64,000 nt of DNA from an uncultured Microbacterium sp. (GTDB taxonomy: Bacteria; Actinomycetota; Actinomycetes; Actinomycetales; Microbacteriaceae). The stretch lies in the NCBI GenBank assembly GCA_913774665.1, contig CAJYHN010000014.1:27143-91142 (forward strand). The letters run 5' to 3'. Position numbers and translations under genes: made by a program. Positions 1 through 64,000 of the stretch are shown in pieces. The notes under the pieces are model-generated. The model saw only the letters and a list, made by a program, of their open reading frames with translations, did no database searches and was not told the origin of the DNA. Numbering within the stretch: position 1 is the stretch's first letter; the number at the start of each line of letters is the position of its first letter.

Positions 1-659
1 GCGTGCGCGTCCTGCCACGGCCCGAGGGCGAGCGATCGACCGCTGCCCCCGAGGTCGTCGACGAGATCGTCGGTGAGCGCGTCTTCCGCGTCGATGCGGG
101 CGGGTTCTGGCAGGTGCACCGCCTCGCCGCGCCCACACTGACCTCTCTCGTCACGGCGGAGCTCACCGCTTCGGTCGAGGCGCTCGATCCCGAGGCGATG
201 CATCTCGACCTCTACGGCGGCGTCGGTCTCTTCGCCGCAACGCTCGCCGAGCTCGGCGGATCGTCGACGCGCGTGGTGAGCGTGGAGTCCGACCCCCGGG
301 CGACGGAGCACGCCGGCGAGAACCTCGCCGAATGGGTCGGTGCCCGGGCCGAGACGGCGCGGGTCGACCGCTACGTCCAGAACCTGGGCGCGAGCGCCTC
401 CGCGCGCGAACGCGAGCGCCTGGAGCGCGGAGTCGTGCTGCTGGACCCGCCGCGGGCGGGTGCCGGCCGGGCCGCGGTCGAGGGCATCGCCGCGCTGTCG
501 CCGTCCGCCGTCGTCTACGTCGCGTGCGACCCCGTGGCCCTCGCTCGCGACCTGGCACTGTTCGCCGAGCTCGGATACCGCGCCGAGCGCGGCATCCGGG
601 GTGTCGACCTCTTCCCGAACTCGCACCACGTCGAGGCCGTCACGGTGCTGCGCCGCTGA
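1..659 (+). CDS. Class I SAM-dependent RNA uracil-C5 methyltransferase, TrmA/RumA family (5'-truncated)
   Basis: Only the C-terminal ~218 residues are in the window; the gene starts upstream, so the TRAM and Fe-S parts cannot be checked. The fragment carries a Rossmann SAM-binding stretch (LDLYGGVGLFA), then LLDPPRAGAG, the usual DPPR motif, and YVACDPVALARDL, which holds the catalytic Cys of this family. It ends HHVEAVTVLRR, the typical RumA/TrmA tail. The family methylates C5 of uridine in rRNA or tRNA. Which RNA is the target cannot be decided from this fragment. The stop lies 59 bases before the next start, and the next gene has its own promoter. Confidence 0.85.
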   Translation, partial: VRVLPRPEGERSTAAPEVVDEIVGERVFRVDAGGFWQVHRLAAPTLTSLVTAELTASVEALDPEAMHLDLYGGVGLFAATLAELGGSSTRVVSVESDPRATEHAGENLAEWVGARAETARVDRYVQNLGASASARERERLERGVVLLDPPRAGAGRAAVEGIAALSPSAVVYVACDPVALARDLALFAELGYRAERGIRGVDLFPNSHHVEAVTVLRR

Positions 660-706
660 CGCGCCGGATCGCGCGACCTTCACCCGCGCGGCGGCCCCCG
701 CGCAGA

Positions 707-712
707 TACGAT
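707..712 (+). promoter_or_regulatory. -10 hexamer TACGAT of a leaderless promoter
   Basis: TACGAT ends 6 bases before the ATG at 719, matching the TANNNT-N6/7-start pattern seen repeatedly in this window. It favours 719 over the in-frame ATG at 713. Confidence 0.6.
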
Positions 713-718
713 ATGGGG

Positions 719-1387
719 ATGACGCGCGTCGCCCTCATCGATGACCACGAGTCGGTCCGACTCGGGCTGGAGGCCGCCCTCGCGCGTACCGAGGCCACCG
801 AGGTCGTCTTCTCGGGCGCGAATGTCGCGTCGTACCTGTCCTGGCGTCAGGCCGCGGCCGCGAACCCCGCCGACGTCGTGGTGCTCGACCTGACGCTCGG
901 TGACGGCACCACGGTCTCCGAGAACGTCGACCGCGTCGTCCGCGACGGCTCCAGCGTCATCATCCACAGCGTCGCCGACCGTGCCGCGGCGGTGCGCGAG
1001 GCACTCGCCGCGGGTGCCGCGGGGATCGTCAGCAAGTCGTCGCCGACGCACGAGGTGCTGGGTGCCATCAGCACCGTCGCCCGGGGCGAGGTGCTCGACA
1101 ACGTCGAGTGGGCGAGCGCCGTCGAAGGCGATCGGGAATTCGCCGACGCGCAGTTGTCCGCACGCGAGCGCGAGGTTCTGCGCCTGTACGCCGCGGGCCT
1201 CCCCCTCAAGGCCGTCGCCGACCGTCTCGGCGTCGCCTATTCGACCGCCAAGGAGAACATCACCCGCGTCCGCGTGAAGTACGTCGAGGTGGGGCGCCCG
1301 GCACCGACGAAGGTCGACCTGCTGCGGCGCGCCATGGAGGACGGCATCCTGCAGGACGCACCCGATGATGCTCCCCGCCATGGCTGA
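719..1387 (+). CDS. NarL/LuxR-type response regulator
   Basis: A 222-residue two-component regulator that binds DNA when phosphorylated. The receiver domain (about 1-120) has the acidic pair IDDHE, the phospho-acceptor in VVLDLTLGDG (Asp57), a switch Ser in IIHSVAD and the conserved Lys in VSKSS. The C-terminal part (about 140-200) reads LSAREREVLRLYAAGLPLKAVADRLGV broken by normal helix-turn-helix spacing, as in GerE/LuxR domains. Its 3' end overlaps the histidine kinase gene that follows, so the two are translationally linked partners. Target genes and input signal are not visible. Confidence 0.88.
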   Translation: MTRVALIDDHESVRLGLEAALARTEATEVVFSGANVASYLSWRQAAAANPADVVVLDLTLGDGTTVSENVDRVVRDGSSVIIHSVADRAAAVREALAAGAAGIVSKSSPTHEVLGAISTVARGEVLDNVEWASAVEGDREFADAQLSAREREVLRLYAAGLPLKAVADRLGVAYSTAKENITRVRVKYVEVGRPAPTKVDLLRRAMEDGILQDAPDDAPRHG

Positions 1388-2636
1388 GAATCATCGGTCC
1401 GTGCTCGACGAAGCCTGGGGGAGGATCCCCCACACCCGAGAGGGACAGGCGGAGCAGGGCTCGTTCACGCAGACGCGGATCGAGCGCGTCATCACGCTGA
1501 TCGTGGGCCCGGGCTCTCTCGTGCTGGGGCTGCAGGCGTTCGTCGCCGCGTTCGGCCCGGGAGACGAGGCGGCCGGGTGGCACATGCCTCTCGTCCTCGC
1601 CGTTTTCCTGCCGCTGGTGGCGATGATCATCGCGTGTACCGTGGGACGCTTCGCGCGGGTGTTCTCGGGCGTCTTCGCGGTCGTCTTCATGCTCGCCCTC
1701 GCGTTCTGGCCCGTCGCGACGGCCGGCGGACCCACACCCGTCCCCACCGAGAACCCCTGGATCTTCTACCTCATCAACGTCGCCACGGTCGCCACCGTGG
1801 TCGCATTCCCCCTCGCGCTGCAGATCGTCTGGACGGTCGCCGCACCGCTGCTGTTCGGAGTGGTGCGTCTGCTGCAGGCCGGCGGGCGGGCGGAGTTCAT
1901 CCTGCCGATCTCGCTCGACGTCTCGTTCGCACTGATCCTCGGCAGCGTCCTGGTGACCCTCGGCTGGATGTACCGCTCGATCGCCGCGAACGTCGACCAG
2001 GCCCGGGCGGCGGCGGTGTCGAGCTACGCGGCCGCGGCCGCGACGGCCGCGACCGAGCACGAGCGGGTCGCGGTGGCGGCTCTCATGCACGACAGCGTCC
2101 TGGGCGCCCTGCTCGCGGCGGACCGCGCCACGACGCCGCGCGAGCGGACTCTCGCCGTCAGCATGGCGCGCGAGGCGCTGACCCGGTTGGCGAACGCCGA
2201 GAAGGACTCCCTGGAAGGAAGCGACGAGCCGGTCCCCGCGCTGCGCCTGGCCGACGACATCGAGGCCGCCGCTCGCGAGCTCGGGGTCGACCTGACCGTC
2301 GTCCGCCACGTCGACGAGGGCACACCGCACGTACCCGGGCGGATCGCCCGCGCTCTCGTGCTCGCGGCGATGCAGGCCGTCGCCAACGCCGTACAGCACG
2401 CCGATGCGCAGGGCCTCGCGGTGCAGTTGACGGGCTACACCTCCCCGGGGAGCGTGTCGGTCCGCGTGCGCGACACGGGTCCCGGATTCGACGTCGCCGC
2501 CATCCCGGCCGACCGCCTCGGCATCCGTGGCTCGATCAACGCGCGACTGGCGGCGGTGGGCGGTCGCAGCGAGATCGACTCGCATGCAGGTGGCACCACG
2601 GTGACGCTCGAGTGGGAGAGCGGAGACCGCTGGTGA
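1365..2636 (+). CDS. Membrane sensor histidine kinase, NarL-partner type
   Basis: Up to 423 residues, starting inside the 3' end of the regulator gene. An ATG at 1380 is an alternative start; 1365 has a weak AGGA ahead of it. The N-terminal half has about five hydrophobic membrane segments (residues ~40-200). The dimerisation/phosphoacceptor part has MHDSVLGALL with His242, the HisKA_3 style. An HATPase region follows: N-box AMQAVANAVQHA, G1 box RDTGPGFD and a second glycine box LGIRGSINARL. Phosphotransfer to the upstream response regulator is the expected role. No large extracytoplasmic sensor domain is seen, so sensing is probably within or near the membrane. Confidence 0.85.
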   Translation: MMLPAMAENHRSVLDEAWGRIPHTREGQAEQGSFTQTRIERVITLIVGPGSLVLGLQAFVAAFGPGDEAAGWHMPLVLAVFLPLVAMIIACTVGRFARVFSGVFAVVFMLALAFWPVATAGGPTPVPTENPWIFYLINVATVATVVAFPLALQIVWTVAAPLLFGVVRLLQAGGRAEFILPISLDVSFALILGSVLVTLGWMYRSIAANVDQARAAAVSSYAAAAATAATEHERVAVAALMHDSVLGALLAADRATTPRERTLAVSMAREALTRLANAEKDSLEGSDEPVPALRLADDIEAAARELGVDLTVVRHVDEGTPHVPGRIARALVLAAMQAVANAVQHADAQGLAVQLTGYTSPGSVSVRVRDTGPGFDVAAIPADRLGIRGSINARLAAVGGRSEIDSHAGGTTVTLEWESGDRW

Positions 2637-3667
2637 CCGTTCGCGCCATCCTGTCGGTCATCGGACTGGCCTTCACCGCCTACCTCGCCGCGCGAGGCCT
2701 CATCTGGACCTCTCCCGAGACCGTCGAGCGCGGGTGGCTCATCGTGGCGGCCCTGGTGCTCTACCTCCCGGTGACGTGGCTGTGGATCTTCGCAATCGGC
2801 GCTCGGGGCCGGCGAGGGCAGCCGGCACCGACGTCGGGTGGGCGACTGCCCGCCTGGGGCGTCGCGCTCGCGCTCGTGGTGGCGATCGCCGTGTCGAACG
2901 CGCCGTTCCTCGCGGTGACCGAGGCCGGTCGCACTCAGCCCTTCGTCACATGGGTGATCGGCGGTGTCGGCGCGCTCATGACCATCGTCATGGTGCGGCG
3001 CCGGCCCATCGTCGCGTGGGTCGGGATGCTGATCCTCGCCCTGTCGACATCGTTCTGGTTGGGACCGCTGCAGGCTCTCAGCCTCGGCCTGGTCGGCTCG
3101 ATCGTGTGGGTGACCGCGGCGCAGCTGGTGACCATCGCTCTCGACCGCGCGGCGCGGGACGCCGAGCGTCTCGCCGAGCTCCAGCAGGCGGCATCCGCGT
3201 GGCAGGCCTCGCAGAGCGGCCGGCAACGAGAGCGTCGACTTCACGTGCAGCGTGCGCTGCAGGCGGCCGGCCCCATCCTCGCCCGCACCATCGAGAACGG
3301 TGGCAACCTGCGCGCGGCCGACAAGCAGGCTGCGCGACGCGCCGAGGCCAGCCTGCGCGACGAGCTGCGGGGCAACCGCCTGCTCGACGACGACGTGCGG
3401 GCCGAGATCGACGCCGCGCGCCGCCGGGGGTCCGCGGTGAGTCTCTTCGACGAGGGCGGTCTCGAGGGGCTCGGCGCCGGCGACCTGAAGGTCATCCGGT
3501 CGGAGCTGGCGGGCATCTTGCGGGAGTCCGTGTCGGAGCGCGTGATCATCCGCACCTCCCCGCACCACGAGATCGCCGTCACGATCGTCGGGCGCTCGAG
3601 CGGTGACAGCGCCGGGGGAGACGACGACCAGGTCGACCTCTGGCGCGAGATCCGTCGCCCGCGCTGA
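2633..3667 (+). CDS. Membrane protein of unknown function, third gene of the two-component operon
   Basis: A 344-residue protein beginning at a GTG that overlaps the kinase stop codon (GTGA), with GGAG upstream. The first ~185 residues contain about six hydrophobic segments. A cytoplasmic part follows, rich in Arg, Ala and Glu, with a likely coiled coil (AERLAELQQAASAWQAS). It ends in a small alpha/beta-looking region with HHEIAVTIVGRSSG. I see no phosphoacceptor His and no ATP-binding boxes. Tight coupling suggests an accessory or modulator of the kinase. That is inference from position only; I recognise no named family. Confidence 0.7.
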   Translation: MTVRAILSVIGLAFTAYLAARGLIWTSPETVERGWLIVAALVLYLPVTWLWIFAIGARGRRGQPAPTSGGRLPAWGVALALVVAIAVSNAPFLAVTEAGRTQPFVTWVIGGVGALMTIVMVRRRPIVAWVGMLILALSTSFWLGPLQALSLGLVGSIVWVTAAQLVTIALDRAARDAERLAELQQAASAWQASQSGRQRERRLHVQRALQAAGPILARTIENGGNLRAADKQAARRAEASLRDELRGNRLLDDDVRAEIDAARRRGSAVSLFDEGGLEGLGAGDLKVIRSELAGILRESVSERVIIRTSPHHEIAVTIVGRSSGDSAGGDDDQVDLWREIRRPR

Positions 3668-3991
3668 CCCACGATGGGCAGCGCTGTCGACCGCGAACGC
3701 GGGCGTGATCGAGCCGCGCTGCGTTCGCGCACACCCGCGGCCGGCGGCGACGACGTGAGGGGGGTTCCGTCGACGCTGCCATGCCCTCCGCGGGGGAAGA
3801 GGATGAGGGTGAGGGGCGGCGAATGCGCCTGCCCCTCACCCGTGCGAACGGTTACCCGAAAACCGTCCGCGTGGTCGAATCCGGCTCTAAGAAGCGGTCC
3901 GACCGAACGCGTGATGCGTTCCAGCTCCTCCAGTATTCGACAGTGTCCCTCGCCCGTCTGTAGGTATTTCGGGGGACATTTCGAACGGGTG
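3668..3991. other. 324-bp non-coding gap between convergent transcripts
   Basis: No convincing gene was found on either strand; the reading frames here are short and lack plausible starts. The gap contains the strong hairpin at 3807-3841. The rest, including the AT-richer stretch around 3850-3990, shows no structure I can name. Confidence 0.6.
3807..3841. terminator. Strong palindromic hairpin, probable bidirectional terminator
   Basis: GGGTGAGGGGC (3807-3817) pairs perfectly with GCCCCTCACCC (3831-3841). The stem continues inward as GGCG/CGCC (3818-3821 with 3826-3829), leaving an AATG loop and one unpaired T. This gives 15 base pairs. There is no T tract on either side. It lies between the plus-strand operon ending at 3667 and the minus-strand operon ending at 3992, where a two-way terminator is expected. 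Confidence 0.6.
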
Positions 3992-4228
3992 TCAGCCGGT
4001 GAAGCCGTGCCAGCCGGCGGTGCGGTTCAGCGGGGTGCGCAGACCCCGTGCCGACAGCTCCCACCGGGAGCGTGGCGTCTCGTCGGGAACCGTGGCGTCG
4101 GCCACCTCGCGCGCGTACGACTCGCTGACCACGACGATCGCCGCGGCCAGCTCCTCCTCGGTGGGCGTGCCGCGTACGACCTCCGCGACGAGGGGTCGAG
4201 GGGCGCCGGCGTCGACGGTGTCGCTCAC
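3992..4228 (-). CDS. Small accessory (epsilon-like) subunit of acyl-CoA carboxylase
   Basis: A 78-residue protein starting at a GTG that overlaps the stop of the carboxyltransferase gene (GTGA). It shows the family pattern: [22 protein letters not shown] near the N-terminus, [11 protein letters not shown], and the conserved ending GWHGFTG (typical W...G). In Streptomyces and Mycobacterium, PccE/AccE-type subunits of this size bind the beta subunit and stimulate the complex. Gene order and coupling support the same job here. It is too short to indicate substrate preference. Confidence 0.85.
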
Positions 4229-5814
4229 AGCGGGATGTTCCCGTGCTTCTTCGCGGGCAGGCTCGCCCGCTTGTTGCGCAGCGCCCGCAGCGCCTTGGCG
4301 ATCGACACGCGCGTCTGCGCCGGCTCGATGATCCCGTCGAGCTCGCCGCGCTCGGCGGCGAGGAAGGGGGATGCCACGTTGTACGTGTACTCGTTCGCCA
4401 GGCGCGTGCGCACGGCCGCGACGTCTTCGCCGGCCTCTTCTGCGCGCTTGATCTCGCCGCGGTAGAGGATGTTGACCGCGCCCTGCCCGCCCATGACGGC
4501 GATCTCGGCCGTGGGCCACGCGAGGTTGATGTCGGCACCCAGCTGCTTGGAGCCCATGACGATGTAGGCACCGCCGTAGGCCTTGCGCAGGATCACGGTG
4601 ACCAGGGGCACCGTGGCCTCGGCGTAGGCGTACAGCAGCTTCGCGCCACGGCGGATGACACCGGTCCACTCCTGGTCGGTGCCGGGGAGGTAGCCGGGCA
4701 CGTCGACGAGGGTGACGATCGGCACCGAGAAGGCGTCGCAGAACCGCACGAAGCGGCTGGCCTTCTCGCCCGCGTCGATGTTGAGGGTTCCGGCCATCTG
4801 CGAGGGCTGGTTGGCGATGATGCCGACCGTGCGGCCCTCGATCCGGCCGAAGCCGATCACGATGTTGGGAGCGAACAGCGGCTGCACCTCGAGGAACTCC
4901 GCCGCGTCCACGATGCCGTCGATCACGGTGTGGATGTCGTACGGCTGGTTCGGGGAGTCGGGGATGACGGTGTTCAGCGAGCGATCGGCATCCGTCGTCT
5001 CGAATTCGAAGGGGGTGTCGTAGACCGGGATCTCGGCGAGGTTGTTGTCGGGAAGGTAGCTGATGAGGCCGCGTGCGTAGTCGATCGCGTCGTCCTCGTC
5101 GTCGGCGAGGTAGTGCGCGACGCCCGAGCGGGTGTTGTGGGTGTGGGCTCCGCCGAGCTCCTCCATGCCGACGTCTTCGCCGGTGACGGTCTTGATCACG
5201 TCGGGTCCGGTGACGAACATCTGGCTGGTCTTGTCGACCATGATGACGAAGTCGGTGAGGGCGGGGGAGTACACCGCTCCGCCGGCGGCGGGCCCCATGA
5301 TGATCGAGATCTGGGGGATGACCCCGGATGCCGCGGTGTTCAGGCGGAAGATCTCGCCGTACTTGCCGAGGGCGACGACGCCCTCCTGGATGCGGGCTCC
5401 GCCGGAGTCGAGGATGCCGATGATCGGGATGCCGCTGCGCAGCGCCAGCTCCATCACCTTGATGATCTTGTCGCCGGCGACCTCGCCGAGCGACCCGCCG
5501 AAGGTCGAGAAGTCCTGCGCGTACACCGCGACGGTGCGGCCGTGGATCGTGCCGGTGCCCGTGACCACCGAGTCGCCGTAGGGGCGCGACTTGTCCATGC
5601 CGAACGCGGAGGTGCGGTGGCGCACGTACTCGTCGAGCTCGACGAAGGAGCCGGGATCGACCAGCATCTCGAGCCGCTCACGGGCGGTGAGCTTGCCCTT
5701 CGCGTGCTGCTTGTCGCGGGCGGCGGCTTCGGCGTCGACGACCGCCTCCTGGAACCTGTTGCGCAGGTCCGCGATCTTGCCGGCGGTGGTGAAGAGATCG
5801 GGCTGGTCGGTCAC
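4225..5814 (-). CDS. Acyl-CoA carboxylase carboxyltransferase (beta) subunit, PccB/AccD type
   Basis: A 529-residue carboxyltransferase that moves CO2 from biotinylated carrier protein to acetyl- or propionyl-CoA, supplying fatty acid synthesis. The N-terminal acyl-CoA half carries [12 protein letters not shown] and the oxyanion-hole glycines in [13 protein letters not shown]. The C-terminal carboxybiotin half carries [14 protein letters not shown] and the usual [20 protein letters not shown] region. The start is placed at GTG 5814 ([11 protein letters not shown]) because a TAGGGT -10 lies 7 bases ahead; a longer reading frame runs upstream but lacks support. The biotinylated alpha subunit is not in the window. 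Acetyl versus propionyl specificity cannot be assigned by eye. Confidence 0.92.
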
Positions 5815-5821
5815 GCTTTCC

Positions 5822-5827
5822 ACCCTA
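5822..5827 (-). promoter_or_regulatory. -10 hexamer TAGGGT, leaderless promoter of the carboxylase operon
   Basis: On the minus strand TAGGGT is followed by 7 bases (GGAAAGC) and then the GTG start at 5814. Confidence 0.6.
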
Positions 5828-5960
5828 GCGACAGCGTCGGCGCCCGTCTTGGAGGGTGCGCACAAGCGAATGCGCGAGGCGCTGTGGCATCCGCCCATGT
5901 TCTGTCTCGTCCGGCCGCCGCGTCGAGCGCAAGAGGATGCCGTGGACCCGGCGCGTTCTC

Positions 5961-5966
5961 TAGGGT
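5961..5966 (+). promoter_or_regulatory. -10 hexamer TAGGGT, leaderless promoter of birA
   Basis: TAGGGT, then 6 bases (GTGCTC), then ATG at 5973. The in-frame GTG at 5967 falls within the spacer and would precede the expected transcript start. Confidence 0.6.
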
Positions 5967-5972
5967 GTGCTC

Positions 5973-6755
5973 ATGCCGATCCCCGCCGCCGGATACCCGC
6001 TCGCCGCCGCCCACAGCCCGCGCGTGCAGGTCGTCGAGACGACCGACTCCACGAACGCCGACGTGATCGCGGCGGTCTCCGCCGATCCCGAGGGCTGGCC
6101 CCACCTGTCGCTGCTCGTGACCGACGACCAGCGCGCCGGGCGCGGGCGGCTCGATCGCAGCTGGACGGCGCCGGCCGGAACAGCGCTGGCTGTGTCAGTC
6201 GTCGTCGATGCGGCGATGATCCCGATCGCGCAGCGCGGGTGGATCCCCCTGGTTGCGGGGGCCGCCATGACCCGTGCGGTGCGCGCGCAGCTCACCGGCC
6301 ACGGCGGGACCGCCGAGCTGAAATGGCCGAACGACGTGCTCGTCGACGGCGGCAAGATCTGCGGCATCCTCGCCGAGGTCGTTCCCGGGGCCCCCGACAC
6401 GGTCGTGGTCGGGGCGGGCGTCAACACGCGGATGACCCGCGCCGATCTCCCCGTCACCACGGCGACCTCGTTCGCCGCGATCGGCGCCGAGTGCGACGAC
6501 GACCGTCTCCTCGCCGACTACCTCGACGACCTCGGCAAGATGCTCTCGCGTCTCGTGCACGACGACGTCGAGCGCGTGCACTCCGAGATCGAGAAGCTCT
6601 GCGTCACCGTCGGCAAAGAGGTGACCGTTTCGCTGCCCGACGGCTCCACCCTCCAGGGCACGGCCACGCGCCTCGACCCGGACGGGCGCCTCGTCGTCGG
6701 GACCGGCACCATCGAGACCGTCGTCTCGGCCGGAGACGTGGTCCACGTCCGGTGA
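5973..6755 (+). CDS. birA: Biotin--[acetyl-CoA carboxylase] ligase
   Basis: A 260-residue cytoplasmic enzyme that makes biotinyl-AMP and transfers biotin to the carboxylase carrier protein. Visible hallmarks: TTDSTN (~23-28), the biotinyl-AMP loop RAGRGRLDRSW (~54-64), KWPNDV (~117-122) with the catalytic-site Lys, KICGILAE (~128-135) and GVNT. A C-terminal SH3-like part (~210-260) follows. There is no N-terminal helix-turn-helix, so this is the monofunctional class and not a repressor. It is transcribed divergently from the carboxylase beta subunit gene, its functional partner. Confidence 0.92.
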   Translation: MPIPAAGYPLAAAHSPRVQVVETTDSTNADVIAAVSADPEGWPHLSLLVTDDQRAGRGRLDRSWTAPAGTALAVSVVVDAAMIPIAQRGWIPLVAGAAMTRAVRAQLTGHGGTAELKWPNDVLVDGGKICGILAEVVPGAPDTVVVGAGVNTRMTRADLPVTTATSFAAIGAECDDDRLLADYLDDLGKMLSRLVHDDVERVHSEIEKLCVTVGKEVTVSLPDGSTLQGTATRLDPDGRLVVGTGTIETVVSAGDVVHVR

Positions 6756-6814
6756 CGGCGAGGCCCTCCGCGTGGCACCGGCCCGCCGGGGCCCGCGCGT
6801 CGCACAATGAGACC

Positions 6815-7372
6815 GTGACCCAGCCGTCGAACTCGATCGGGCGCCCGCGGATGCCGGCGCCGGGAACGGCCGCGCCCGAGCTGCGCATCGCTCGACTGCG
6901 CTCGCACGCGCGGCGTCTGTTCTGGTCGGCGCTGCTGCTGATCGGCGTCGCGGGGGCGACGGCCTTCTTCTACGACAACCTTCCCGCACCCTTCGAGAAC
7001 TGGATGCTGCTGACCGCGGCGGGCGTGCTCGTCCTGCTGCTCGTGGTCATCCCCTACCTCGTGTGGCTCTCGCACACCTGGACCATCACGACGCGCCGCG
7101 TGATCGAGCGTTCCGGTCCGTTCGGGGCCAACCGACGCGAGGTCTCCCACGTGCGCGGGTACGCCATCGAGATGCGGCGCGGCATCCTGCAGCGGATGTG
7201 GGGCGCGGGCACGCTCTCGCTCTCGAACGGCGTGGAGCCTCCGCTGCGCCTGAAGAACATCCCGCACGCGGTGCTCGTCCACGAGACGCTCGTCGACCAG
7301 GTCGAGGTCAACCAGATCCTCGCCCACCGCGACGCGCAGACCCTCGGCTCCGGCGCCGTCGGCGGGCTCTGA
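6815..7372 (+). CDS. PH-domain (bPH2/YdbT-like) membrane protein
   Basis: A 185-residue protein with two hydrophobic segments (about 35-55 and 65-85) followed by a bacterial PH-like domain with SHTWTITTRRVIERSG and the typical ISLSNGVE-like stretch (TLSLSNGVEP). Function is unknown. The family is common beside birA and purK in actinobacteria. The start is a GTG 6 bases after CACAAT (6803-6808), an imperfect form of the leaderless -10 pattern; there is no Shine-Dalgarno sequence. It ends 105 bases before purK. Confidence 0.8.
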   Translation: MTQPSNSIGRPRMPAPGTAAPELRIARLRSHARRLFWSALLLIGVAGATAFFYDNLPAPFENWMLLTAAGVLVLLLVVIPYLVWLSHTWTITTRRVIERSGPFGANRREVSHVRGYAIEMRRGILQRMWGAGTLSLSNGVEPPLRLKNIPHAVLVHETLVDQVEVNQILAHRDAQTLGSGAVGGL

Positions 7373-7477
7373 CGGCACCGCGGCCACTTCCCGCCATCTC
7401 GATCGCGGAAGCCGTTCGGGTTCGGCTCGCGCCCCCGCGGGCGGCCCGACAGAATGGATGCCGACGGAAGGAGCGGC

Positions 7478-8611
7478 ATGGCGCTGCGTGTCGGAGTGGT
7501 CGGTGGCGGACAGCTGGCGCGGATGATGATCGCGCCCGCCGTGGAGCTGGGGGTCGAGATCCGCGTCCTCGCGGAGGACGAGGGCATGTCGGCGGCACTC
7601 GCCGCGACCGCCGTCGGCGACTACCGCGACGCCGAGACGGTGCTCGCCTTCGCCCGTGACGTCGACGTCATCACCTTCGACCACGAGCACGTGCCGCAGG
7701 ACGTGCTGGCGGCCCTGGTCGACGCCGGTGTCGCCGTCCACCCCGGACCCGCACCCCTCGGCGTCGCTCAGGACAAGCTCGTCATGCGCGCGAAGATGGC
7801 CGAGCTGGGGCTCCCTCAGCCCGACTGGGCCGCCGTGTCCACGGCATCCGATCTGCAGGAATTCCTCGACGCGCACGGCGGGCGAGCCGTGGTGAAGACG
7901 CCACGCGGCGGGTACGACGGCAAGGGCGTGCGGGTGGTCTCCGCCGCCACCGAAGCGGACGACTGGTTCGCCGCGCTCGCCGAGGACGGCAACGGCGGCG
8001 CTCTGCTCGCGGAGGAACTGGTCGACTTCACCCGCGAACTGGCCCAGCAGGTCGCTCGACGCCCCTCCGGCGAGGTGCGCGCGTACCCCGTCGTCGAGAC
8101 CGTGCAGCGCGGAGGGGTCTGCGCCGAGGTCGTGGCTCCGGCTCCTCGCGCCGACGCCCGCGTCCAGCGCGTCGCGGCCGAGATCGGCGTCGCGGTCGCG
8201 GAAGGTCTGGGGGTGACCGGCATGCTCGCCGTCGAGCTGTTCGAGACGAGCGACCAGCGCATCCTCATCAACGAACTCGCCATGCGTCCGCACAACAGCG
8301 GTCACTGGACGCAGGACGGAGCGATCACGAGCCAGTTCGAGCAGCACCTGCGAGCGGTCCTCGACCTGCCCCTCGGATCGACGGATGCCGTGGCCCCGTG
8401 GACGGTCATGATCAACGTCCTGGGCGGCCCCGCCGAGGGCGGCCTCGACGAGCGGTTCGCCGCCGCCATGGCCGCGCACCCCGCCGCGAAGATCCACACC
8501 TACGGCAAGGCCCCGCGCCCGGGGCGCAAGGTGGGCCACGTCAACGTCATCGGCGAGAACCTCGACGACGTCGTCTACGAGGGTCGCGCGGCCGCCGCGT
8601 TCTTCGACTGA
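7478..8611 (+). CDS. purK: N5-carboxyaminoimidazole ribonucleotide synthase
   Basis: A 377-residue ATP-grasp enzyme of purine synthesis, converting AIR, ATP and bicarbonate to N5-CAIR. The N-terminus has [19 protein letters not shown] sits in the second part; [12 protein letters not shown] is the ATP-grasp loop; [12 protein letters not shown] is the catalytic segment near residue 275. The ATG at 7478 is chosen because GGAAGGAG lies just ahead. An ATG eight codons upstream (7454) lacks one. A CAGAAT at 7450-7455 may be its -10. purE follows. Confidence 0.95.
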
Positions 8612-8645
8612 GCGCGCCGTTCCGAGATCTTCCAGCGAGCCGCCC

Positions 8646-8651
8646 TACCCT
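8646..8651 (+). promoter_or_regulatory. -10 hexamer TACCCT, leaderless promoter of purE
   Basis: TACCCT, 6 bases (GGACCG), then the GTG start at 8658. It gives purE its own transcript although purK lies just upstream. Confidence 0.6.
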
Positions 8652-8657
8652 GGACCG

Positions 8658-9173
8658 GTGACCCGGCCGCTGCATTCTTCCGAGACGCCCGTGGTCGGCG
8701 TCGTCATGGGCTCCGACTCCGACTGGCGCGTGATGAACGCCGCCAGCGAGGTGTTGACCGAGTTCGGCATCCCGCACGAGGTCGAGGTGGTCTCCGCCCA
8801 CCGCACCCCCGACAAGCTCGTCCGTTACGGGCGTGAGGCGCGCGGACGCGGGCTGCGCGCCATCATCGCGGGGGCCGGGGGAGCCGCGCACCTGCCCGGC
8901 ATGCTGGCATCCGTCACCGCCCTCCCCGTCATCGGGGTTCCCGTGCAGCTGGCGACGCTCGACGGCCTCGACTCGCTGCTCTCGATCGTCCAGATGCCCG
9001 CGGGCATCCCGGTGGCGACCGTCTCGATCAACGGGGCGAAGAACGCCGGCCTCCTCGCCGCGCGGATCCTCGGCAGCGCCGACACCGCACTCGCCGAGCG
9101 CGTCGAGGCCTACGCGCGCGATCTCGAGGCGCAGGTCGAAGAGAAGAACCGACGCCTGAAGGACTCCCTATGA
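8658..9173 (+). CDS. purE: N5-carboxyaminoimidazole ribonucleotide mutase
   Basis: A 171-residue class I PurE that converts the PurK product N5-CAIR to CAIR. Hallmarks: [10 protein letters not shown] near residue 15, SAHRTPDKL (substrate loop, with the conserved His), and [14 protein letters not shown] with the catalytic His. Length matches the family. The GTG start is fixed by the -10 spacing. Its stop overlaps the ATG of the LCP gene (ATGA), tying purine genes to the start of the glycopolymer locus. Confidence 0.95.
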
Positions 9174-10633
9174 CGCTCGCCGCCGCCCGGCCCCGCTCTC
9201 GGGCGCACGTCGTCGAGCAGCGCCCGATGCGTCATCCCGACGCGACCTCGCGGGCGGTCATGACCCGTCGCGGGTGGTGGCTCGTGGCGCTCAACTTTCT
9301 GCTGCCCGGTTCCGCTCAGGTTCTGGCGGGCAACAGGCGCCTCGGCCGATTCGGCCTCGGCGCCACCCTGGTGATGTGGACGATCCTCGTGCTCACCGGT
9401 CTCGGAGCACTGCTCATGCCGAGCGGACTGTTCGCCCTGGCGACCGGATCGTTCATCCCCGACTTCCTGTCGTGGTTCCGGCCGCTGCCGCTGACGCTCG
9501 TGCAGATCGCGCTCATCGCGTACGCCGTGCTCTGGATCGTGCTGACCATCGACACGTTGCGGTTGGTCCGTCTCGTGAAGGTCGGGCCCCTGTCCCGCGT
9601 CGCCATCGCCGTCGTCGCTGTGGCGCTGCTCGTCGTCTCCGGCTCGGGCGCGGCGTGGGCGGCGCAGGCGGCGGGAACGACCCGCGACACCTTCTCGGAG
9701 CTGTTCGCGCAGTCCGCCCCCGTCGTCCCGCCGTCCGACGGGTACTACAACATCCTCCTTCTGGGCGCCGACTCCGGCGAGGGGCGCGACTCCATGCGCT
9801 TCGACAGCATCTCGGTCGTCTCGATCAACGCCGACACCGGCGCGACGACCATCACGGGCATTCCGCGCGACATGCCGCACTTCCCGTTCGCCCCGGGGCC
9901 GATGCAGGACGAGTACCCCGACGGGCACACCGGATACGCCAACGCGACCTGCGGCTGGGGGAGCGGCATCAACCAGCTCCGCACCGAGGTCGAAGTGTGC
10001 CAGGACGGCAACAAGCTCTACCCCGGGACGAAGGAGCGCGGGACGGAGCCCGGGATCGAGGCGACGAAGGACGCCGCCGAGGGGATCATGGGCATTCAGA
10101 TCCCGTACTACGTGCTGATCGACATGAAGGGCTTCGCCGACCTCATCGACGCGCTCGGCGGCGTCGACATCGACGTCAAGGAACGCCTGCCCAAGGGCGG
10201 CCCCGCCTACGACGGTCAGCCGGTCGACGACTGGGCCTTCGGCTGGGTCGAGCCCGGCCAGCAGCACATGGACGGCGACACCGCGCAGTGGTACGCCCGC
10301 TCGCGGTACACGACGAGCGATTTCGACCGCATGCGCCGCCAGCGCGAGCTGCAGGAGGCGATTCTCGCGCAGACCACCCCGCAGAACGTGCTGACTCACT
10401 TCCAGGATGTCGCCACCGCGGGCACCAATATCGTGCAGACGGATCTGCCGCAGGGCCTGATCGCCCCGACCCTCGTGAACCTTGCGATGAAGGCGAAGGG
10501 CCAGCCGGTCGGGACGCTCGAGCTGACCCCGGCGGGTGGTGTCGACGAGTTCGACCCCGACTTCGCCCAGGTGCAGCAGATGGTGCACGACAGACTGCAC
10601 CCGGCAACCGAGACGGAGGCGCCCTCCTCGTGA
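9170..10633 (+). CDS. LytR-CpsA-Psr (LCP) family glycopolymer transferase
   Basis: A 487-residue membrane-anchored protein. The first ~180 residues include about four hydrophobic segments. The extracytoplasmic LCP domain follows: [19 protein letters not shown] with the Asp and Arg pair that binds the polyprenyl pyrophosphate, then ITGIPRDM, a central [12 protein letters not shown] region and [17 protein letters not shown] near the end. LCP enzymes attach wall glycopolymers to peptidoglycan from lipid-linked precursors. Its position at the head of a 45 kb polysaccharide locus fits that role. It is coupled to purE upstream and to a glycosyltransferase downstream by 4-base overlaps. Confidence 0.9.
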
Positions 10634-11733
10634 CCGTGACCCTGCGCGTCGTGCTGGACCAGCTCGTCGCCCCGACCTCCGTCGACCTCGCCGAGGCATC
10701 CGCCTCGTTGACCGAGGCCCTCATCGCCACCGCCCCCCGCGGATGCGACGTCGCTGCGATCGTCCCCTCGCCCGGGATCGCCGACGGTGGCGCCATCGCC
10801 GGCCTGAGCTCTGAGACCCGTCTGTCGATGCGTCGCCGCGAGCTCGCGGCATCCTGGCAGCTCGGCGTCGCGCCCGGAATCGGCAAGGGGCTCATCCATT
10901 CGCCGACCCCGCTCGCGCCGCTCGTGCGCCACGACCGCGTCAACGAGACGCACCAGATCGTGGTGACCCTGTGGGATCTGCGCGCGTGGGAGACCCCCGA
11001 GGAATTGCCCAGGGCCGAGGTCCTCGCCGCGCGCGCGCTGCTCTCGCGCGTGACCAAGCACGCGGACGCGGTGATCGTGCCCACGCACGCGATGGCCGAG
11101 CGCCTCGCCGAGGTGGCCAAGCCCAAGCTCGTCAAGAAACTGCGCGTGATCGGCGGCGCTCCCGCCGCGGGACTGCGCGTGCCCTCCGACGCCGTCGGGC
11201 GCCTGCGCGCCCTCGACCTGCCGCAGACCTTCGTCGCGACGGCCGGGGGGAGCGCGGTTTCCGACGCCCTCGGGAGCGGGTTCGCCGCCGTCGTCGCCGC
11301 GGGGTGGGAGGGCGACGTCGTCGTCCTCGACGTGCCCGAGGGGGACGAGCCCGCCGTGATTGAGCTCGCCGCCGCTGCGGGGCTGGCGGAGGGGCGCGTA
11401 CACGCCCGGGGCGCGCTCGACCGCTGGGACCGCGCGGCCGTGCTCTCGCACGCGGTGGTGTTCGTGGCCTCGTCCGCGCGCGCGGACTGGCCCTGGCGAG
11501 CGGTCGACGCCCTCGCCGTCGGCATCCCCGTCGCGGCGGTCGACGCCCCCGTGCTGCACGAGGTGCTGGCGGATGCCGCGGCCTTCGCCCCGGCCGACGA
11601 GCTCGGTGCGGCGCTCTCCCGGGCCCTGGGGGAGGACGCCGAGCGCTTGCGTGTGCTGGCCGGCGACCGCGCCAAGGGATTCGCCTGGGGGGCCTCCGCC
11701 GACCGGGTGTGGGCGCTGCACGCGGAGCTGTGA
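10630..11733 (+). CDS. Glycosyltransferase, GT4/GT-B-like
   Basis: A 367-residue protein starting at a GTG that overlaps the LCP stop (GTGA). The N-terminal half has VVTLWDLRAWETPEEL and ADAVIVPTHAMAERLAE, typical of the acceptor side of GT4 enzymes. The C-terminal half contains ALAVGIPVAAVDAPVLHEVLADAAAF, the nucleotide-sugar end of the fold. The E-x7-E motif is degenerate, so donor and linkage are not predictable. Coupling to the LCP gene points to a role in the same glycopolymer. Confidence 0.72.
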   Translation: MTVTLRVVLDQLVAPTSVDLAEASASLTEALIATAPRGCDVAAIVPSPGIADGGAIAGLSSETRLSMRRRELAASWQLGVAPGIGKGLIHSPTPLAPLVRHDRVNETHQIVVTLWDLRAWETPEELPRAEVLAARALLSRVTKHADAVIVPTHAMAERLAEVAKPKLVKKLRVIGGAPAAGLRVPSDAVGRLRALDLPQTFVATAGGSAVSDALGSGFAAVVAAGWEGDVVVLDVPEGDEPAVIELAAAAGLAEGRVHARGALDRWDRAAVLSHAVVFVASSARADWPWRAVDALAVGIPVAAVDAPVLHEVLADAAAFAPADELGAALSRALGEDAERLRVLAGDRAKGFAWGASADRVWALHAEL

Positions 11734-11745
11734 GGCGGGCGCCCC

Positions 11746-11751
11746 TATGCT
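11746..11751 (+). promoter_or_regulatory. -10 hexamer TATGCT, leaderless promoter
   Basis: TATGCT, 7 bases (CGACAGC), then the ATG at 11759. Confidence 0.55.
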
Positions 11752-11758
11752 CGACAGC

Positions 11759-12706
11759 ATGACAGCGCGCGTCGGGATCGTCGTCCGTACCCGGCGGCGG
11801 CCGGACTTCCTTCGCCGCGCGCTGAGCGATATCGGTGCTCAGACGTTCGCAGAGCACCGTGTCATCGTGGTGAACGACGGGGGAGACCCCGGCGAGATCG
11901 AGGCGATCGTCGCGGAGGCCGCATTCGACGTCTCCGTCCTCCACATCGTCGACGGGCAGGGAGGACGGTGCGTCGCCGCGAATCGCGGCGTCCGCGAAGC
12001 CGGTACCGAGTACGTCGTGCTCCATGACGACGATGACCGGTGGCATCCCGAGTTCCTGTCCCGAACCGTCGCCTGGCTCGACGCGACGACTTCTGACGCG
12101 GCCGTCGCCGTGCCAACCGAGATCGTCTACGAAGAGAAGCGCGGCGGGGCGTGGGCCGAGGTCGGGCGTGCACCGTTCTGGGCGGGCATGCAACGTATCT
12201 CGCTGACCGAGATGCTCAGCGTCAACCGTGCCGTCCCCATCTCTGTGCTCTACCGGCGGTCGATCCACGACGAGATCGGCTGGTACGACGAGTCGCTCGA
12301 CGCCGTCGAGGATTGGGATCTCTACCTTCGGATCCTCCGACACGGCGGGATCGGCTTTCTCCCCGGAGAAACGCTCGCTTTCTGGACGCAGAGACCGGAT
12401 GCCGCCGGTCTCGACGCCAACAGCATGTTCGCCCTCACCGAGGCGCATGCCGCCGACGATGCACGGGTGCGCGACCGGGCACTCGCGGAGTGGATCGGGC
12501 GTGAGGGCGACGGGTTGCCGTTGTATCTCGCTTCGCTTCATCGAGAGTTGACGAGCCATATCGACGGGGCGATCGGTCACGCGTTGGAACGCTTCCGCGA
12601 GGAGATCCGCACGGACCTCCGCCGTGAAATCGACACGCACCAGCCGCTCTGGTCGCGTCTGCGGCGATGGCGTCGACGCATCGGCGGCGCGAGAGGGCGC
12701 ACCTAG
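11759..12706 (+). CDS. Glycosyltransferase family 2
   Basis: A 315-residue GT-A enzyme. It opens RVGIVVRTRRRPDFLRRAL, has VVNDGGDPGEI and the metal-binding acidic run VLHDDDDRWHPEF at about residue 80, then DWDLYLRIL near 190. The tail after residue 250 is helical and rich in Arg, suggesting contact with the membrane or a partner. A longer reading frame extends upstream, but the ATG at 11759 has the -10 spacing and the natural GT2 beginning. Its stop codon sits inside the -10 of the next gene. Confidence 0.82.
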   Translation: MTARVGIVVRTRRRPDFLRRALSDIGAQTFAEHRVIVVNDGGDPGEIEAIVAEAAFDVSVLHIVDGQGGRCVAANRGVREAGTEYVVLHDDDDRWHPEFLSRTVAWLDATTSDAAVAVPTEIVYEEKRGGAWAEVGRAPFWAGMQRISLTEMLSVNRAVPISVLYRRSIHDEIGWYDESLDAVEDWDLYLRILRHGGIGFLPGETLAFWTQRPDAAGLDANSMFALTEAHAADDARVRDRALAEWIGREGDGLPLYLASLHRELTSHIDGAIGHALERFREEIRTDLRREIDTHQPLWSRLRRWRRRIGGARGRT

Positions 12707-12709
12707 AAT
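12704..12709 (+). promoter_or_regulatory. -10 hexamer TAGAAT overlapping an upstream stop codon
   Basis: The TAG of the upstream stop is the first half of TAGAAT. Seven bases later is the ATG at 12717. One sequence ends a gene and starts a transcript. Confidence 0.55.
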
Positions 12710-12716
12710 CGGTGGA

Positions 12717-14966
12717 ATGCACGCAGGTCGGTTTCGATATGTCGTTCGCCGCCTTCGCGGGTCGAAGCTGCTGGGCTCGGCGATCCGGGGGGCGGACCGC
12801 TTCTGGTGGGCCCGAACGATCGCGCGTAGCACTCTCGTCGACCACGGCTACTACGCCGCCCAACTAGGCGTCAGGTGGGTTCCGCGGACGGCTGCCATCA
12901 TGCATTACGTGACCCGCGGATTCCGTCGGGGGATGAGCCTGAACCCGCTCTTCGACGACATCGTCGCCGGGGCGGAGCTGCCAGAGGTGCTTCGCGTGCC
13001 CGCTCTGTACGCGTACCTGCTGAGTGAGCGCGAGACCGTTCGCGTCCACCCCTGGTGGGACGCTGAGGAGTACGGCCGTGTGCACGGTGGCGCGGGGCTC
13101 GAGCACGCCTGGGCGAACATGGAGTCGGCAATCACCCTCCGGGCGGCGGGTCGATCGGTGACACTGTCCGTAGCAGAGGTGCGCCAGGTAGCCCTCCGCG
13201 GGGCGCGCTCCTGGCCTCGTCACCGCGCTCGCCCAGTGGTGCACCCCGCGACGGGCGCGAATGGCATCGTCCGACCGATTCAAGCTCGCGACCGCCGCTA
13301 TGCACGCAAACTCTCGCAGGCCGCGTCCCGTGCCGTCGCCCCGCGGCACGAGGCAGTCGTGATCCCGCTCGTCGGCGTCGACGCGTCTCAGTGGGTGTCG
13401 GCTCACGTGCTCGCCACCGTCGTACCGGAAATCATTCTGCAGGGGCACCCTCGTCGGGCGGCCTGGACGCGAGTGATCGATGAAGCGAGCGCCGACCTGA
13501 ACGTCCACACGGTGGTCGCCCTGGATCCCCGCGCGGAATTCACCGACGACGAGATCGACGCACTGCTCGACGCGACCGATGACCGACATGTTGCGATGCC
13601 TGCGCAGCGAGCACACGATGGCACTGTTGATGGGCTTGGCGCGGCGGAGACGGGGGGAGCCGCGCCGTGGGCGATCCTTTGCGATCACCCCGTCGAGGAC
13701 CTCGCCCCTCTTGATGCGATCATCTCGGCGCCGCTCCTGCACGGCAGGAGCCTCGCGCTCTCGCACGCGGTGTTGCGCGACGTGCTCGAAAGCGAGGCTC
13801 CCGTCTCCTGTGCCCAATTCGCTCGGGCGTTGAGACCCCGAGCGGGCGTGCGCGTCCTCACCACCGTCCGACCGGTCCTCGACGAACCGCTTCACATCTT
13901 CGACGAGAAGACACCGCGAGAGAGGGGCCGCACCGGCGACCGCCAGATCGCCGCTGCAATCATCGAGCAGGTCGGCTTCGATCTGCTCGCGTGGCAGCCC
14001 GGCAACGGCGTCGCCATCGTGCCGTTCCTACGTTGGAGGCGCCCCCATCCGGACGCGCAGCGCTGGGCCATCAAAATCTGTGCGCCGGCCGGACGGCAGG
14101 GAGCCGTGTGGGGTGACATGCACTTCGCGCGGGGTCTCGCGTCCGCGTTGCGCCGACGCGGGCACACGGTCATCATCGATGCGTTCGACGCGCGGGATCG
14201 TCCGACGGCCTACCTCGACGACGTCAACATCGTCGTGCGTGGACCGTACCGCATAGATCCGCTCAAGACCGGCATCAATCTGCAATGGATCATCAGCCAT
14301 CCCGACGAGATCTCGCGGAACGAGCTGGTATCCTTCGACCGGGTCTTCGCGGCATCCGTCAGTTGGTCGGAACAGGTCGGCCGCCGTTGGGGCATCGAGA
14401 TAACTCCCCTGTTGGAAGCGACCGACGTGGATCTCTTCACTCCCGGCGGTGTCGCCCGTACCGAGGAGATCGTGTTCGTCGGCACCGCGCGCGGCATCGC
14501 ACGACCGAGCGTCGTGGCGCCGCTGAGAGCCGGCATCCCGGTTCGCGTCTACGGACCGGATTGGCGGCCGTTCATCCCTCACTCGGCCATTGCGGCGCGG
14601 GCGCTACCCCACGCAGACCTCGCTCGGCGCTACGAGTCGGCGTCGATTGTTCTCAACGATCAATGGCCGGCGATGCGTCGTCACGGATTCATCGCCATGC
14701 GTCCCTTCGACGTGGTCGCCGTCGGGGGACGTGTGATCTCGGAGGACGTCGAAGGCATCGGAGAGATCTTCGGCGGTGCGGTGGTCACCTACCGCGATGC
14801 GGAACATCTCGTCGAGTTACTGCGAACGGACCCCGAGACCCTCTTCCCCGATCGTGAGACGCTGGCCCGTATCGCGGAGCGAGTCCGCAAGGAGCATTCG
14901 TTCGACGCGCGTGCGACCGTGTTGATAGAGGCGGCGCGGGACGCCGATCGCGGCCTTCGCCGTTGA
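12717..14966 (+). CDS. Large two-part glycosyltransferase-like protein
   Basis: A 749-residue cytoplasmic protein. The C-terminal ~300 residues look like a GT-B domain of the CgeB/GT1 kind: GDMHFARGLASALRRRGH, PLLEATDVDLFTPGG, EEIVFVGTARG, then ASIVLNDQWPAM and a final FDVVAVGGRVISED segment. The N-terminal part carries VDHGYYAAQLGV and IMHYVTRGFRRGMSLNPLFD, a pattern found in bacterial wall glycosyltransferases of this type. The middle (~190-450) is not recognised; its CDHPVEDLAPLDA stretch does not give a clear second catalytic domain. Neighbours place it in glycopolymer assembly; the sugar is unknown. Confidence 0.65.
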   Translation: MHAGRFRYVVRRLRGSKLLGSAIRGADRFWWARTIARSTLVDHGYYAAQLGVRWVPRTAAIMHYVTRGFRRGMSLNPLFDDIVAGAELPEVLRVPALYAYLLSERETVRVHPWWDAEEYGRVHGGAGLEHAWANMESAITLRAAGRSVTLSVAEVRQVALRGARSWPRHRARPVVHPATGANGIVRPIQARDRRYARKLSQAASRAVAPRHEAVVIPLVGVDASQWVSAHVLATVVPEIILQGHPRRAAWTRVIDEASADLNVHTVVALDPRAEFTDDEIDALLDATDDRHVAMPAQRAHDGTVDGLGAAETGGAAPWAILCDHPVEDLAPLDAIISAPLLHGRSLALSHAVLRDVLESEAPVSCAQFARALRPRAGVRVLTTVRPVLDEPLHIFDEKTPRERGRTGDRQIAAAIIEQVGFDLLAWQPGNGVAIVPFLRWRRPHPDAQRWAIKICAPAGRQGAVWGDMHFARGLASALRRRGHTVIIDAFDARDRPTAYLDDVNIVVRGPYRIDPLKTGINLQWIISHPDEISRNELVSFDRVFAASVSWSEQVGRRWGIEITPLLEATDVDLFTPGGVARTEEIVFVGTARGIARPSVVAPLRAGIPVRVYGPDWRPFIPHSAIAARALPHADLARRYESASIVLNDQWPAMRRHGFIAMRPFDVVAVGGRVISEDVEGIGEIFGGAVVTYRDAEHLVELLRTDPETLFPDRETLARIAERVRKEHSFDARATVLIEAARDADRGLRR

Positions 14967-15011
14967 CGGGATCGGCAGCCGGCCCCACAGGAGACGCGCG
15001 GCCCCGCCCCC

Positions 15012-15017
15012 TAAGCT
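15012..15017 (+). promoter_or_regulatory. -10 hexamer TAAGCT, leaderless promoter
   Basis: TAAGCT, 6 bases (CGTTAC), then the GTG at 15024. Confidence 0.6.
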
Positions 15018-15023
15018 CGTTAC

Positions 15024-16262
15024 GTGCGCTCCCTCCTCCGACGAACGGTCTGGCAGATCAACGCCGTCCGTAACCGTGATCCGCTCAGCCCGGCCCTGTT
15101 CGCTCGCCTGTTCGGCGCACGGGGACGACGCTCGTGGGATCCGACGACGGATCCGCGTCGGATCGTCCTGCTGCGAAGCGATGAGATCGGAGACACCGCG
15201 AGCACAGTGACCCTTCTCGCCGCGCTGCGAGAGCGTTGGCCCCGGGCGGTCATCCACCTCGTCGTGAAGCCGGGGCCGGCATCCATGTTCCACGCGCTGC
15301 CGACCGTGGACCGTGTCATCGAATGGGTGCCGGTGACCGATGGGTCCGCGCTCAAGCGCCAGCTCCTCACGGCCCGTCAGGGCCTGAGGCGGTTCGGACT
15401 CATGGGGTACGACCTCGCCATCCTTCCTCGGTGGGACTTCGACGACACGCCCATTCGTTTTCTGGCCGTCGCCACCCGGGCGCGATCCATCGTCGGCTTC
15501 AGCCCGGTCCCCGAGCGCGAGCCCGCGTGGCTCGGGCAGCAGGCCGCGCTCTTGACCGATGAGATCTGGCGCGGCACGACGCCGCTGCGCACAGTGGACC
15601 AGCTGCACCGCATCGCCCAGTACCTCGGGGTGCCCTGGGCGCTGCATCGATCCTCCCCGGCGGGCATGGGGCTGTTCGACGCGCGTGACGCGGAGGTTGC
15701 TGCGGATCGCGCGGGAGCGGCGGAGGACACCGGCCATGTCATCGGCTTCGGTATCGGCGCGCGTGACGCCAAGCGTCAGTGGCCCGTCGAGGAACTGGCC
15801 GCCGTCGCCGAGCGATTGACCGCGCAGCGGCCGGTGTCGGTGCGCATTCTGGGTGGTTCGGTCGACAAGGAGCGAGGAGAGCGACTGCGCGCTCTTCTCG
15901 CGGCCCGCGGCATCCGCGGTGTGGATCTCACCGGCCGACTCAGCCTCAGCGAGAGCGCGGCTGCGATCGCCGGGTGCGAGGCCTTCTTGGGCAATGACTC
16001 CGGTCTGCAGCACATCTCGAGCAGCATCAACATTCCTACCGTCGTCGTCACATGTCATCCGGCTTCAGGGTCCCCGTGGAGCGACAACGCCCCCGAACGA
16101 TTCGGGCCCTGGTCCGATCGCAGCGCGGTGCTCCAGCCGGAGCGCCCGGCTGACGGGTGCGGTGATGAGTGCGTCGCACCCGAGCCGCACTGCATCCGGG
16201 CGGTCGGAGCCGAAGAGGCTGCCGAGACGCTCGAGCTTCTGCTCGCCGGCTCGTCACGCTGA
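15024..16262 (+). CDS. Glycosyltransferase family 9, heptosyltransferase-like
   Basis: A 412-residue GT-B enzyme with GT9 features: IVLLRSDEIGDTASTVTLLAAL at the N-terminal domain (normally involving R-x-G-D), FGIGARDAKRQWP opening the donor domain, and LGNDSGLQHISSSINIP near residue 325, the conserved nucleotide-heptose binding loop. Four Cys lie near the C-terminus (CGDECVAPEPHC). GT9 proteins in Gram-negatives transfer heptose from ADP-heptose to lipopolysaccharide core. Here the gene sits immediately upstream of hldE and gmhA, so a heptose donor is the natural inference. Acceptor unknown. Confidence 0.82.
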   Translation: MRSLLRRTVWQINAVRNRDPLSPALFARLFGARGRRSWDPTTDPRRIVLLRSDEIGDTASTVTLLAALRERWPRAVIHLVVKPGPASMFHALPTVDRVIEWVPVTDGSALKRQLLTARQGLRRFGLMGYDLAILPRWDFDDTPIRFLAVATRARSIVGFSPVPEREPAWLGQQAALLTDEIWRGTTPLRTVDQLHRIAQYLGVPWALHRSSPAGMGLFDARDAEVAADRAGAAEDTGHVIGFGIGARDAKRQWPVEELAAVAERLTAQRPVSVRILGGSVDKERGERLRALLAARGIRGVDLTGRLSLSESAAAIAGCEAFLGNDSGLQHISSSINIPTVVVTCHPASGSPWSDNAPERFGPWSDRSAVLQPERPADGCGDECVAPEPHCIRAVGAEEAAETLELLLAGSSR

Positions 16263-16268
16263 CTTCGT

Positions 16269-16274
16269 TACGAT
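16269..16274 (+). promoter_or_regulatory. Candidate -10 hexamer TACGAT for hldE-gmhA
   Basis: TACGAT lies 48 bases before the hldE ATG, implying a leader of about 40 bases. No good -35 sequence is visible. Confidence 0.35.
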
Positions 16275-16322
16275 CATCCGGTTCGCCCCTCACACCCTCT
16301 TTCGCACGTCTGGATACTCCGC

Positions 16323-17807
16323 ATGTCAGCACTGCCATCGATCACCCCGCAGCATGTCCTCGGGTTCGAGGGCGCTCGAGTCATCGTCATCGGCGACGCA
16401 ATGCTCGACCGTTACGTCGACGGAGCGGTCGAGCGCATCTCACCGGAAGCGCCCATTCCCGTCCTGCGGGTGCGTAACGACCGGAGCGTCGCGGGCGGTG
16501 CAGCCAACGCCGCGATGAACATCGCCGCGCTGGGTGTGCGGACCACGCTGGTGGCTGCATGGGCCGACGACGAAGCCGGTCGCGAACTCGCGCGGCTACT
16601 GGGTGCATCGGGCGTCGAGGCAGTCTCGGTGCGCCGGGGAACGGCGCCGACCATCGAGAAGCTGCGCGTGGTGGCGGGCGCCCAGCAGATCGTGCGCGTC
16701 GATCGCGAAGACACCCAGCCGTTGCCGGCCGGTGCCGCAGACGAAGCCTTCGAAGCCGTTCGAGCGGCTCTTTCCAGCGGTTCCGACCGTGTCGCGGTGG
16801 TCGTCTCCGACTACGCCAAGGGCATGCTCGACGAAGACCTCGTTCAGCGCGTCGTCGAACTGGCGCGCGCCTCGAACGTCCCCGTCGTCGTAGACCCCAA
16901 GTCCGCTGACATTCGCAAGTACCGCGGGGCCAGCATTGTGAAACCCAACTTCACCGAGGCCCTGCAGATGGCTGGTCTCACGGCGAACGCGCCCGACGAA
17001 CAGACGTTGGATGCCATCGCCGAGCGTCTGCTCGTGGACGGTATCTCGTCGCTGGCGGTTTCCTTGTCCGCCGCCGGTGTCGAGGTCATCGAGAAGACCG
17101 CGCGCACCCGTATCCCGACCCGCGCGCGATTGGTCGCCGATGTCTCCGGCGCCGGGGACTCGGTCATCGCGGGTATCGCAGCCGGTATGGCGAGCGGTCT
17201 GACGACCTTGCAAGCTGTTCAGGTGGGCAATCTGGCGGCCGGAATTGCCTGTGGGCGTCCCGGAACTGCGGTGGTCTCCAGCGCCGACCTGCTGAACGAG
17301 CTGCTGGTCGAGTCTTCTCCCGAGGACCGTCCCGGCACCATCGAGGACTGGAACCAGCTCGCTCACCTCGTCTCTGTCGAGAAGTCCGCAGGCAAGACCG
17401 TCGTTTTCGCCAACGGTGTATTCGATCTATTGCACGCGGGCCATGTGGCTCTCCTCCGGGAGGCGCGGTCACTCGGCGATGTCCTCGTCGTCGGCGTGAA
17501 TTCCGATGAATCCACGGCACGCTTGAAGGGCCCCACCCGCCCCCTGCAACCGCAGCAGGATCGCATGCACGTGCTCGAGGCGGTCCGTTACGTCGACTTC
17601 GTCACGGTATTCGGCGAAGACACCCCGCGAGAGCTGATCCGCGCGATCGAGCCCGACATCATCGTCAAAGGGTCCGACTACCGGCCCGAGCAGGTCGTGG
17701 GCGGAGAGGATGCCAAGGCCTGGGGTGGCCGCGTGCACATCGTCAACCTCCTCGACGGCGTCTCGACGACCCGTCTCTCGCAAGGCCAGCAGGTTCGGCG
17801 CGGCTAA
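16323..17807 (+). CDS. hldE: Bifunctional heptose-7-phosphate kinase / heptose-1-phosphate adenylyltransferase
   Basis: A 494-residue fusion. Residues ~1-320 form a PfkB-type kinase with VIVIGDAMLDRYVDG, SVAGGAANAAMN and the ATP/catalytic signature DVSGAGDSVIAG. Residues ~355-494 form a nucleotidyltransferase with VVFANGVFDLLHAGHV (the HxGH loop) and VVGVNSDESTARLKG. In the known pathway the kinase makes heptose-1,7-bisphosphate and, after GmhB action, the second domain adds AMP. Both halves look intact. The domain order and length are those of Gram-negative HldE, which is notable in a Gram-positive. gmhA follows after 32 bases. Confidence 0.9.
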   Translation: MSALPSITPQHVLGFEGARVIVIGDAMLDRYVDGAVERISPEAPIPVLRVRNDRSVAGGAANAAMNIAALGVRTTLVAAWADDEAGRELARLLGASGVEAVSVRRGTAPTIEKLRVVAGAQQIVRVDREDTQPLPAGAADEAFEAVRAALSSGSDRVAVVVSDYAKGMLDEDLVQRVVELARASNVPVVVDPKSADIRKYRGASIVKPNFTEALQMAGLTANAPDEQTLDAIAERLLVDGISSLAVSLSAAGVEVIEKTARTRIPTRARLVADVSGAGDSVIAGIAAGMASGLTTLQAVQVGNLAAGIACGRPGTAVVSSADLLNELLVESSPEDRPGTIEDWNQLAHLVSVEKSAGKTVVFANGVFDLLHAGHVALLREARSLGDVLVVGVNSDESTARLKGPTRPLQPQQDRMHVLEAVRYVDFVTVFGEDTPRELIRAIEPDIIVKGSDYRPEQVVGGEDAKAWGGRVHIVNLLDGVSTTRLSQGQQVRRG

Positions 17808-17839
17808 CGCCGGAGCCGATCGAAGGAAGGGAGTCACCC

Positions 17840-18421
17840 ATGGGTGTTCTGCAGGAGAATCTCAGAGACAACGCACGACGGATGTCCGTTCTCGCGGACG
17901 ACGAGGCGTTCGGGATCGCTTTCGATCGCGCAGCGGAGATCATGGTGTCATCGCTGCGCGGCGGCGGCACGCTCTTGGCATGCGGCAACGGGGGATCGAT
18001 GACGAACGCGCAGCACTTCGCCGAGGAGCTGACCGGCCGCTTTCGAGGCAACCGCCCGCCGCTTCGGGCGATGGCGATCTCCGATCCGTCGCACCTCACG
18101 TGCGTGGCGAACGACTATGGGTACGAGTACGTCTTCTCGAAGTTCGTCGAGGCCTTCGCTCGCCCCGGTGACGTGCTTCTCGCCCTGTCGACGAGCGGAA
18201 AGTCGCCGAACGTGCTCCGTGCGGCAGAGGCGATGAAGTCGGCCGGGGGACTTGTGGTGGCATCGTCTGCCACGGCGGCGTCACCGATCGGAGCGCTCGC
18301 GGACGTCGTGATCGAACTCGGCGGCAGCCGATGGGCAGACCGGGTGCAGGAGTCGGAGCTCGTCGTCATCCACTCGCTCATGCAGGCCATCGAGGACGCG
18401 TTCGGCTACTCAGCCGAGTGA
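17840..18421 (+). CDS. gmhA: Sedoheptulose-7-phosphate isomerase (SIS domain)
   Basis: A 193-residue enzyme that converts sedoheptulose-7-phosphate to D-glycero-D-manno-heptose-7-phosphate, the first committed step. The SIS fold shows ACGNGGSMTNAQHFAEELTGRF and LLALSTSGKSPNV (phosphate loop). The C-terminal QESELVVIHSLMQAIE contains His and Glu residues at the usual GmhA metal/active-site positions. A strong GAAGGAAGGGAG precedes the ATG. The 3' end overlaps the convergent gmhB gene by 16 bases. Confidence 0.9.
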   Translation: MGVLQENLRDNARRMSVLADDEAFGIAFDRAAEIMVSSLRGGGTLLACGNGGSMTNAQHFAEELTGRFRGNRPPLRAMAISDPSHLTCVANDYGYEYVFSKFVEAFARPGDVLLALSTSGKSPNVLRAAEAMKSAGGLVVASSATAASPIGALADVVIELGGSRWADRVQESELVVIHSLMQAIEDAFGYSAE

Positions 18422-19002
18422 TCGTCCAACGCTCGTTGGACCTCCGTCGCAAAAGCAGCCAAGCTCGATGAGGTGTGGTCGGCAGCCGGGTCGTGGTCGG
18501 TGTGTATGCGCACCGTTGCGCCGCCGCCGTTACGGACGGCGAGCCGACGTCCCATTTCGACATCCGAGGCCGTGTCTCCGACCATGACCGACAGGGACCC
18601 GTCGAGGTCGGGGTTCTCCCCGAGGTAGCCGGTCGCCATTCCCGGCGCCGGTTTACGGCATTCGCAGCCTTCTGCCTCGAGATGAGGGCAATAACGGATG
18701 TCATCGATGCGACCGCCGGCGTCTTCGATCGCGCGAACCATCCGCAGATGCACACGCTCGAGATCCTCACGAGTCATCAGCCTTTTGCCGATGCCCTGTT
18801 GATTCGTGACGACGACTATGCGCGGCGACCAGTGGGCGAGCACCCGAAGAGCCTCGAGAGCGCCGGGCTCGAAACGAAATTCATCCCAGGTGCGGACGTA
18901 GCCGCCCCAGATGCGTGTGTTGATGACGCCGTCGCGGTCGAGGAAGAGACACCACGGGCGACCGACCCTGCGGCGGACGACGTCATCGATGGCCGCCGTC
19001 AT
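18406..19002 (-). CDS. gmhB: D-glycero-D-manno-heptose 1,7-bisphosphate phosphatase (HAD-IIIA)
   Basis: A 198-residue HAD phosphatase, the missing step between the two HldE activities. It has LFLDRDGVIN with catalytic Asp22 and Asp24, VVTNQQGIG, the zinc motif C-x-H ... C-x-C (CPHLEAEGCECRKPAPGM) typical of GmhB, and VGDTASDVEMG. The ATG at 19002 is preferred. A TTG at 19032 overlapping the upstream stop would add ten residues. It follows the acetyltransferase/ketoisomerase gene on the minus strand and converges on gmhA, so the heptose genes are split over two strands. Confidence 0.85.
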   Translation of the reverse strand: MTAAIDDVVRRRVGRPWCLFLDRDGVINTRIWGGYVRTWDEFRFEPGALEALRVLAHWSPRIVVVTNQQGIGKRLMTREDLERVHLRMVRAIEDAGGRIDDIRYCPHLEAEGCECRKPAPGMATGYLGENPDLDGSLSVMVGDTASDVEMGRRLAVRNGGGATVRIHTDHDPAADHTSSSLAAFATEVQRALDDHSAE

Positions 19003-19028
19003 GCCTGTCCGCCGTCGTCCGCTCGCAC

Positions 19029-19943
19029 TCAAGAGCTGGCCAGTTCGCGGAACTCTTCGTAGTCGCGGATGTAGTCCGCGTCGTCGTAGGGGTGCGAGGC
19101 GAACACGATAAGAACGGCGTCGGCACTGTAGTCGTACTGAGTGCCCCAGGTCATCTTCGGCATGTACAGACCCAGCGAAGGATCATCAAGCACGTAGACG
19201 CTGCGCTGGGTACCGTCATCGACGATGCACGAGACGCTTCCCGTCAGACAGACCAGAAACTGCTCGCACTGCCGATGCGCGTGCTCTCCGCGTACCTCTT
19301 TGGAGGGCACGCCGTGGACGAAGAACACACGTCGCGGATCGAAAGGGAGGTCGCCGGGGAGATCGATCGGCAAGAGCGCGCCACGAATGTCGCTGACCGT
19401 ACGCAGGCGGGTCAGGCCAGCGGAGATGCTTGCGCTCGGTGTCGTCTCGGGGCTCTGGCCGCCTGCCGTCTCGGTGTACCCGGCGATACGCGCGGGGTTT
19501 CCGACCACAATCGCGTACGGGGGGACATCCTTCGTGACGACGGCCCCCGCGCCGATCATGGCCTTACGCCCGATGCGGACGCCCGGCAGGATCACGGCTC
19601 CGCCGCCGAGCGACGCCCCGTCTTCTATAACCGTCGTGGCGAAGACTTCCGGGTACTGCTTGCTGCGGGGGAACGGGTCGTTGGTGAAGGTCACGTTCGG
19701 TCCGACAAACACATCGTCGCCCAATCGGATGCCGTCCCAGACCTGCACCCCGGACTTGAGAGTCACTCGGTCACCGATGCGGACATCGTTCTCGACGAAG
19801 ACGTGATCGTTGATGTTGACGTCCTCGCCGATCACAGCGCCGGGGAGCACATGCGAGAAGGCCCATACCCGGGTACCGTCCCCGACCATCGTGCTCTCAC
19901 AGATGCCCTGCTCATGGACGAAGAACCGCGTCGATTCATTCAT
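19029..19943 (-). CDS. Bifunctional sugar N-acetyltransferase / dTDP-4-oxo-6-deoxyhexose 3,4-ketoisomerase (FdtD-like fusion)
   Basis: A 304-residue fusion. Residues ~1-155 are a left-handed beta-helix acetyltransferase of the WbpD/FdtC kind, with hexapeptide turns and PYAIVVGNPARIAGY at the end. Residues ~170-304 are a WxcM/FdtA-type cupin with GEHAHRQCEQFLVCL, DDPSLGLYMPKMTWG and a YIRDYEEF tail. A comparable fusion, FdtD, is described from Shewanella denitrificans for dTDP-Fuc3NAc. The paired aminotransferase lies three genes upstream in the same operon. Whether the product is the galacto (Fuc3NAc) or gluco (Qui3NAc) epimer cannot be told by eye. AAGGAGAG precedes the ATG. Confidence 0.85.
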   Translation of the reverse strand: MNESTRFFVHEQGICESTMVGDGTRVWAFSHVLPGAVIGEDVNINDHVFVENDVRIGDRVTLKSGVQVWDGIRLGDDVFVGPNVTFTNDPFPRSKQYPEVFATTVIEDGASLGGGAVILPGVRIGRKAMIGAGAVVTKDVPPYAIVVGNPARIAGYTETAGGQSPETTPSASISAGLTRLRTVSDIRGALLPIDLPGDLPFDPRRVFFVHGVPSKEVRGEHAHRQCEQFLVCLTGSVSCIVDDGTQRSVYVLDDPSLGLYMPKMTWGTQYDYSADAVLIVFASHPYDDADYIRDYEEFRELASS

Positions 19944-20343
19944 CTGGACTCTCCTTGCGTGGTGTAAAGACGATCCGACCCGCCACAAAGCCCAAGGGCG
20001 CGGTCACGACGACGCTGAGCGCGTTCGCATATGCGGGCCAGTTCAGTGCATGGATGCCGGCGATGACGACCAGCCCGATCAAGAAGATGACGAGGTAACA
20101 CAGCGCGTAAGAGATCGCCGCTCGCGCTGATCCGTCGTTGGTGAAGACCCACCTCGCCGCGAAGACGGTCGAATATGCCAGTCCCAGGGCAAACGAGATC
20201 GTGTAGGCCAGCCAGCCCGGCATGAGATAGCTGAGACCGACGAGCAGGGCAGTGGTGACGAGGGTGTTCGTCGCTCCGACCAGGAGGAATCGCCATGCGG
20301 CTTGCCCCGTTGTGCGACGACCTCCCGGTGCGAGAGTCACCAC
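19936..20343 (-). CDS. GtrA-family polytopic membrane protein
   Basis: A 135-residue protein with four membrane segments and the GtrA pattern WRFLLVGATNTLVTTALLV, then FARWVF-like AARWVFTN in the middle and GRIVFTP at the end. GtrA proteins are proposed flippases for undecaprenyl-phosphate-linked sugars. The start is one of two consecutive GTG codons (20343 or 20340) at the 3' end of the GT2 gene; the stop overlaps the next gene by 8 bases. The tandem with a GtrB-like GT2 is the standard pairing. Confidence 0.85.
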   Translation of the reverse strand: MVTLAPGGRRTTGQAAWRFLLVGATNTLVTTALLVGLSYLMPGWLAYTISFALGLAYSTVFAARWVFTNDGSARAAISYALCYLVIFLIGLVVIAGIHALNWPAYANALSVVVTAPLGFVAGRIVFTPRKESPDE

Positions 20344-21266
20344 TCCTCGCGCTTCATCACGATCGAGATGGGGCGCTGCTTGGTGTTGTCGAAGATCCGC
20401 CAGACGTATGCCCCGACGATGCCGATCGATGTGATGGTCAGGAAGGTTGAGAACAGGATCGTCAACATGAGGGGAACATAACCGGGCTCGTTGATCTGCC
20501 CGGCAAGGTAATAGCCGAGGATCACGATCGCGGCGATGACGACCAAGAAACCTCCGAGCAGTCCCCCGACCAGGAGCACGTCGAGCGGGATATTTGTAAA
20601 GGCAAATACGCTATCCAGGAGGTACTTGACCCGCTTCCGCAGGGTCCACTGGCTCTCGCCGTCCTCGCGCGCTTGGCGCTCGTACGGGATCTCCCCCCGA
20701 CGGAAGCCCACCCAGTACAGCTGGGCGACGAGGCTGGAATTGGCCTCCGTCATCTGGACCAGCTGTCGGGCGACGGTGCGTGTGCAACCGAACACGTCGA
20801 CCCCGCCGGGGGGCATGTCGCGGGCAATGAACCGTCGGTACATGCTCCAGAACGTCCGCGCTCCGACGCTGGACAGTGCGGGATCAGCCCGGGCCGTGCG
20901 GCGCCCAACGACCACGTCAAGGGCGCCGGTCGAGAGCGCTCGCGCGAATTCGATCATGAGCTCGGCCGGCTCCTGCAGATCGGCGGCCATGACCCCGATT
21001 GCCTCGCCTCGAGCGGCCTCCAGGCCGCTGCGGATCGCGGCGAATGATCCGAAGTTGCGCGAGTGCTGCAGGAGCTGAGAACGGAAGCGCGCACCGGGTA
21101 GGGCAGCAACCAACGCATCGTACGAACCGTCGGGCGAGCCGTCGACGACGAACACCACCTCGGTGTCCGTAGGGAGCTCTCCCATCAGTCCTTCGAGCCG
21201 AGATACGAGGGCGGGGATGTTCTCCTCGTTCCCGTAGACGGGAATGACAATCGAGAACGCCGTCAC
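20337..21266 (-). CDS. GtrB/DPM1-like polyprenyl-phosphate glycosyltransferase (GT2)
   Basis: A 309-residue enzyme. The GT-A part (~1-225) has SIVIPVYGNEENIPAL, VFVVDGSPDGSYD and the donor motif AADLQEPAELM. Two C-terminal membrane segments (~235-300) match the ArnC/GtrB architecture. It is expected to load a sugar onto undecaprenyl phosphate, for flipping by the GtrA protein encoded next. The GTG start overlaps the aminotransferase stop (GTGA). The sugar is not predictable. The dTDP-aminosugar made by flanking genes is one candidate. Confidence 0.82.
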   Translation of the reverse strand: MTAFSIVIPVYGNEENIPALVSRLEGLMGELPTDTEVVFVVDGSPDGSYDALVAALPGARFRSQLLQHSRNFGSFAAIRSGLEAARGEAIGVMAADLQEPAELMIEFARALSTGALDVVVGRRTARADPALSSVGARTFWSMYRRFIARDMPPGGVDVFGCTRTVARQLVQMTEANSSLVAQLYWVGFRRGEIPYERQAREDGESQWTLRKRVKYLLDSVFAFTNIPLDVLLVGGLLGGFLVVIAAIVILGYYLAGQINEPGYVPLMLTILFSTFLTITSIGIVGAYVWRIFDNTKQRPISIVMKREEW

Positions 21267-22375
21267 CCGATGCTCCTCAGTACCCCGCAAACGCGGTCCA
21301 CTTCATCGTCGGTCAGCTCGGGGAACAACGGCAGACTGAAGACCTCGTCACACGCCGCTTCGGTCTGCGCCTTGGGCGTAGCCGGAGCGTGTGCGGAGAA
21401 GGCTGCCTGCTTCCAGTCGGGAAGGGGGAAGTGCACATCGGTCGTCACTCCCGCGCTGCGCAGATGATCCCTGACCGCGTCGCGTTGCGGGCTGCGGCAG
21501 ACGGCGAGGTGCGCGCCGTGGCCTTCGGCGGCGGGAAGGACCGTGAGGATTTCCGGGGCGATCTCGGCTCCGGCGGCGCGGTATCGCGCGATGATCTCCC
21601 GCCTTCGAGCGTTGAACCTGTCGACCAGGGGAAGGCGCAGGCGCAGGAACGCCGCCTGCATTTCATCGAGACGGGAGTTCGTCCCTCCGGGCAGCGTCGC
21701 GTCGTACTTCGTCGCCCAGCCGTACTGTCGCAGCTGACGGACGCGATCGGCGACTTCGCTCGAACGGGTGACGACAGCGCCACCATCCCCGACGGCGCCG
21801 AGATTCTTCGTTGGATAGAAACTGATGGTGGCCGCATCGCCGAAAGTCCCCGCGCGCCCGTCGCGAGAGTCGGCTCCGATGGCCTGAGCGCAGTCCTCGA
21901 CGAGTGCAATACTTCTCTCGTCGCAGAGGGAACGCAGTTCCGCGATGTCACCGACGTGGCCGTAGAGGTGGGTGACGACGACGACCCCTACTTCGTGGTC
22001 GAGGACGTCGCGGACTGTGTCGGCTGTCAGACAGAGCGTTGTGGCATCCACATCCGCATAGCGGGGGGTCAGGCCAGCGCGTTTGACCGCTGTTGACGTG
22101 TATCCACCAGCATTGCCCGCCGTGACGACAACCGAGCGGCCCGCGGGCATTACCGCCTTCACGGCCAGTTCGAGAGCGTCCGTTCCGTTGGCGACTCCTA
22201 CCGCGTGATCGACGCCGACATACGCCGCGAGCTCGGACTCGAATGCGCGGTGGTGGGTGCCGTGCACCGCATAGCCCGAATCGATGACCTCGGCGGCTGC
22301 GCGCAGGAGAAGGTCACGATCTCGCCGCAAGCCCCGGGAGAGGTCATTGAAGGGGATCGCAGGATGTTCGCTCAT
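21263..22375 (-). CDS. DegT/DnrJ/EryC1/StrS sugar aminotransferase, FdtB-like
   Basis: A 370-residue PLP enzyme. Visible: ANGTDALELAV (phosphate binding), THLYGHVGDIAEL, VEDCAQAIGA with the Asp that contacts the pyridine nitrogen (~161), and FYPTKNLGAVGDGGA with Lys190 as the Schiff-base residue. Size and motifs match 3-aminotransferases that act on dTDP-3-oxo-6-deoxyhexose. The fused ketoisomerase/acetyltransferase in the same operon makes that assignment likely. AAGGA lies before the ATG, and a hairpin sits in the 231-base leader. Confidence 0.85.
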   Translation of the reverse strand: MSEHPAIPFNDLSRGLRRDRDLLLRAAAEVIDSGYAVHGTHHRAFESELAAYVGVDHAVGVANGTDALELAVKAVMPAGRSVVVTAGNAGGYTSTAVKRAGLTPRYADVDATTLCLTADTVRDVLDHEVGVVVVTHLYGHVGDIAELRSLCDERSIALVEDCAQAIGADSRDGRAGTFGDAATISFYPTKNLGAVGDGGAVVTRSSEVADRVRQLRQYGWATKYDATLPGGTNSRLDEMQAAFLRLRLPLVDRFNARRREIIARYRAAGAEIAPEILTVLPAAEGHGAHLAVCRSPQRDAVRDHLRSAGVTTDVHFPLPDWKQAAFSAHAPATPKAQTEAACDEVFSLPLFPELTDDEVDRVCGVLRSIG

Positions 22376-22438
22376 GAGTTCCTTCTGGGGACGAGATGCG
22401 TGGTGGCGCTGCCGCGTCCCCCGAGCATGTGGCTTCGA

Positions 22439-22455
22439 CGAGGCGCCCCGCCTCG
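22439..22455 (-). other. Perfect 7-bp hairpin in the leader of the aminotransferase gene
   Basis: CGAGGCG, a CCC loop, then CGCCTCG. It lies 64 bases upstream of the ATG at 22375, in the 231-base gap 22376-22606, which has no gene. It may end the upstream transcript or act as a leader structure. No T tract is present. Confidence 0.35.
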
Positions 22456-22606
22456 CTGTCGACAGTGACGTTGCGCAACGGTCAGAGTCGGTGTCTTCCG
22501 CATCAGTGTATCGGCGCCTTTTGCGAACTCTTGTTCTCGTGCGCGTTCCTGCTCTTCTGAGAACGACTCACGCACGGCCCTTTCGGGCACCGTCTCCTAC
22601 CCGGAT

Positions 22607-24385
22607 TCAGCCGACGTCACTCTGGGGAGTGTGAGGAACGATGTCCGCGATGGTCACGGAGTCGACGCACATGGTCCCGCCCTGCGTGTTGACCTGAAGA
22701 TCACCGCCGATCGGCCCCGGGATGTACACCGCGACCGTTCCGGACTGCTCCGGCCGCTCGATCGTCGTCCATCCGTCACGAAAGAGAAAGGCTACGGACG
22801 TCCCCGAAGCGCGCGAGAACGAGAGGACCACGAACTTCCGGCCGTCGCTGTGGGCCTGCGGGACCGCGATATTTGTGCTCCCGTCGCTGCATTGGGTGTC
22901 GGACAGGGCGACCTCGGGATCAGCCATGGTCGCGGGGCCGGCTGATCCGTCGGGGCCTACCACCCACGCGCCCTCGATCGAGGTCGTCGTGCGCACATCT
23001 TTCCAACCGAGGCTGGGAAGAGCGGCAGCCACCATGTCGTAAGGGTGAAGCGGAGGGAGGCCGAACGATTCGGGCAGTGGTGAGTCGATCAGGGGCGGGG
23101 CCGGGTGCGGCAGACTCGCGCGGAGCGATTCAACCCAGGCACGCGCGTTACGTCCCTCGTTACGGTCGATCGCGTTCGCGACACCGTGAGACCACGACCA
23201 CGTCGAGAGCACGAAGATGACCACACCGGCGATGCCGACACCGACGCGCAAAGGACGGCCCGATCGCGTTGTCTCGGGGGGCTCGGATCGCCTCATACCT
23301 GCACGGAGCGCGACGACCAGCACGACGCCGATCGTCAGCCATAAAAGGGCGGAGCTTTCGAGCAGGTAACGCAGGTTGCGCCCGCCCGTAGGTCCGAGGA
23401 TGTCAGCGCGGCGGGACACCGCTACGACGTTGGCGAGCACACCGATAAGGGCGAAGGCCCATACGCCGAGGTTCGAGCGATCGCGCAGAACCGTCCAGAC
23501 GATGAAGGCGAGGAAGATCGCTGTCGTCGCAACGACGCGCGGATCGAGAAGGGAGGAGACGACCTTCTCCATATCCAGACCGAAAAGCGACGGAATGAGC
23601 CCGCCCATGACGCTGTCGAGGATGAAGGCCAGAGAGGTGGGCAGGCTGGGCGAGGAGCCTGATTCCTCGACATACCCGCCGGTGAGGAAGACGACGACCT
23701 CGACTGCGGAGATCACGACCAGACCCGCCCAGAGGGGCCACGTCTTCAGGATGTTCCTCAGTCTTTCCGACACCGGAAGTCCACGCCAGACGACGAGGAC
23801 GCACCACAAACCGATGTGGAGGGAGAACAGAAGATTCTTCTCGCTCATCGCGAGTGCGACGACATACAGAGCGAGGGCAGCGACGAGGTGGCGGCGGCGG
23901 CGGTGTGTGACCCATCGGGTGGCGCACCCGAGTACCGCGAGCCCGAGCGCGAGGGCGAGCATATTCGTCAAGGTCGCCGCCCACCACAGCCGGGAGGTGA
24001 GGGGCCCCAGTGACAAAGTGAACGCCAGCGCGGCGATCACGTTGAATCGCGCCGTGCCGACGACAGCATCGAGTGCACGGGCGACGGCGACGAAAGCGCC
24101 GACGTTGATGAGCGCTGTCACGAAAAGCGCCGCGGACCAGGACAGTCCGAAGACCGACAGGAACGCCGTAAGGAATGCAATGTAGCCGGGCACAAAGTGG
24201 CCGAACCACGAGCGTAGGAAGACCTGGGGCGTGATCGGGTTGAGCTGGAAGAACTCCGCGTACACGAAGTCGTCGCGGTGGAAAAAAGACCCGGCAGCGA
24301 TCAGGACCGTGGCAAGTGCGACCAGCAGAGCCCCGATGACCAGTTCCCACCGGTTACGGTCGTTCACAACAAAACGCGCAATCAC
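22607..24385 (-). CDS. Polytopic membrane protein, probable GT-C glycosyltransferase (GtrC-like)
   Basis: A 592-residue protein with about ten membrane segments in residues 15-390 and a C-terminal extracytoplasmic domain (~400-592) containing two Cys (TQCSDG, TMCVDS). The first external loop has FFHRDDFVYAEFF, an acidic pair (Asp38-Asp39) at the position where GT-C enzymes carry their catalytic Asp. Such enzymes use polyprenyl-phosphate sugars on the outer face. The GtrA and GtrB-like genes downstream would supply that donor. GGAGG precedes the GTG start, and TAGGAT at 24413-24418 (complement) is a likely -10. No named family was recognised. Confidence 0.65.
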   Translation of the reverse strand: MIARFVVNDRNRWELVIGALLVALATVLIAAGSFFHRDDFVYAEFFQLNPITPQVFLRSWFGHFVPGYIAFLTAFLSVFGLSWSAALFVTALINVGAFVAVARALDAVVGTARFNVIAALAFTLSLGPLTSRLWWAATLTNMLALALGLAVLGCATRWVTHRRRRHLVAALALYVVALAMSEKNLLFSLHIGLWCVLVVWRGLPVSERLRNILKTWPLWAGLVVISAVEVVVFLTGGYVEESGSSPSLPTSLAFILDSVMGGLIPSLFGLDMEKVVSSLLDPRVVATTAIFLAFIVWTVLRDRSNLGVWAFALIGVLANVVAVSRRADILGPTGGRNLRYLLESSALLWLTIGVVLVVALRAGMRRSEPPETTRSGRPLRVGVGIAGVVIFVLSTWSWSHGVANAIDRNEGRNARAWVESLRASLPHPAPPLIDSPLPESFGLPPLHPYDMVAAALPSLGWKDVRTTTSIEGAWVVGPDGSAGPATMADPEVALSDTQCSDGSTNIAVPQAHSDGRKFVVLSFSRASGTSVAFLFRDGWTTIERPEQSGTVAVYIPGPIGGDLQVNTQGGTMCVDSVTIADIVPHTPQSDVG

Positions 24386-24522
24386 GCTGGCGGACCTCCA
24401 TGCATCCGCAAGATCCTATCCTTACCGTTGTCCGAGCTCCGGACGGCAGCCATGCCAGGCCGTCGCCGTGTCATTCGGCGAAGTTGCGGGCGTAGACGGT
24501 GCAGCTCGCCCATACTGGGGGC

Positions 24523-25089
24523 ATGACGCGCGGCGAACGGAACACCTTCAAAATGGCAGACCGCCACGTACGGTGGGGACGGGTCTGCGCGACCGGTGTT
24601 GCCATAGCGGTGGCCGTCCTTCCGCTAAGCGCGTGCGCCACCCCTCAGAACGGTCCCGGCGCGGTGGCCTCTGCTTCGCCGACCGGCACCCCTGATGCAT
24701 TCCCGCCGGAGACACCCACCCCGGTCGTTTCGCCGACGTCGACCGACGAGCCGAGTGCCGCTCCCTCGGATTCTCCTGCTCCGGCGCCGTCCGCGTCGAG
24801 TTCGACGATCACTGTCACGATCGCCAACTCGGGTACGGACGAGCAGGGGGTCTTCGCTTCCGGCCTCGTGACCGGCGCGACCGGCGGGGAAGGGACGTGC
24901 ATGCTGACCGCGACCTCGACCGACGGACGGGTGCTCGAGGCTCAAGCCGCCGCACACGCCACGCCCGCCGCCCTGAACTGCGGCATCCTGCGGATCGCGG
25001 CCGCCCCCGGTGATTGGTCGCTCGTCCTCAGCTTCTCATCGTCGGCGTCGACGGGGTCGTCTGAGCCGGTTGCGGTCCGTCGATCGTGA
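24523..25089 (+). CDS. Secreted lipoprotein with Pro/Ser/Thr linker
   Basis: A 188-residue protein. The signal sequence ends LPLSAC, a lipobox with the lipidated Cys at about residue 38. The next ~55 residues are a Ser/Thr/Pro-rich linker, then a ~95-residue beta-rich domain with two Cys (GTCML and LNCGIL) that may form a disulfide. The ATG at 24523 lies 6 bases after CATACT, an imperfect leaderless -10; 24553 is an alternative start. Its stop overlaps the LGFP-repeat gene (GTGA), so the two are co-translated and both extracytoplasmic. The function is unknown. Confidence 0.7.
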   Translation: MTRGERNTFKMADRHVRWGRVCATGVAIAVAVLPLSACATPQNGPGAVASASPTGTPDAFPPETPTPVVSPTSTDEPSAAPSDSPAPAPSASSSTITVTIANSGTDEQGVFASGLVTGATGGEGTCMLTATSTDGRVLEAQAAAHATPAALNCGILRIAAAPGDWSLVLSFSSSASTGSSEPVAVRRS

Positions 25090-27770
25090 CGTCGAACACG
25101 CGGCCACCCCGACGAAGAAGCCTCACCGCGGGCTTCGTCGTCCTCGTTTCGCTCATCGCGAGCCTCGTGGCAATCGTCGCCCCCGCTCAAAGTCCGTCGG
25201 CGTCCGCAGCGGACGCCAGCGCTTTCCAACCGGGCTATCTCATCTCGGATGCGAACTTCTTCGACTCATCGTCGATGTCGGCAGGAGACGTACAGAACTT
25301 CCTCAACTCGAAATTGAGCACCTGTCGTTCCACGAACGGCATCCCCTGCTTGAAGGATTATTCACAGGTCACTCCGTCTCGCCCGGCAGATGCGTACTGT
25401 CGTGCCTTTCCCGGGGGGCAGATGAGCGCGGCCCAGCTCATTGTGGCGGTGTCGCAGGTGTGCGGGATCAGCCCCCGCGTGATCCTGGTCATGCTGCAGA
25501 AGGAGCAAGGACTCATCACCGAGACCTCTCCGAGCTCGTATCAATACACCGCGGCGCTCGGCCAGGGGTGTCCGGACGGCGCGCCCTGCGATCCCGCGTT
25601 TGCGGGGTTCTTCTACCAGATCTACGGCGCTGCTCGACAGATGCAGGTTTATATCAAGAACCCCAACTGGTTCGGGTACCAACTTGGCTGGAACAACATC
25701 CTGTTCCAAGCGAATCCGCCGGATCGTGCGGGCGTGTGCGGAACGAAGCGCGTCTTCATCCAGAACGATGCCACCCGGGCGTTGTACGTCTACACGCCGT
25801 ACACCCCGAACGACGCGGCGATGGCGAACTTGTACGGGACGGGCGACTTCTGTTCGGCGTACGGCAATCGCAACTTCTGGCGTCTCTACACCGACTGGTT
25901 CGGGGACCCGACCATGGGGCAGGTGACAGGCGAATATCTGACCGTGTGGAACTCGCTCGGGGGCGCATCCGGCGTTCTCGGCTCGCCGACGAGCACAGTC
26001 GTCTGCATCAACAATCGCTATTGCCAGCAGACTTTCACGGGCGGAACGATTTTCTGGTTCCCGGCTCGTGGCGTCTTCGGGGTACCCAGCGTCGTCGAGT
26101 CGATGTGGCGAAATCTCGGCTTCATCGATGGGAAGCCAGGATTGCCGACGGGAGTGCCGGTCTGCGCTTCGGACGGAACGTGCGCTCAGTCCTTCGACGG
26201 AGGCGTGATCTCCGCGGACAGCGTCGGTGGGTCCCTAGTTGGGCTTCATATTCAATACACCTGGTTGTCGGCAGGTGGGGTCAACATCGGCGGAGCACGC
26301 GGACCCGAGGTCTGTACGTCGACAGGGCAATGCGCTCAAACGTTCGCGCGGGGAGCATTCTTCTCAGGTGGGCCTGCAACCGCGGTGACCGGGGGAATAT
26401 TCACGGCATGGTCCGCGGCGGGCATGTCAGCAGGTGCGATGGGCTACCCGTCCTCTGATGCCGTGTGTACGACTGCCGGCTGTACCCAACAATTCGGCGG
26501 GGGAATCATCGTCGCGTCGGGCTCGAACGCGCAAGCCATTCCGACTCTGATCGCTCAGCCTTACTTGGCGTCGGGGGGCGTGGGTGCTCTCGGAGCACCC
26601 CTCGCGGCGGCCTCCTGCGCCACGACCACCACGTGCTATCAGCTCTTCGAGCGGGCGCGTATCGATGTGTTGCCTGCTCGCGGTGCCATCGTCACCACGG
26701 GTGGTTTCCTCGACGCCTGGCGCGCCCTCGGGTTCGATCAAAGCGGAGTCGGTCTGCCGGTGGCGAACGCCACGTGTTCGCCCGTCACGTGCTCTCAGAC
26801 CTTTGAGAAGGGAACCCTCGTCGGCTCACCGTCGAACGGCGTCGTCGCCGTCATCGGCCAGTACCGCGACGTGTGGAACGCCTCCGGGGGAGCCAGCGGC
26901 TCGCTGGGCCTCCCGCTCGTGGGCGATTCCTGCAACGGCCGAAATTGCTCGCAGACCTTCCAGCGAGGTGCGCTCGTATGGACACCTACATACGGCATGG
27001 TCACGATAGGCGCGCCGTTCCTGCAGGCATGGCAATCCCGTGGTTCGGGTGCGGGAGCACTCGGTGCGCCGAAGGGCTCCGCCAGCTGTTCCTCGATCAC
27101 CTGCTCGCAGCCTTTCGAGGGTGGGACATTGGTCGGCTCGCCCGCCAACGGGCTCGTCCTTGTCTACGGCCAATACCTCACGGTGTGGAACAACGCCGGC
27201 GGAGCAAGCGGATCGTTCGGACTTCCGCTGGCGAATGATTCCTGTAACGGCCGCAGCTGTTCGCAGCCCTTCCAGAACGGCACTCTTGTCTGGACGCCTG
27301 CGTCCGGAATGATCACCGTATCCGGATGGTTCCTCCAGCCGTGGAAAGCACAGGGATCGTCTGACGGTCCTCTCGGCGCGCCGACAGCGACGCCGATCTG
27401 TTCGTCCCTGACGTGCTGGCAGCAGTTCGAGGGCGGTGTGCTGTCGGGCTCGCCGTCGAACGGTGTAGTGCCGCTCTACGGTCAATACCGCGACTTGTGG
27501 ATGGCGAACGGCGGGCCGACCGGCGCCCTGGGCCGCGTTCTCGCCCCGACTTCCTGCAATGGTCGGTGGTGTGAGGCGGACTTCGACAACGGAGCGATCT
27601 TCTGGTCGCCTCAGACGGGTGCGAATGTGGTCGCCCCTCCGATTTACGCGCGTTGGATGGCTGCGGGCGGACCATCTGGACGCTACGGTCTGCCGACGGG
27701 GTCTTCGCGCACGGTGAACGGTGCCACGACGCAGGACTTCCAGAACGGTAGCGTAACCGCGGTTTCCTGA
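25086..27770 (+). CDS. Secreted LGFP-repeat protein, possibly wall-binding
   Basis: An 894-residue exported protein. A signal peptide (about 1-40, ending ASA-type) is followed by a ~235-residue N-terminal domain with FLNSKLSTC, VILVMLQKEQGLITE and FAGFFYQIYGAARQM. The Glu in the KEQ helix is reminiscent of lysozyme-like folds, but I do not claim activity. The rest is about twelve ~51-residue LGFP-type repeats, each with LGxP and a C-x3/4-C pair. LGFP repeats are known in actinobacterial secreted enzymes and are thought to bind the cell wall. There is no LPXTG motif and no C-terminal membrane anchor. Confidence 0.82.
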   Translation: MTSNTRPPRRRSLTAGFVVLVSLIASLVAIVAPAQSPSASAADASAFQPGYLISDANFFDSSSMSAGDVQNFLNSKLSTCRSTNGIPCLKDYSQVTPSRPADAYCRAFPGGQMSAAQLIVAVSQVCGISPRVILVMLQKEQGLITETSPSSYQYTAALGQGCPDGAPCDPAFAGFFYQIYGAARQMQVYIKNPNWFGYQLGWNNILFQANPPDRAGVCGTKRVFIQNDATRALYVYTPYTPNDAAMANLYGTGDFCSAYGNRNFWRLYTDWFGDPTMGQVTGEYLTVWNSLGGASGVLGSPTSTVVCINNRYCQQTFTGGTIFWFPARGVFGVPSVVESMWRNLGFIDGKPGLPTGVPVCASDGTCAQSFDGGVISADSVGGSLVGLHIQYTWLSAGGVNIGGARGPEVCTSTGQCAQTFARGAFFSGGPATAVTGGIFTAWSAAGMSAGAMGYPSSDAVCTTAGCTQQFGGGIIVASGSNAQAIPTLIAQPYLASGGVGALGAPLAAASCATTTTCYQLFERARIDVLPARGAIVTTGGFLDAWRALGFDQSGVGLPVANATCSPVTCSQTFEKGTLVGSPSNGVVAVIGQYRDVWNASGGASGSLGLPLVGDSCNGRNCSQTFQRGALVWTPTYGMVTIGAPFLQAWQSRGSGAGALGAPKGSASCSSITCSQPFEGGTLVGSPANGLVLVYGQYLTVWNNAGGASGSFGLPLANDSCNGRSCSQPFQNGTLVWTPASGMITVSGWFLQPWKAQGSSDGPLGAPTATPICSSLTCWQQFEGGVLSGSPSNGVVPLYGQYRDLWMANGGPTGALGRVLAPTSCNGRWCEADFDNGAIFWSPQTGANVVAPPIYARWMAAGGPSGRYGLPTGSSRTVNGATTQDFQNGSVTAVS
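25918..27767 (+). repeat. About twelve tandem LGFP repeats with a higher-order pairing
   Basis: Units of roughly 51 residues (~153 bases) have the shape W-x-x-x-GG-x-x-G-x-LG-x-P ... C-x3/4-C-x-Q-x-F-x-G-x-L. From repeat 6 to 11 the units alternate between a CSS-x-TCSQPFEGGTLVGSP form and a CNGR-x-CSQ-x-F form, giving three copies of a ~102-residue (~306-base) double unit. The copies remain similar in DNA, suggesting recent duplication. Confidence 0.75.
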
Positions 27771-27913
27771 CGGCGGAGTGGGCAGCCTCAACCAAGGTCG
27801 TGACGACGAGGATGCTAATCTTCTCGAGGCAGTGCCGCGCGCCGAGGGGGCTCGGATCCGCGTATTCGAGTGCCCGCGGCGACCGCCTCCACCTCTGCTT
27901 CCCGTTTGGCTGG

Positions 27914-27943
27914 CTCCTCTGCCTCCGGGGCTTTGCAGAGGAG
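27914..27943 (+). terminator. Hairpin downstream of the LGFP gene, possible terminator
   Basis: CTCCTCTGC (27914-27922) pairs with GCAGAGGAG (27935-27943), nine base pairs with a 12-base loop. It lies in the gap 27771-28003, after the LGFP gene and before the next promoter. No T tract follows. Confidence 0.45.
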
Positions 27944-27975
27944 GCGAGTCCTGGCTGGCATGTGGCACGGCTCTT

Positions 27976-27981
27976 TAGGAT
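27976..27981 (+). promoter_or_regulatory. -10 hexamer TAGGAT for the 28004-30638 operon
   Basis: TAGGAT would start transcription near 27988. This leaves a short leader with AGAGG before the GTG at 28004. It argues against the upstream in-frame ATGs at 27980 and 27983. Confidence 0.45.
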
Positions 27982-28003
27982 GATGACGAGAGGTTTTCCC
28001 CGA

Positions 28004-28270
28004 GTGAGCGACGATCAGGTTCTATCGCCGGCAGCAGTCGAGGCGGTTTCGCTCGAACGGGCGTTGAAAGACGTCGAGGTGGCGAACGCGAGGGTGATCG
28101 CCCTCACCCGCCAGGTTCTGGAGCGGGAGGAACGGGTAGCCGAACTCGAGTACGACGTCGTACAGCTCAAGCGTCTCCTCGATCCCCGACGCAAGATGGA
28201 GCATCTCTTCCGGAAGAACCATTCCCTCTACGTGATTGGTCGGCAGGCGAAGCGGATGCTGGGGCGGTGA
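28004..28270 (+). CDS. Small coiled-coil protein ahead of a GT2 gene
   Basis: An 88-residue protein starting at GTG 28004 (VSDDQVLSPAAV). Residues ~15-65 form a heptad-like coiled coil (ALKDVEVANARVIALTRQV then REERVAELEYDVV). The last 25 residues are basic (KMEHLFRKNHSLYVIGRQAKRM). It has no membrane segment and no known catalytic motif. Its stop overlaps the glycosyltransferase start (GTGA). Similar coiled-coil stretches are often fused to glycosyltransferases, so a partner or scaffold role is a reasonable guess. The family is not recognised. Confidence 0.6.
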   Translation: MSDDQVLSPAAVEAVSLERALKDVEVANARVIALTRQVLEREERVAELEYDVVQLKRLLDPRRKMEHLFRKNHSLYVIGRQAKRMLGR

Positions 28271-29394
28271 GCCGCAGCGTCGAACCCCGCGTTCTGCTCG
28301 CGGTCACCTTCTACAACGGTCGAGAATTCGCGCGGCGGACCATGGAGTCGATTGCTCGACTCGATCACGAAGGGTTCACCCTCGACCTTCTGGTGCTCGA
28401 TGACGCGAGCCCCGAGCACGGGTTCAGCGATCACCTGGCCGAACTGGCGCGTGAGACGGGTGCGACTTATTACCGCACCCCGCGCAATCTCGGCATCCCG
28501 CGGAATGTCAATTTGGGGCTCGCGACCGCACAGAATCTCGGGTACGACTACGTCGTGATCTCGAACTCCGACGTCATCTACGCGCGGAACTCGGTTCAGA
28601 TCCTGCTGGAAGCGCTTCGCGATCACCCCCAGGCGGCGTCGGCGACAGCATGGTCGACCAATGTCGAGCCGTACTCCCTACCCTGCGGTACAGACCTGTA
28701 TCTCGAGACGCAGCCGGTGGCCGACCTTATCGGTACGGCGTTGGAGGAACACTTCGGCCGAGATGTCATCGACATCCCGGCGGGAATCTCGTTCGCGATG
28801 ATGGTTCCGGTTCCTGTTCTCCCGGCGGTCGGTCTCATGGATCCCGTCTTCGGGCGCGGGTACGGGGAGGAATCGGATTGGTCGGCTCGCGCCACCAGCG
28901 CCGGATTCGCCCACCTTCTCGTGACGGGAGCGTTCGTTTTCCATGCCGGCCGCGGCTCCACGTTGGCGGCGGGCCTCGTCTCGCAGACAGACATCGCCGA
29001 CTGGACGAACCAGCACATCGTCGAACACCGCTCACCGATGTTCCGTTGGGACGTCGATGGTTTCCTGCGCTCGGGTGTCCTCGAGGAGAACAAGCCCGCA
29101 GCAGTCGCCGCGATCATCCGTCGGGCGGCGGCGCAGAACGGTTACGTGCTTCTCGATGCATCGCGCGACTGGGTGGACGTCGACCCTTCGCTGGTGACGG
29201 TCACCATCCGTTCCCAGACCGATGAGATGTGCACGGCGCACTGGTCCGGTTTCACCACTGAAGTGGACACCGACACCGGACACACAAAGGCGGCTATCTC
29301 GGCATTCTTCGGAGGAGCCGAACCGACGTACACGAACATCCCTCCCGCGACGTGGGAGGAATCCGAGCGGTTCGGGTATCCGGTCGGAATATGA
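28267..29394 (+). CDS. Glycosyltransferase family 2
   Basis: A 375-residue GT-A enzyme with VLLAVTFYNGREFARR, LLVLDDASPEHGF, PRNLGIPRN and the donor motif VISNSDVIY. YGEESDWSARA near residue 205 is the catalytic-base region and VTGAFVFHAGRGST lies beyond it. A ~100-residue C-terminal extension with TVTIRSQTDEMCTAHW is outside the normal GT2 fold. It starts at a GTG overlapping the coiled-coil gene and ends overlapping the acyltransferase ATG, forming a three-gene translationally coupled unit. Confidence 0.82.
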   Translation: MSRSVEPRVLLAVTFYNGREFARRTMESIARLDHEGFTLDLLVLDDASPEHGFSDHLAELARETGATYYRTPRNLGIPRNVNLGLATAQNLGYDYVVISNSDVIYARNSVQILLEALRDHPQAASATAWSTNVEPYSLPCGTDLYLETQPVADLIGTALEEHFGRDVIDIPAGISFAMMVPVPVLPAVGLMDPVFGRGYGEESDWSARATSAGFAHLLVTGAFVFHAGRGSTLAAGLVSQTDIADWTNQHIVEHRSPMFRWDVDGFLRSGVLEENKPAAVAAIIRRAAAQNGYVLLDASRDWVDVDPSLVTVTIRSQTDEMCTAHWSGFTTEVDTDTGHTKAAISAFFGGAEPTYTNIPPATWEESERFGYPVGI

Positions 29395-30638
29395 CGGTCG
29401 TGACCACGCTCGGTGCGGCATTCGACCCTCGGAAAAATTCCATCGGGTTCCTCCGATGGCTGATGGCCTTCATGGTCATTTTCTCCCACGCCGGCCCCGT
29501 TGCGGGCATCTTCGGCGCCGCGGACATCGGTGCCCAGTGGGGCGCTGAGACTTCGTTGGGCGGCGTTGCCGTCACCGGCTTCTTCTTCCTCTCCGGCATG
29601 CTCATCACGCGTAGCATGATGCGGTCGAAATCGCCGTTCCGTTATCTGTGGCACCGGGTCGTGCGCATCTACCCGGCGTGGTTCCTCATCCTCATTGTGA
29701 CCGCCTTTCTGCTGGCACCGTTGGCGTGGATTCATACGCAGGGCAGTGTCCGCGGGTTTGCGTCATATCCGTACGACTCTCCGTGGACGTACGTGTACAA
29801 CAACTTCACGCTCGTGCTGAACCAGTGGGCGATCGCTGGAACCGGCGCGCAGACGCACGCCGTGCAGGTCGGTTACAACACCTGGAACGGCTCGGCATGG
29901 ACTCTCATGTACGAGTTCGTCTGTTACCTGGGTGTTCTGGTGCTGGGCATCATCGGCGCCCTTCGCGGACGTATCATCGGCGCGGTGGTCGCTGGTCTCG
30001 TGATCATGCTGAGCACCTTTCAGGCGTTGCACATTGGCGATCTCGCTGGCGCGCTGCAGACATTGTCGAATCCGCAGGTCTTGCAGTTGGCCGCGCCCTT
30101 CGCATTCGGCACACTCGTTCAGCTGTACATCGAGAAGGTCCCCTTCGATGACAGGCTGGGGATTGCCATGCTCGTCATCGCCGCTCTGTGCTGGTGGCGG
30201 GGGGGCTGGTTCCTCTTCGGCCAGTATGCCTTCGCCTACGGGCTCGTCTGGTTCGGAACGCGAGTGAAGGCGCTATCCGGGTGGGATCGGCACGCCGATC
30301 TCTCGTACGGCATCTACATCGCAGGGTGGCCCGTGATGTTTCTCGCGGCGGAGTACGGACTTGCCTCGTTCGCGGGCGGGTTCTGGTATTTGCTGATCGT
30401 GATTGTCGTCGTGCACGTCTATGCCTACGCGAGCTACATGCTTTTCGAAAAGCCCGCCCTGGATCTGAAGCATTGGATGCCGCGATGGCTTGCCCGTATA
30501 CGGGGACTGCCAGCCGTCGCTCCTGGTGGCGGTGGCGGAACCGGCATCCTGGTTCGCGCTCGATTCGTCCCGCTGATTCTGCTGCTGTTGGTGACCGCGG
30601 GCCTCATCATCGTCGGTGCAGTGCGTACCTGGGCGTAG
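29391..30638 (+). CDS. Acyltransferase family 3 (OafA-like) membrane protein
   Basis: A 415-residue polytopic protein with about ten membrane segments. The N-terminal motif FLRWLMAFMVIFSHAG carries the conserved His of this family. VTGFFFLSGMLITRSM and LWHRVVRIYPAWF (R-x10-H-type catalytic region) follow. There is no SGNH domain. These enzymes O-acylate polysaccharides from the cytoplasmic acyl-CoA pool. The ATG overlaps the GT2 stop (ATGA), so acylation of the sugar added by that enzyme is plausible. Confidence 0.85.
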   Translation: MTVVTTLGAAFDPRKNSIGFLRWLMAFMVIFSHAGPVAGIFGAADIGAQWGAETSLGGVAVTGFFFLSGMLITRSMMRSKSPFRYLWHRVVRIYPAWFLILIVTAFLLAPLAWIHTQGSVRGFASYPYDSPWTYVYNNFTLVLNQWAIAGTGAQTHAVQVGYNTWNGSAWTLMYEFVCYLGVLVLGIIGALRGRIIGAVVAGLVIMLSTFQALHIGDLAGALQTLSNPQVLQLAAPFAFGTLVQLYIEKVPFDDRLGIAMLVIAALCWWRGGWFLFGQYAFAYGLVWFGTRVKALSGWDRHADLSYGIYIAGWPVMFLAAEYGLASFAGGFWYLLIVIVVVHVYAYASYMLFEKPALDLKHWMPRWLARIRGLPAVAPGGGGGTGILVRARFVPLILLLLVTAGLIIVGAVRTWA

Positions 30639-30665
30639 CCTGCGTACGTGTCGGAGGAGGACCTC

Positions 30666-31529
30666 ATGAAGAACATCGTCGTGATCACGGGAGCCGGTGG
30701 CTATGTCGGCAGGCACGTCACGAGGGCTGTCGCGGAGCTTGGTTACGAAGCCGTGGCGGTCGTCCGCCGCCATCGCGAGGGTGATCTCGACATGGCGACG
30801 CGTGTCGTCGAGGCCGATGTGCTCGCTCCGGGATTCGATATCGCGACCGTGGCGGCGTCCGATCAGATCGAAGCTGTCATTCACCTCGCGTGGCAGGATG
30901 GCTTCGTCCATAATGCCCCGTCTCACCTGGCCCGCCTGTCCGACCATTACCGGTTCCTGACCTCAATGGTGGATTCGGGCATCCACCGCATCGCAGCGCT
31001 CGGCTCGATGCATGAGATCGGTTATTGGGAGGGCGCCGTCACAGCGGAGACTCCCACGAACCCCGCGACCCTCTACGGAATCGCCAAGGACGCGCTGCGC
31101 CGATCGGCGATGCTCTCGATCGCGGATCGAGCGGAGTTCGTCTGGCTCAGGGCCTATTACATCTTGGGCGACGACCGGCGTAACAGGTCGATCTTCGCCA
31201 AGCTGCTCGAGGCGTCCGACCGAGGCGAGAAAGTCTTCCCGTTCACGTCCGGACGGACGCTGTACGACTTCATCGACGTCGCCGAACTGGGGCGTCAGAT
31301 CGCGGTGGCGGCGACTGCTGACGGTGTGACAGGCATCGTGAACGTGTCCTCCGGCGAGCCCGAGTCCCTCGCGAGTCGTGTCGAGCGCTTCATCGCCGAG
31401 AACCGGCTCGATATCACCCTGCAGTACGGCGCCTTTCCCGACCGTCCGTACGACTCCCCGGGAATCTGGGGGGAAGCGGGCAAGATCCGCGCGCTCATGG
31501 CGCGCTCTCGCTTCCCTCACTCCGTGTGA
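30666..31529 (+). CDS. NAD-dependent epimerase/dehydratase (extended SDR)
   Basis: A 287-residue Rossmann protein with ITGAGGYVGRHVTRAV (NAD binding) and a shortened active-site loop: Ser in ALGSMHEIGYWEG and YGIAKDALRR as the Y-x3-K pair. GGAGGAGG precedes the ATG at 30666; a GTG at 30648 is less supported. It could epimerise or reduce a nucleotide-sugar made in this locus. It lacks an obvious HldD signature, so I do not assign the heptose 6-epimerase step. It ends 46 bases before the convergent Wzt gene. Confidence 0.75.
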   Translation: MKNIVVITGAGGYVGRHVTRAVAELGYEAVAVVRRHREGDLDMATRVVEADVLAPGFDIATVAASDQIEAVIHLAWQDGFVHNAPSHLARLSDHYRFLTSMVDSGIHRIAALGSMHEIGYWEGAVTAETPTNPATLYGIAKDALRRSAMLSIADRAEFVWLRAYYILGDDRRNRSIFAKLLEASDRGEKVFPFTSGRTLYDFIDVAELGRQIAVAATADGVTGIVNVSSGEPESLASRVERFIAENRLDITLQYGAFPDRPYDSPGIWGEAGKIRALMARSRFPHSV

Positions 31530-31575
31530 TCGTGCCCTGAGCGGGTCCGGCGACCGGCACAATTGTGCGGCAGGA

Positions 31576-32805
31576 TCAGCGTGAGCCGCTCGCGCTACCT
31601 TCGACATCGATGCGGAGGTATCCGGTTGCCCGCGGATCGAACTCCACGTTGAACGACGTCGCCTGCATGATGTTGTGCACATCGTTGCCGTCGCCGTCGA
31701 TGAGGGTGGCGTTGACGAAGTATTTCCCGCCGCCGAGCGCGGGCTTCTTCAGGACAAATGCCACCTCGCCTTTACCGTCGAGAGGCGGCATGGGCGTATC
31801 CAGCCAGTCGGTTCCCGTGACGAACATCTTCTGGCCCATCGTGTCATCGATCTGCACTCGACATCCCCAGGTTTTAAGACCGGTGGAGGTCACGGCGAGG
31901 CGGATTTCGAGGTCGTCGTCCGGTTGGAGCGCGGACCCTTCCTCCTTGCCGACGACGTGCGCGCTCACGCTGGTCACAGCGCTTTGCGGACGTTCGACTT
32001 CGGGCTCGGCAGCGTCCCGCTCGGCGACGCGACGCTCTTCAAGCAGGTCACGGAATCGGGCGACGGCCGTGGACGGCTTGCCATCGAAGAGAACCTTCCC
32101 CTGGTGCAGCAACACGCACCGCCCGCAGAGCTCCACGACCTGATCGAGCGAGTGCGTTACAAGGATGATCGTGCGTCCCTGCTGTTGGAACTCGCGGATG
32201 CGATCCATGCATTTGCGCTGGAAAGCCTCGTCGCCCACGGCGAGGACTTCATCCACCAGAAGGACGTCGGGGTCTGTGTGGACTGCCACGGCGAACGCCA
32301 ATCGCACGTACATGCCGGATGAATAGAACTTGACCTGGGTGTCGATGAAGTCGCCGATAGATGCGAACGCGACGATGTCGTCGAATTGCGCCTCTGTCTC
32401 TTCGCGGCTGAGCCCGAGGACCGACGCATTGAGGAAGACGTTCTCTCGACCGGTGAGATCGGGGTGAAAGCCCGCGCCCAACTCGAGGAGCGCGGCAAGG
32501 CGCCCGCGCTCCTCGACTGTGCCATCGGTGGCGTCTACGATCCCGCCGATGACCTTCAAAAGCGTGCTCTTGCCCGATCCGTTGTGCCCGATGAGGCCGA
32601 TGGTCTCGCCCGCGTAGATGTCCAGATCGACGTCTCGCAGCGCCCAGAACTCTTTCTTGTGGCGGCGGCCGGCACGGCCGAGGGTGACGACTCGTTCCTT
32701 GATCGAAGAATCTTTGCGGATGGTGAACTTCTTTGAGACGCCACGGATGCGAGCGACCTCGGGGCGGGGGGAGTCGTTTGCCGGGACAGTGGGGGAAATC
32801 GGCAT
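31576..32805 (-). CDS. Polysaccharide ABC transporter ATP-binding protein with C-terminal carbohydrate-binding domain (Wzt-like)
   Basis: A 409-residue protein. The ATPase part (~1-250) has Walker A GHNGSGKS (73-80), a YSSGM variant of the signature motif (161-165, usual in Wzt/TagH), Walker B LLVDEVL and the switch His in VTHSLDQV. A linker (~250-285) leads to a beta-sandwich domain (~290-409) like the O-antigen-recognising tail of Wzt. That tail suggests a specific chain end is read before export. AGGAG precedes the ATG. The permease gene ends 4 bases upstream. Confidence 0.88.
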   Translation of the reverse strand: MPISPTVPANDSPRPEVARIRGVSKKFTIRKDSSIKERVVTLGRAGRRHKKEFWALRDVDLDIYAGETIGLIGHNGSGKSTLLKVIGGIVDATDGTVEERGRLAALLELGAGFHPDLTGRENVFLNASVLGLSREETEAQFDDIVAFASIGDFIDTQVKFYSSGMYVRLAFAVAVHTDPDVLLVDEVLAVGDEAFQRKCMDRIREFQQQGRTIILVTHSLDQVVELCGRCVLLHQGKVLFDGKPSTAVARFRDLLEERRVAERDAAEPEVERPQSAVTSVSAHVVGKEEGSALQPDDDLEIRLAVTSTGLKTWGCRVQIDDTMGQKMFVTGTDWLDTPMPPLDGKGEVAFVLKKPALGGGKYFVNATLIDGDGNDVHNIMQATSFNVEFDPRATGYLRIDVEGSASGSR

Positions 32806-32809
32806 GGGT

Positions 32810-33721
32810 TCACAGCTCCTGAGCGAAGTTGCCCTGCAGGCGGATGAAGACGCGATGGCACACCAGGAGTAGCACCAATCCGATGAGAAGAGCGATCGTC
32901 ATGCGGAGGAGGAGCTCGCCGGGCCACTCGGCAGTATCGCCGGCTACCCAGAAGGCTCGCTGGAACCCAAGGACCGCGAGAGTGAGTGGGTTGTTGGTGT
33001 AGACGTCGAGGACGATGGGCGACGGGATGAGCGTCTTCGCCATCTGCCAGGAATAGACGATCGGACTCGCCCAGAATAGGAGCATGGTGATGACTTCGAC
33101 GAGATATTGCACATCGCGCAGATAGACATTGACCGCGCTGAACAACAGCGCGAATGCAGTCCCGTACACCACGATGAGTGCGATAGCCGGCACGGCGTAA
33201 GCAAGCTGCGCGTGCAGCGGCGGCTTCGCGACGAGAAGAGTGGCGGCCACCAGAACAATGAGCTGAATGCCGAAGTTGAACAAGGCCGATCCGACACTCG
33301 AAAGGGGGAAGACCTCGCGGGGGAGGTAGACCTTTTTGACGAGTCCGGCGTTGGTCAGTACGGATCCGGTCCCGCCCACAACTATTTCCGTGAACAAACC
33401 GATCGCCGAGAGACCCGCGAAGACGTACACGGCGAAGTCGGGAATGCTTCGCGCGGCACCGAGGAACTGTCCCATCACGATGAAGTACACGGCGAGCTGG
33501 ATCAGCGGACGAATGAGCGACCAGAAGAATCCGAGAGTGGAATCTTTGTACCGTGCCTTCAGATCGCGACGCACGAGGAGGCTCAGCATCTCTCGGTGAG
33601 AGAAGATCGCGCGAATCGCTCCCCACCATGCTCCTCGACCGGTCACTGCTCCGACGGGCGTCAGCGGGGTTGCCGCCAACCGCTCCATGCGCAGCGCGGC
33701 TTGTTCATTTGCACGAGACAT
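32810..33721 (-). CDS. Polysaccharide ABC transporter permease (Wzm/TagG-like)
   Basis: A 303-residue ABC-2 type permease with a cytoplasmic N-terminus, LLVRRDLKARYKDSTLG just before the membrane, and six membrane segments with SPIVYSWQMAK between them, all standard for Wzm/RfbD/TagG. With the Wzt-like ATPase it would export a finished lipid-linked glycan. TAGGAT lies 8 bases upstream of the ATG, slightly longer than the leaderless spacing elsewhere in the window. Confidence 0.88.
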   Translation of the reverse strand: MSRANEQAALRMERLAATPLTPVGAVTGRGAWWGAIRAIFSHREMLSLLVRRDLKARYKDSTLGFFWSLIRPLIQLAVYFIVMGQFLGAARSIPDFAVYVFAGLSAIGLFTEIVVGGTGSVLTNAGLVKKVYLPREVFPLSSVGSALFNFGIQLIVLVAATLLVAKPPLHAQLAYAVPAIALIVVYGTAFALLFSAVNVYLRDVQYLVEVITMLLFWASPIVYSWQMAKTLIPSPIVLDVYTNNPLTLAVLGFQRAFWVAGDTAEWPGELLLRMTIALLIGLVLLLVCHRVFIRLQGNFAQEL

Positions 33722-33785
33722 CGCCCACGATCCTACAGGGGGTTTCTCTCAGACGTCTGGGCGGCCGAGGGGCGGTTGAAGCGCG

Positions 33786-37068
<3,283 letters not shown>

Positions 37069-37134
37069 GCTTTTATGTTGTCACACCCTGGCCCGCGTCC
37101 CGAGTACCGCTCGACCCGGTTCGCCCCGTCTTGG

Positions 37135-38097
37135 TCAGTCTCGCGACGCCCAGTACCCGTTGGTTCGCATCTTCATCGACTCGCGCAGGCCGATGGACTG
37201 GTCGATCGCATCGGCCGGCAGACGCAGACGGGGTGCGAGCGCGCCTCGACGCCATCCCTCCCACCGGCCGGCGAGCGAGACCACGTCGCGACGCAGCACG
37301 AGGCGCGCGCCCGTGACGATCGCCTCGACGAGGAGCGCCCGCAGGCCCCACCGTGAGCGCAGCACGCCGTACTTGCGCAGCAGGTACCCGCGCGCGAACC
37401 CGGACAGACGGCGCTGACGCACCGACTCCTTGCCGGCGCTGGCCCCACCCAGGTGCGTTCCTGAGGGCTCGGGGAGCGCGACGCACGACCATCCGGCCAC
37501 CCGTAGGCGGAAGGCGAGGTCGAGTTCCTCGCCGTACATGAAGATGTTCGTGTCGAACAGGCCCACCTCATCGAGCGCTGCGCGACGGTAGACCGCCACG
37601 GCGCCGTAAGGTCCGAGAACGGGCGGGTGCTCGGCATCCGCTCTCGTACGTTCTGCACCGTGGAACCGGACGAAACCCGCCCCTGTCACATCGGCCACGA
37701 TGCCGTACGAGTCGACGGTGCCATCGGGGGCGAGGAGAAGGGTCGCGGCGCTTCCGACGCGGGATGCCGGGTCGTCGGGGAGGGCGCGGAGAGCCGCCGC
37801 CGCGGCGTCGGGTTCGAGGACGACGTCGCTGTTCACCAGCATGACGAGGCGACCTTGACTCGCGGACATGCCGACGTTGCACGTACGGGCGAACCCGAGG
37901 TTGACCTCGTTGCGGATGAGAGTGACCTCGGGGAACTCGACAGCGATCCGGTCGGCGGTGTCGTCGGGCGACAGATCATCGACCACGATGACACGGGCCG
38001 GGACGCTCTGCGCGAGGGCGGCGCCGATGCACGAGTGCACGAATTCCCACCCCCCGTGGACGGGGATGACGAGATCGACCTCGGGAGCAGCAGTCAT
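37135..38097 (-). CDS. Glycosyltransferase family 2, rhamnosyltransferase-like
   Basis: A 320-residue GT-A enzyme: DLVIPVHGGWEF, VIVVDDLSPDDTAD, NEVNLGFARTCNVG and LVNSDVVLEPD, followed by YGEELDLAFRL. This layout resembles WbbL-type rhamnosyltransferases, and the rml operon directly downstream fits, but the donor is inferred. The start is the ATG at 38097 with GGAAGG about ten bases ahead; the longer upstream frame lacks support. It is divergent from the next GT2 gene. Confidence 0.8.
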   Translation of the reverse strand: MTAAPEVDLVIPVHGGWEFVHSCIGAALAQSVPARVIVVDDLSPDDTADRIAVEFPEVTLIRNEVNLGFARTCNVGMSASQGRLVMLVNSDVVLEPDAAAAALRALPDDPASRVGSAATLLLAPDGTVDSYGIVADVTGAGFVRFHGAERTRADAEHPPVLGPYGAVAVYRRAALDEVGLFDTNIFMYGEELDLAFRLRVAGWSCVALPEPSGTHLGGASAGKESVRQRRLSGFARGYLLRKYGVLRSRWGLRALLVEAIVTGARLVLRRDVVSLAGRWEGWRRGALAPRLRLPADAIDQSIGLRESMKMRTNGYWASRD

Positions 38098-38254
38098 ACC
38101 TGGTCGGCCTTCCGGTGGGGCGAGCGCTCGGCCCTCAGGCGCAGTCCCGGACGGATGTCGGGATGCCCACGGAGCCGGAACGACCAGTTTAGTCTCGACG
38201 TTTCTCTGCCATGACGGTAGATAGCATGGACGGGTCTTCCCGACGCCTCCCGCC

Positions 38255-39250
38255 ATGACTGCATTCGAACCCGCCCCCGCCCCCGGCTACGTCGTCCTCG
38301 CGGCCTACCAGCCGCCTGAGGTGCTGTTCACTCGACAGCTCCGCTCCATCCAGGCGCAGACCCTTTCCGCCTTCCGGTGCATCATCGTCGCCGACGGTGG
38401 TGCCGACGACGTGCGGGCCATGATGCGACACGCGGTCGGAGAGGACGATCGGTTCGCAGTGGCCGGTTTCGATGAGCGCGTCGGTTTCTACCGCAACTTC
38501 GAGCGGGGACTCGCCGAGGTGCCCCTCGATGCCCCGTGGGTCGCCCTGAGCGACCAAGACGACGAATGGATGCCGGACAAGCTCGCCGTCCTCGTCTCGG
38601 CTCTCGACCGGGCGGCTCTGGTCAGCGGCCAAGCGCGCGTGGTGACGTATCCCGACGGCGTCGTGGTGGCGGCATCCACTCATCGACGATCGGTGTCCGC
38701 TCCGGCCCTCGTCCTCGAGAATCAGTTCTCGGGAGCGCTCTGCGTGTTCCGTGGATCGTTGCTGCAGACGGCGCTGCCGTTTCCGCACTATCCGGGACCC
38801 GCCCAGGTGCACGACCACTGGCTCGCCGTCTGCGCCGCCGTCACGGACGGCCTCGATGTGGTCGATCGGGTGGTGCAGGACTACGTCCAGCATTCCTCGA
38901 ACGTGCTCGGTGAGGCGGATACCGCCCGCCTCGGGTGGCGACAGACCCTGCGTCGTCGGCGCGAAGCCCTCCGGGCCGAGACCGACGTGCGCGGCCTGCG
39001 CGCCGTCGCGAAGTCGTTGTACGCCGTGAATGCGGGGTGGACCGAGGCGATGGTCGACACGCTGGCCGCGCGCGTCGACGACGAACGGGCCCGACAGCTC
39101 GCGGCCGCCTTCAGTGGGCATCGACGACGCGGACGCAACGTGCGCACAGTCGTCGCCGCGGCGCGTCGTGGCGAGATCAGCCCGCGGACAGCCGTCGTGC
39201 ACCTCATCGGAAGTGCGGCGTGGACCGTCACCGGGGGACGGCGCTCGTAG
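38255..39250 (+). CDS. Glycosyltransferase family 2
   Basis: A 331-residue GT-A enzyme. It has VVLAAYQPPEVLFTRQLRSI, CIIVADGGADD, the donor motif ALSDQDDEWMPDKL at about residue 92 and VHDHWLAVCAA near 190. SDQDD is typical of rhamnosyl- and glucosyl-transferases of capsule loci. The C-terminal ~100 residues are Arg-rich and helical. TAGCAT at 38222-38227 could be a -10; no Shine-Dalgarno is visible, so the start is not secure. It is the only plus-strand gene between 31.5 and 46 kb. Confidence 0.78.
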   Translation: MTAFEPAPAPGYVVLAAYQPPEVLFTRQLRSIQAQTLSAFRCIIVADGGADDVRAMMRHAVGEDDRFAVAGFDERVGFYRNFERGLAEVPLDAPWVALSDQDDEWMPDKLAVLVSALDRAALVSGQARVVTYPDGVVVAASTHRRSVSAPALVLENQFSGALCVFRGSLLQTALPFPHYPGPAQVHDHWLAVCAAVTDGLDVVDRVVQDYVQHSSNVLGEADTARLGWRQTLRRRREALRAETDVRGLRAVAKSLYAVNAGWTEAMVDTLAARVDDERARQLAAAFSGHRRRGRNVRTVVAAARRGEISPRTAVVHLIGSAAWTVTGGRRS

Positions 39251-39271
39251 CCGAGCCCTGGCGGTCTCGTC

Positions 39272-40504
39272 TCAGGCGCGGGCGACGACTGCGCGCTGGC
39301 GGAGGATCTCTTTCGTCGCCGCGATGCCGACGACGGTGAGCACGACGACTTCCGACGCGGCCAACCCCCACACCACCGCAGTTGCCCCGGCGGTAGCACC
39401 CAGCAGCACCATGACGGGCAGCCCGACGCACGCCGACGAGACGATCGCGGCGAGGACGACGCGGTTGCGGTTCGCAGGGACGAGCACGTTGCGGATGAGC
39501 GGCGTCGTCAGCGAGATGATGAGGTAGGTCACCCCGTACGCCGGGAACATCGACGGGGGAGGCGCGACCGCCGATCCGAGGAACGCCGCGGTCAGCCACG
39601 GCCCGAGCAGAACCAGCACCAGCAGGCCCACGACCCCCACCACGAGGTGCAGAGCGAGCGCCACGAGGTGACGTCGTGTGCGGCCCTGCTCCCACGAGGC
39701 CTCCAGGACCCACTTCTGCAGGGTGTTGCCGACGATGAGGATCGCGGTCAGGCCGACACGGTAGAGCTTGTCGGCAGAGGTGAGCTCGGCGGCGGCCTGC
39801 GTGCCCACGAGACCCTGTGTGATCGGCACGGGGGCGGTCGTATAGCTGCCCCCCAAGCCGTCGGCGCTCGCGAGGGGGAGGTTCTGACGGAAGCTCCTGC
39901 CGATGTCGGCCAGGTGGAACGGGGGGATGACCCGGCCGAACAGGTGAACGTGGAGAGCGGCGAGGCCCACGAGGGTCCCGGCGATCATCAGGAGCGGGTA
40001 GGCCACGATCTGGCCGGTGAGCTGCATGACGAGAGCGCTGCCCGCGGTGAAGACGGCCATCGGGATCGCTTCGTACCACAGCACCATTCGCGCACGACCC
40101 GTGCCCACGGCGTACCACGACATTGTGAGACCGGTCAGGCCTGTCGCCAGAACGACGAGCGCGGCGACTCCGCCGAACGCGCCGCCGACGAGGGCCGCGG
40201 CTATCCACGCCGCCACGCCGCCCACGACGGCGAAGACGGCCAGACGTGACCAGAAGCTGTGCGCATAGACCTCGCGCCGTGCGCCGTCGTGCTCCGCCAT
40301 GGCGATGCGGGCGCCGCCGGCGACGTTCCAGCCGTAGCTCGAGATCATCGCGAGGAGGCTGCCCAGTGCCTGACCCGTGCCGATCGCCGCCCATCCGTCT
40401 GCCCCCTGGATGCGTGCCGCGATGGGCAGCACGAGCAGGGGCACGACGGCGACGATCATCGGCGCCGTGCCGAAGCCGATGAGGCGCGCGAGAAGGACCT
40501 TCAT
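39272..40504 (-). CDS. Polysaccharide flippase-like membrane protein (Wzx/MOP superfamily)
   Basis: A 410-residue protein with about twelve membrane segments. Residues SFRQNLPLASADGL and LYRVGLTAILIVGNTLQKW lie in the loops where Wzx proteins have conserved polar residues. It would flip undecaprenyl-diphosphate-linked repeat units. The ATG at 40504 overlaps the upstream glycosyltransferase stop (ATGA). It ends 21 bases from a convergent gene. A second export route, the ABC transporter at 31.6-33.7 kb, is also present. Confidence 0.8.
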   Translation of the reverse strand: MKVLLARLIGFGTAPMIVAVVPLLVLPIAARIQGADGWAAIGTGQALGSLLAMISSYGWNVAGGARIAMAEHDGARREVYAHSFWSRLAVFAVVGGVAAWIAAALVGGAFGGVAALVVLATGLTGLTMSWYAVGTGRARMVLWYEAIPMAVFTAGSALVMQLTGQIVAYPLLMIAGTLVGLAALHVHLFGRVIPPFHLADIGRSFRQNLPLASADGLGGSYTTAPVPITQGLVGTQAAAELTSADKLYRVGLTAILIVGNTLQKWVLEASWEQGRTRRHLVALALHLVVGVVGLLVLVLLGPWLTAAFLGSAVAPPPSMFPAYGVTYLIISLTTPLIRNVLVPANRNRVVLAAIVSSACVGLPVMVLLGATAGATAVVWGLAASEVVVLTVVGIAATKEILRQRAVVARA

Positions 40505-41628
40505 CGACGATGCCCCAACAACACCTGATCGAGCACGTCCGCGGTCGCCTCGGCCGCGGAATCCCACGTGAAGCGCGCCGCCCACCGCTGGGCCTGGGCG
40601 CGCGCGGCGTCGTCGGCGGGAGCACGCAGCGCCGCCGTGAGCGCGGCACCGAAGGCGGCGGGATCCGTCGCATCGGCGTAGTGCGCGGCGTCACCGCCGA
40701 CCTCCCGCAGGACGGGGACATCATGGGTGAGGACCGGCACACGCCGGCGCAGCGCGTCGATGACGGGCAGGCCGAAGCCCTCGGCGAGGGAGGGGCAGAC
40801 GTAGAGGTCGGCGGCCTGGTAGAGCGCCTCGAGCTGATCGTCGCCGACCCAGCCCGGCAGGATGACGTCGTGCTCCAGACCGAGACGGACCACGTCGCCG
40901 GTGAGCGGGTCGGGCAGGCGGCTGCCGGCGATGACGACCACGGGTCGATCGGCGGGGGCGATCGTGGCGAGGGCCGCGAGCAGTCCCGGGAAGTTCTTGT
41001 GCGGCATGCGGTTGCCGACGCTCAGCACGAGGGGACGGCCCGCGGGCAGTGCGAGGGACGACAGTATGCCACGGGGGTCGTCCACCGGGCGAGGTTCCGA
41101 GCTGCCGTTGTGCACCACCGAGACGCGCCCGGCCGGTATGGCGAGGAAGCGACCGATGCTGTCGGCCGCCGCATGCGACACCGTGATCACGCGGTCGGCG
41201 GTCTGCGCCGAACGACGCATGAGGGTCGAAGTCATCGCGCGCTGGGCGCGCTGGGCGAGACCGCCGGGGATCTCGTCGTAGATGGCGTCGTGCACCGTGA
41301 CCACGCGCGGGACGCCGCGGAAGACGGGCCCGAAGTTGGCGGGCGCCCACACCAGGTCGGCTCGGCCCCGCCGTGCGAGCAGGTCGGTCGCCGCGACCGC
41401 GCCCAGGGCCCAGCTCGCGGGGTCGGCTCCGACCCACGGCACGGTCTGCACGCGACCGGGGAAGAACGCCGATACGCGGTCGGCTCCGGCACGGCCGGTC
41501 AGGGCGGCGAAGCGCGTACCCGGAAGGAGATCGGCGAGACGGGGGAGCAGCTCGCGGACGTAGGTCTCGGTGCCCCCGCGCGAGCCGGTGAACCCCAGGA
41601 GATCGACGAGGATGCGGCGGTCGGCCAT
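40501..41628 (-). CDS. Glycosyltransferase family 4
   Basis: A 375-residue GT-B enzyme. The N-terminal domain has LVDLLGFTGSRGGTETYVREL and VTVHDAIYDEIPGG; ITVSHAAADSIGRFL marks the acceptor side. The donor domain has LSVGNRMPHKNF and the retaining E-x7-E motif in SLAEGFGLPVIDAL. This resembles mannosyltransferases (WbdA/WbaZ group), and manA is elsewhere in the locus, but the donor is unproved. Its ATG shares one base with the upstream stop (TGATG). Confidence 0.85.
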   Translation of the reverse strand: MADRRILVDLLGFTGSRGGTETYVRELLPRLADLLPGTRFAALTGRAGADRVSAFFPGRVQTVPWVGADPASWALGAVAATDLLARRGRADLVWAPANFGPVFRGVPRVVTVHDAIYDEIPGGLAQRAQRAMTSTLMRRSAQTADRVITVSHAAADSIGRFLAIPAGRVSVVHNGSSEPRPVDDPRGILSSLALPAGRPLVLSVGNRMPHKNFPGLLAALATIAPADRPVVVIAGSRLPDPLTGDVVRLGLEHDVILPGWVGDDQLEALYQAADLYVCPSLAEGFGLPVIDALRRRVPVLTHDVPVLREVGGDAAHYADATDPAAFGAALTAALRAPADDAARAQAQRWAARFTWDSAAEATADVLDQVLLGHRR

Positions 41629-42824
41629 CAGCTCTCGATGACGGCTTCGGGGCGCTGCTCGCGCCGCGGCGTCGTGAGCACGCCGGAGAAGAAGCTCATC
41701 ATGGCGGTCTGGAAGCCCAGGATGATCAGCAGCGCGCTCGGCACGGCGATGCGCACGGCCTGGGCGGCGTTCTGCTGGCCGAAATCGAGGTTGCCCCACA
41801 GCGCGACCTGCACGATGCCGATGACGATGCCAAGGAAGAACAGGCCCACACCGATCAGCAGGCCGCGCTCGGCGGACCATTTGGCGACGATCCGTCGGTA
41901 ACGCTCACTCGTCGGGAGGAAGCCCTCCTGTGTGGCGTATAGCTTCGTCAACCAGAAGAACAAGAGTGATTGGAACCCGATCACGCATAGGGCGCTCGCG
42001 TAGACCATGGTCGTGACGTCGAAGCCGACGCCGCCGATGTTCACCCCGCCGAAGGCCAGCACCGCAACGGCGATCGCGCCGAGGAAGAACGCGACCAGAC
42101 CCGGGTAGACGAACAGCCACCGGGGGGCGAAGAGCAGGAGGAAGCGCAGGTGGCGCCAGCCGTCGTGCCAGCTACGCAGGTGCGGCGGGCGCGAGCGGCC
42201 GTCCTTCTTCAGCGTCGTCGGCACCTCCTCGATGCGGAAGCGGGCGAGCGAGGCGCGCACCACCATCTCGGAGGCGAACTCCATACCGGTGGTCTGCAGG
42301 TCGAGCTCGCGGATGCGGGCGCGGTTGAAGCCGCGCAGCCCGCAGTGGAAGTCGCGGATGCCCGGCTTGAAGAACAGCTCGCCGATGAACGAGAGCACCG
42401 GGTTGCCGAGGTACTTGTGCAGCGGCGGCATGGCGCCCGGCTCGATGCCGCCGCGGAAGCGGTTGCCCATGACGAGGTCGGCGCCGGCGCGCAGGCGCTC
42501 GACGAAGGGCTCGAGGTTCTCGAAGTCGTAGCTGTCGTCGGCGTCGGCCATGATGATGTACCGGCCGCGGGCCGTCTCGATGCCGTTGATGAGAGCGGCA
42601 CCGTATCCGCGGCGCGGGGCGTGCGAGACGCGCGCGCCGAGGCTCTCGGCGAGGGCCTGCGAGCCGTCGGTGCTCCCGTTGTCGGAGATGAGGATCTCGC
42701 CCTGGATACCGCTGCGCTCGAGGAAGCCCTGCGCCTTGCGGATGCAGACCTCCAGCGTCTCGACCTCGTTGAGGCAGGGCATGAGGATCGTCAACTCGAG
42801 GTCGGACGGTGCGGGAGTGGTCAC
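41628..42824 (-). CDS. Polyprenyl-phosphate glycosyltransferase with C-terminal membrane segments (GT2)
   Basis: A 398-residue protein. Residues ~1-230 form a DPM1-like GT-A domain: LTILMPCLNEVETLE, ISDNGSTDGS, IIMADADDSYDFE and the acceptor loop RFRGGIEPGAMPPLHKYLGN. This loop and DFHCGLRGFNR are standard in enzymes that glycosylate undecaprenyl phosphate. Four membrane segments (~240-385) follow. The GTG start overlaps the stop of the GT4 gene upstream in the operon. It probably makes a lipid-linked monosaccharide donor for GT-C enzymes. Confidence 0.85.
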   Translation of the reverse strand: MTTPAPSDLELTILMPCLNEVETLEVCIRKAQGFLERSGIQGEILISDNGSTDGSQALAESLGARVSHAPRRGYGAALINGIETARGRYIIMADADDSYDFENLEPFVERLRAGADLVMGNRFRGGIEPGAMPPLHKYLGNPVLSFIGELFFKPGIRDFHCGLRGFNRARIRELDLQTTGMEFASEMVVRASLARFRIEEVPTTLKKDGRSRPPHLRSWHDGWRHLRFLLLFAPRWLFVYPGLVAFFLGAIAVAVLAFGGVNIGGVGFDVTTMVYASALCVIGFQSLLFFWLTKLYATQEGFLPTSERYRRIVAKWSAERGLLIGVGLFFLGIVIGIVQVALWGNLDFGQQNAAQAVRIAVPSALLIILGFQTAMMSFFSGVLTTPRREQRPEAVIES

Positions 42825-44017
42825 GGGCTGTCTTCTTTCGTCTTCACCGTGGCGGGGCTCGGCAGCGGCAGAGCCGAGAGGATGCCTTCCACGGTGCGGC
42901 GGATGGTTCGGGTGCCGACGGCGGTGTCGTACCAGGCGCGCGAAGACCGGCGCAGGTCGTCACCTCCGTCGGCGACGTCCCGGATGGCCCGGGCGAGGTC
43001 GGCGGGTCGAGTGGTGGGTGAGACGACGCCGTTGACGTCGCTCTCGATGAGTTCGGTGGCGGCGTTGCCCTCATCGGCGACGAGGACGACGGGGGTGCCG
43101 TGCGCGTTCGCCTCGACGACGACGAGACCGTACCCCTCGCGGCGAGAGGGGTTCGCGAGGGCCAGGGCGCCGTGCAGGAGACGGTCCAGCTCAGACTCGG
43201 ACACGAAGCCGGGGAAGTCGGTCCACGACTCCCCGCCCACGCGGTGGACTTCGGCCCGGACGGCCTCGGAGCTGGGACCGGTGCCGAGGATCACGAGGCG
43301 CAGGTCGGGGATGTTCTCACGGGCCGCGGCGATCGCGGCGGGGAGGACGTCTACCCGCTTGTCGGGGATGTGGCGACCGGCATAGAGCACGTACGGGGGA
43401 GTCGCGGCCGATGCGGGGGGAGCCACCTCGACGGCACCGTCGATGAGCCCGGGGCTGACGAGGGGCTCGCAACGCAGTCCTTCGCGGAGCAGACGGGTGG
43501 CCGAGAGCTGCGAGTGGCAGGTCGCCAGCGGGGTGATCGCGATAGCGGCTCGCTGCAGGACCCAGGCGATCGTGCCGGTGACGGTGCCCGAGTACTCGAT
43601 CCACTGACGGCGGTGCCACACCTCGAGGTAGTCCACGACGAGCTTCGTCCCCGACCCGAGCAGGGCGAGGCGCGCAGCGAAGACGTTGAAGATCGGCAGT
43701 CCGCTGACGATGACGGCGGCATATCGCCGGCGTCGGCGCACCAGAGCGCCGAAGAGACCGGCCGCGTAGCGGAGGGCTGCGGGGATGCGGCGCACACCAT
43801 CGGCGGAGTAGAGGGAGAGGCGAGGGGTGATCGGGAGGATGCGGAAGAGCCCCTCCGTCGGAGTCTCGCCGTCCCACTGTCGAGAGGTGAGGTAGTCGAC
43901 GTCGAAGCCCGAGCGTCCGAGCTCCTCGGCGAAGGCGCGATACTGCCGCTCGCCCCCTCCGGTGGAGTACGGGAACAGGCAGTCGTACGCGACTGCGAGA
44001 GTCGAGGTGCGGGACAC
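42821..44017 (-). CDS. Glycosyltransferase family 4
   Basis: A 398-residue GT-B enzyme with LAVAYDCLFPYSTGGGERQ, VDYLEVWHRRQW, LYAGRHIPDKRVDVL and the E-x7-E motif in PSRREGYGLVVVEANAHGTP. The GTG start at 44017 lies one base past the stop of the membrane protein gene upstream. Three further glycan genes follow in a tight minus-strand operon (42824 to 39272). Donor and linkage are unknown. Confidence 0.83.
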   Translation of the reverse strand: MSRTSTLAVAYDCLFPYSTGGGERQYRAFAEELGRSGFDVDYLTSRQWDGETPTEGLFRILPITPRLSLYSADGVRRIPAALRYAAGLFGALVRRRRRYAAVIVSGLPIFNVFAARLALLGSGTKLVVDYLEVWHRRQWIEYSGTVTGTIAWVLQRAAIAITPLATCHSQLSATRLLREGLRCEPLVSPGLIDGAVEVAPPASAATPPYVLYAGRHIPDKRVDVLPAAIAAARENIPDLRLVILGTGPSSEAVRAEVHRVGGESWTDFPGFVSESELDRLLHGALALANPSRREGYGLVVVEANAHGTPVVLVADEGNAATELIESDVNGVVSPTTRPADLARAIRDVADGGDDLRRSSRAWYDTAVGTRTIRRTVEGILSALPLPSPATVKTKEDSP

Positions 44018-44018
44018 G

Positions 44019-45935
44019 TCAGCACCCCTCGATGCGGAACAGACGCGCCTCGGGACCCTGGGAGTCCACGAGCACGAGGTGCGCGCCCGGGGTGAGGTCC
44101 TGGATGCCGCTGTACGCCGCCGCACCCGCCGGATCGATGACGTCCTGCGTGCCGAAGTCGAGCACGTAGTCGATGCCCAGCTCGTCGACGGTGCGGCATA
44201 CGGCCGGGTCGGAGTCGATGTCGCGCAGGCGCGCGTTGAGGAAGAGAAGCTCGGGGGAGGGGTTTCCGAAGACGTGCTTCTGCGTCACCTGGCGGTTTGC
44301 GAAGGCGAGGGCGAGAGAGGCGCCGGTGCGAGGGCTGCCGGCGATGAGGGCGTCGGCGGGCGTTTCGTCGTCGAGGCGCTCGAGGAGGGCCTCTTCGTCG
44401 GACGAGAGGATGAGGGAGCTGTCTGTGTAGGCGTAAGCTTCGTGCACCTGGCTGAGAGCGATACGGACGTTCGGGCCAATAGCGACGGAGAACACGGCGG
44501 CGATTCCGACGACGACGGCGCCGACGCGCGCCCACGTCGGCACGCGACGTGCACGGACGGCGGTCCGGAGAAGGTCGACGACCGCCAGGGCTCCGAGAGT
44601 GGCGACGGGAATGGCCACCAAGGGGAGCAGCGCGGCGAGTCGGTTGGAATCGTTGTACCAGGGGTTGGTGAGCAACTGACGCAGGGGACTGTCGATGCGC
44701 AGGCCCGAGGCGACGGCAAACAGCATCACAGCCACGGCGAAAGGCGCCAGGACCGGAAGCAGACGCGGGCGGCGCGCGACGGCGATGAAACCCGCGATCA
44801 GCAGGAGCGAGGCGACAACGGTCGGGGTGAACCCGCGGGGTGCCGCGAACAGTCCCTCGCCGAGTGACTGCGACAGCTGCTGCCACGGGGCCCAGCCCGA
44901 GTGCTCGGCTCCCGTGCGGAAGACCGCGACGGTGCCCGCCAGGGCCACGGCGAAGGCGACCACGGAGACCACCAGGCCGACCACGGCGCCGCGCGTGCGC
45001 TCGGTGACCGCCCGAACAGCGAACGTCGTGATCACGGCAGCTGCTGCGAAGAACAGCAGGCTGAGGAACGCGTTGGGGTGGCCGAGGAACGTTCCGCCCG
45101 CCAGCAGGCAGACGAGGAGGGTCGAACGCACCAGGGCGGGCGCTCCGCGCTCCGGCAGCATCGTCACGATGACCGCGAGGGCGGCGGGCAGCATCGCGTA
45201 TCCGACCAGGTTGGGGTACAGCACACCCCAGTTGAAGAACAGGGCGGGAAAAGCGCCGAACCCGGTGGAAAGTGCGGCGGAGACCACGTACGCGGTGCGT
45301 CGCTGAGCGAAGAAGGCACCGGCCAGGGCCATCACCGACGCGGGCCACAGGATCGATACGATCGCGAGATTCGACCCGTTCACGGCGACGGGGACGGTCG
45401 CCCCGGTGAGCTCGGCGCCGAGCGTGGTGAGGGCGTGCCAGGCGTTCGGGTAGAACCCGATGTCGGAGGTGGACCCGATCTGGAACGGTGAGGCGCTGCC
45501 GTTCTGCAGGCCCAGCGCGATCGCATTCAGGTGGACGATGTTGTCGAAGCGCTGGGCGATGTTGCCCGGGGCGCCGAAGGCACGGGCGAACATGACGGCG
45601 CTGACCACAGCCGTCGCCGCCAGCGAGAGGAGCGCGACCAGCCCGGCCCGGCGTGCACGGGGAGCCGCGTCGACACCGGCGGAACGGCGGAGGACCAACG
45701 CGATGCCGACGACCACGAGAGTGACGAGGGCGAGGGGGAGGAGGTTCCATCGCAAGCCGATGAGGGGAGCGACGGATGCCGCGACGGCCGCGATCGTGAC
45801 CGAGATGGCCGGCGCCAGAAGAAGGCGCTGGGGGCTTCTTGCGCCCCAACCGACGATCACCACGGCGGTGCCGGGAAGGATCAGGACCGCGGCGACCGCG
45901 AGGTACGCCGGAATCGCGCTGATCCAGTCACCCAT
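44019..45935 (-). CDS. Large polytopic membrane protein, DUF6541-like
   Basis: A 638-residue protein with about twelve to fourteen membrane segments in residues 5-490 and an extracytoplasmic C-terminal domain (~500-638) with two Cys (AVCRTV and the terminal EGC). An external loop has ARAFGAPGNIAQRFDNIVHLN with a FDN acidic site, and FYPNAWHAL follows, which recalls GT-C enzymes. GGAG precedes the ATG; TACGAT (complement of 45973-45978) is a likely -10. It heads the minus-strand operon down to the flippase gene. The name is by resemblance only. Confidence 0.65.
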   Translation of the reverse strand: MGDWISAIPAYLAVAAVLILPGTAVVIVGWGARSPQRLLLAPAISVTIAAVAASVAPLIGLRWNLLPLALVTLVVVGIALVLRRSAGVDAAPRARRAGLVALLSLAATAVVSAVMFARAFGAPGNIAQRFDNIVHLNAIALGLQNGSASPFQIGSTSDIGFYPNAWHALTTLGAELTGATVPVAVNGSNLAIVSILWPASVMALAGAFFAQRRTAYVVSAALSTGFGAFPALFFNWGVLYPNLVGYAMLPAALAVIVTMLPERGAPALVRSTLLVCLLAGGTFLGHPNAFLSLLFFAAAAVITTFAVRAVTERTRGAVVGLVVSVVAFAVALAGTVAVFRTGAEHSGWAPWQQLSQSLGEGLFAAPRGFTPTVVASLLLIAGFIAVARRPRLLPVLAPFAVAVMLFAVASGLRIDSPLRQLLTNPWYNDSNRLAALLPLVAIPVATLGALAVVDLLRTAVRARRVPTWARVGAVVVGIAAVFSVAIGPNVRIALSQVHEAYAYTDSSLILSSDEEALLERLDDETPADALIAGSPRTGASLALAFANRQVTQKHVFGNPSPELLFLNARLRDIDSDPAVCRTVDELGIDYVLDFGTQDVIDPAGAAAYSGIQDLTPGAHLVLVDSQGPEARLFRIEGC

Positions 45936-46036
45936 GCAATTCCGTCTCCGTCTGCGGCCGTTTCGACACGCCATCGTATCGGACTGTCTCTGCGGGCCCC
46001 CTGAGCGCGGCCGCCGAGGCTCGGATGTGCCCCGGG

Positions 46037-47239
<1,203 letters not shown>

Positions 47240-47246
47240 CCTCGTC

Positions 47247-49289
47247 GTGCGTCTGACCCTCGGGTCGCCCACCCGCCCCCTGCTCGCGCACCGGGAGACG
47301 GAGGCGCGCTGGGCGTACCGTCGCGACATCGACGGGCTGCGCGCCGTCGCCATCCTGCTGGTCGTGTCGTACCACGTGTGGTTCGGCCGGGTCTCGGGCG
47401 GCGTCGACGTCTTCTTGATGCTGTCCGCCTTCTTCCTCACCCGGGGATTCGTCCGGCGGATGGCGGGCCCTGCCCCGATACGTCCGTTCCGGCACCTGCT
47501 GGGCGTGTTCCGACGCCTGCTCCCGGCCGCTGCGGTGACCCTGGTCGGCATCCTGGCGGTGGTGTGGGCGATGTATCCCGAAACGACGCACCGCTCGATC
47601 GCCGAGCAGGCGTGGGCGTCGCTCGGCTACGTGCAGAACTGGCTCCTGGCCGCCGACGCGGTGGACTACTACGCGCGCACCGACATCCCGAGCCCCCTGC
47701 AGCACTTCTGGTCGATGTCGGTGCAGGGTCAGGCCTTCGTCCTGTGGGTGGTCATTCTCTGGGTGTGCCAGGTCGTGGTCCGCCGTCGCGGCTGGTCCCC
47801 CGATCGCGTGGTGGGGGCGGTGTTCGGCGCCGTCTTCGCCGTCTCGTTCGTGTACTCGATCGTCCGCACGGCGTCGGCGCAGCAGCTGGCGTACTTCGAC
47901 ACGGGGGCGCGGCTGTGGGAGTTCGCCGCGGGTTCGCTGCTGGTCGTCGCCCTGCCCCACGTGCGTCTCGGCGCGGTGGCCCGCACCCTCGTGGGATGGG
48001 CGGGGCTCGTCGGATTGCTCGTGCTCGGGGCCGTGCTCGACGTCCAGGGCGGATTCCCCGGGTTCCTCGCTCTGTGGCCCGTGGTCTGCGCCGCGGCCAT
48101 CGTGGTCTCGGGCTCGGGGGAGGCCGGCCGATTCTCCCTCGCGCGGGTGCTGTCGTCGCGCCCCCTGCGGGCCGTGGGGCGCGATGCCTACGCCCTGTAT
48201 CTCGTACACTGGCCGATCCTGGTGACCTTCCTCGTCGTGAACGAACGCACCGAGGTCGGCCTGGTGGGCGGCGCGGGGATCATCGTGCTGTCCCTGGTGC
48301 TCGCGCGGTTGGTGACCTGGGCCGTCGATCGTCCGGTGCGAGCGTGGCGCAGACACGATGCGTCGGCCCTCGTGCCGGTGGCGGTCCTCGCGGCAGCGGC
48401 CGCGATCGTCGCCGTCCCCGTCGGCACCTGGCAGACCTCGACGTGGCTGCAGGAGCGGGCGATCGAAGCGCGAGCGCTGCAGACCAACCCCGGGGCGGCT
48501 GTCCTGCGCGATCCGTCGTCGGCGGAGCCTCCGGCCGATGCCCCGCTGCTGCCGCTTCCCTCTCTCATCGACGACGAATGGGTGCACTTGGACCGCGAGT
48601 GCTCGGCGGAGTGGGCCAACGACATCGAGGAGCTGCGGGGGACGTGCTCCGAGACCACCCGCACCCCGCGCGCCCGCCACACGATCGCCGTGATCGGCGA
48701 CTCGCACGCCCAGCAGGTCACCGGTGCCCTGCTCCCGGTGGCCGAGGCCAACGGATGGGGGGTCGTCTTCCTCATCAAGGGCGGATGCTCGATGGGGCTC
48801 GACGAGCCCGGCATGGACGAGCGCTGCGAGGGGTGGCGCGAGGCCGCCATCGAGCTCGTGGAGCGGGTGCGGCCCGATGCGGCGCTGACGGTGGTGACCC
48901 GGTCGGACGCGGGCGAGGACGATGAGCGTGTGCGGCCGGGGATCGAGCGCTTCCTGGACCGGATGGACGGCGCGGGGGTGCAGGTGCTCGGTGTGCGGGA
49001 CAACCCTCGCTTCGCCTTCAACATGTACGACTGCGTCGTCGGATCGGACGAACCGCTCGACTGCGCTGTCCCGCGATCGGCGTCGCTCGCCGACCGGAAC
49101 CCCGCCGACGATCTCGACCGCGCCGGTCTTCACCTCCTGGACCTCACGCCGTGGATCTGCCCCGACGACCTCTGCGTCGGCGTGATCGGGAACGTCGCCG
49201 TGTACCGCGACGACAATCACCTGACCCGCCTCTACGGGCGCTCGCTCAGTCCGTCGCTGGCCGAGCAGCTTCCGGCCACGATCGGCTGA
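47247..49289 (+). CDS. Acyltransferase 3 fused to an SGNH domain (OafA-type)
   Basis: A 680-residue protein. Residues ~30-370 carry the polytopic acyltransferase-3 domain: RDIDGLRAVAILLVVSYHVWF, GGVDVFLMLSAFFLTRGF and the basic FRRLLPA. Residues ~470-680 form a periplasmic-type SGNH domain with block I IAVIGDSHAQQV and the DDNHLT box near the end carrying the catalytic Asp/His. These two-domain enzymes O-acetylate surface glycans. The start is a GTG 8 bases past the glf stop, without a clear Shine-Dalgarno. Confidence 0.87.
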   Translation: MRLTLGSPTRPLLAHRETEARWAYRRDIDGLRAVAILLVVSYHVWFGRVSGGVDVFLMLSAFFLTRGFVRRMAGPAPIRPFRHLLGVFRRLLPAAAVTLVGILAVVWAMYPETTHRSIAEQAWASLGYVQNWLLAADAVDYYARTDIPSPLQHFWSMSVQGQAFVLWVVILWVCQVVVRRRGWSPDRVVGAVFGAVFAVSFVYSIVRTASAQQLAYFDTGARLWEFAAGSLLVVALPHVRLGAVARTLVGWAGLVGLLVLGAVLDVQGGFPGFLALWPVVCAAAIVVSGSGEAGRFSLARVLSSRPLRAVGRDAYALYLVHWPILVTFLVVNERTEVGLVGGAGIIVLSLVLARLVTWAVDRPVRAWRRHDASALVPVAVLAAAAAIVAVPVGTWQTSTWLQERAIEARALQTNPGAAVLRDPSSAEPPADAPLLPLPSLIDDEWVHLDRECSAEWANDIEELRGTCSETTRTPRARHTIAVIGDSHAQQVTGALLPVAEANGWGVVFLIKGGCSMGLDEPGMDERCEGWREAAIELVERVRPDAALTVVTRSDAGEDDERVRPGIERFLDRMDGAGVQVLGVRDNPRFAFNMYDCVVGSDEPLDCAVPRSASLADRNPADDLDRAGLHLLDLTPWICPDDLCVGVIGNVAVYRDDNHLTRLYGRSLSPSLAEQLPATIG

Positions 49290-49361
49290 GCCGAGTGGTG
49301 CGGCGGAGCCCGTCCCCGATCACGGGTGTGCTCCCCGTCTCGGCGGACGGCCGCGCGGCCC

Positions 49362-49379
49362 CGCGGGAGGCGTCCCGCG
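49362..49379. terminator. Perfect 7-bp hairpin between convergent genes
   Basis: CGCGGGA, loop GGCG, TCCCGCG. Just upstream is a 12-base palindrome GGCCGCGCGGCC (49349-49360). The gap separates the acyltransferase (ends 49289) from the minus-strand GT2 (ends 49398). There is no T tract. Confidence 0.4.
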
Positions 49380-49397
49380 TCGAGCCGCGCGAGCCGT

Positions 49398-50369
49398 TCA
49401 GCTGACCGGCTGCGACTGCTCCAGCGGTGGCATCGGCTTCCACGACGCGTCGCGCAGGATGCGTCGGCCGTCGCGGAGTCCGCGGAAGAGGTGGCTCGTA
49501 CCGGTGATCTTGCGCTCGACCACGACGAGGCGGATGAGTTCTTTGACGAACGTGAGCACGGTCCCGAGGGTGAAGGGCAGCGCGCGGTAGACCCCGAGCG
49601 CGCGGTAGTACTTCTGCAGGTACGCGCGGTTGCGCATGATGTAGTACCGGTACGCGTCGCTCGAGGCGTTCATGTGCCGGATGCCCATGTCCCACTGCTT
49701 GATCTCGCGCGTTCGACGCAGCACGAACTCGTTCACGATGACCGACCGCGTCTGACGTGAGGCCAACCACCCGTAGAGCTGGTCGTCCCAGTAGATGAAG
49801 AAGCGCGGATCGGGGAGGCCGATCTTGGCCACGATGTCGCGGTGGATGAACATGCCCTCGAAGCAGCCCGAGTTCATCGGCTTGAAGCCGGAGTCGTCGA
49901 AATCCGCCGGAGCAAAGGGGATCGGGATCGCCATCGACTCGGCCACCCGGTACTGCCAGTAGAACTCGCTGCCGTCGTAGTCGTACCGACGGCCCTGGAT
50001 GCTGCGGAAGCGCGGCGTCCACTGGCCCATGCGGGCGAGGCCGTCGGTGACCACCTCGACGTCGTCGTCCATGAGCCAGATCCACTCGGACCCGAGTTCG
50101 TAGGCGACGCGCATGCCCTCGCTGAAGCCCCCGGAGCCGCCGGTGTTCGTCTCGAGGCGACGGTAGACCAGCTCGGTGGGCAGGCGGTCGCGGAACGACT
50201 CGACCACGGCGGTCGTGTCGTCGGTCGAGGCGTTGTCGATCACGACGAGGCGACCGGGCGCCGGGTCCATGCGCTCGATGCTCTCGAGCAACCGCGTGAG
50301 CAGGTGCGTGCGGTTGTAGGTGACCACGACGATCGTCGCGGTCTTCGGGTCGAACGGGGCCGTGGTCAC
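49398..50369 (-). CDS. Glycosyltransferase family 2, GlfT1-like galactofuranosyltransferase
   Basis: A 323-residue GT-A enzyme: VVVTYNRTHLLTRLL, VIDNASTDDTT, NTGGSGGFSEGM (the glycine-rich loop shared with galactofuranosyltransferases), WIWLMDDDVEV and the FIYWDDQLYGW segment, where WDD holds the probable catalytic base. Mycobacterial GlfT1 has about this length and adds the first Galf residues. The GTG start overlaps the GlfT2-like gene stop (GTGA), so the pair is translated together. Confidence 0.78.
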   Translation of the reverse strand: MTTAPFDPKTATIVVVTYNRTHLLTRLLESIERMDPAPGRLVVIDNASTDDTTAVVESFRDRLPTELVYRRLETNTGGSGGFSEGMRVAYELGSEWIWLMDDDVEVVTDGLARMGQWTPRFRSIQGRRYDYDGSEFYWQYRVAESMAIPIPFAPADFDDSGFKPMNSGCFEGMFIHRDIVAKIGLPDPRFFIYWDDQLYGWLASRQTRSVIVNEFVLRRTREIKQWDMGIRHMNASSDAYRYYIMRNRAYLQKYYRALGVYRALPFTLGTVLTFVKELIRLVVVERKITGTSHLFRGLRDGRRILRDASWKPMPPLEQSQPVS

Positions 50370-52279
50370 GGACGCTCCTCGAAGGTCGCGCGCCAGTTGG
50401 CCTCGGAGACGAGCTCGGGCAGGGCGCTGCGGTACTGACGGGACAGGCGGGGCCACTCGCGCTGGAGGCGGCGGTGCAGCTTCCAGCTGTCGACGAGCAT
50501 GCGGCGGAACATCGCGCGGTCGCGCGTGTAGATGTTCTTGCCGGAGCCGTCGGCCGCGCTCACGAGGGCGCTGTCGTACAGCGGGACACGCCACCAGTGC
50601 GCGTCACCCTTGCCGAACTCGACCTCGGGCTGCTCGACGTTCTCGGGCCGGGGGGTGTGGAACCAGTGCGAGACCAGCGTGCGCAGGGTGAAGATGCGCA
50701 ACGACAGGCCCGTCGGGCTGTCGAACTCGTGCTTTTTCAGGCGCTTGAAGACCTGGCGGCCCCGGCGCGAGCGCAGGGGGACGCCGGAATCCTTGTGAAC
50801 GACGGTCTCGGCGTGCTTCTTCGCCACCAGGCGGGCCTCGGGCATGGCCGTCGCGAGGTTCTCACGCATGTGCGCGGGACCCGACAGCACATCCCGCAGC
50901 GCGCGGTGACGCAGCTCGACGGGGTAGTACTGCATCATCATGAGGTGCTTGAGGTCGACGCGTCGGCTGTGCCGGATGAGCGTTCCCCCCAGCGGTGAGC
51001 GCGAGTGCAGCAGGGCCGCGACGATGCGGTTGCGGGCGTGGAAGTAGGCCTGCCAGTCGATCGAGTCGTCCTTGCCGATCCACGACACGTGCCACAGGGC
51101 CACACCCGGCATCGAGACGGTCGGGTAGCCGGCATCCCGTGCCCGGACGCAGAACTCCGCGTCGTCCCACTTGATGAAGGCGGGAAGGGAGAGGCCTATC
51201 TCGCGCAGGATGCTGGTGGGGATGAGGCACATCCACCAGCCGTTGTAGTCGGCGTCGAGGCGCATGTGCAGCAGCGGCGACTGCCGGAGGTTCGCGACGC
51301 TGAAGTCATGGGGGAGGCGCTCCTGGAAGAGCGCGCGCCACATGAAGGGGGCGTCGTCGACGACCTCGGCCCAGGCGTGCAGCTTGGGGCGGTCGAGCAG
51401 GTCGAACATGTGCGCGCCGACGATGGTGGGGACCGAGGCGTAGCGACCGAAGACCACGGAGCGGCGGATCGATTCGGGCTCGATGCGCACGTCGTCGTCG
51501 AGCAGCTGCACGAAGTCGCTGCCCTCGCGAGCCAGCGTCTCGACCATGGCGCGGGCGAAGCCGCCGGAGCCGCCCAGGTTGGGCTGGCGGAGGACCTGCA
51601 GCGTCTCGCCGAGGCGTTCGGCGACGGCGGGGTACGCGTCCTGGGCCTCGACGAGGTCGGTGCCCTGATCGATGATGAACACCCGGTCGACGACGTCGAG
51701 CACGTCGGGGGCGTCGGCCAGGGCCTGCAGCGTCTCGACGCAGTAGTCGGGCTTGTTGTAGGTCGTGACACCGATGCTCGCCTTGCCGCCGCGCACCGGC
51801 TCCTGCTCGGTGGTCCATTCGGCACCCTCGAACATCGCGTCCGCGCGGTCGGCGGCGACGTCGAACCAGATCCAGCCGCCGTCGCTGTACTGATCGAGGA
51901 CGAGGTCGAACGACGTGGCGACGGCGTCGCCGCGCACCTCCCGGGTCTCGATGCGCTGCTTGGTGCCGCCGCCGTTCGAGCGGTAGACGAGCACCGTGGC
52001 ATCCCCCGAGGTGTGTACGGTGAGGCGCACCTGGCGCACGGCCGTCCAGTGCTGCCAGTAGGAGGCGGGGAAGGCGTTGAAGTACGTGCCGAACGACACG
52101 CGTCGACCCGCGACGATGCGGGCGCAGTGGCGATCGAGGATGTTGCTGAGCTGGGCGACATTGGTGACCCGCACCGGCTCCTCGTCGATGGTCGACCAGG
52201 TCTCGGGGTCGACGTACAACGGGAGGAGGTCAGGGTCGCGGTCGAGCGGCAGCACGGCGTTCTGCAGGGTGTACGTCAC
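50366..52279 (-). CDS. GlfT2-like polymerising galactofuranosyltransferase
   Basis: A 637-residue protein, the length known for mycobacterial GlfT2. An N-terminal beta-rich domain (~1-160) is followed by a GT-A domain with SIGVTTYNKPDYC, NLGGSGGFARAM, the metal site LLDDDVRI (Asp261-263), FIKWDDAEF with Asp372-373 as expected catalytic base, and His397 in LWHVSW. A C-terminal helical region (~430-637) completes the fold. GlfT2 extends galactan with alternating Galf linkages. With glf and the GlfT1-like gene this supports a galactofuranan in the wall. The GTG start has little Shine-Dalgarno. Confidence 0.87.
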   Translation of the reverse strand: MTYTLQNAVLPLDRDPDLLPLYVDPETWSTIDEEPVRVTNVAQLSNILDRHCARIVAGRRVSFGTYFNAFPASYWQHWTAVRQVRLTVHTSGDATVLVYRSNGGGTKQRIETREVRGDAVATSFDLVLDQYSDGGWIWFDVAADRADAMFEGAEWTTEQEPVRGGKASIGVTTYNKPDYCVETLQALADAPDVLDVVDRVFIIDQGTDLVEAQDAYPAVAERLGETLQVLRQPNLGGSGGFARAMVETLAREGSDFVQLLDDDVRIEPESIRRSVVFGRYASVPTIVGAHMFDLLDRPKLHAWAEVVDDAPFMWRALFQERLPHDFSVANLRQSPLLHMRLDADYNGWWMCLIPTSILREIGLSLPAFIKWDDAEFCVRARDAGYPTVSMPGVALWHVSWIGKDDSIDWQAYFHARNRIVAALLHSRSPLGGTLIRHSRRVDLKHLMMMQYYPVELRHRALRDVLSGPAHMRENLATAMPEARLVAKKHAETVVHKDSGVPLRSRRGRQVFKRLKKHEFDSPTGLSLRIFTLRTLVSHWFHTPRPENVEQPEVEFGKGDAHWWRVPLYDSALVSAADGSGKNIYTRDRAMFRRMLVDSWKLHRRLQREWPRLSRQYRSALPELVSEANWRATFEERP

Positions 52280-52376
52280 GAAGAGATCTTTCGGTCGAGG
52301 AGCCGCGGCCGCGGACGGCCAGCGGGAAGTCTACCGGGCGCTCTCGGCGTCACCCTGAGCGTCGGACGCGTGACGG

Positions 52377-53777
52377 TCAGGGCGCGGGGCGCCGCAGTTC
52401 GCCGCGTTCGATCGAGATGCTCTGCTCGCTCGGGCCCACCCCCACGAGCGGCGTCTGCTTGATCTTCGCGCCGAACAGGATGACGAACATCCACCCCCAC
52501 AGCAGCAGGGGGCCCGAGTCGGTCAGTCCCTGCACGACGAGGAGCGCGCCCACGAGGGTCGGCAGGAGCGTGAGGGGAGAGTGCGGGCGGTCGGCGCGCA
52601 GGTCCCACCGGGGGCGATCGACGGCGAAGAACCACGACCTCCACAGGTAGGCGAGGTACACGAGCGCCAGCAACGCCACGCCCACCCCGCCGAGCTGCAG
52701 GTACGCGTCGAGCCACACGCCGTGCGCCTGGGCGACGATCTGCCCCTGGTCGACGATCCAGCCGTCGAAGAGCGGTTCCGTGGTGATCCACGGCGTCGAG
52801 AACCCCCAGCCGATGACCGGATGCTGATCGGCCCGGACGAGCACGTCGGCCCAGATGCCCTCGCGACCGGTGAGGTCGGCGCCGCGACCCAGCACCCCGA
52901 AGATCGTGTCGCGCCCGAACCACAGTGCCGCTGCGGCCCCGAGGCCGATCGCGGCGTAGAGCAGGTACCACCGCGAGCGCTCGCCGGGTCGCCCCGCGGT
53001 CCGCATGACGAGCACGGTGCCCAGCACGAGCGCGACGAAGCCCGCGGCGATGACGCCCGTGATCGACTCGGCGCGGACGAAGAGGAATCCGGCCACCGCG
53101 ATCCACGCGATCAGCAGGGCCCGCCGAGGCGCCCCGACCGCCAGCCGTACGCCGAAGACGATGATGGCGACGAGCATCACGGCCGCCAACAGGTCGGCGT
53201 CGCCGTAGATCCCCTGAATCCGGCCGCCCGTGAAGAGGGCGCCGTCGGACCAGGGGGCGATCGGATCCGTACCCGCGGTCGGCACGGCGAATCCCGGGAG
53301 GAGCGGCCCCCGCACGAGGAGAGCGACGGCGATCTCGAAGAGGAGCGAGAGGCCGACCACCCACTTCGCCGCGGATGCGATCGCTCGCACGACGTCCCTC
53401 CAGGTGAGGACGGCGCCGACGAACAGTCCCTGGAACGTCGTGACCCACAGCAGGAGGAGGGTGACGACGGATGCCGCGGGCCACGCGCTCCACGCGAGCG
53501 ACGCGGTCGCCCAGACGAGGTAGCCGGCGGCGATCCACGGCAGTCGCCGGACCGCGAGGGGCGGGCGGACCACGAGCCAGACGATCGCCGACACGACGGC
53601 GCTGGCCGCCACGATCACGGCGGTCACGGCAGGTCCGACCGCGTGCACGAGGCCCACGCCGCCCAGGGCGAGCACGAGCAGGAGGACGCACCAGGCCCGG
53701 AGAAGCAGGTGCCCGGTCGTCTCGCGCGCCGGTGCCGTTGGCAGCGCCGACACCGGGTGACTCGTGTGCATCGCCAT
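52377..53777 (-). CDS. O-antigen ligase / polymerase-like membrane protein
   Basis: A 466-residue polytopic protein with about ten to twelve membrane segments. A large external loop (~290-355) contains ADLTGREGIWADVLVRADQHPVIGWGF and QAHGVWLDAYLQLG, the Wzy_C/WaaL signature. Such proteins polymerise or transfer lipid-linked glycans outside the membrane. TACCCT lies 9 bases before the ATG; an ATG two codons later (53771) is also possible. It is divergent from manA, with back-to-back promoters in 61 bases. Confidence 0.82.
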   Translation of the reverse strand: MAMHTSHPVSALPTAPARETTGHLLLRAWCVLLLVLALGGVGLVHAVGPAVTAVIVAASAVVSAIVWLVVRPPLAVRRLPWIAAGYLVWATASLAWSAWPAASVVTLLLLWVTTFQGLFVGAVLTWRDVVRAIASAAKWVVGLSLLFEIAVALLVRGPLLPGFAVPTAGTDPIAPWSDGALFTGGRIQGIYGDADLLAAVMLVAIIVFGVRLAVGAPRRALLIAWIAVAGFLFVRAESITGVIAAGFVALVLGTVLVMRTAGRPGERSRWYLLYAAIGLGAAAALWFGRDTIFGVLGRGADLTGREGIWADVLVRADQHPVIGWGFSTPWITTEPLFDGWIVDQGQIVAQAHGVWLDAYLQLGGVGVALLALVYLAYLWRSWFFAVDRPRWDLRADRPHSPLTLLPTLVGALLVVQGLTDSGPLLLWGWMFVILFGAKIKQTPLVGVGPSEQSISIERGELRRPAP

Positions 53778-53826
53778 GGTCTGTTCAGGGTAGCGGTCGG
53801 CATCCGTGGCCGTCGGGTGCGCGCAT

Positions 53827-53832
53827 TATGCT
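53827..53832 (+). promoter_or_regulatory. -10 hexamer TATGCT, leaderless promoter of manA
   Basis: TATGCT, 6 bases (GACGCC), then GTG at 53839. It excludes the longer in-frame start at 53806. Confidence 0.6.
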
Positions 53833-53838
53833 GACGCC

Positions 53839-54993
53839 GTGCTGATCGCCATCTCGAACACCCCCCGCGACTATGCCTGGGGGAGCCCCACCCTCATCGC
53901 CGACCTGGAGGGACGCGAGCCCACTGGGGCTCCCGAAGCCGAGGTGTGGTTCGGCGACCACCCGGGCTCGCCGGCCGAGGTGCATGACGGCTCCGCCCGC
54001 ACGCTGGACGCGTGGCTGCCGGCCGTCGCCGCCGAGCAGGGGGTTCCCGCGAAGCTGCCGTACCTGTTGAAGCTCCTCGCCGCAGGGGCTCCCCTCTCGA
54101 TCCAGGTGCACCCCTCGAAGGAGCAGGCGGTCGAGGGCTTCGCCCGCGAGGAGCGAGCCGGGGTTCCTCGCGATGCGGGTCAGCGCAATTACAAGGACGA
54201 CAACCACAAGCCCGAGGTGATCGTCGCGCTGAGCGACACCTTCACCGCGCTCGCGGGGCTTCGCGATCTGGAGCGCACGCGTGCTCTCGTCTCGGCCCTG
54301 GGCGACGCCCCGGCCGTCGAGGCCCTGCGGGCGCACCTGACCGGCGACGACCCGCTGCGCTCCGCGATCGGGTGGCTGCTCGGCGAGGCCGAGCGCGCCC
54401 AGATCGAAGAGATCGTGGATGCCGCGGCCTCGGCCGAGGCGCCGGAGTTCGACGCCGAGCTGGCCCTGACGCGGTCGTTGCACGCGGCGTACCCCGCCGA
54501 CCCGGGCATCGTGGTGGCCCTGTTGATGAACCTCGTGGAGCTGCGCCGCGGAGAGGCGATCTTCGTCCCCGCCGGCGTCCTGCACGCCTACGTCGCCGGT
54601 CTCGGCGTCGAGATCATGGCCGCGAGCGACAACGTGCTGCGCGGGGGCCTGACGCCCAAGCACATCGACGTCGACGAGCTGCTGGGGCTTGTGGACTTCC
54701 GCCCCGCGGAGCCGCCCTTCTTGACCGCGACTGCGGCGGGCGTGGGCGCCGAGGTGTTCGCCCCCGGGATCGCCGACTTCGCGCTCGGGCACCTCGTCGC
54801 GGGCGCTGCGGGCAGCCTCGAGCTCAACGGTGTGGCGATCGCCCTCGGCGTGACGGGCGAGACGGTGCTCACCGGCGCTTCGGGACAGAGCATCACCGTG
54901 CTCCCGGGCCAGGCCGCCCTCGTCACGCCCGACGAGTCGCCGCTGGCGACCGACGGCGGCGGCGAGGTCTTCGTCGCGATGCCGGGAGCGTGA
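53839..54993 (+). CDS. manA: Mannose-6-phosphate isomerase, class I
   Basis: A 384-residue zinc cupin enzyme interconverting fructose-6-P and mannose-6-P, the entry to GDP-mannose. It opens ISNTPRDYAWGSPTLI, has LLKLLAAGAPLSIQVHPSKEQA with the zinc ligands Gln and His, DNNHKPEVIVAL-like KDDNHKPEVIVAL with Glu, and LHAYVAGLGVEIMAASDNVLRGGLTPKH split around the active site. The GTG start is set by the -10 spacing. It links central metabolism to the mannosyl part of the wall polymers. Confidence 0.93.
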   Translation: MLIAISNTPRDYAWGSPTLIADLEGREPTGAPEAEVWFGDHPGSPAEVHDGSARTLDAWLPAVAAEQGVPAKLPYLLKLLAAGAPLSIQVHPSKEQAVEGFAREERAGVPRDAGQRNYKDDNHKPEVIVALSDTFTALAGLRDLERTRALVSALGDAPAVEALRAHLTGDDPLRSAIGWLLGEAERAQIEEIVDAAASAEAPEFDAELALTRSLHAAYPADPGIVVALLMNLVELRRGEAIFVPAGVLHAYVAGLGVEIMAASDNVLRGGLTPKHIDVDELLGLVDFRPAEPPFLTATAAGVGAEVFAPGIADFALGHLVAGAAGSLELNGVAIALGVTGETVLTGASGQSITVLPGQAALVTPDESPLATDGGGEVFVAMPGA

Positions 54994-55057
54994 CCCGCGA
55001 CACGCCGTGGCGGATCATAAAGGTTCACCTCGCCCTTGAGGGTTTACCATCCGCGAC

Positions 55058-55088
55058 TTGACTCAGCGGAATGACACGGGTGTAATTA
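55058..55088 (+). promoter_or_regulatory. Candidate whiB promoter
   Basis: TTGACT (55058-55063) and TAATTA (55083-55088), preceded by TG, are 19 bases apart, a little long. This is one of few places in the window with a recognisable -35. Confidence 0.4.
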
Positions 55089-55110
55089 TGACTGCGCGGA
55101 ACCGCGTCAT
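55088..55110 (+). other. Imperfect hairpin in the whiB 5' leader
   Basis: ATGAC-(TGC)-GCGG, loop AA, CCGC-GTCAT: nine pairs with a 3-base bulge, just upstream of the whiB ribosome binding site. It may affect translation or mark a regulator site; no family is recognised. Confidence 0.3.
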
Positions 55111-55137
55111 GGGGGCTTGAACGAGGCGGAGGACGAT

Positions 55138-55461
55138 ATGGCGACGTCGCAGTACCGGTCCGGTGTCCCGGAGAATTGGTTCGTCGATCCGGTCGATCTC
55201 GGTGTACCCGGCGTTCGCCGCGATATCGACTCCACCGAAGAGAACACGCTCGCCTGGCAGACCGATGCGCTCTGCTCGCAGACCGACCCCGAGGCGTTCT
55301 TCCCCGAGAAGGGCGGCTCGACGCGAGATGCCAAGCGCATCTGCACGTCGTGCGACGTGAAGTCGGAGTGCCTCGAGTACGCGCTGCAGAACGACGAGCG
55401 CTTCGGCATCTGGGGCGGCCTCAGCGAGCGCGAGCGTCGCAAGCTCAAGCGTCGCGCCTGA
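55138..55461 (+). CDS. whiB: WhiB-family iron-sulfur transcription factor
   Basis: A 107-residue regulator. The four cluster ligands are Cys46, Cys69, Cys72 and Cys78 (C-x22-C-x2-C-x5-C). The GIWGG turn (91-95) is followed by a basic tail SERERRKLKRR that contacts DNA or sigma factor. Wbl proteins carry a 4Fe-4S cluster and work with the principal sigma factor. Position between manA and the GT2/DUF5719/DUF3499 genes is the conserved setting of WhiB (WhmD/WhiB2), a cell-division regulator. GGCGGAGG precedes the ATG at 55138; 55117 is a weaker alternative. Confidence 0.9.
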   Translation: MATSQYRSGVPENWFVDPVDLGVPGVRRDIDSTEENTLAWQTDALCSQTDPEAFFPEKGGSTRDAKRICTSCDVKSECLEYALQNDERFGIWGGLSERERRKLKRRA

Positions 55462-55549
55462 GCCGCGTCATCCGTCCGCTCGATCGATCCTCGCGCCGAC
55501 GGCGCGGCGTCCGTGATCACGGGACAGCACGCCTAGGCTGATCCGCGTC

Positions 55550-58393
55550 ATGCCCGCCCGTGTTCACGCCATCCTCGTCGTGCGTCCCGAAGGACGCACT
55601 CCTGCAGCGAACCATCTGGAGCGCACCCTCTCGGCCCTCGCCGCTCAGACCCGCCCCGTCGACGCCCTCACGATCGTGCTGTGCGGCTCCGACCCCGCTC
55701 TGACGCGACTGGCCGCCTCCTCCGGCGCGGAGGGTGTGATCACGGCTCCGGCCGGCACCTCGTTCGCCACCGCCACGGCGCTGGCAACCCCCCGCCTCAC
55801 CGGCGATGCGGTCTGGCTGCTCGCGCAGGACACCGCACCCGACCCCGACGCCCTCGTGCGCCTCGCCGGCGCCCTCGAGCTCTCGCCCCCGCTGGTCGTC
55901 GCGGCCCCCAAGCTCGTGGCGTGGGACGATCGCGACGCGATCCTGTCGCTCGGCGTGAGCATGAACCGTTACGGCGGCACCGTCGAGCTCGCGGCCGGCG
56001 AGCTCGACCAGGGACAGCGCGACGGCGATGCCGACGTGCTCGGTGCCGACGTCCGCGGCCTGCTCGTCCGCCGTGACGCCTGGACCGCCCTCGGCGGTCT
56101 CGACCCGGCGCTGGGCGGCGCCGACGAGGGGCTCGACCTGGGCGTGCGCGCGCGTCTCGCGGGCCACCTCGTCTCGCTCGTGCCCGCCGCCCGTGTCGCC
56201 GTCGCCGGCGACGGGGTCGCGGCGATGGCCCGCGGTCGCCGCCGCGCGCGGCGCCGCGCCTTCGCGACGCGGACCGCTCAACTCCACCGCCGCCTGGTCT
56301 ACGCGCCCGCTCCGGCGGTGGCGCTGCACTGGCTGTCGCTGCTCCCGCTCGCCCTGTGGCGCACGATCCTGCACCTGGTGTCGAAGGTCCCGTACCGCGT
56401 CCTCCCCGAATGGGGGGCGACGCTGCTCGTGATGGCCCGACCGGCGGCCATCGCCCGGGCCCGTCGTCGCATCCGCTCCTCGCGGGTGGTCGGATGGTCG
56501 CGGCTGGCGCCGCTCCGGGTCTCCCGCGCGGAGATGCGGCTGCGCTGGGAGAGCGACGTCGCCGACCCCGACGCGCCCGTGCGCTCGGAATTGCGGTTCT
56601 TCGTCGGCGGGGGAGCATGGGCTGTGCTCGGCGCCCTCGCGGTCTCGGCGGCCCTGTTCGCCCCGTTGCTGGCCTGGCCCGTGCTCGGCGGGGGTGCCCT
56701 CGCCCCGCTGCGCCAGAACGTCGCGCAGCTGTGGCAGGACGCCGCCTGGGGAGCGCGCCCCCTCGGCCTGGATGCCATCGGCCCGGCGGACCCGTTCTCG
56801 GCTCTCGTCGCCGTGATCGGCACGCTGTCGCCCGGCGACCCCTCGCGCGCGTTCGTCGTGCTCTGGGTGCTCGCCCTCCCGCTCGCGGTGCTGGGCGGAT
56901 GGTTCGCCGCGACCCGCGTGACCGAGTCGTCGATGCTGCGCATCGTCGCCGGTGTGGCCTGGGCGCTCGCCCCCACCTTCCTCGCTGCCCTCACCGAGGG
57001 GCGCCCGGCCGGTGTCCTCGTCCACCTCCTTCTGCCGTGGCTCTTCTACGCCGCGTGCGTGGCGCACCGCTCGTGGGCTCCGGCGGGGGCGGCATCCGTC
57101 CTTCTCATCGCCGTCCTCGCGTGCGCCCCGTCGCTCGCTCCCGCGGTCGTGGTCCTGTGGTCGGCGGCGCTCGTCGTCGTCGCTCTCGTGGCCGGGCGCG
57201 GTGTGGCCCGCGTCGTCTGGCTCCTCATCCCCTCGGCCGTCGTTTTCGCCCCGCTCGTGTGGACCCAGGTGCGCGCCGGAAATCCCTGGGGCCTGCTCGC
57301 CGACCCCGGGATCGTCTACGCGGGAGCCGAGGCCTCGGCGACGCCGCTGGGCCGCGCGCTGGTGGCGGCCGGGTTCCCCACGTCCGACCCGGGCGGGTGG
57401 GCCAGCCTGACCGGGGGACCTGTCTGGTGGGTGGGCCTGCTCATCGCCCCTCTCGCTGTCCTCGCGGTGCTCGCCGTGCTCACGCCGCGGTGGATCACGG
57501 CATCCGCCCTCATCGTCATCGCCGTCGCGGGCCTCGCCACCGCCTTCGCCGCGGTGGGGATCGCCGTGTCGTTCGATCACTCCGTGCCCGTGCCGCTCTG
57601 GCCGGGAGCGGGCCTGAGCCTCGCGTGGATCGGGCTCGTCGGCGGGGCCGTGGTGGCCCTCGACGCCGGCGTCCCCGCGCGCGTCCGCGTGCTCCGACCT
57701 GTCGGCGCGCTCCTCGCCCTCGCCGCTCTGGCCGTCTCGGTCGCCCCGGCTCTGACCGCGCAGACCGCCGACGCCGGCAGCGACCGCTCCGCCCTCACGA
57801 ACGGTCCCGTCTCGACCCTCCCGGCCTTCGTCGCCGCCGAGGGCCGCGGCTCGCTCGACATCGGCACGATCGTCCTCGACCCGCGCTCCGACGGCCTGCG
57901 CGTGCAGGTGGTGTGGGGCGGGAGCGCCACCCTCTCGGGGCAGAGCACCGTCGAGGCCACACGCACCACGGCCGACGATCAGGACGTCGAACTCGCGGCC
58001 CTCGCGGCCGACCTCGTGACCCCCTCCGCGGACGACGTCGTGTCGCGTCTCGCCGCACGCGGAATCTCGTTCGTGCTGCTCGAATCGGCCCCCGCCGGCG
58101 AGGACGACGTGATCCGGGGCACGCGACTGGGAGCGGCCACTTCGCTCGACCAGCGCGACCTGCTCGACCCCGTGGGGGCGACCACCCGCGGCGACCTGTG
58201 GCGGGTGAACACCGCGATCACTCCGCGCCCCGCACTCGACGACCACCGCCTGGGACTCCAGCGGCTCGTCGCCGTCGGTTCGCTGGGTGTCGTGCTCGTC
58301 GCCCTCCTGCTCGCGGTGCCCACCGCGGCCTCGCGTCGAGTCGCCCGCCGGACGCCGCGCATCGTCGGTCCGAACCCGGGAGGATCCCGATGA
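55550..58393 (+). CDS. Giant GT2-membrane fusion protein
   Basis: A 947-residue protein. The N-terminal ~210 residues are a GT2-like domain (AILVVRPEGRTPAAN, LLAQDTAPDPDAL, GGLDPALGGADEGLDL), with several catalytic positions altered, so activity is uncertain. The rest has about twelve to fourteen membrane segments with loops (GVSMNRYGG, DAIGPADPFSAL) and a C-terminal external part before a last membrane segment. The family is conserved beside whiB and DUF5719 in actinobacteria. A role in wall polysaccharide synthesis is inferred. TAGGCT lies 10 bases before the ATG. The stop overlaps the DUF5719 gene (ATGA). Confidence 0.8.
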   Translation: MPARVHAILVVRPEGRTPAANHLERTLSALAAQTRPVDALTIVLCGSDPALTRLAASSGAEGVITAPAGTSFATATALATPRLTGDAVWLLAQDTAPDPDALVRLAGALELSPPLVVAAPKLVAWDDRDAILSLGVSMNRYGGTVELAAGELDQGQRDGDADVLGADVRGLLVRRDAWTALGGLDPALGGADEGLDLGVRARLAGHLVSLVPAARVAVAGDGVAAMARGRRRARRRAFATRTAQLHRRLVYAPAPAVALHWLSLLPLALWRTILHLVSKVPYRVLPEWGATLLVMARPAAIARARRRIRSSRVVGWSRLAPLRVSRAEMRLRWESDVADPDAPVRSELRFFVGGGAWAVLGALAVSAALFAPLLAWPVLGGGALAPLRQNVAQLWQDAAWGARPLGLDAIGPADPFSALVAVIGTLSPGDPSRAFVVLWVLALPLAVLGGWFAATRVTESSMLRIVAGVAWALAPTFLAALTEGRPAGVLVHLLLPWLFYAACVAHRSWAPAGAASVLLIAVLACAPSLAPAVVVLWSAALVVVALVAGRGVARVVWLLIPSAVVFAPLVWTQVRAGNPWGLLADPGIVYAGAEASATPLGRALVAAGFPTSDPGGWASLTGGPVWWVGLLIAPLAVLAVLAVLTPRWITASALIVIAVAGLATAFAAVGIAVSFDHSVPVPLWPGAGLSLAWIGLVGGAVVALDAGVPARVRVLRPVGALLALAALAVSVAPALTAQTADAGSDRSALTNGPVSTLPAFVAAEGRGSLDIGTIVLDPRSDGLRVQVVWGGSATLSGQSTVEATRTTADDQDVELAALAADLVTPSADDVVSRLAARGISFVLLESAPAGEDDVIRGTRLGAATSLDQRDLLDPVGATTRGDLWRVNTAITPRPALDDHRLGLQRLVAVGSLGVVLVALLLAVPTAASRRVARRTPRIVGPNPGGSR

Positions 58394-59781
58394 GCGAGCG
58401 CCGTCTCGTCCGTGTCGCCGCCACGAGCGCCCGCGTCGTCGCGGGAGCCGCGGTGGCGACGGCCGCCGTCCTCGGCACGGTCGTCGCGATCGCCGCGCCC
58501 TGGCCGCAGTACTCCGCGATCCCCGTGCGCGTGCAGGTCACGCCGACCCCCGGTGACACGCTTCTGGCGTGCGACGGCCCGCTGCTGGCCCTCGGGCGAA
58601 GCGCCGACTCCGCGAGCTCGCTGAGCTCGGCGGCCGGGCAGCAGGTGATCAGCGGCCCCGCCGACTCCGATGCCTCTTCGACCGCGCTGACGGGGGCGAC
58701 CTCCGACGCCTCGGGCGACGCCGAGGCCCTGCGCGCGGCTCCCCGTGACGGCGCCCCGTCCCCGCTCGCCGCCGCCGGGTCCGCCACGGCCGCCGCGAGC
58801 GACCTCATCGGGTTCGCGGCATCCGCCTGCCGCCCGCCCCTGGCGGAATCGTGGCTCGTCGGGGGCGCGACCACGACGGGCGCCAACGATCTCGTCGTCC
58901 TCGCCAATCCCGGGGCCGTCCCCGCGACCGTCCAGCTCTCGGTCTACGGCGCCAAGGGAGTGTCGGATCCGCCCAGCGGTCAGAACCTCGTGGTCCCCGC
59001 GGGCGGTCGCCGGGTCGTGCCCCTCGCGGGCCTGCTGCTCGGAGAAGAGAGCCCGGTCGTGCGCGTCGTGTCGTCGGGTGCCCCGGTGCACGCGTCCCTG
59101 CAGGCGCAGCTGACGCGTCTGCTGCTGCCGGGCGGGGTGGATCAGGTCGCGCCTCTCGCGCAGGCCGACACGCGATTGGTCATGCCGGGCGTCCAGGTCC
59201 TCGCCACGGACGCCAGCCAGGCGGGCACGGTGCTGCGCCTGCTGTCTCCCGGATCCGACGCCTCAGCGACCGTGACGCTCGTGCCGAACGATCCCTCGGT
59301 CAGCGCTCCCGCCCCCACCGACATCCCGCTCACGGCGGGGCTTCCCACCTCGGTGAACCTCTCGGGTGCCGCCGCCGGCGCCTACACGGTCGACGTGTCG
59401 GCCACCGCGCCGATCGTCGGGGCGACGTGGTCGACGACAGGTTTCGGTGAGGGCTCGGATTTCGCCTGGTACGTCTCCGCACCCGCCATCTCGACGCCCA
59501 GTGCGATCGCGGTCGCCCCGGGTGTGGGCGCGAACCTGGTGATCGCCGGCGGGGACACCGACACGGCCGTCACCCTCACCCCCGCGGACGGGGGCGCCGC
59601 GATCACCACCACCGTCGCCGCCGGCGCCAGCGTCGCCGTGCCGGTCGCGGCGGGCGACTATCGTCTCGAGACGGCGGCGCCGGTGCGCGCGGCCGTCACG
59701 TATGCGGGAACGGGTGCGTTGGCGTCCTACCCCCTGTGGCCGGCGGATGCCGCGGCCTCGGCGCTCACGATCCTGCCGTAG
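58390..59781 (+). CDS. DUF5719-family membrane-anchored extracytoplasmic protein
   Basis: A 463-residue protein with one N-terminal membrane segment (~15-37) and a long Ala/Ser/Gly-rich external part. Two beta-rich domains can be seen: SWLVGGATTTGANDLVVLANPG opens the first and TWSTTGFGEGSDFAWY lies in the second. Two Cys (LLACDG and SACRPP) could form a disulfide. It is coupled to the giant GT2 membrane protein by a 4-base overlap, suggesting a partner outside the membrane. Function unknown. Confidence 0.78.
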   Translation: MSERRLVRVAATSARVVAGAAVATAAVLGTVVAIAAPWPQYSAIPVRVQVTPTPGDTLLACDGPLLALGRSADSASSLSSAAGQQVISGPADSDASSTALTGATSDASGDAEALRAAPRDGAPSPLAAAGSATAAASDLIGFAASACRPPLAESWLVGGATTTGANDLVVLANPGAVPATVQLSVYGAKGVSDPPSGQNLVVPAGGRRVVPLAGLLLGEESPVVRVVSSGAPVHASLQAQLTRLLLPGGVDQVAPLAQADTRLVMPGVQVLATDASQAGTVLRLLSPGSDASATVTLVPNDPSVSAPAPTDIPLTAGLPTSVNLSGAAAGAYTVDVSATAPIVGATWSTTGFGEGSDFAWYVSAPAISTPSAIAVAPGVGANLVIAGGDTDTAVTLTPADGGAAITTTVAAGASVAVPVAAGDYRLETAAPVRAAVTYAGTGALASYPLWPADAAASALTILP

Positions 59782-59802
59782 CGCCGAGAGGCCCGGTGCG
59801 GG

Positions 59803-60237
59803 TCAGAAGAAGCGGAAGCGTTCGGGACCGAGATCCCACGGGTCGCGGTCGAGATACTCGGCGGCCGCGCGGAAGACCGCGCCCTCGATCATCATCCGCC
59901 GGTGCAGGTCATCGTCGTGATGGGGGTGACCCAGGCGTTCGATCGGCACGCGGTAGAGGATGATGCGCTTCTCTTCGCGCAGGACGGTCCAGCGCGGGAT
60001 GCCGTCGGCTGCGGCGGGAGGCATGATCCCGATCTCGAACGAGACCTCGCGCAGGTCGGTCCAGGCCGAGCGAAGGAACTCGGCGGCGGCGCCGACCGCG
60101 ATGTCGAACCTTTCGACGCGAGTGTCGATCGGCGGCAACGGCGGGCGTACGACCGGGCTGCGATTCTCGCGGCCGTGACGACCGTGCCGCGAGGGGCGGG
60201 CCACGGGTCGCGCTTCGCGGGACCGACGACGCATCAT
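59803..60237 (-). CDS. Zincin-like 'metallopeptidase family' protein lacking HExxH
   Basis: A 144-residue protein of the PF06262-like group found beside DUF3499 in actinobacteria. The N-terminal ~35 residues are basic and probably disordered. The core shows FEIGIMPPAAADGIPRW, IILYRVPIERL and a helix HRRMMIEGAVFRAAAEYL, where active relatives have HExxH. Only one suitable His remains, so zinc protease activity is unlikely. TAGGAT is 6 bases upstream of the ATG at 60237, giving a leaderless start. Confidence 0.75.
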   Translation of the reverse strand: MMRRRSREARPVARPSRHGRHGRENRSPVVRPPLPPIDTRVERFDIAVGAAAEFLRSAWTDLREVSFEIGIMPPAAADGIPRWTVLREEKRIILYRVPIERLGHPHHDDDLHRRMMIEGAVFRAAAEYLDRDPWDLGPERFRFF

Positions 60238-60546
60238 GGGCCCATCCTACGTTCGGGTCCCGGCTCGGTCGTGCCGTGCCGGCGAGCCCGTCGGCGCCGG
60301 AGCGATCCGCGCGCGGGGGTCCCCGCATCGGGACCGGGGTCGTTCGGGCGGGGCGGGCGACCTCGGCGCGTGCGGGGCACGACGGCGGGAAGCCGCCGCG
60401 GGGGCCGATGCCCCCGGCGTGTCGGGTCGAGGGCCCGCCGGTGTACGCCAGCCCCCGGTCTGGATTCCGCCGCCCGTGCACCGGCGTGCGCTTCCGGCGG
60501 CGCGGCGTCCGCGCGGTGTCGGAGGGGCTGACTAGGCTGATCCGCG
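60238..60546. other. 309-bp very GC-rich divergent gap, no gene found
   Basis: The gap holds the outward promoters of the zincin-like gene (TAGGAT, complement of 60244-60249) and the DUF3499 gene (TAGGCT, 60533-60538, 8 bases before its ATG). Open frames cross it on both strands, as expected at this base composition, but none has a start signal or recognisable product. Confidence 0.5.
60244..60249 (-). promoter_or_regulatory. -10 hexamer TAGGAT, leaderless promoter
   Basis: On the minus strand TAGGAT, 6 bases (GGGCCC), then ATG at 60237. Confidence 0.6.
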
Positions 60547-60753
60547 ATGCGCGACAGACTCTGCTCGAAGGTGGGATGCGCCCGCGAGGCGATGAGCACC
60601 CTCACCTATGACTACGGTGACCAGATGGCGGCCGTCGGCCCCCTCGGTCCCGCGGGTGACCCCCACGCTCACGATCTGTGCGTGATCCACGCCGACCGCC
60701 TGTCGGTGCCCAAGGGCTGGGTCGTCGTTCGCCACGAGACGCTGCGCACCTGA
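60547..60753 (+). CDS. DUF3499 family protein
   Basis: A 68-residue protein matching the actinobacterial DUF3499 pattern: LCSKVGCAREAMSTLTYDYGDQ at the N-terminus, DLCVIHADRLSVPKGW near the end. Cys6, Cys11 and the CxxH pair (about 45-48) could bind zinc. Function unknown. It is conserved in the whiB / GT2 / DUF5719 neighbourhood. It lies downstream of TAGGCT by 8 bases, without Shine-Dalgarno. Confidence 0.85.
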   Translation: MRDRLCSKVGCAREAMSTLTYDYGDQMAAVGPLGPAGDPHAHDLCVIHADRLSVPKGWVVVRHETLRT

Positions 60754-60795
60754 TTCGCCGACCGCTCCGGGGCGTGAGTGTCGATCGGGCGCGCA

Positions 60796-60840
60796 TCGAG
60801 GATCCGTCGCTCCCGGAGTGGGCGAAGCGGCGATCCTCGA
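60796..60840. terminator. Strong hairpin between convergent genes
   Basis: TCGAGGATC (60796-60804) pairs perfectly with GATCCTCGA (60832-60840). Inside, after one bulged C, GTCGCT pairs with AGCGGC (one G-T). It lies between DUF3499 (ends 60753) and the minus-strand RDD gene (ends 60845), as a two-way terminator would. Confidence 0.55.
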
Positions 60841-60844
60841 CGAC

Positions 60845-61675
60845 TCACGCCTTCTCGGTGAGGACCGCGGCCCGCTCGTTCTCGAGCAGCAGCGCGCGAT
60901 ACTCGCGGTCCCGCCGCACCGCCGAGACCGCCCGAACGAGCCCCTCCGGGTCGGACGGGGGCAGCGGCGAGACGAAGGGACGCACGGCCTCGGCGAGCGA
61001 AGCGGCGACGCGCACCCGGGCGGCCGGCTCGAGTGCGTCGGCTCCGCGGACGAACTGCGTGACGCGCGCGGCCAGCCGATCGGGCAGGCGCGACACGTCG
61101 GCGATCGCCGCCCAGGACTCCCAGCCCGGGGGCAGACCCGGGGCCGGAGGAGGGAGCCTTCGCGTGCGCGTGCGCTCGCTCGCGGTCCCGGCGAGCAGGT
61201 CGCCCAGACGCTGAGCGCGCGGGGTGAACATGCCGACGACCGCCGCGAGAGCGCCGACGGTGAGCCACACCTCGAGCACCCCGGTGAGCGAGCGGATCAG
61301 GGCCTGGCGGAAGCCCGCGGCTCCGCCGTCGGTACGGACGATGCGCGCGCCCACGGCGAGGCGGCCGAGGCTCCGGCCGCGCGAGAGCGTCTCGACGGTG
61401 GTGGGGATCGCGACCGTCACGAGCACCAGCAGCGAGATGACGCCGATGCGGACGGCGGACTCGGGCAGGGTGCCCGCCCCGACCATCGACACCAGCAGCA
61501 GCGCGCCGCCGATGAGCAGCGCGGCCCCGAGCAGGAAGTCGATGACGGCACCGACCGCGCGGAGGAAGAAGCCGACGGGTTGGACGTCGAGGGCGACGGC
61601 CTCTCCGGTCAGCGTCTCATCGGCGCTCGTGTGAACGAGGGCGACCGCGGGAGCGGGGGTCGACGACGAAGCCAT
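60845..61675 (-). CDS. RDD-family membrane protein
   Basis: A 276-residue protein. Residues ~30-170 carry the RDD domain: FFLRAVGAVIDFLLG (with Arg and Asp), RSLGRLAVGARIVRTDGG and QRLGDLLAGT, with three to four membrane segments. The C-terminal ~110 residues are cytoplasmic and Arg-rich. RDD proteins are commonly encoded head to head with SpoIIM-like genes, as here, but the shared function is unknown. The ATG at 61675 is 16 bases from the divergent ATG at 61692, so the two promoters overlap the opposite genes. Confidence 0.82.
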   Translation of the reverse strand: MASSSTPAPAVALVHTSADETLTGEAVALDVQPVGFFLRAVGAVIDFLLGAALLIGGALLLVSMVGAGTLPESAVRIGVISLLVLVTVAIPTTVETLSRGRSLGRLAVGARIVRTDGGAAGFRQALIRSLTGVLEVWLTVGALAAVVGMFTPRAQRLGDLLAGTASERTRTRRLPPPAPGLPPGWESWAAIADVSRLPDRLAARVTQFVRGADALEPAARVRVAASLAEAVRPFVSPLPPSDPEGLVRAVSAVRRDREYRALLLENERAAVLTEKA

Positions 61676-61678
61676 GCG

Positions 61679-61684
61679 TACAGT
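61679..61684 (+). promoter_or_regulatory. -10 hexamer TACAGT, leaderless promoter
   Basis: TACAGT, 7 bases (TGACCAC), then ATG at 61692; it rules out the in-frame ATG at 61674. Confidence 0.6.
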
Positions 61685-61691
61685 TGACCAC

Positions 61692-62687
61692 ATGGACCTC
61701 GACGCCCTGACGGCCGCCCGGCGCGATGAGTGGGCGCGGCTCGACGAACTGGGGCGCCGCAAGCGCCTGAGCGGGCCCGACGTCGACGAACTGGTCACCC
61801 GCTACCGCGCGGCCTCGGCCGACCTGGCCGACATCAAGACCTCGGCCGGTCGCACGCCCGAGGGTGACTACGTCTCGATCCTGCTGGCGCGGACGCGCCT
61901 GCGTCTCACGGGCGTCCGCGACAACGTCCTGCGGCAGCTGCCGCGCTTCTTCGCGCTGCAGCTTCCGGCGGCGTTGTATCGCGTGCGATGGATGACCCTG
62001 GCCGTGACCGTGTTCTTCCTCGTGGTCTCGACGCTCTGGGCGGTGTGGATCACGGGAAACCCGGCGGTGCTGGCGTCGATCGCCGCGCAGACGGATATCC
62101 AGAGCATCGCTGACGAGCAGTTCGTGGCGTACTACCGCGAGAACCCCAACGCGATCTTCGCCGCCTCCGTATGGTCCAACAACGCCTGGCTGGCGGCCCA
62201 GTGCGTGATGTTCGGGATCACCGGCATCTGGCCCGTCTACGCGGTCATGCAGAACGCGCAGAACGTGGGTATCAACGCGGCCATCATGTTCTCGTTCGAC
62301 CGCGGCGACGTCTTCTTCCAATTCATCCTCCCGCACGGTCTGCTCGAGCTCACGGCGATCTTCGTCGCCGCCGCGGCGGGCCTGCAGATCTTCTGGGCCT
62401 GGGTCGCCCCCGGCCGGCGGACGCGGGTGGAGGCGCTCGCGGCGGCCGGTCGGTCCCTCGCGACCGTGGCCGTGGGCCTGGTCTTCGCCCTCGCTCTGTC
62501 GGGCCTCGTCGAGGGGTTCGTGACCCCGCGCGAGTGGCCGTGGCAGATCAAGATCGCGATCGGCGCTCTGGCCCTCGGGGTCTTCCTCTTCTACATGCTG
62601 GTCGTGGGCCGACGCGCGGCGCGCGCGGGTGAGACGGGCGATCTCACCGAGTACGAGGCGGGCACTCCGACGCTGACGGCGGGGTGA
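61692..62687 (+). CDS. SpoIIM-like (stage II sporulation M) membrane protein
   Basis: A 331-residue protein. A cytoplasmic N-terminal helical part (~1-95, RRDEWARLDELGRR and IKTSAGRTPEGDYV) leads into about six membrane segments. SVWSNNAWLAAQCVMFGITG and FILPHGLLELTAIFVA are the SpoIIM-family core with its conserved Asn and the PHG-x-E motif. Non-sporulating actinobacteria commonly have it paired with an RDD protein, as here. Its role in these bacteria is not established. Confidence 0.85.
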   Translation: MDLDALTAARRDEWARLDELGRRKRLSGPDVDELVTRYRAASADLADIKTSAGRTPEGDYVSILLARTRLRLTGVRDNVLRQLPRFFALQLPAALYRVRWMTLAVTVFFLVVSTLWAVWITGNPAVLASIAAQTDIQSIADEQFVAYYRENPNAIFAASVWSNNAWLAAQCVMFGITGIWPVYAVMQNAQNVGINAAIMFSFDRGDVFFQFILPHGLLELTAIFVAAAAGLQIFWAWVAPGRRTRVEALAAAGRSLATVAVGLVFALALSGLVEGFVTPREWPWQIKIAIGALALGVFLFYMLVVGRRAARAGETGDLTEYEAGTPTLTAG

Positions 62688-62745
62688 CGGCATCCGCTCG
62701 CTCGAGTGAACCGTGCTCGAGGTTCCGTCCGTTTCCCGGCGTGTC

Positions 62746-62766
62746 ATTTTTGATTCACTCAAAAAT
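62746..62766 (+). promoter_or_regulatory. Palindromic operator upstream of the Fur-family gene
   Basis: ATTTTTGA (62746-62753), spacer TTCAC, TCAAAAAT (62759-62766): a perfect 8-base inverted repeat. It ends 4 bases before the -10 TACGCT, covering the region where polymerase binds. Its AT-richness stands out in this sequence. It is a good candidate for autoregulation of the fur-katG operon. Confidence 0.75.
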
Positions 62767-62768
62767 AG

Positions 62769-64000
<1,232 letters not shown>

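What the first reader, a model, noticed from the sequence alone, without database searches (positions are those of the whole stretch)
15024..19002. Nucleotide-activated heptose pathway in a Gram-positive actinobacterium
GmhA, the bifunctional HldE kinase/adenylyltransferase and GmhB, all with intact motifs, lie together with a GT9 heptosyltransferase-like gene. In Gram-negatives this set makes ADP-D-glycero-beta-D-manno-heptose for lipopolysaccharide core. Here there is no outer membrane, and the genes sit in an LCP/galactofuranan/rhamnose wall locus, so a heptose-containing wall glycopolymer is the inference. ADP-heptose is also a known innate immune agonist (ALPK1), which would make its production by this bacterium notable. 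No clear HldD (6-epimerase) is present, so the D,D form may be used directly.
Basis: partly seen in the sequence, partly recalled or inferred. Interest (0 to 1): 0.75.

Follow-up and report, generated by a model that had tools for sequence, protein, structure and literature searches.

The report
Heptose cassette in Microbacterium wall-polysaccharide locus
A few species of the Gram-positive genus Microbacterium carry, inside a swappable surface-polysaccharide gene cluster, a complete set of genes for making an activated seven-carbon sugar best known from Gram-negative outer membranes, so their cell wall polysaccharide probably contains heptose.

Summary
GT9 (15024-16262), HldE (16323-17807), GmhA (17840-18421) and convergent GmhB (18406-19032, or 19002 if ATG is used) are intact, under purifying selection, and match HldE/GmhA/GmhB far better than ribokinase or glycerol-phosphate cytidylyltransferase. 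No HldD reaches its cut-off in the genome.

(1) The genome holds a second, different heptose cluster on another contig (GmhA, GmhB, two HldE, three GT9); 51 of 299 family genomes have some HldE. (2) The window type is rare: 12 of 366 same-genus genomes plus one other-genus genome of the family sample. In a tree its HldE falls with four Gram-negative enzymes and three rows of its own phylum. (3) It is a block GT9-HldE-GmhA-GmhB in an LCP/Wzm-Wzt/rhamnose locus. A GT2 gene (28267-29394) occurs in the same 12 of 366 genomes. In three cassette-free relatives, RgpF (rhamnan synthesis) lies in the matching interval.

Best reading: an exchangeable module that makes ADP-D,D-heptose and builds it into a surface polysaccharide, probably wall-linked. 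The enzymes are near-certain; the polymer is inferred. NDP-heptose enzymes in actinobacteria are already published, so this is a variant of a known kind.

The parts
15024..16262 (+). GT9 glycosyltransferase, heptosyltransferase-like
   Evidence: PF01075 63.7 bits; model pLDDT 73 matches GT9 3tov, E. coli WaaF 1psw and WaaC 2h1h best in PDB; G12-D13, D261 and H266 of WaaC conserved, R at the K192 column. Below the NCBIfam heptosyltransferase I/II/III cut-offs.
16323..17807 (+). HldE, heptose-7-phosphate kinase / heptose-1-phosphate nucleotidyltransferase
   Evidence: HldE family by a wide margin; 44% identical to E. coli HldE over 474 columns; motifs SGAGDS, NGVFDLLHAGH, LLDGVSTT; orthologues 73-86% in 12 further genomes.
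17840..18421 (+). GmhA, sedoheptulose-7-phosphate isomerase
   Evidence: PRK00414 180 bits; 1x94 phosphoheptose isomerase 169 bits, with the aligned H, E, Q and H of the zinc site (site recalled) kept.
18406..19032 (-). GmhB, heptose-1,7-bisphosphate 7-phosphatase (ATG start possible at 19002)
   Evidence: PRK08942 133.9 bits, PDB 4pnh 102.6 bits; DxD motif LDRDG and CPH...CEC loop present.
28267..29394 (+). GT2 glycosyltransferase that accompanies the cassette (GT2_28)
   Evidence: PF00535 49.8 bits; found at E<=1e-30 in 12 of 366 genus genomes, the same 12 that carry type A HldE, and in G132.
12624..14966 (+). Large glycosyltransferase of the locus (GTx), upstream of GT9
   Evidence: PF13524 61 bits; also present, 45-48% identical, in 3 loci without the cassette.
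9170..10633 (+). LCP glycopolymer transferase beside purK-purE
   Evidence: PF03816 84.4 bits, TIGR00350 70.8 bits; next to purE in 13 of 13 type A stretches and 20 of 20 cassette-free ones.
19029..22375 (-). Variable module: hexapeptide-FdtA fusion, GtrA-like, GT2 (ArnC/PgfS-like), DegT aminotransferase
   Evidence: this module is in 3 of 13 type A loci (window, G953, G711).
25086..27770 (+). LGFP-repeat protein, probably wall-associated
   Evidence: PF08310, 10 repeats, 258 bits.
29352..30638 (+). AT3 acyltransferase
   Evidence: PF01757 58.1 bits.
30648..31529 (+). NAD-dependent epimerase/dehydratase (SDR_30), not HldD by score
   Evidence: PF01370 77.5 bits; best solved structure MoeE5 60.9 bits; in 45 of 366 genomes, so not tied to heptose.
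31576..33721 (-). Wzt (with Wzt_C domain) and Wzm polysaccharide ABC exporter
33786..37068 (-). RmlCD fusion, RmlB, RmlA: dTDP-L-rhamnose synthesis

Best explanation
[quoted passage not shown] The partner GT2_28 most likely adds the next or previous residue. The polymer, which probably also contains rhamnose (Rml genes), is exported by Wzm/Wzt and may be joined to peptidoglycan by the neighbouring LCP protein. The cassette is one of several alternative modules at a variable polysaccharide locus beside purK-purE in Microbacterium. In three cassette-free relatives an RgpF rhamnan-type gene occupies the interval between GTx and AT3 that holds the cassette in type A loci. Shown: gene identities, intact motifs, synteny, co-occurrence, purifying selection. 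Inferred: the reaction products, use of the D,D form, the heptose-containing polymer and its wall linkage.
For: Family scores and motifs. GT9 model closest to a Veillonella GT9 and heptosyltransferases WaaF and WaaC. GT9-HldE-GmhA-GmhB block in 13 of 13 type A loci; Wzt, Wzm, RmlA, RmlB, GT2_28 and SDR downstream in all 12 whose stretch reaches that far. GT2_28 in 12 of 12 type A and 0 of 354 other genus genomes (one-sided Fisher p about 1e-22 with genomes as independent units). RgpF in 10 of 20 purE loci without the cassette and 0 of 13 type A stretches of 12.5-64 kb, directly between GTx and AT3 in G832, G986 and G768. dN/dS 0.06-0.29. In 6 of 7 type A genomes searched with the second-cluster HldE the only match was the type A gene, so the cassette must suffice there.
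Against: No sugar analysis or enzyme assay exists in this work. GT9, GmhA, GmhB and the HldE kinase half fall below NCBI equivalog cut-offs, so the exact substrates are inferred. The LCP protein is beside purE in all 20 compared loci without the cassette too, so it is not specific to the heptose polymer; the product could be an unattached capsule. The 20 loci were not random: 8 were picked because they carry SDR_30, and these supply 8 of the 10 RgpF cases (8 of 8, against 2 of the other 12). The 12 type A genomes are related, so the Fisher p overstates independence. In 3 of the 12 genus type A genomes (G000, G1041, G824) another HldE-like match exists (partial in G824), and also in G132, so the NDP-heptose pool there need not come from the cassette alone.
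Confidence: 0.68

Rival explanations
1. The enzymes make NDP-heptose, but the heptose goes into a capsule or exopolysaccharide that is not linked to peptidoglycan; the LCP gene serves other polymers.
For: LCP follows purE in 20 of 20 cassette-free loci as well, so it is a fixed neighbour and not a cassette partner. Wzm/Wzt export is used for capsules as well as wall polymers (established knowledge, recalled).
Against: LCP is close upstream of the block in 12 of 13 type A loci, and an LGFP protein, probably wall-associated, is inside the locus.
Confidence: 0.2
2. The heptose is further modified before use (6-deoxy, C4/C6-epimerised or amino form), for example by SDR_30 or by the DegT/FdtA module, so that the polymer holds a modified heptose.
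For: SDR_30 with a YxxxK stretch is in all 12 type A loci that reach that far; DegT and FdtA are next door in the window.
Against: SDR_30 is also in 33 genomes of 366 without type A HldE. DegT/FdtA is in only 3 of 13 type A loci and fits a dTDP-amino-sugar route fed by the Rml genes (inference).
Confidence: 0.15
3. The genes serve a heptose-containing secondary metabolite, as in septacidin or hygromycin B producers.
For: Known role of NDP-heptose in actinomycetes.
Against: The conserved neighbours that I could name are polysaccharide genes; synteny with an exporter, Rml and purE-LCP.
Confidence: 0.03
4. The enzymes are paralogues acting on another phosphosugar, not heptose.
For: Scores below several NCBI equivalog cut-offs.
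Against: Complete four-step set with a GT9; the kinase half is closest to a solved heptose-7-phosphate kinase (4e84) and the other half to 5x9q, deposited as a putative cytidylyltransferase; HldE groups with E. coli HldE in the tree; nucleotidyltransferase half above cut-off.
Confidence: 0.06

Closest known systems
ADP-L-glycero-D-manno-heptose pathway of E. coli and other Gram-negatives (GmhA, HldE, GmhB, HldD, WaaC/WaaF)
   Same: GmhA, bifunctional HldE (44% identity to E. coli), GmhB and a GT9 enzyme with the WaaC/WaaF fold and motif residues.
   Different: No HldD in the genome, no LPS setting; genes lie in an LCP/Wzm-Wzt/rhamnose surface polysaccharide locus; convergent GmhB; one dedicated GT2.
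Actinobacterial NDP-heptose synthetases (didomain and tridomain; Tang et al. 2018 PNAS and 2022 Sci China Life Sci, titles seen in a reference list only; Tang et al. 2024 Science, known through two commentaries)
   Same: Same four-step chemistry from sedoheptulose 7-phosphate, in actinobacteria.
   Different: Window HldE is didomain and falls outside the two large actinobacterial HldE groups of the tree, with Gram-negative enzymes and three same-phylum rows. Its STT motif has V, not R, at position 5.
Second heptose cluster of the same genome (L011:5581-15899; GmhB, GmhA, two HldE, three GT9, two GT4-like)
   Same: Also codes a full GmhA/HldE/GmhB set with GT9 enzymes.
   Different: 37-40% HldE identity to the window protein, other gene order, no exporter, LCP or Rml among the ten genes annotated there, and a kind common in the family.
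ABC-exporter polysaccharide loci with RgpF (rhamnan synthesis protein F) beside purE in other Microbacterium
   Same: In G832, G986 and G768: same flank, exporter, GTx, AT3, SDR, LGFP and an RmlCD-matching gene.
   Different: RgpF lies between GTx and AT3, where type A loci have the heptose cassette and further genes; gene order differs in part.

Membership tests
ADP-heptose biosynthesis pathway | GmhA, HldE (or HldA+HldC) and GmhB all encoded | tested here: met
   all three also in 12 further loci (GmhB cut off by the contig end in G920).
ADP-heptose biosynthesis pathway | HldD 6-epimerase (for the L,D end product) | tested here: not met
   Best of 6 hits in the genome 79.7 bits, cut-off 274.6; two of 14 control genomes pass the cut-off. 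The pathway up to ADP-D,D-heptose does not need it.
ADP-heptose biosynthesis pathway | Enzymes convert S7P to ADP-heptose | not testable with these tools
   Needs enzyme assay.
HldE (NCBIfam NF008454/TIGR02198/TIGR02199) | Score above curated cut-offs | tested here: inconclusive
   TIGR02199 181.8 vs 181.5 (passes); TIGR02198 292.7 vs 345 and NF008454 449.1 vs 521 (below).
HldE | PfkB GAGD motif, HxGH motif, (F/L)xxGxSTT motif (first two recalled, third from PMC11461863) | tested here: met
   SGAGDS, LLHAGH, LLDGVSTT; same in all 13 type A proteins.
NTP-promiscuous heptose nucleotidyltransferases (STTR5) | Arg at position 5 of (F/L)xxGxSTT (rule from PMC11573728, PMC11461863) | tested here: not met
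   V in all 13 type A proteins; R in both second-cluster HldE, though only HldE1 (FHPGRSTT) fits the whole motif. PMC11461863 notes that the Arg is not strictly needed for promiscuity.
GT9 heptosyltransferase | PF01075 domain and fold | tested here: met
   63.7 bits vs 22; Foldseek E 3e-17 to 3tov, 5e-17 to WaaF.
GT9 heptosyltransferase | NCBIfam heptosyltransferase I/II/III equivalog cut-offs | tested here: not met
   I 51, II 63 and III 40 bits vs 185.3, 134.6 and 170.2; donor and acceptor are open.
GDP-heptose (HddA/HddC) pathway | HddA-type kinase and alpha-specific GmhB | tested here: not met
   For the cassette only: kinase half is PfkB/HldE type and the GmhB alpha model scores 79.8 vs 133.9 for the beta model. 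The rest of the genome was not searched for HddA/HddC.
Wall-linked (LCP) glycopolymer locus | LCP transferase, polysaccharide exporter and GTs clustered | tested here: met
Wall-linked (LCP) glycopolymer locus | Polymer covalently attached to peptidoglycan | not testable with these tools
   Needs chemistry.

The most novel reading that the evidence does not exclude
A heptose module of the HldE lineage shared with Gram-negatives has been taken into a Gram-positive surface-polysaccharide locus, where it is exchanged as a unit (GT9-HldE-GmhA-GmhB plus GT2_28) for an RgpF rhamnan module. Heptose would then be a serotype-like, switchable component of an actinobacterial wall, made by a strain that carries a second and unrelated heptose cluster as well.
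Probability: 0.45. Interest if true: 0.65.

Novelty: new variant of a known kind. Interest (0 to 1): 0.5.

Why it matters
A commentary on the cross-kingdom heptose work says that only limited studies show uses of heptose (LPS, capsules, protein heptosylation, natural products) and that it may have more roles in its producers than are known (PMC11573728). This locus gives a concrete, testable role in a Gram-positive surface polysaccharide, with natural strain pairs (heptose type versus RgpF type at one locus) and a named partner glycosyltransferase. If heptose is present, it is a candidate surface marker for phage and host recognition in Microbacterium, and it adds to the bacteria that could make ALPK1 agonists; neither was tested here.

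Tried and rejected
SDR_30 as a heptose-specific enzyme or HldD substitute: rejected as specific, because it occurs in 45 of 366 genus genomes, 33 of them without type A HldE.

Ribokinase or glycerol-phosphate cytidylyltransferase identity for the two HldE halves: rejected by scores.

GDP-heptose route for the cassette: disfavoured, since the kinase is PfkB/HldE type and GmhB scores higher with the beta model.

A close relative on a plasmid or phage: none. 90 plasmid records and 123 phage records matched HldE, all below 60% identity.

Structure of GT2_28: predicted with mean pLDDT 45 from 5 sequences, too poor, so not searched.

Weak points of the tree: long branches (type A stem 1.42, E. coli 1.11), only four Gram-negative rows, the joining branch is 98/80, and three rows of the same phylum fall in the same group. 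Origin by transfer, and the donor, are therefore inferences. Four of 92 HldE rows were dropped before the tree (one duplicate fragment, one truncated, two with stops inside).

Genus, family and phylum searches scored only the top 3-6 candidates per genome, so extra copies could be missed; the family and phylum sets were samples of larger groups.

Papers on a heptose-containing wall polymer in Microbacterium or other actinobacteria: I recognised none from titles and abstract openings (searches listed 20 of 33 and 20 of 41 papers). PMC10892373 reports heptose only in mixed biofilms (passages). Passages of PMC7705670, PMC12786566, PMC9862828 and PMC12113805 were also looked at and named no such polymer. 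The library lacks most subscription papers.
Full report
1. What is there. The ORFs at 15024-16262 (+), 16323-17807 (+), 17840-18421 (+) and 18406-19032 (-) are a GT9 glycosyltransferase, HldE, GmhA and GmhB. GT9, HldE and GmhA lie 60 and 32 bases apart on one strand, so they look like one operon; GmhB converges on GmhA and overlaps it by 16 bases. HldE matches NF008454 with 449 bits over residues 14-485. Its kinase half gives 292.7 bits to the HldE kinase model against 65.4 to ribokinase, and its nucleotidyltransferase half gives 181.8 bits (cut-off 181.5) against 51.4 to glycerol-3-phosphate cytidylyltransferase. Best solved structures are the heptose-7-phosphate kinase 4e84 and 5x9q, deposited as a putative cytidylyltransferase. 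The protein is 44% identical to E. coli HldE over 474 columns, 50% in the nucleotidyltransferase half. GmhA is closest to the phosphoheptose isomerase 1x94 and GmhB to the heptose-bisphosphate phosphatase 4pnh. GT9 keeps the G-D, D and H positions of WaaC and has an arginine at the K192 column (the roles of these residues are recalled). Its model (pLDDT 73) matches a Veillonella GT9, WaaF and WaaC best. The kinase half, full-length HldE, GmhA, GmhB and GT9 score below NCBI's equivalog cut-offs. So the family is sure and the exact substrate is inferred.

2. HldD. The HldD model has six hits in the whole genome, best 79.7 bits against a cut-off of 274.6; two of 14 control genomes pass it.

3. 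A second heptose cluster. The same genome has, on contig C13, another set: GmhB, GmhA, two HldE-like genes, three GT9 and two GT4-like genes. The window HldE is 37% and 40% identical to these two in a joint alignment. HldE-like genes are common: 51 of 299 family genomes carry one at E<=1e-40, from 24 of 85 genera. Leaving out the window genome and G132, 41 of the other 49 have two copies and 8 have one, at 35-44% identity. In the phylum sample 45 of 396 genomes have one, none above 43% identity to the window protein apart from the window genome itself.

4. The window type (type A) is rare. It is in 12 of 366 same-genus genomes: the window's and 11 others at 73-86% identity. Fifteen more genus genomes have only the other type, and three of the 12 (G000, G1041, and G824 with a partial match) have a further HldE-like match. 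One further type A case is G132 in another genus of the family (78%). The genus is Microbacterium by inference: type A contigs of same-genus genomes agree in length and position with records named M. testaceum NS220, M. enclense NIO-1002 and M. hominis NBRC 15708. Six of seven type A genomes searched with the second-cluster HldE gave only the type A gene; G132 also had the other type.

5. Tree. In an 88-row tree (4 of 92 rows dropped) the 13 type A proteins form one group (100/100). They join four Gram-negative HldE (98/80), then three other same-phylum rows (100/98), apart from the two large actinobacterial HldE groups. Long branches, few Gram-negative rows and the three same-phylum rows make the origin an inference. 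The STT motif has V at position 5 in all 13 type A proteins. In the second cluster both HldE have R there (FHPGRSTT, YLPHRSTT), and most relatives of its second HldE have H. By the published rule (PMC11573728 and PMC11461863, part 1 of 2 of each text read) the window enzyme lacks the mark of broad NTP use; PMC11461863 adds that the mark is not strictly needed.

6. Locus anatomy. I compared the window with 12 type A loci. GT9-HldE-GmhA-GmhB is a block in 13 of 13 (GmhB cut by the contig end in G920). purK-purE-LCP lies upstream, a few kilobases away, in 12 of 13; in G132 it is about 20 kb away and the block is inverted. LGFP protein, GT2_28, SDR_30, Wzt, Wzm, RmlB and RmlA follow in all 12 whose stretch reaches that far (G920's contig ends first). 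AT3 is missing at that place in G953 and G711. The FdtA/GtrA/GT2/DegT module is in 3 of 13. dN/dS of the four cassette genes against the window is 0.06-0.29 in 12 comparisons each, with pS of 0.48-0.74, so dS is rough.

7. Co-occurrence. GT2_28 (28267-29394) was found in 12 of 366 genus genomes, the same 12 that have type A HldE. In G920 it is on a different contig from HldE. SDR_30 was found in 45 of 366, including all 12, so it is not heptose-specific.

8. What is there without the cassette. I took 20 cassette-free genus genomes: 8 chosen because they carry SDR_30, and 12 other single-contig genomes, three of which have the second-type HldE. purE was found in 20 of 20 and LCP follows it in 20 of 20; Wzm and Wzt matches (36-71%) are within 20 kb in 19 of 20. 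RgpF is present in 10 of these 20 (8 of the 8 SDR_30 genomes, 2 of the other 12) and in 0 of 13 type A stretches of 12.5-64 kb; PF05045 was confirmed on three of them. In those three (G832, G986, G768) it sits between GTx and AT3, the interval that holds the heptose cassette and further genes in type A loci. Thus purE marks a variable polysaccharide locus in the genus, and the cassette looks like one of its alternative modules.

9. Composition. Genes from 11.4 to 40.6 kb have GC3 of 0.74-0.87, most below 0.83; most neighbouring genes are 0.85-0.94. This fits a variable, partly imported island.

10. Mechanism. Sedoheptulose 7-phosphate (GmhA) to heptose 7-phosphate, (HldE kinase) to the 1,7-bisphosphate, (GmhB) to the 1-phosphate, (HldE) to ADP-heptose, then GT9 to a lipid-linked acceptor, elongation with GT2_28 and other GTs, export by Wzm/Wzt, possible attachment by LCP. 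The first four steps are strongly inferred from family membership; the last ones from gene order and co-occurrence only.

11. Known versus new. NDP-heptose enzymes are known to be widespread. Papers on actinobacterial tridomain synthetases and on septacidin heptose exist; I saw titles and passages citing them, not the papers, which were not held. A GDP-heptose pathway in M. tuberculosis is described in PMC7705670 (passages). I recognised no paper on a heptose wall polymer of Microbacterium in the listings. The finding is a real, well-conserved variant of a known pathway in what looks like a new genomic setting, not a new kind of system.

Noticed in passing
L011:5581-15899 (G000 contig 13, outside the window): Second heptose cluster: GT9, GmhB, GT9, two GT4-like, GmhA, HldE1, SDR, GT9, HldE2. 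HldE1 has FHPGRSTT, the published mark of broad NTP use.
   Followed up: partly
window 19029-29394 versus 15024-18421: The locus looks mosaic: GT9, HldE and GmhA are nearest to the M. testaceum group (HldE 84-86% vs 76%), but the FdtA-DegT module, LGFP protein and GT2_28 are nearest to G953/G711 (LGFP 83% vs 57-68% elsewhere; GT2_28 83% vs 66-73%).
   Followed up: partly
window 11360-40585: Lower third-position GC than most of the neighbouring genes, marking a polysaccharide island between LCP and the GT2 gene at 41628.
   Followed up: partly
window 15024-16262, C-terminal part: Three cysteines (residues 379, 383, 390) are invariant in 7 aligned type A GT9 proteins; E. coli WaaC and WaaF lack them in the alignment. 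A metal site is possible.
   Followed up: no
window 22607-24385: 592-aa protein with no NCBIfam or Pfam match at E 0.001, present in 6 of 13 type A loci (window, G953, G711, G1041, G824, G1005), on the opposite strand in three of them.
   Followed up: no
window 44019-46085: DUF6541 protein; remote relatives (29-36%) turn up inside other polysaccharide loci beside purE in the genus.
   Followed up: no
window 50366-52279: GlfT2-type galactofuranosyltransferase beyond the island; the stretches of G755 and G132 also hold one (75% and 43%).
   Followed up: no
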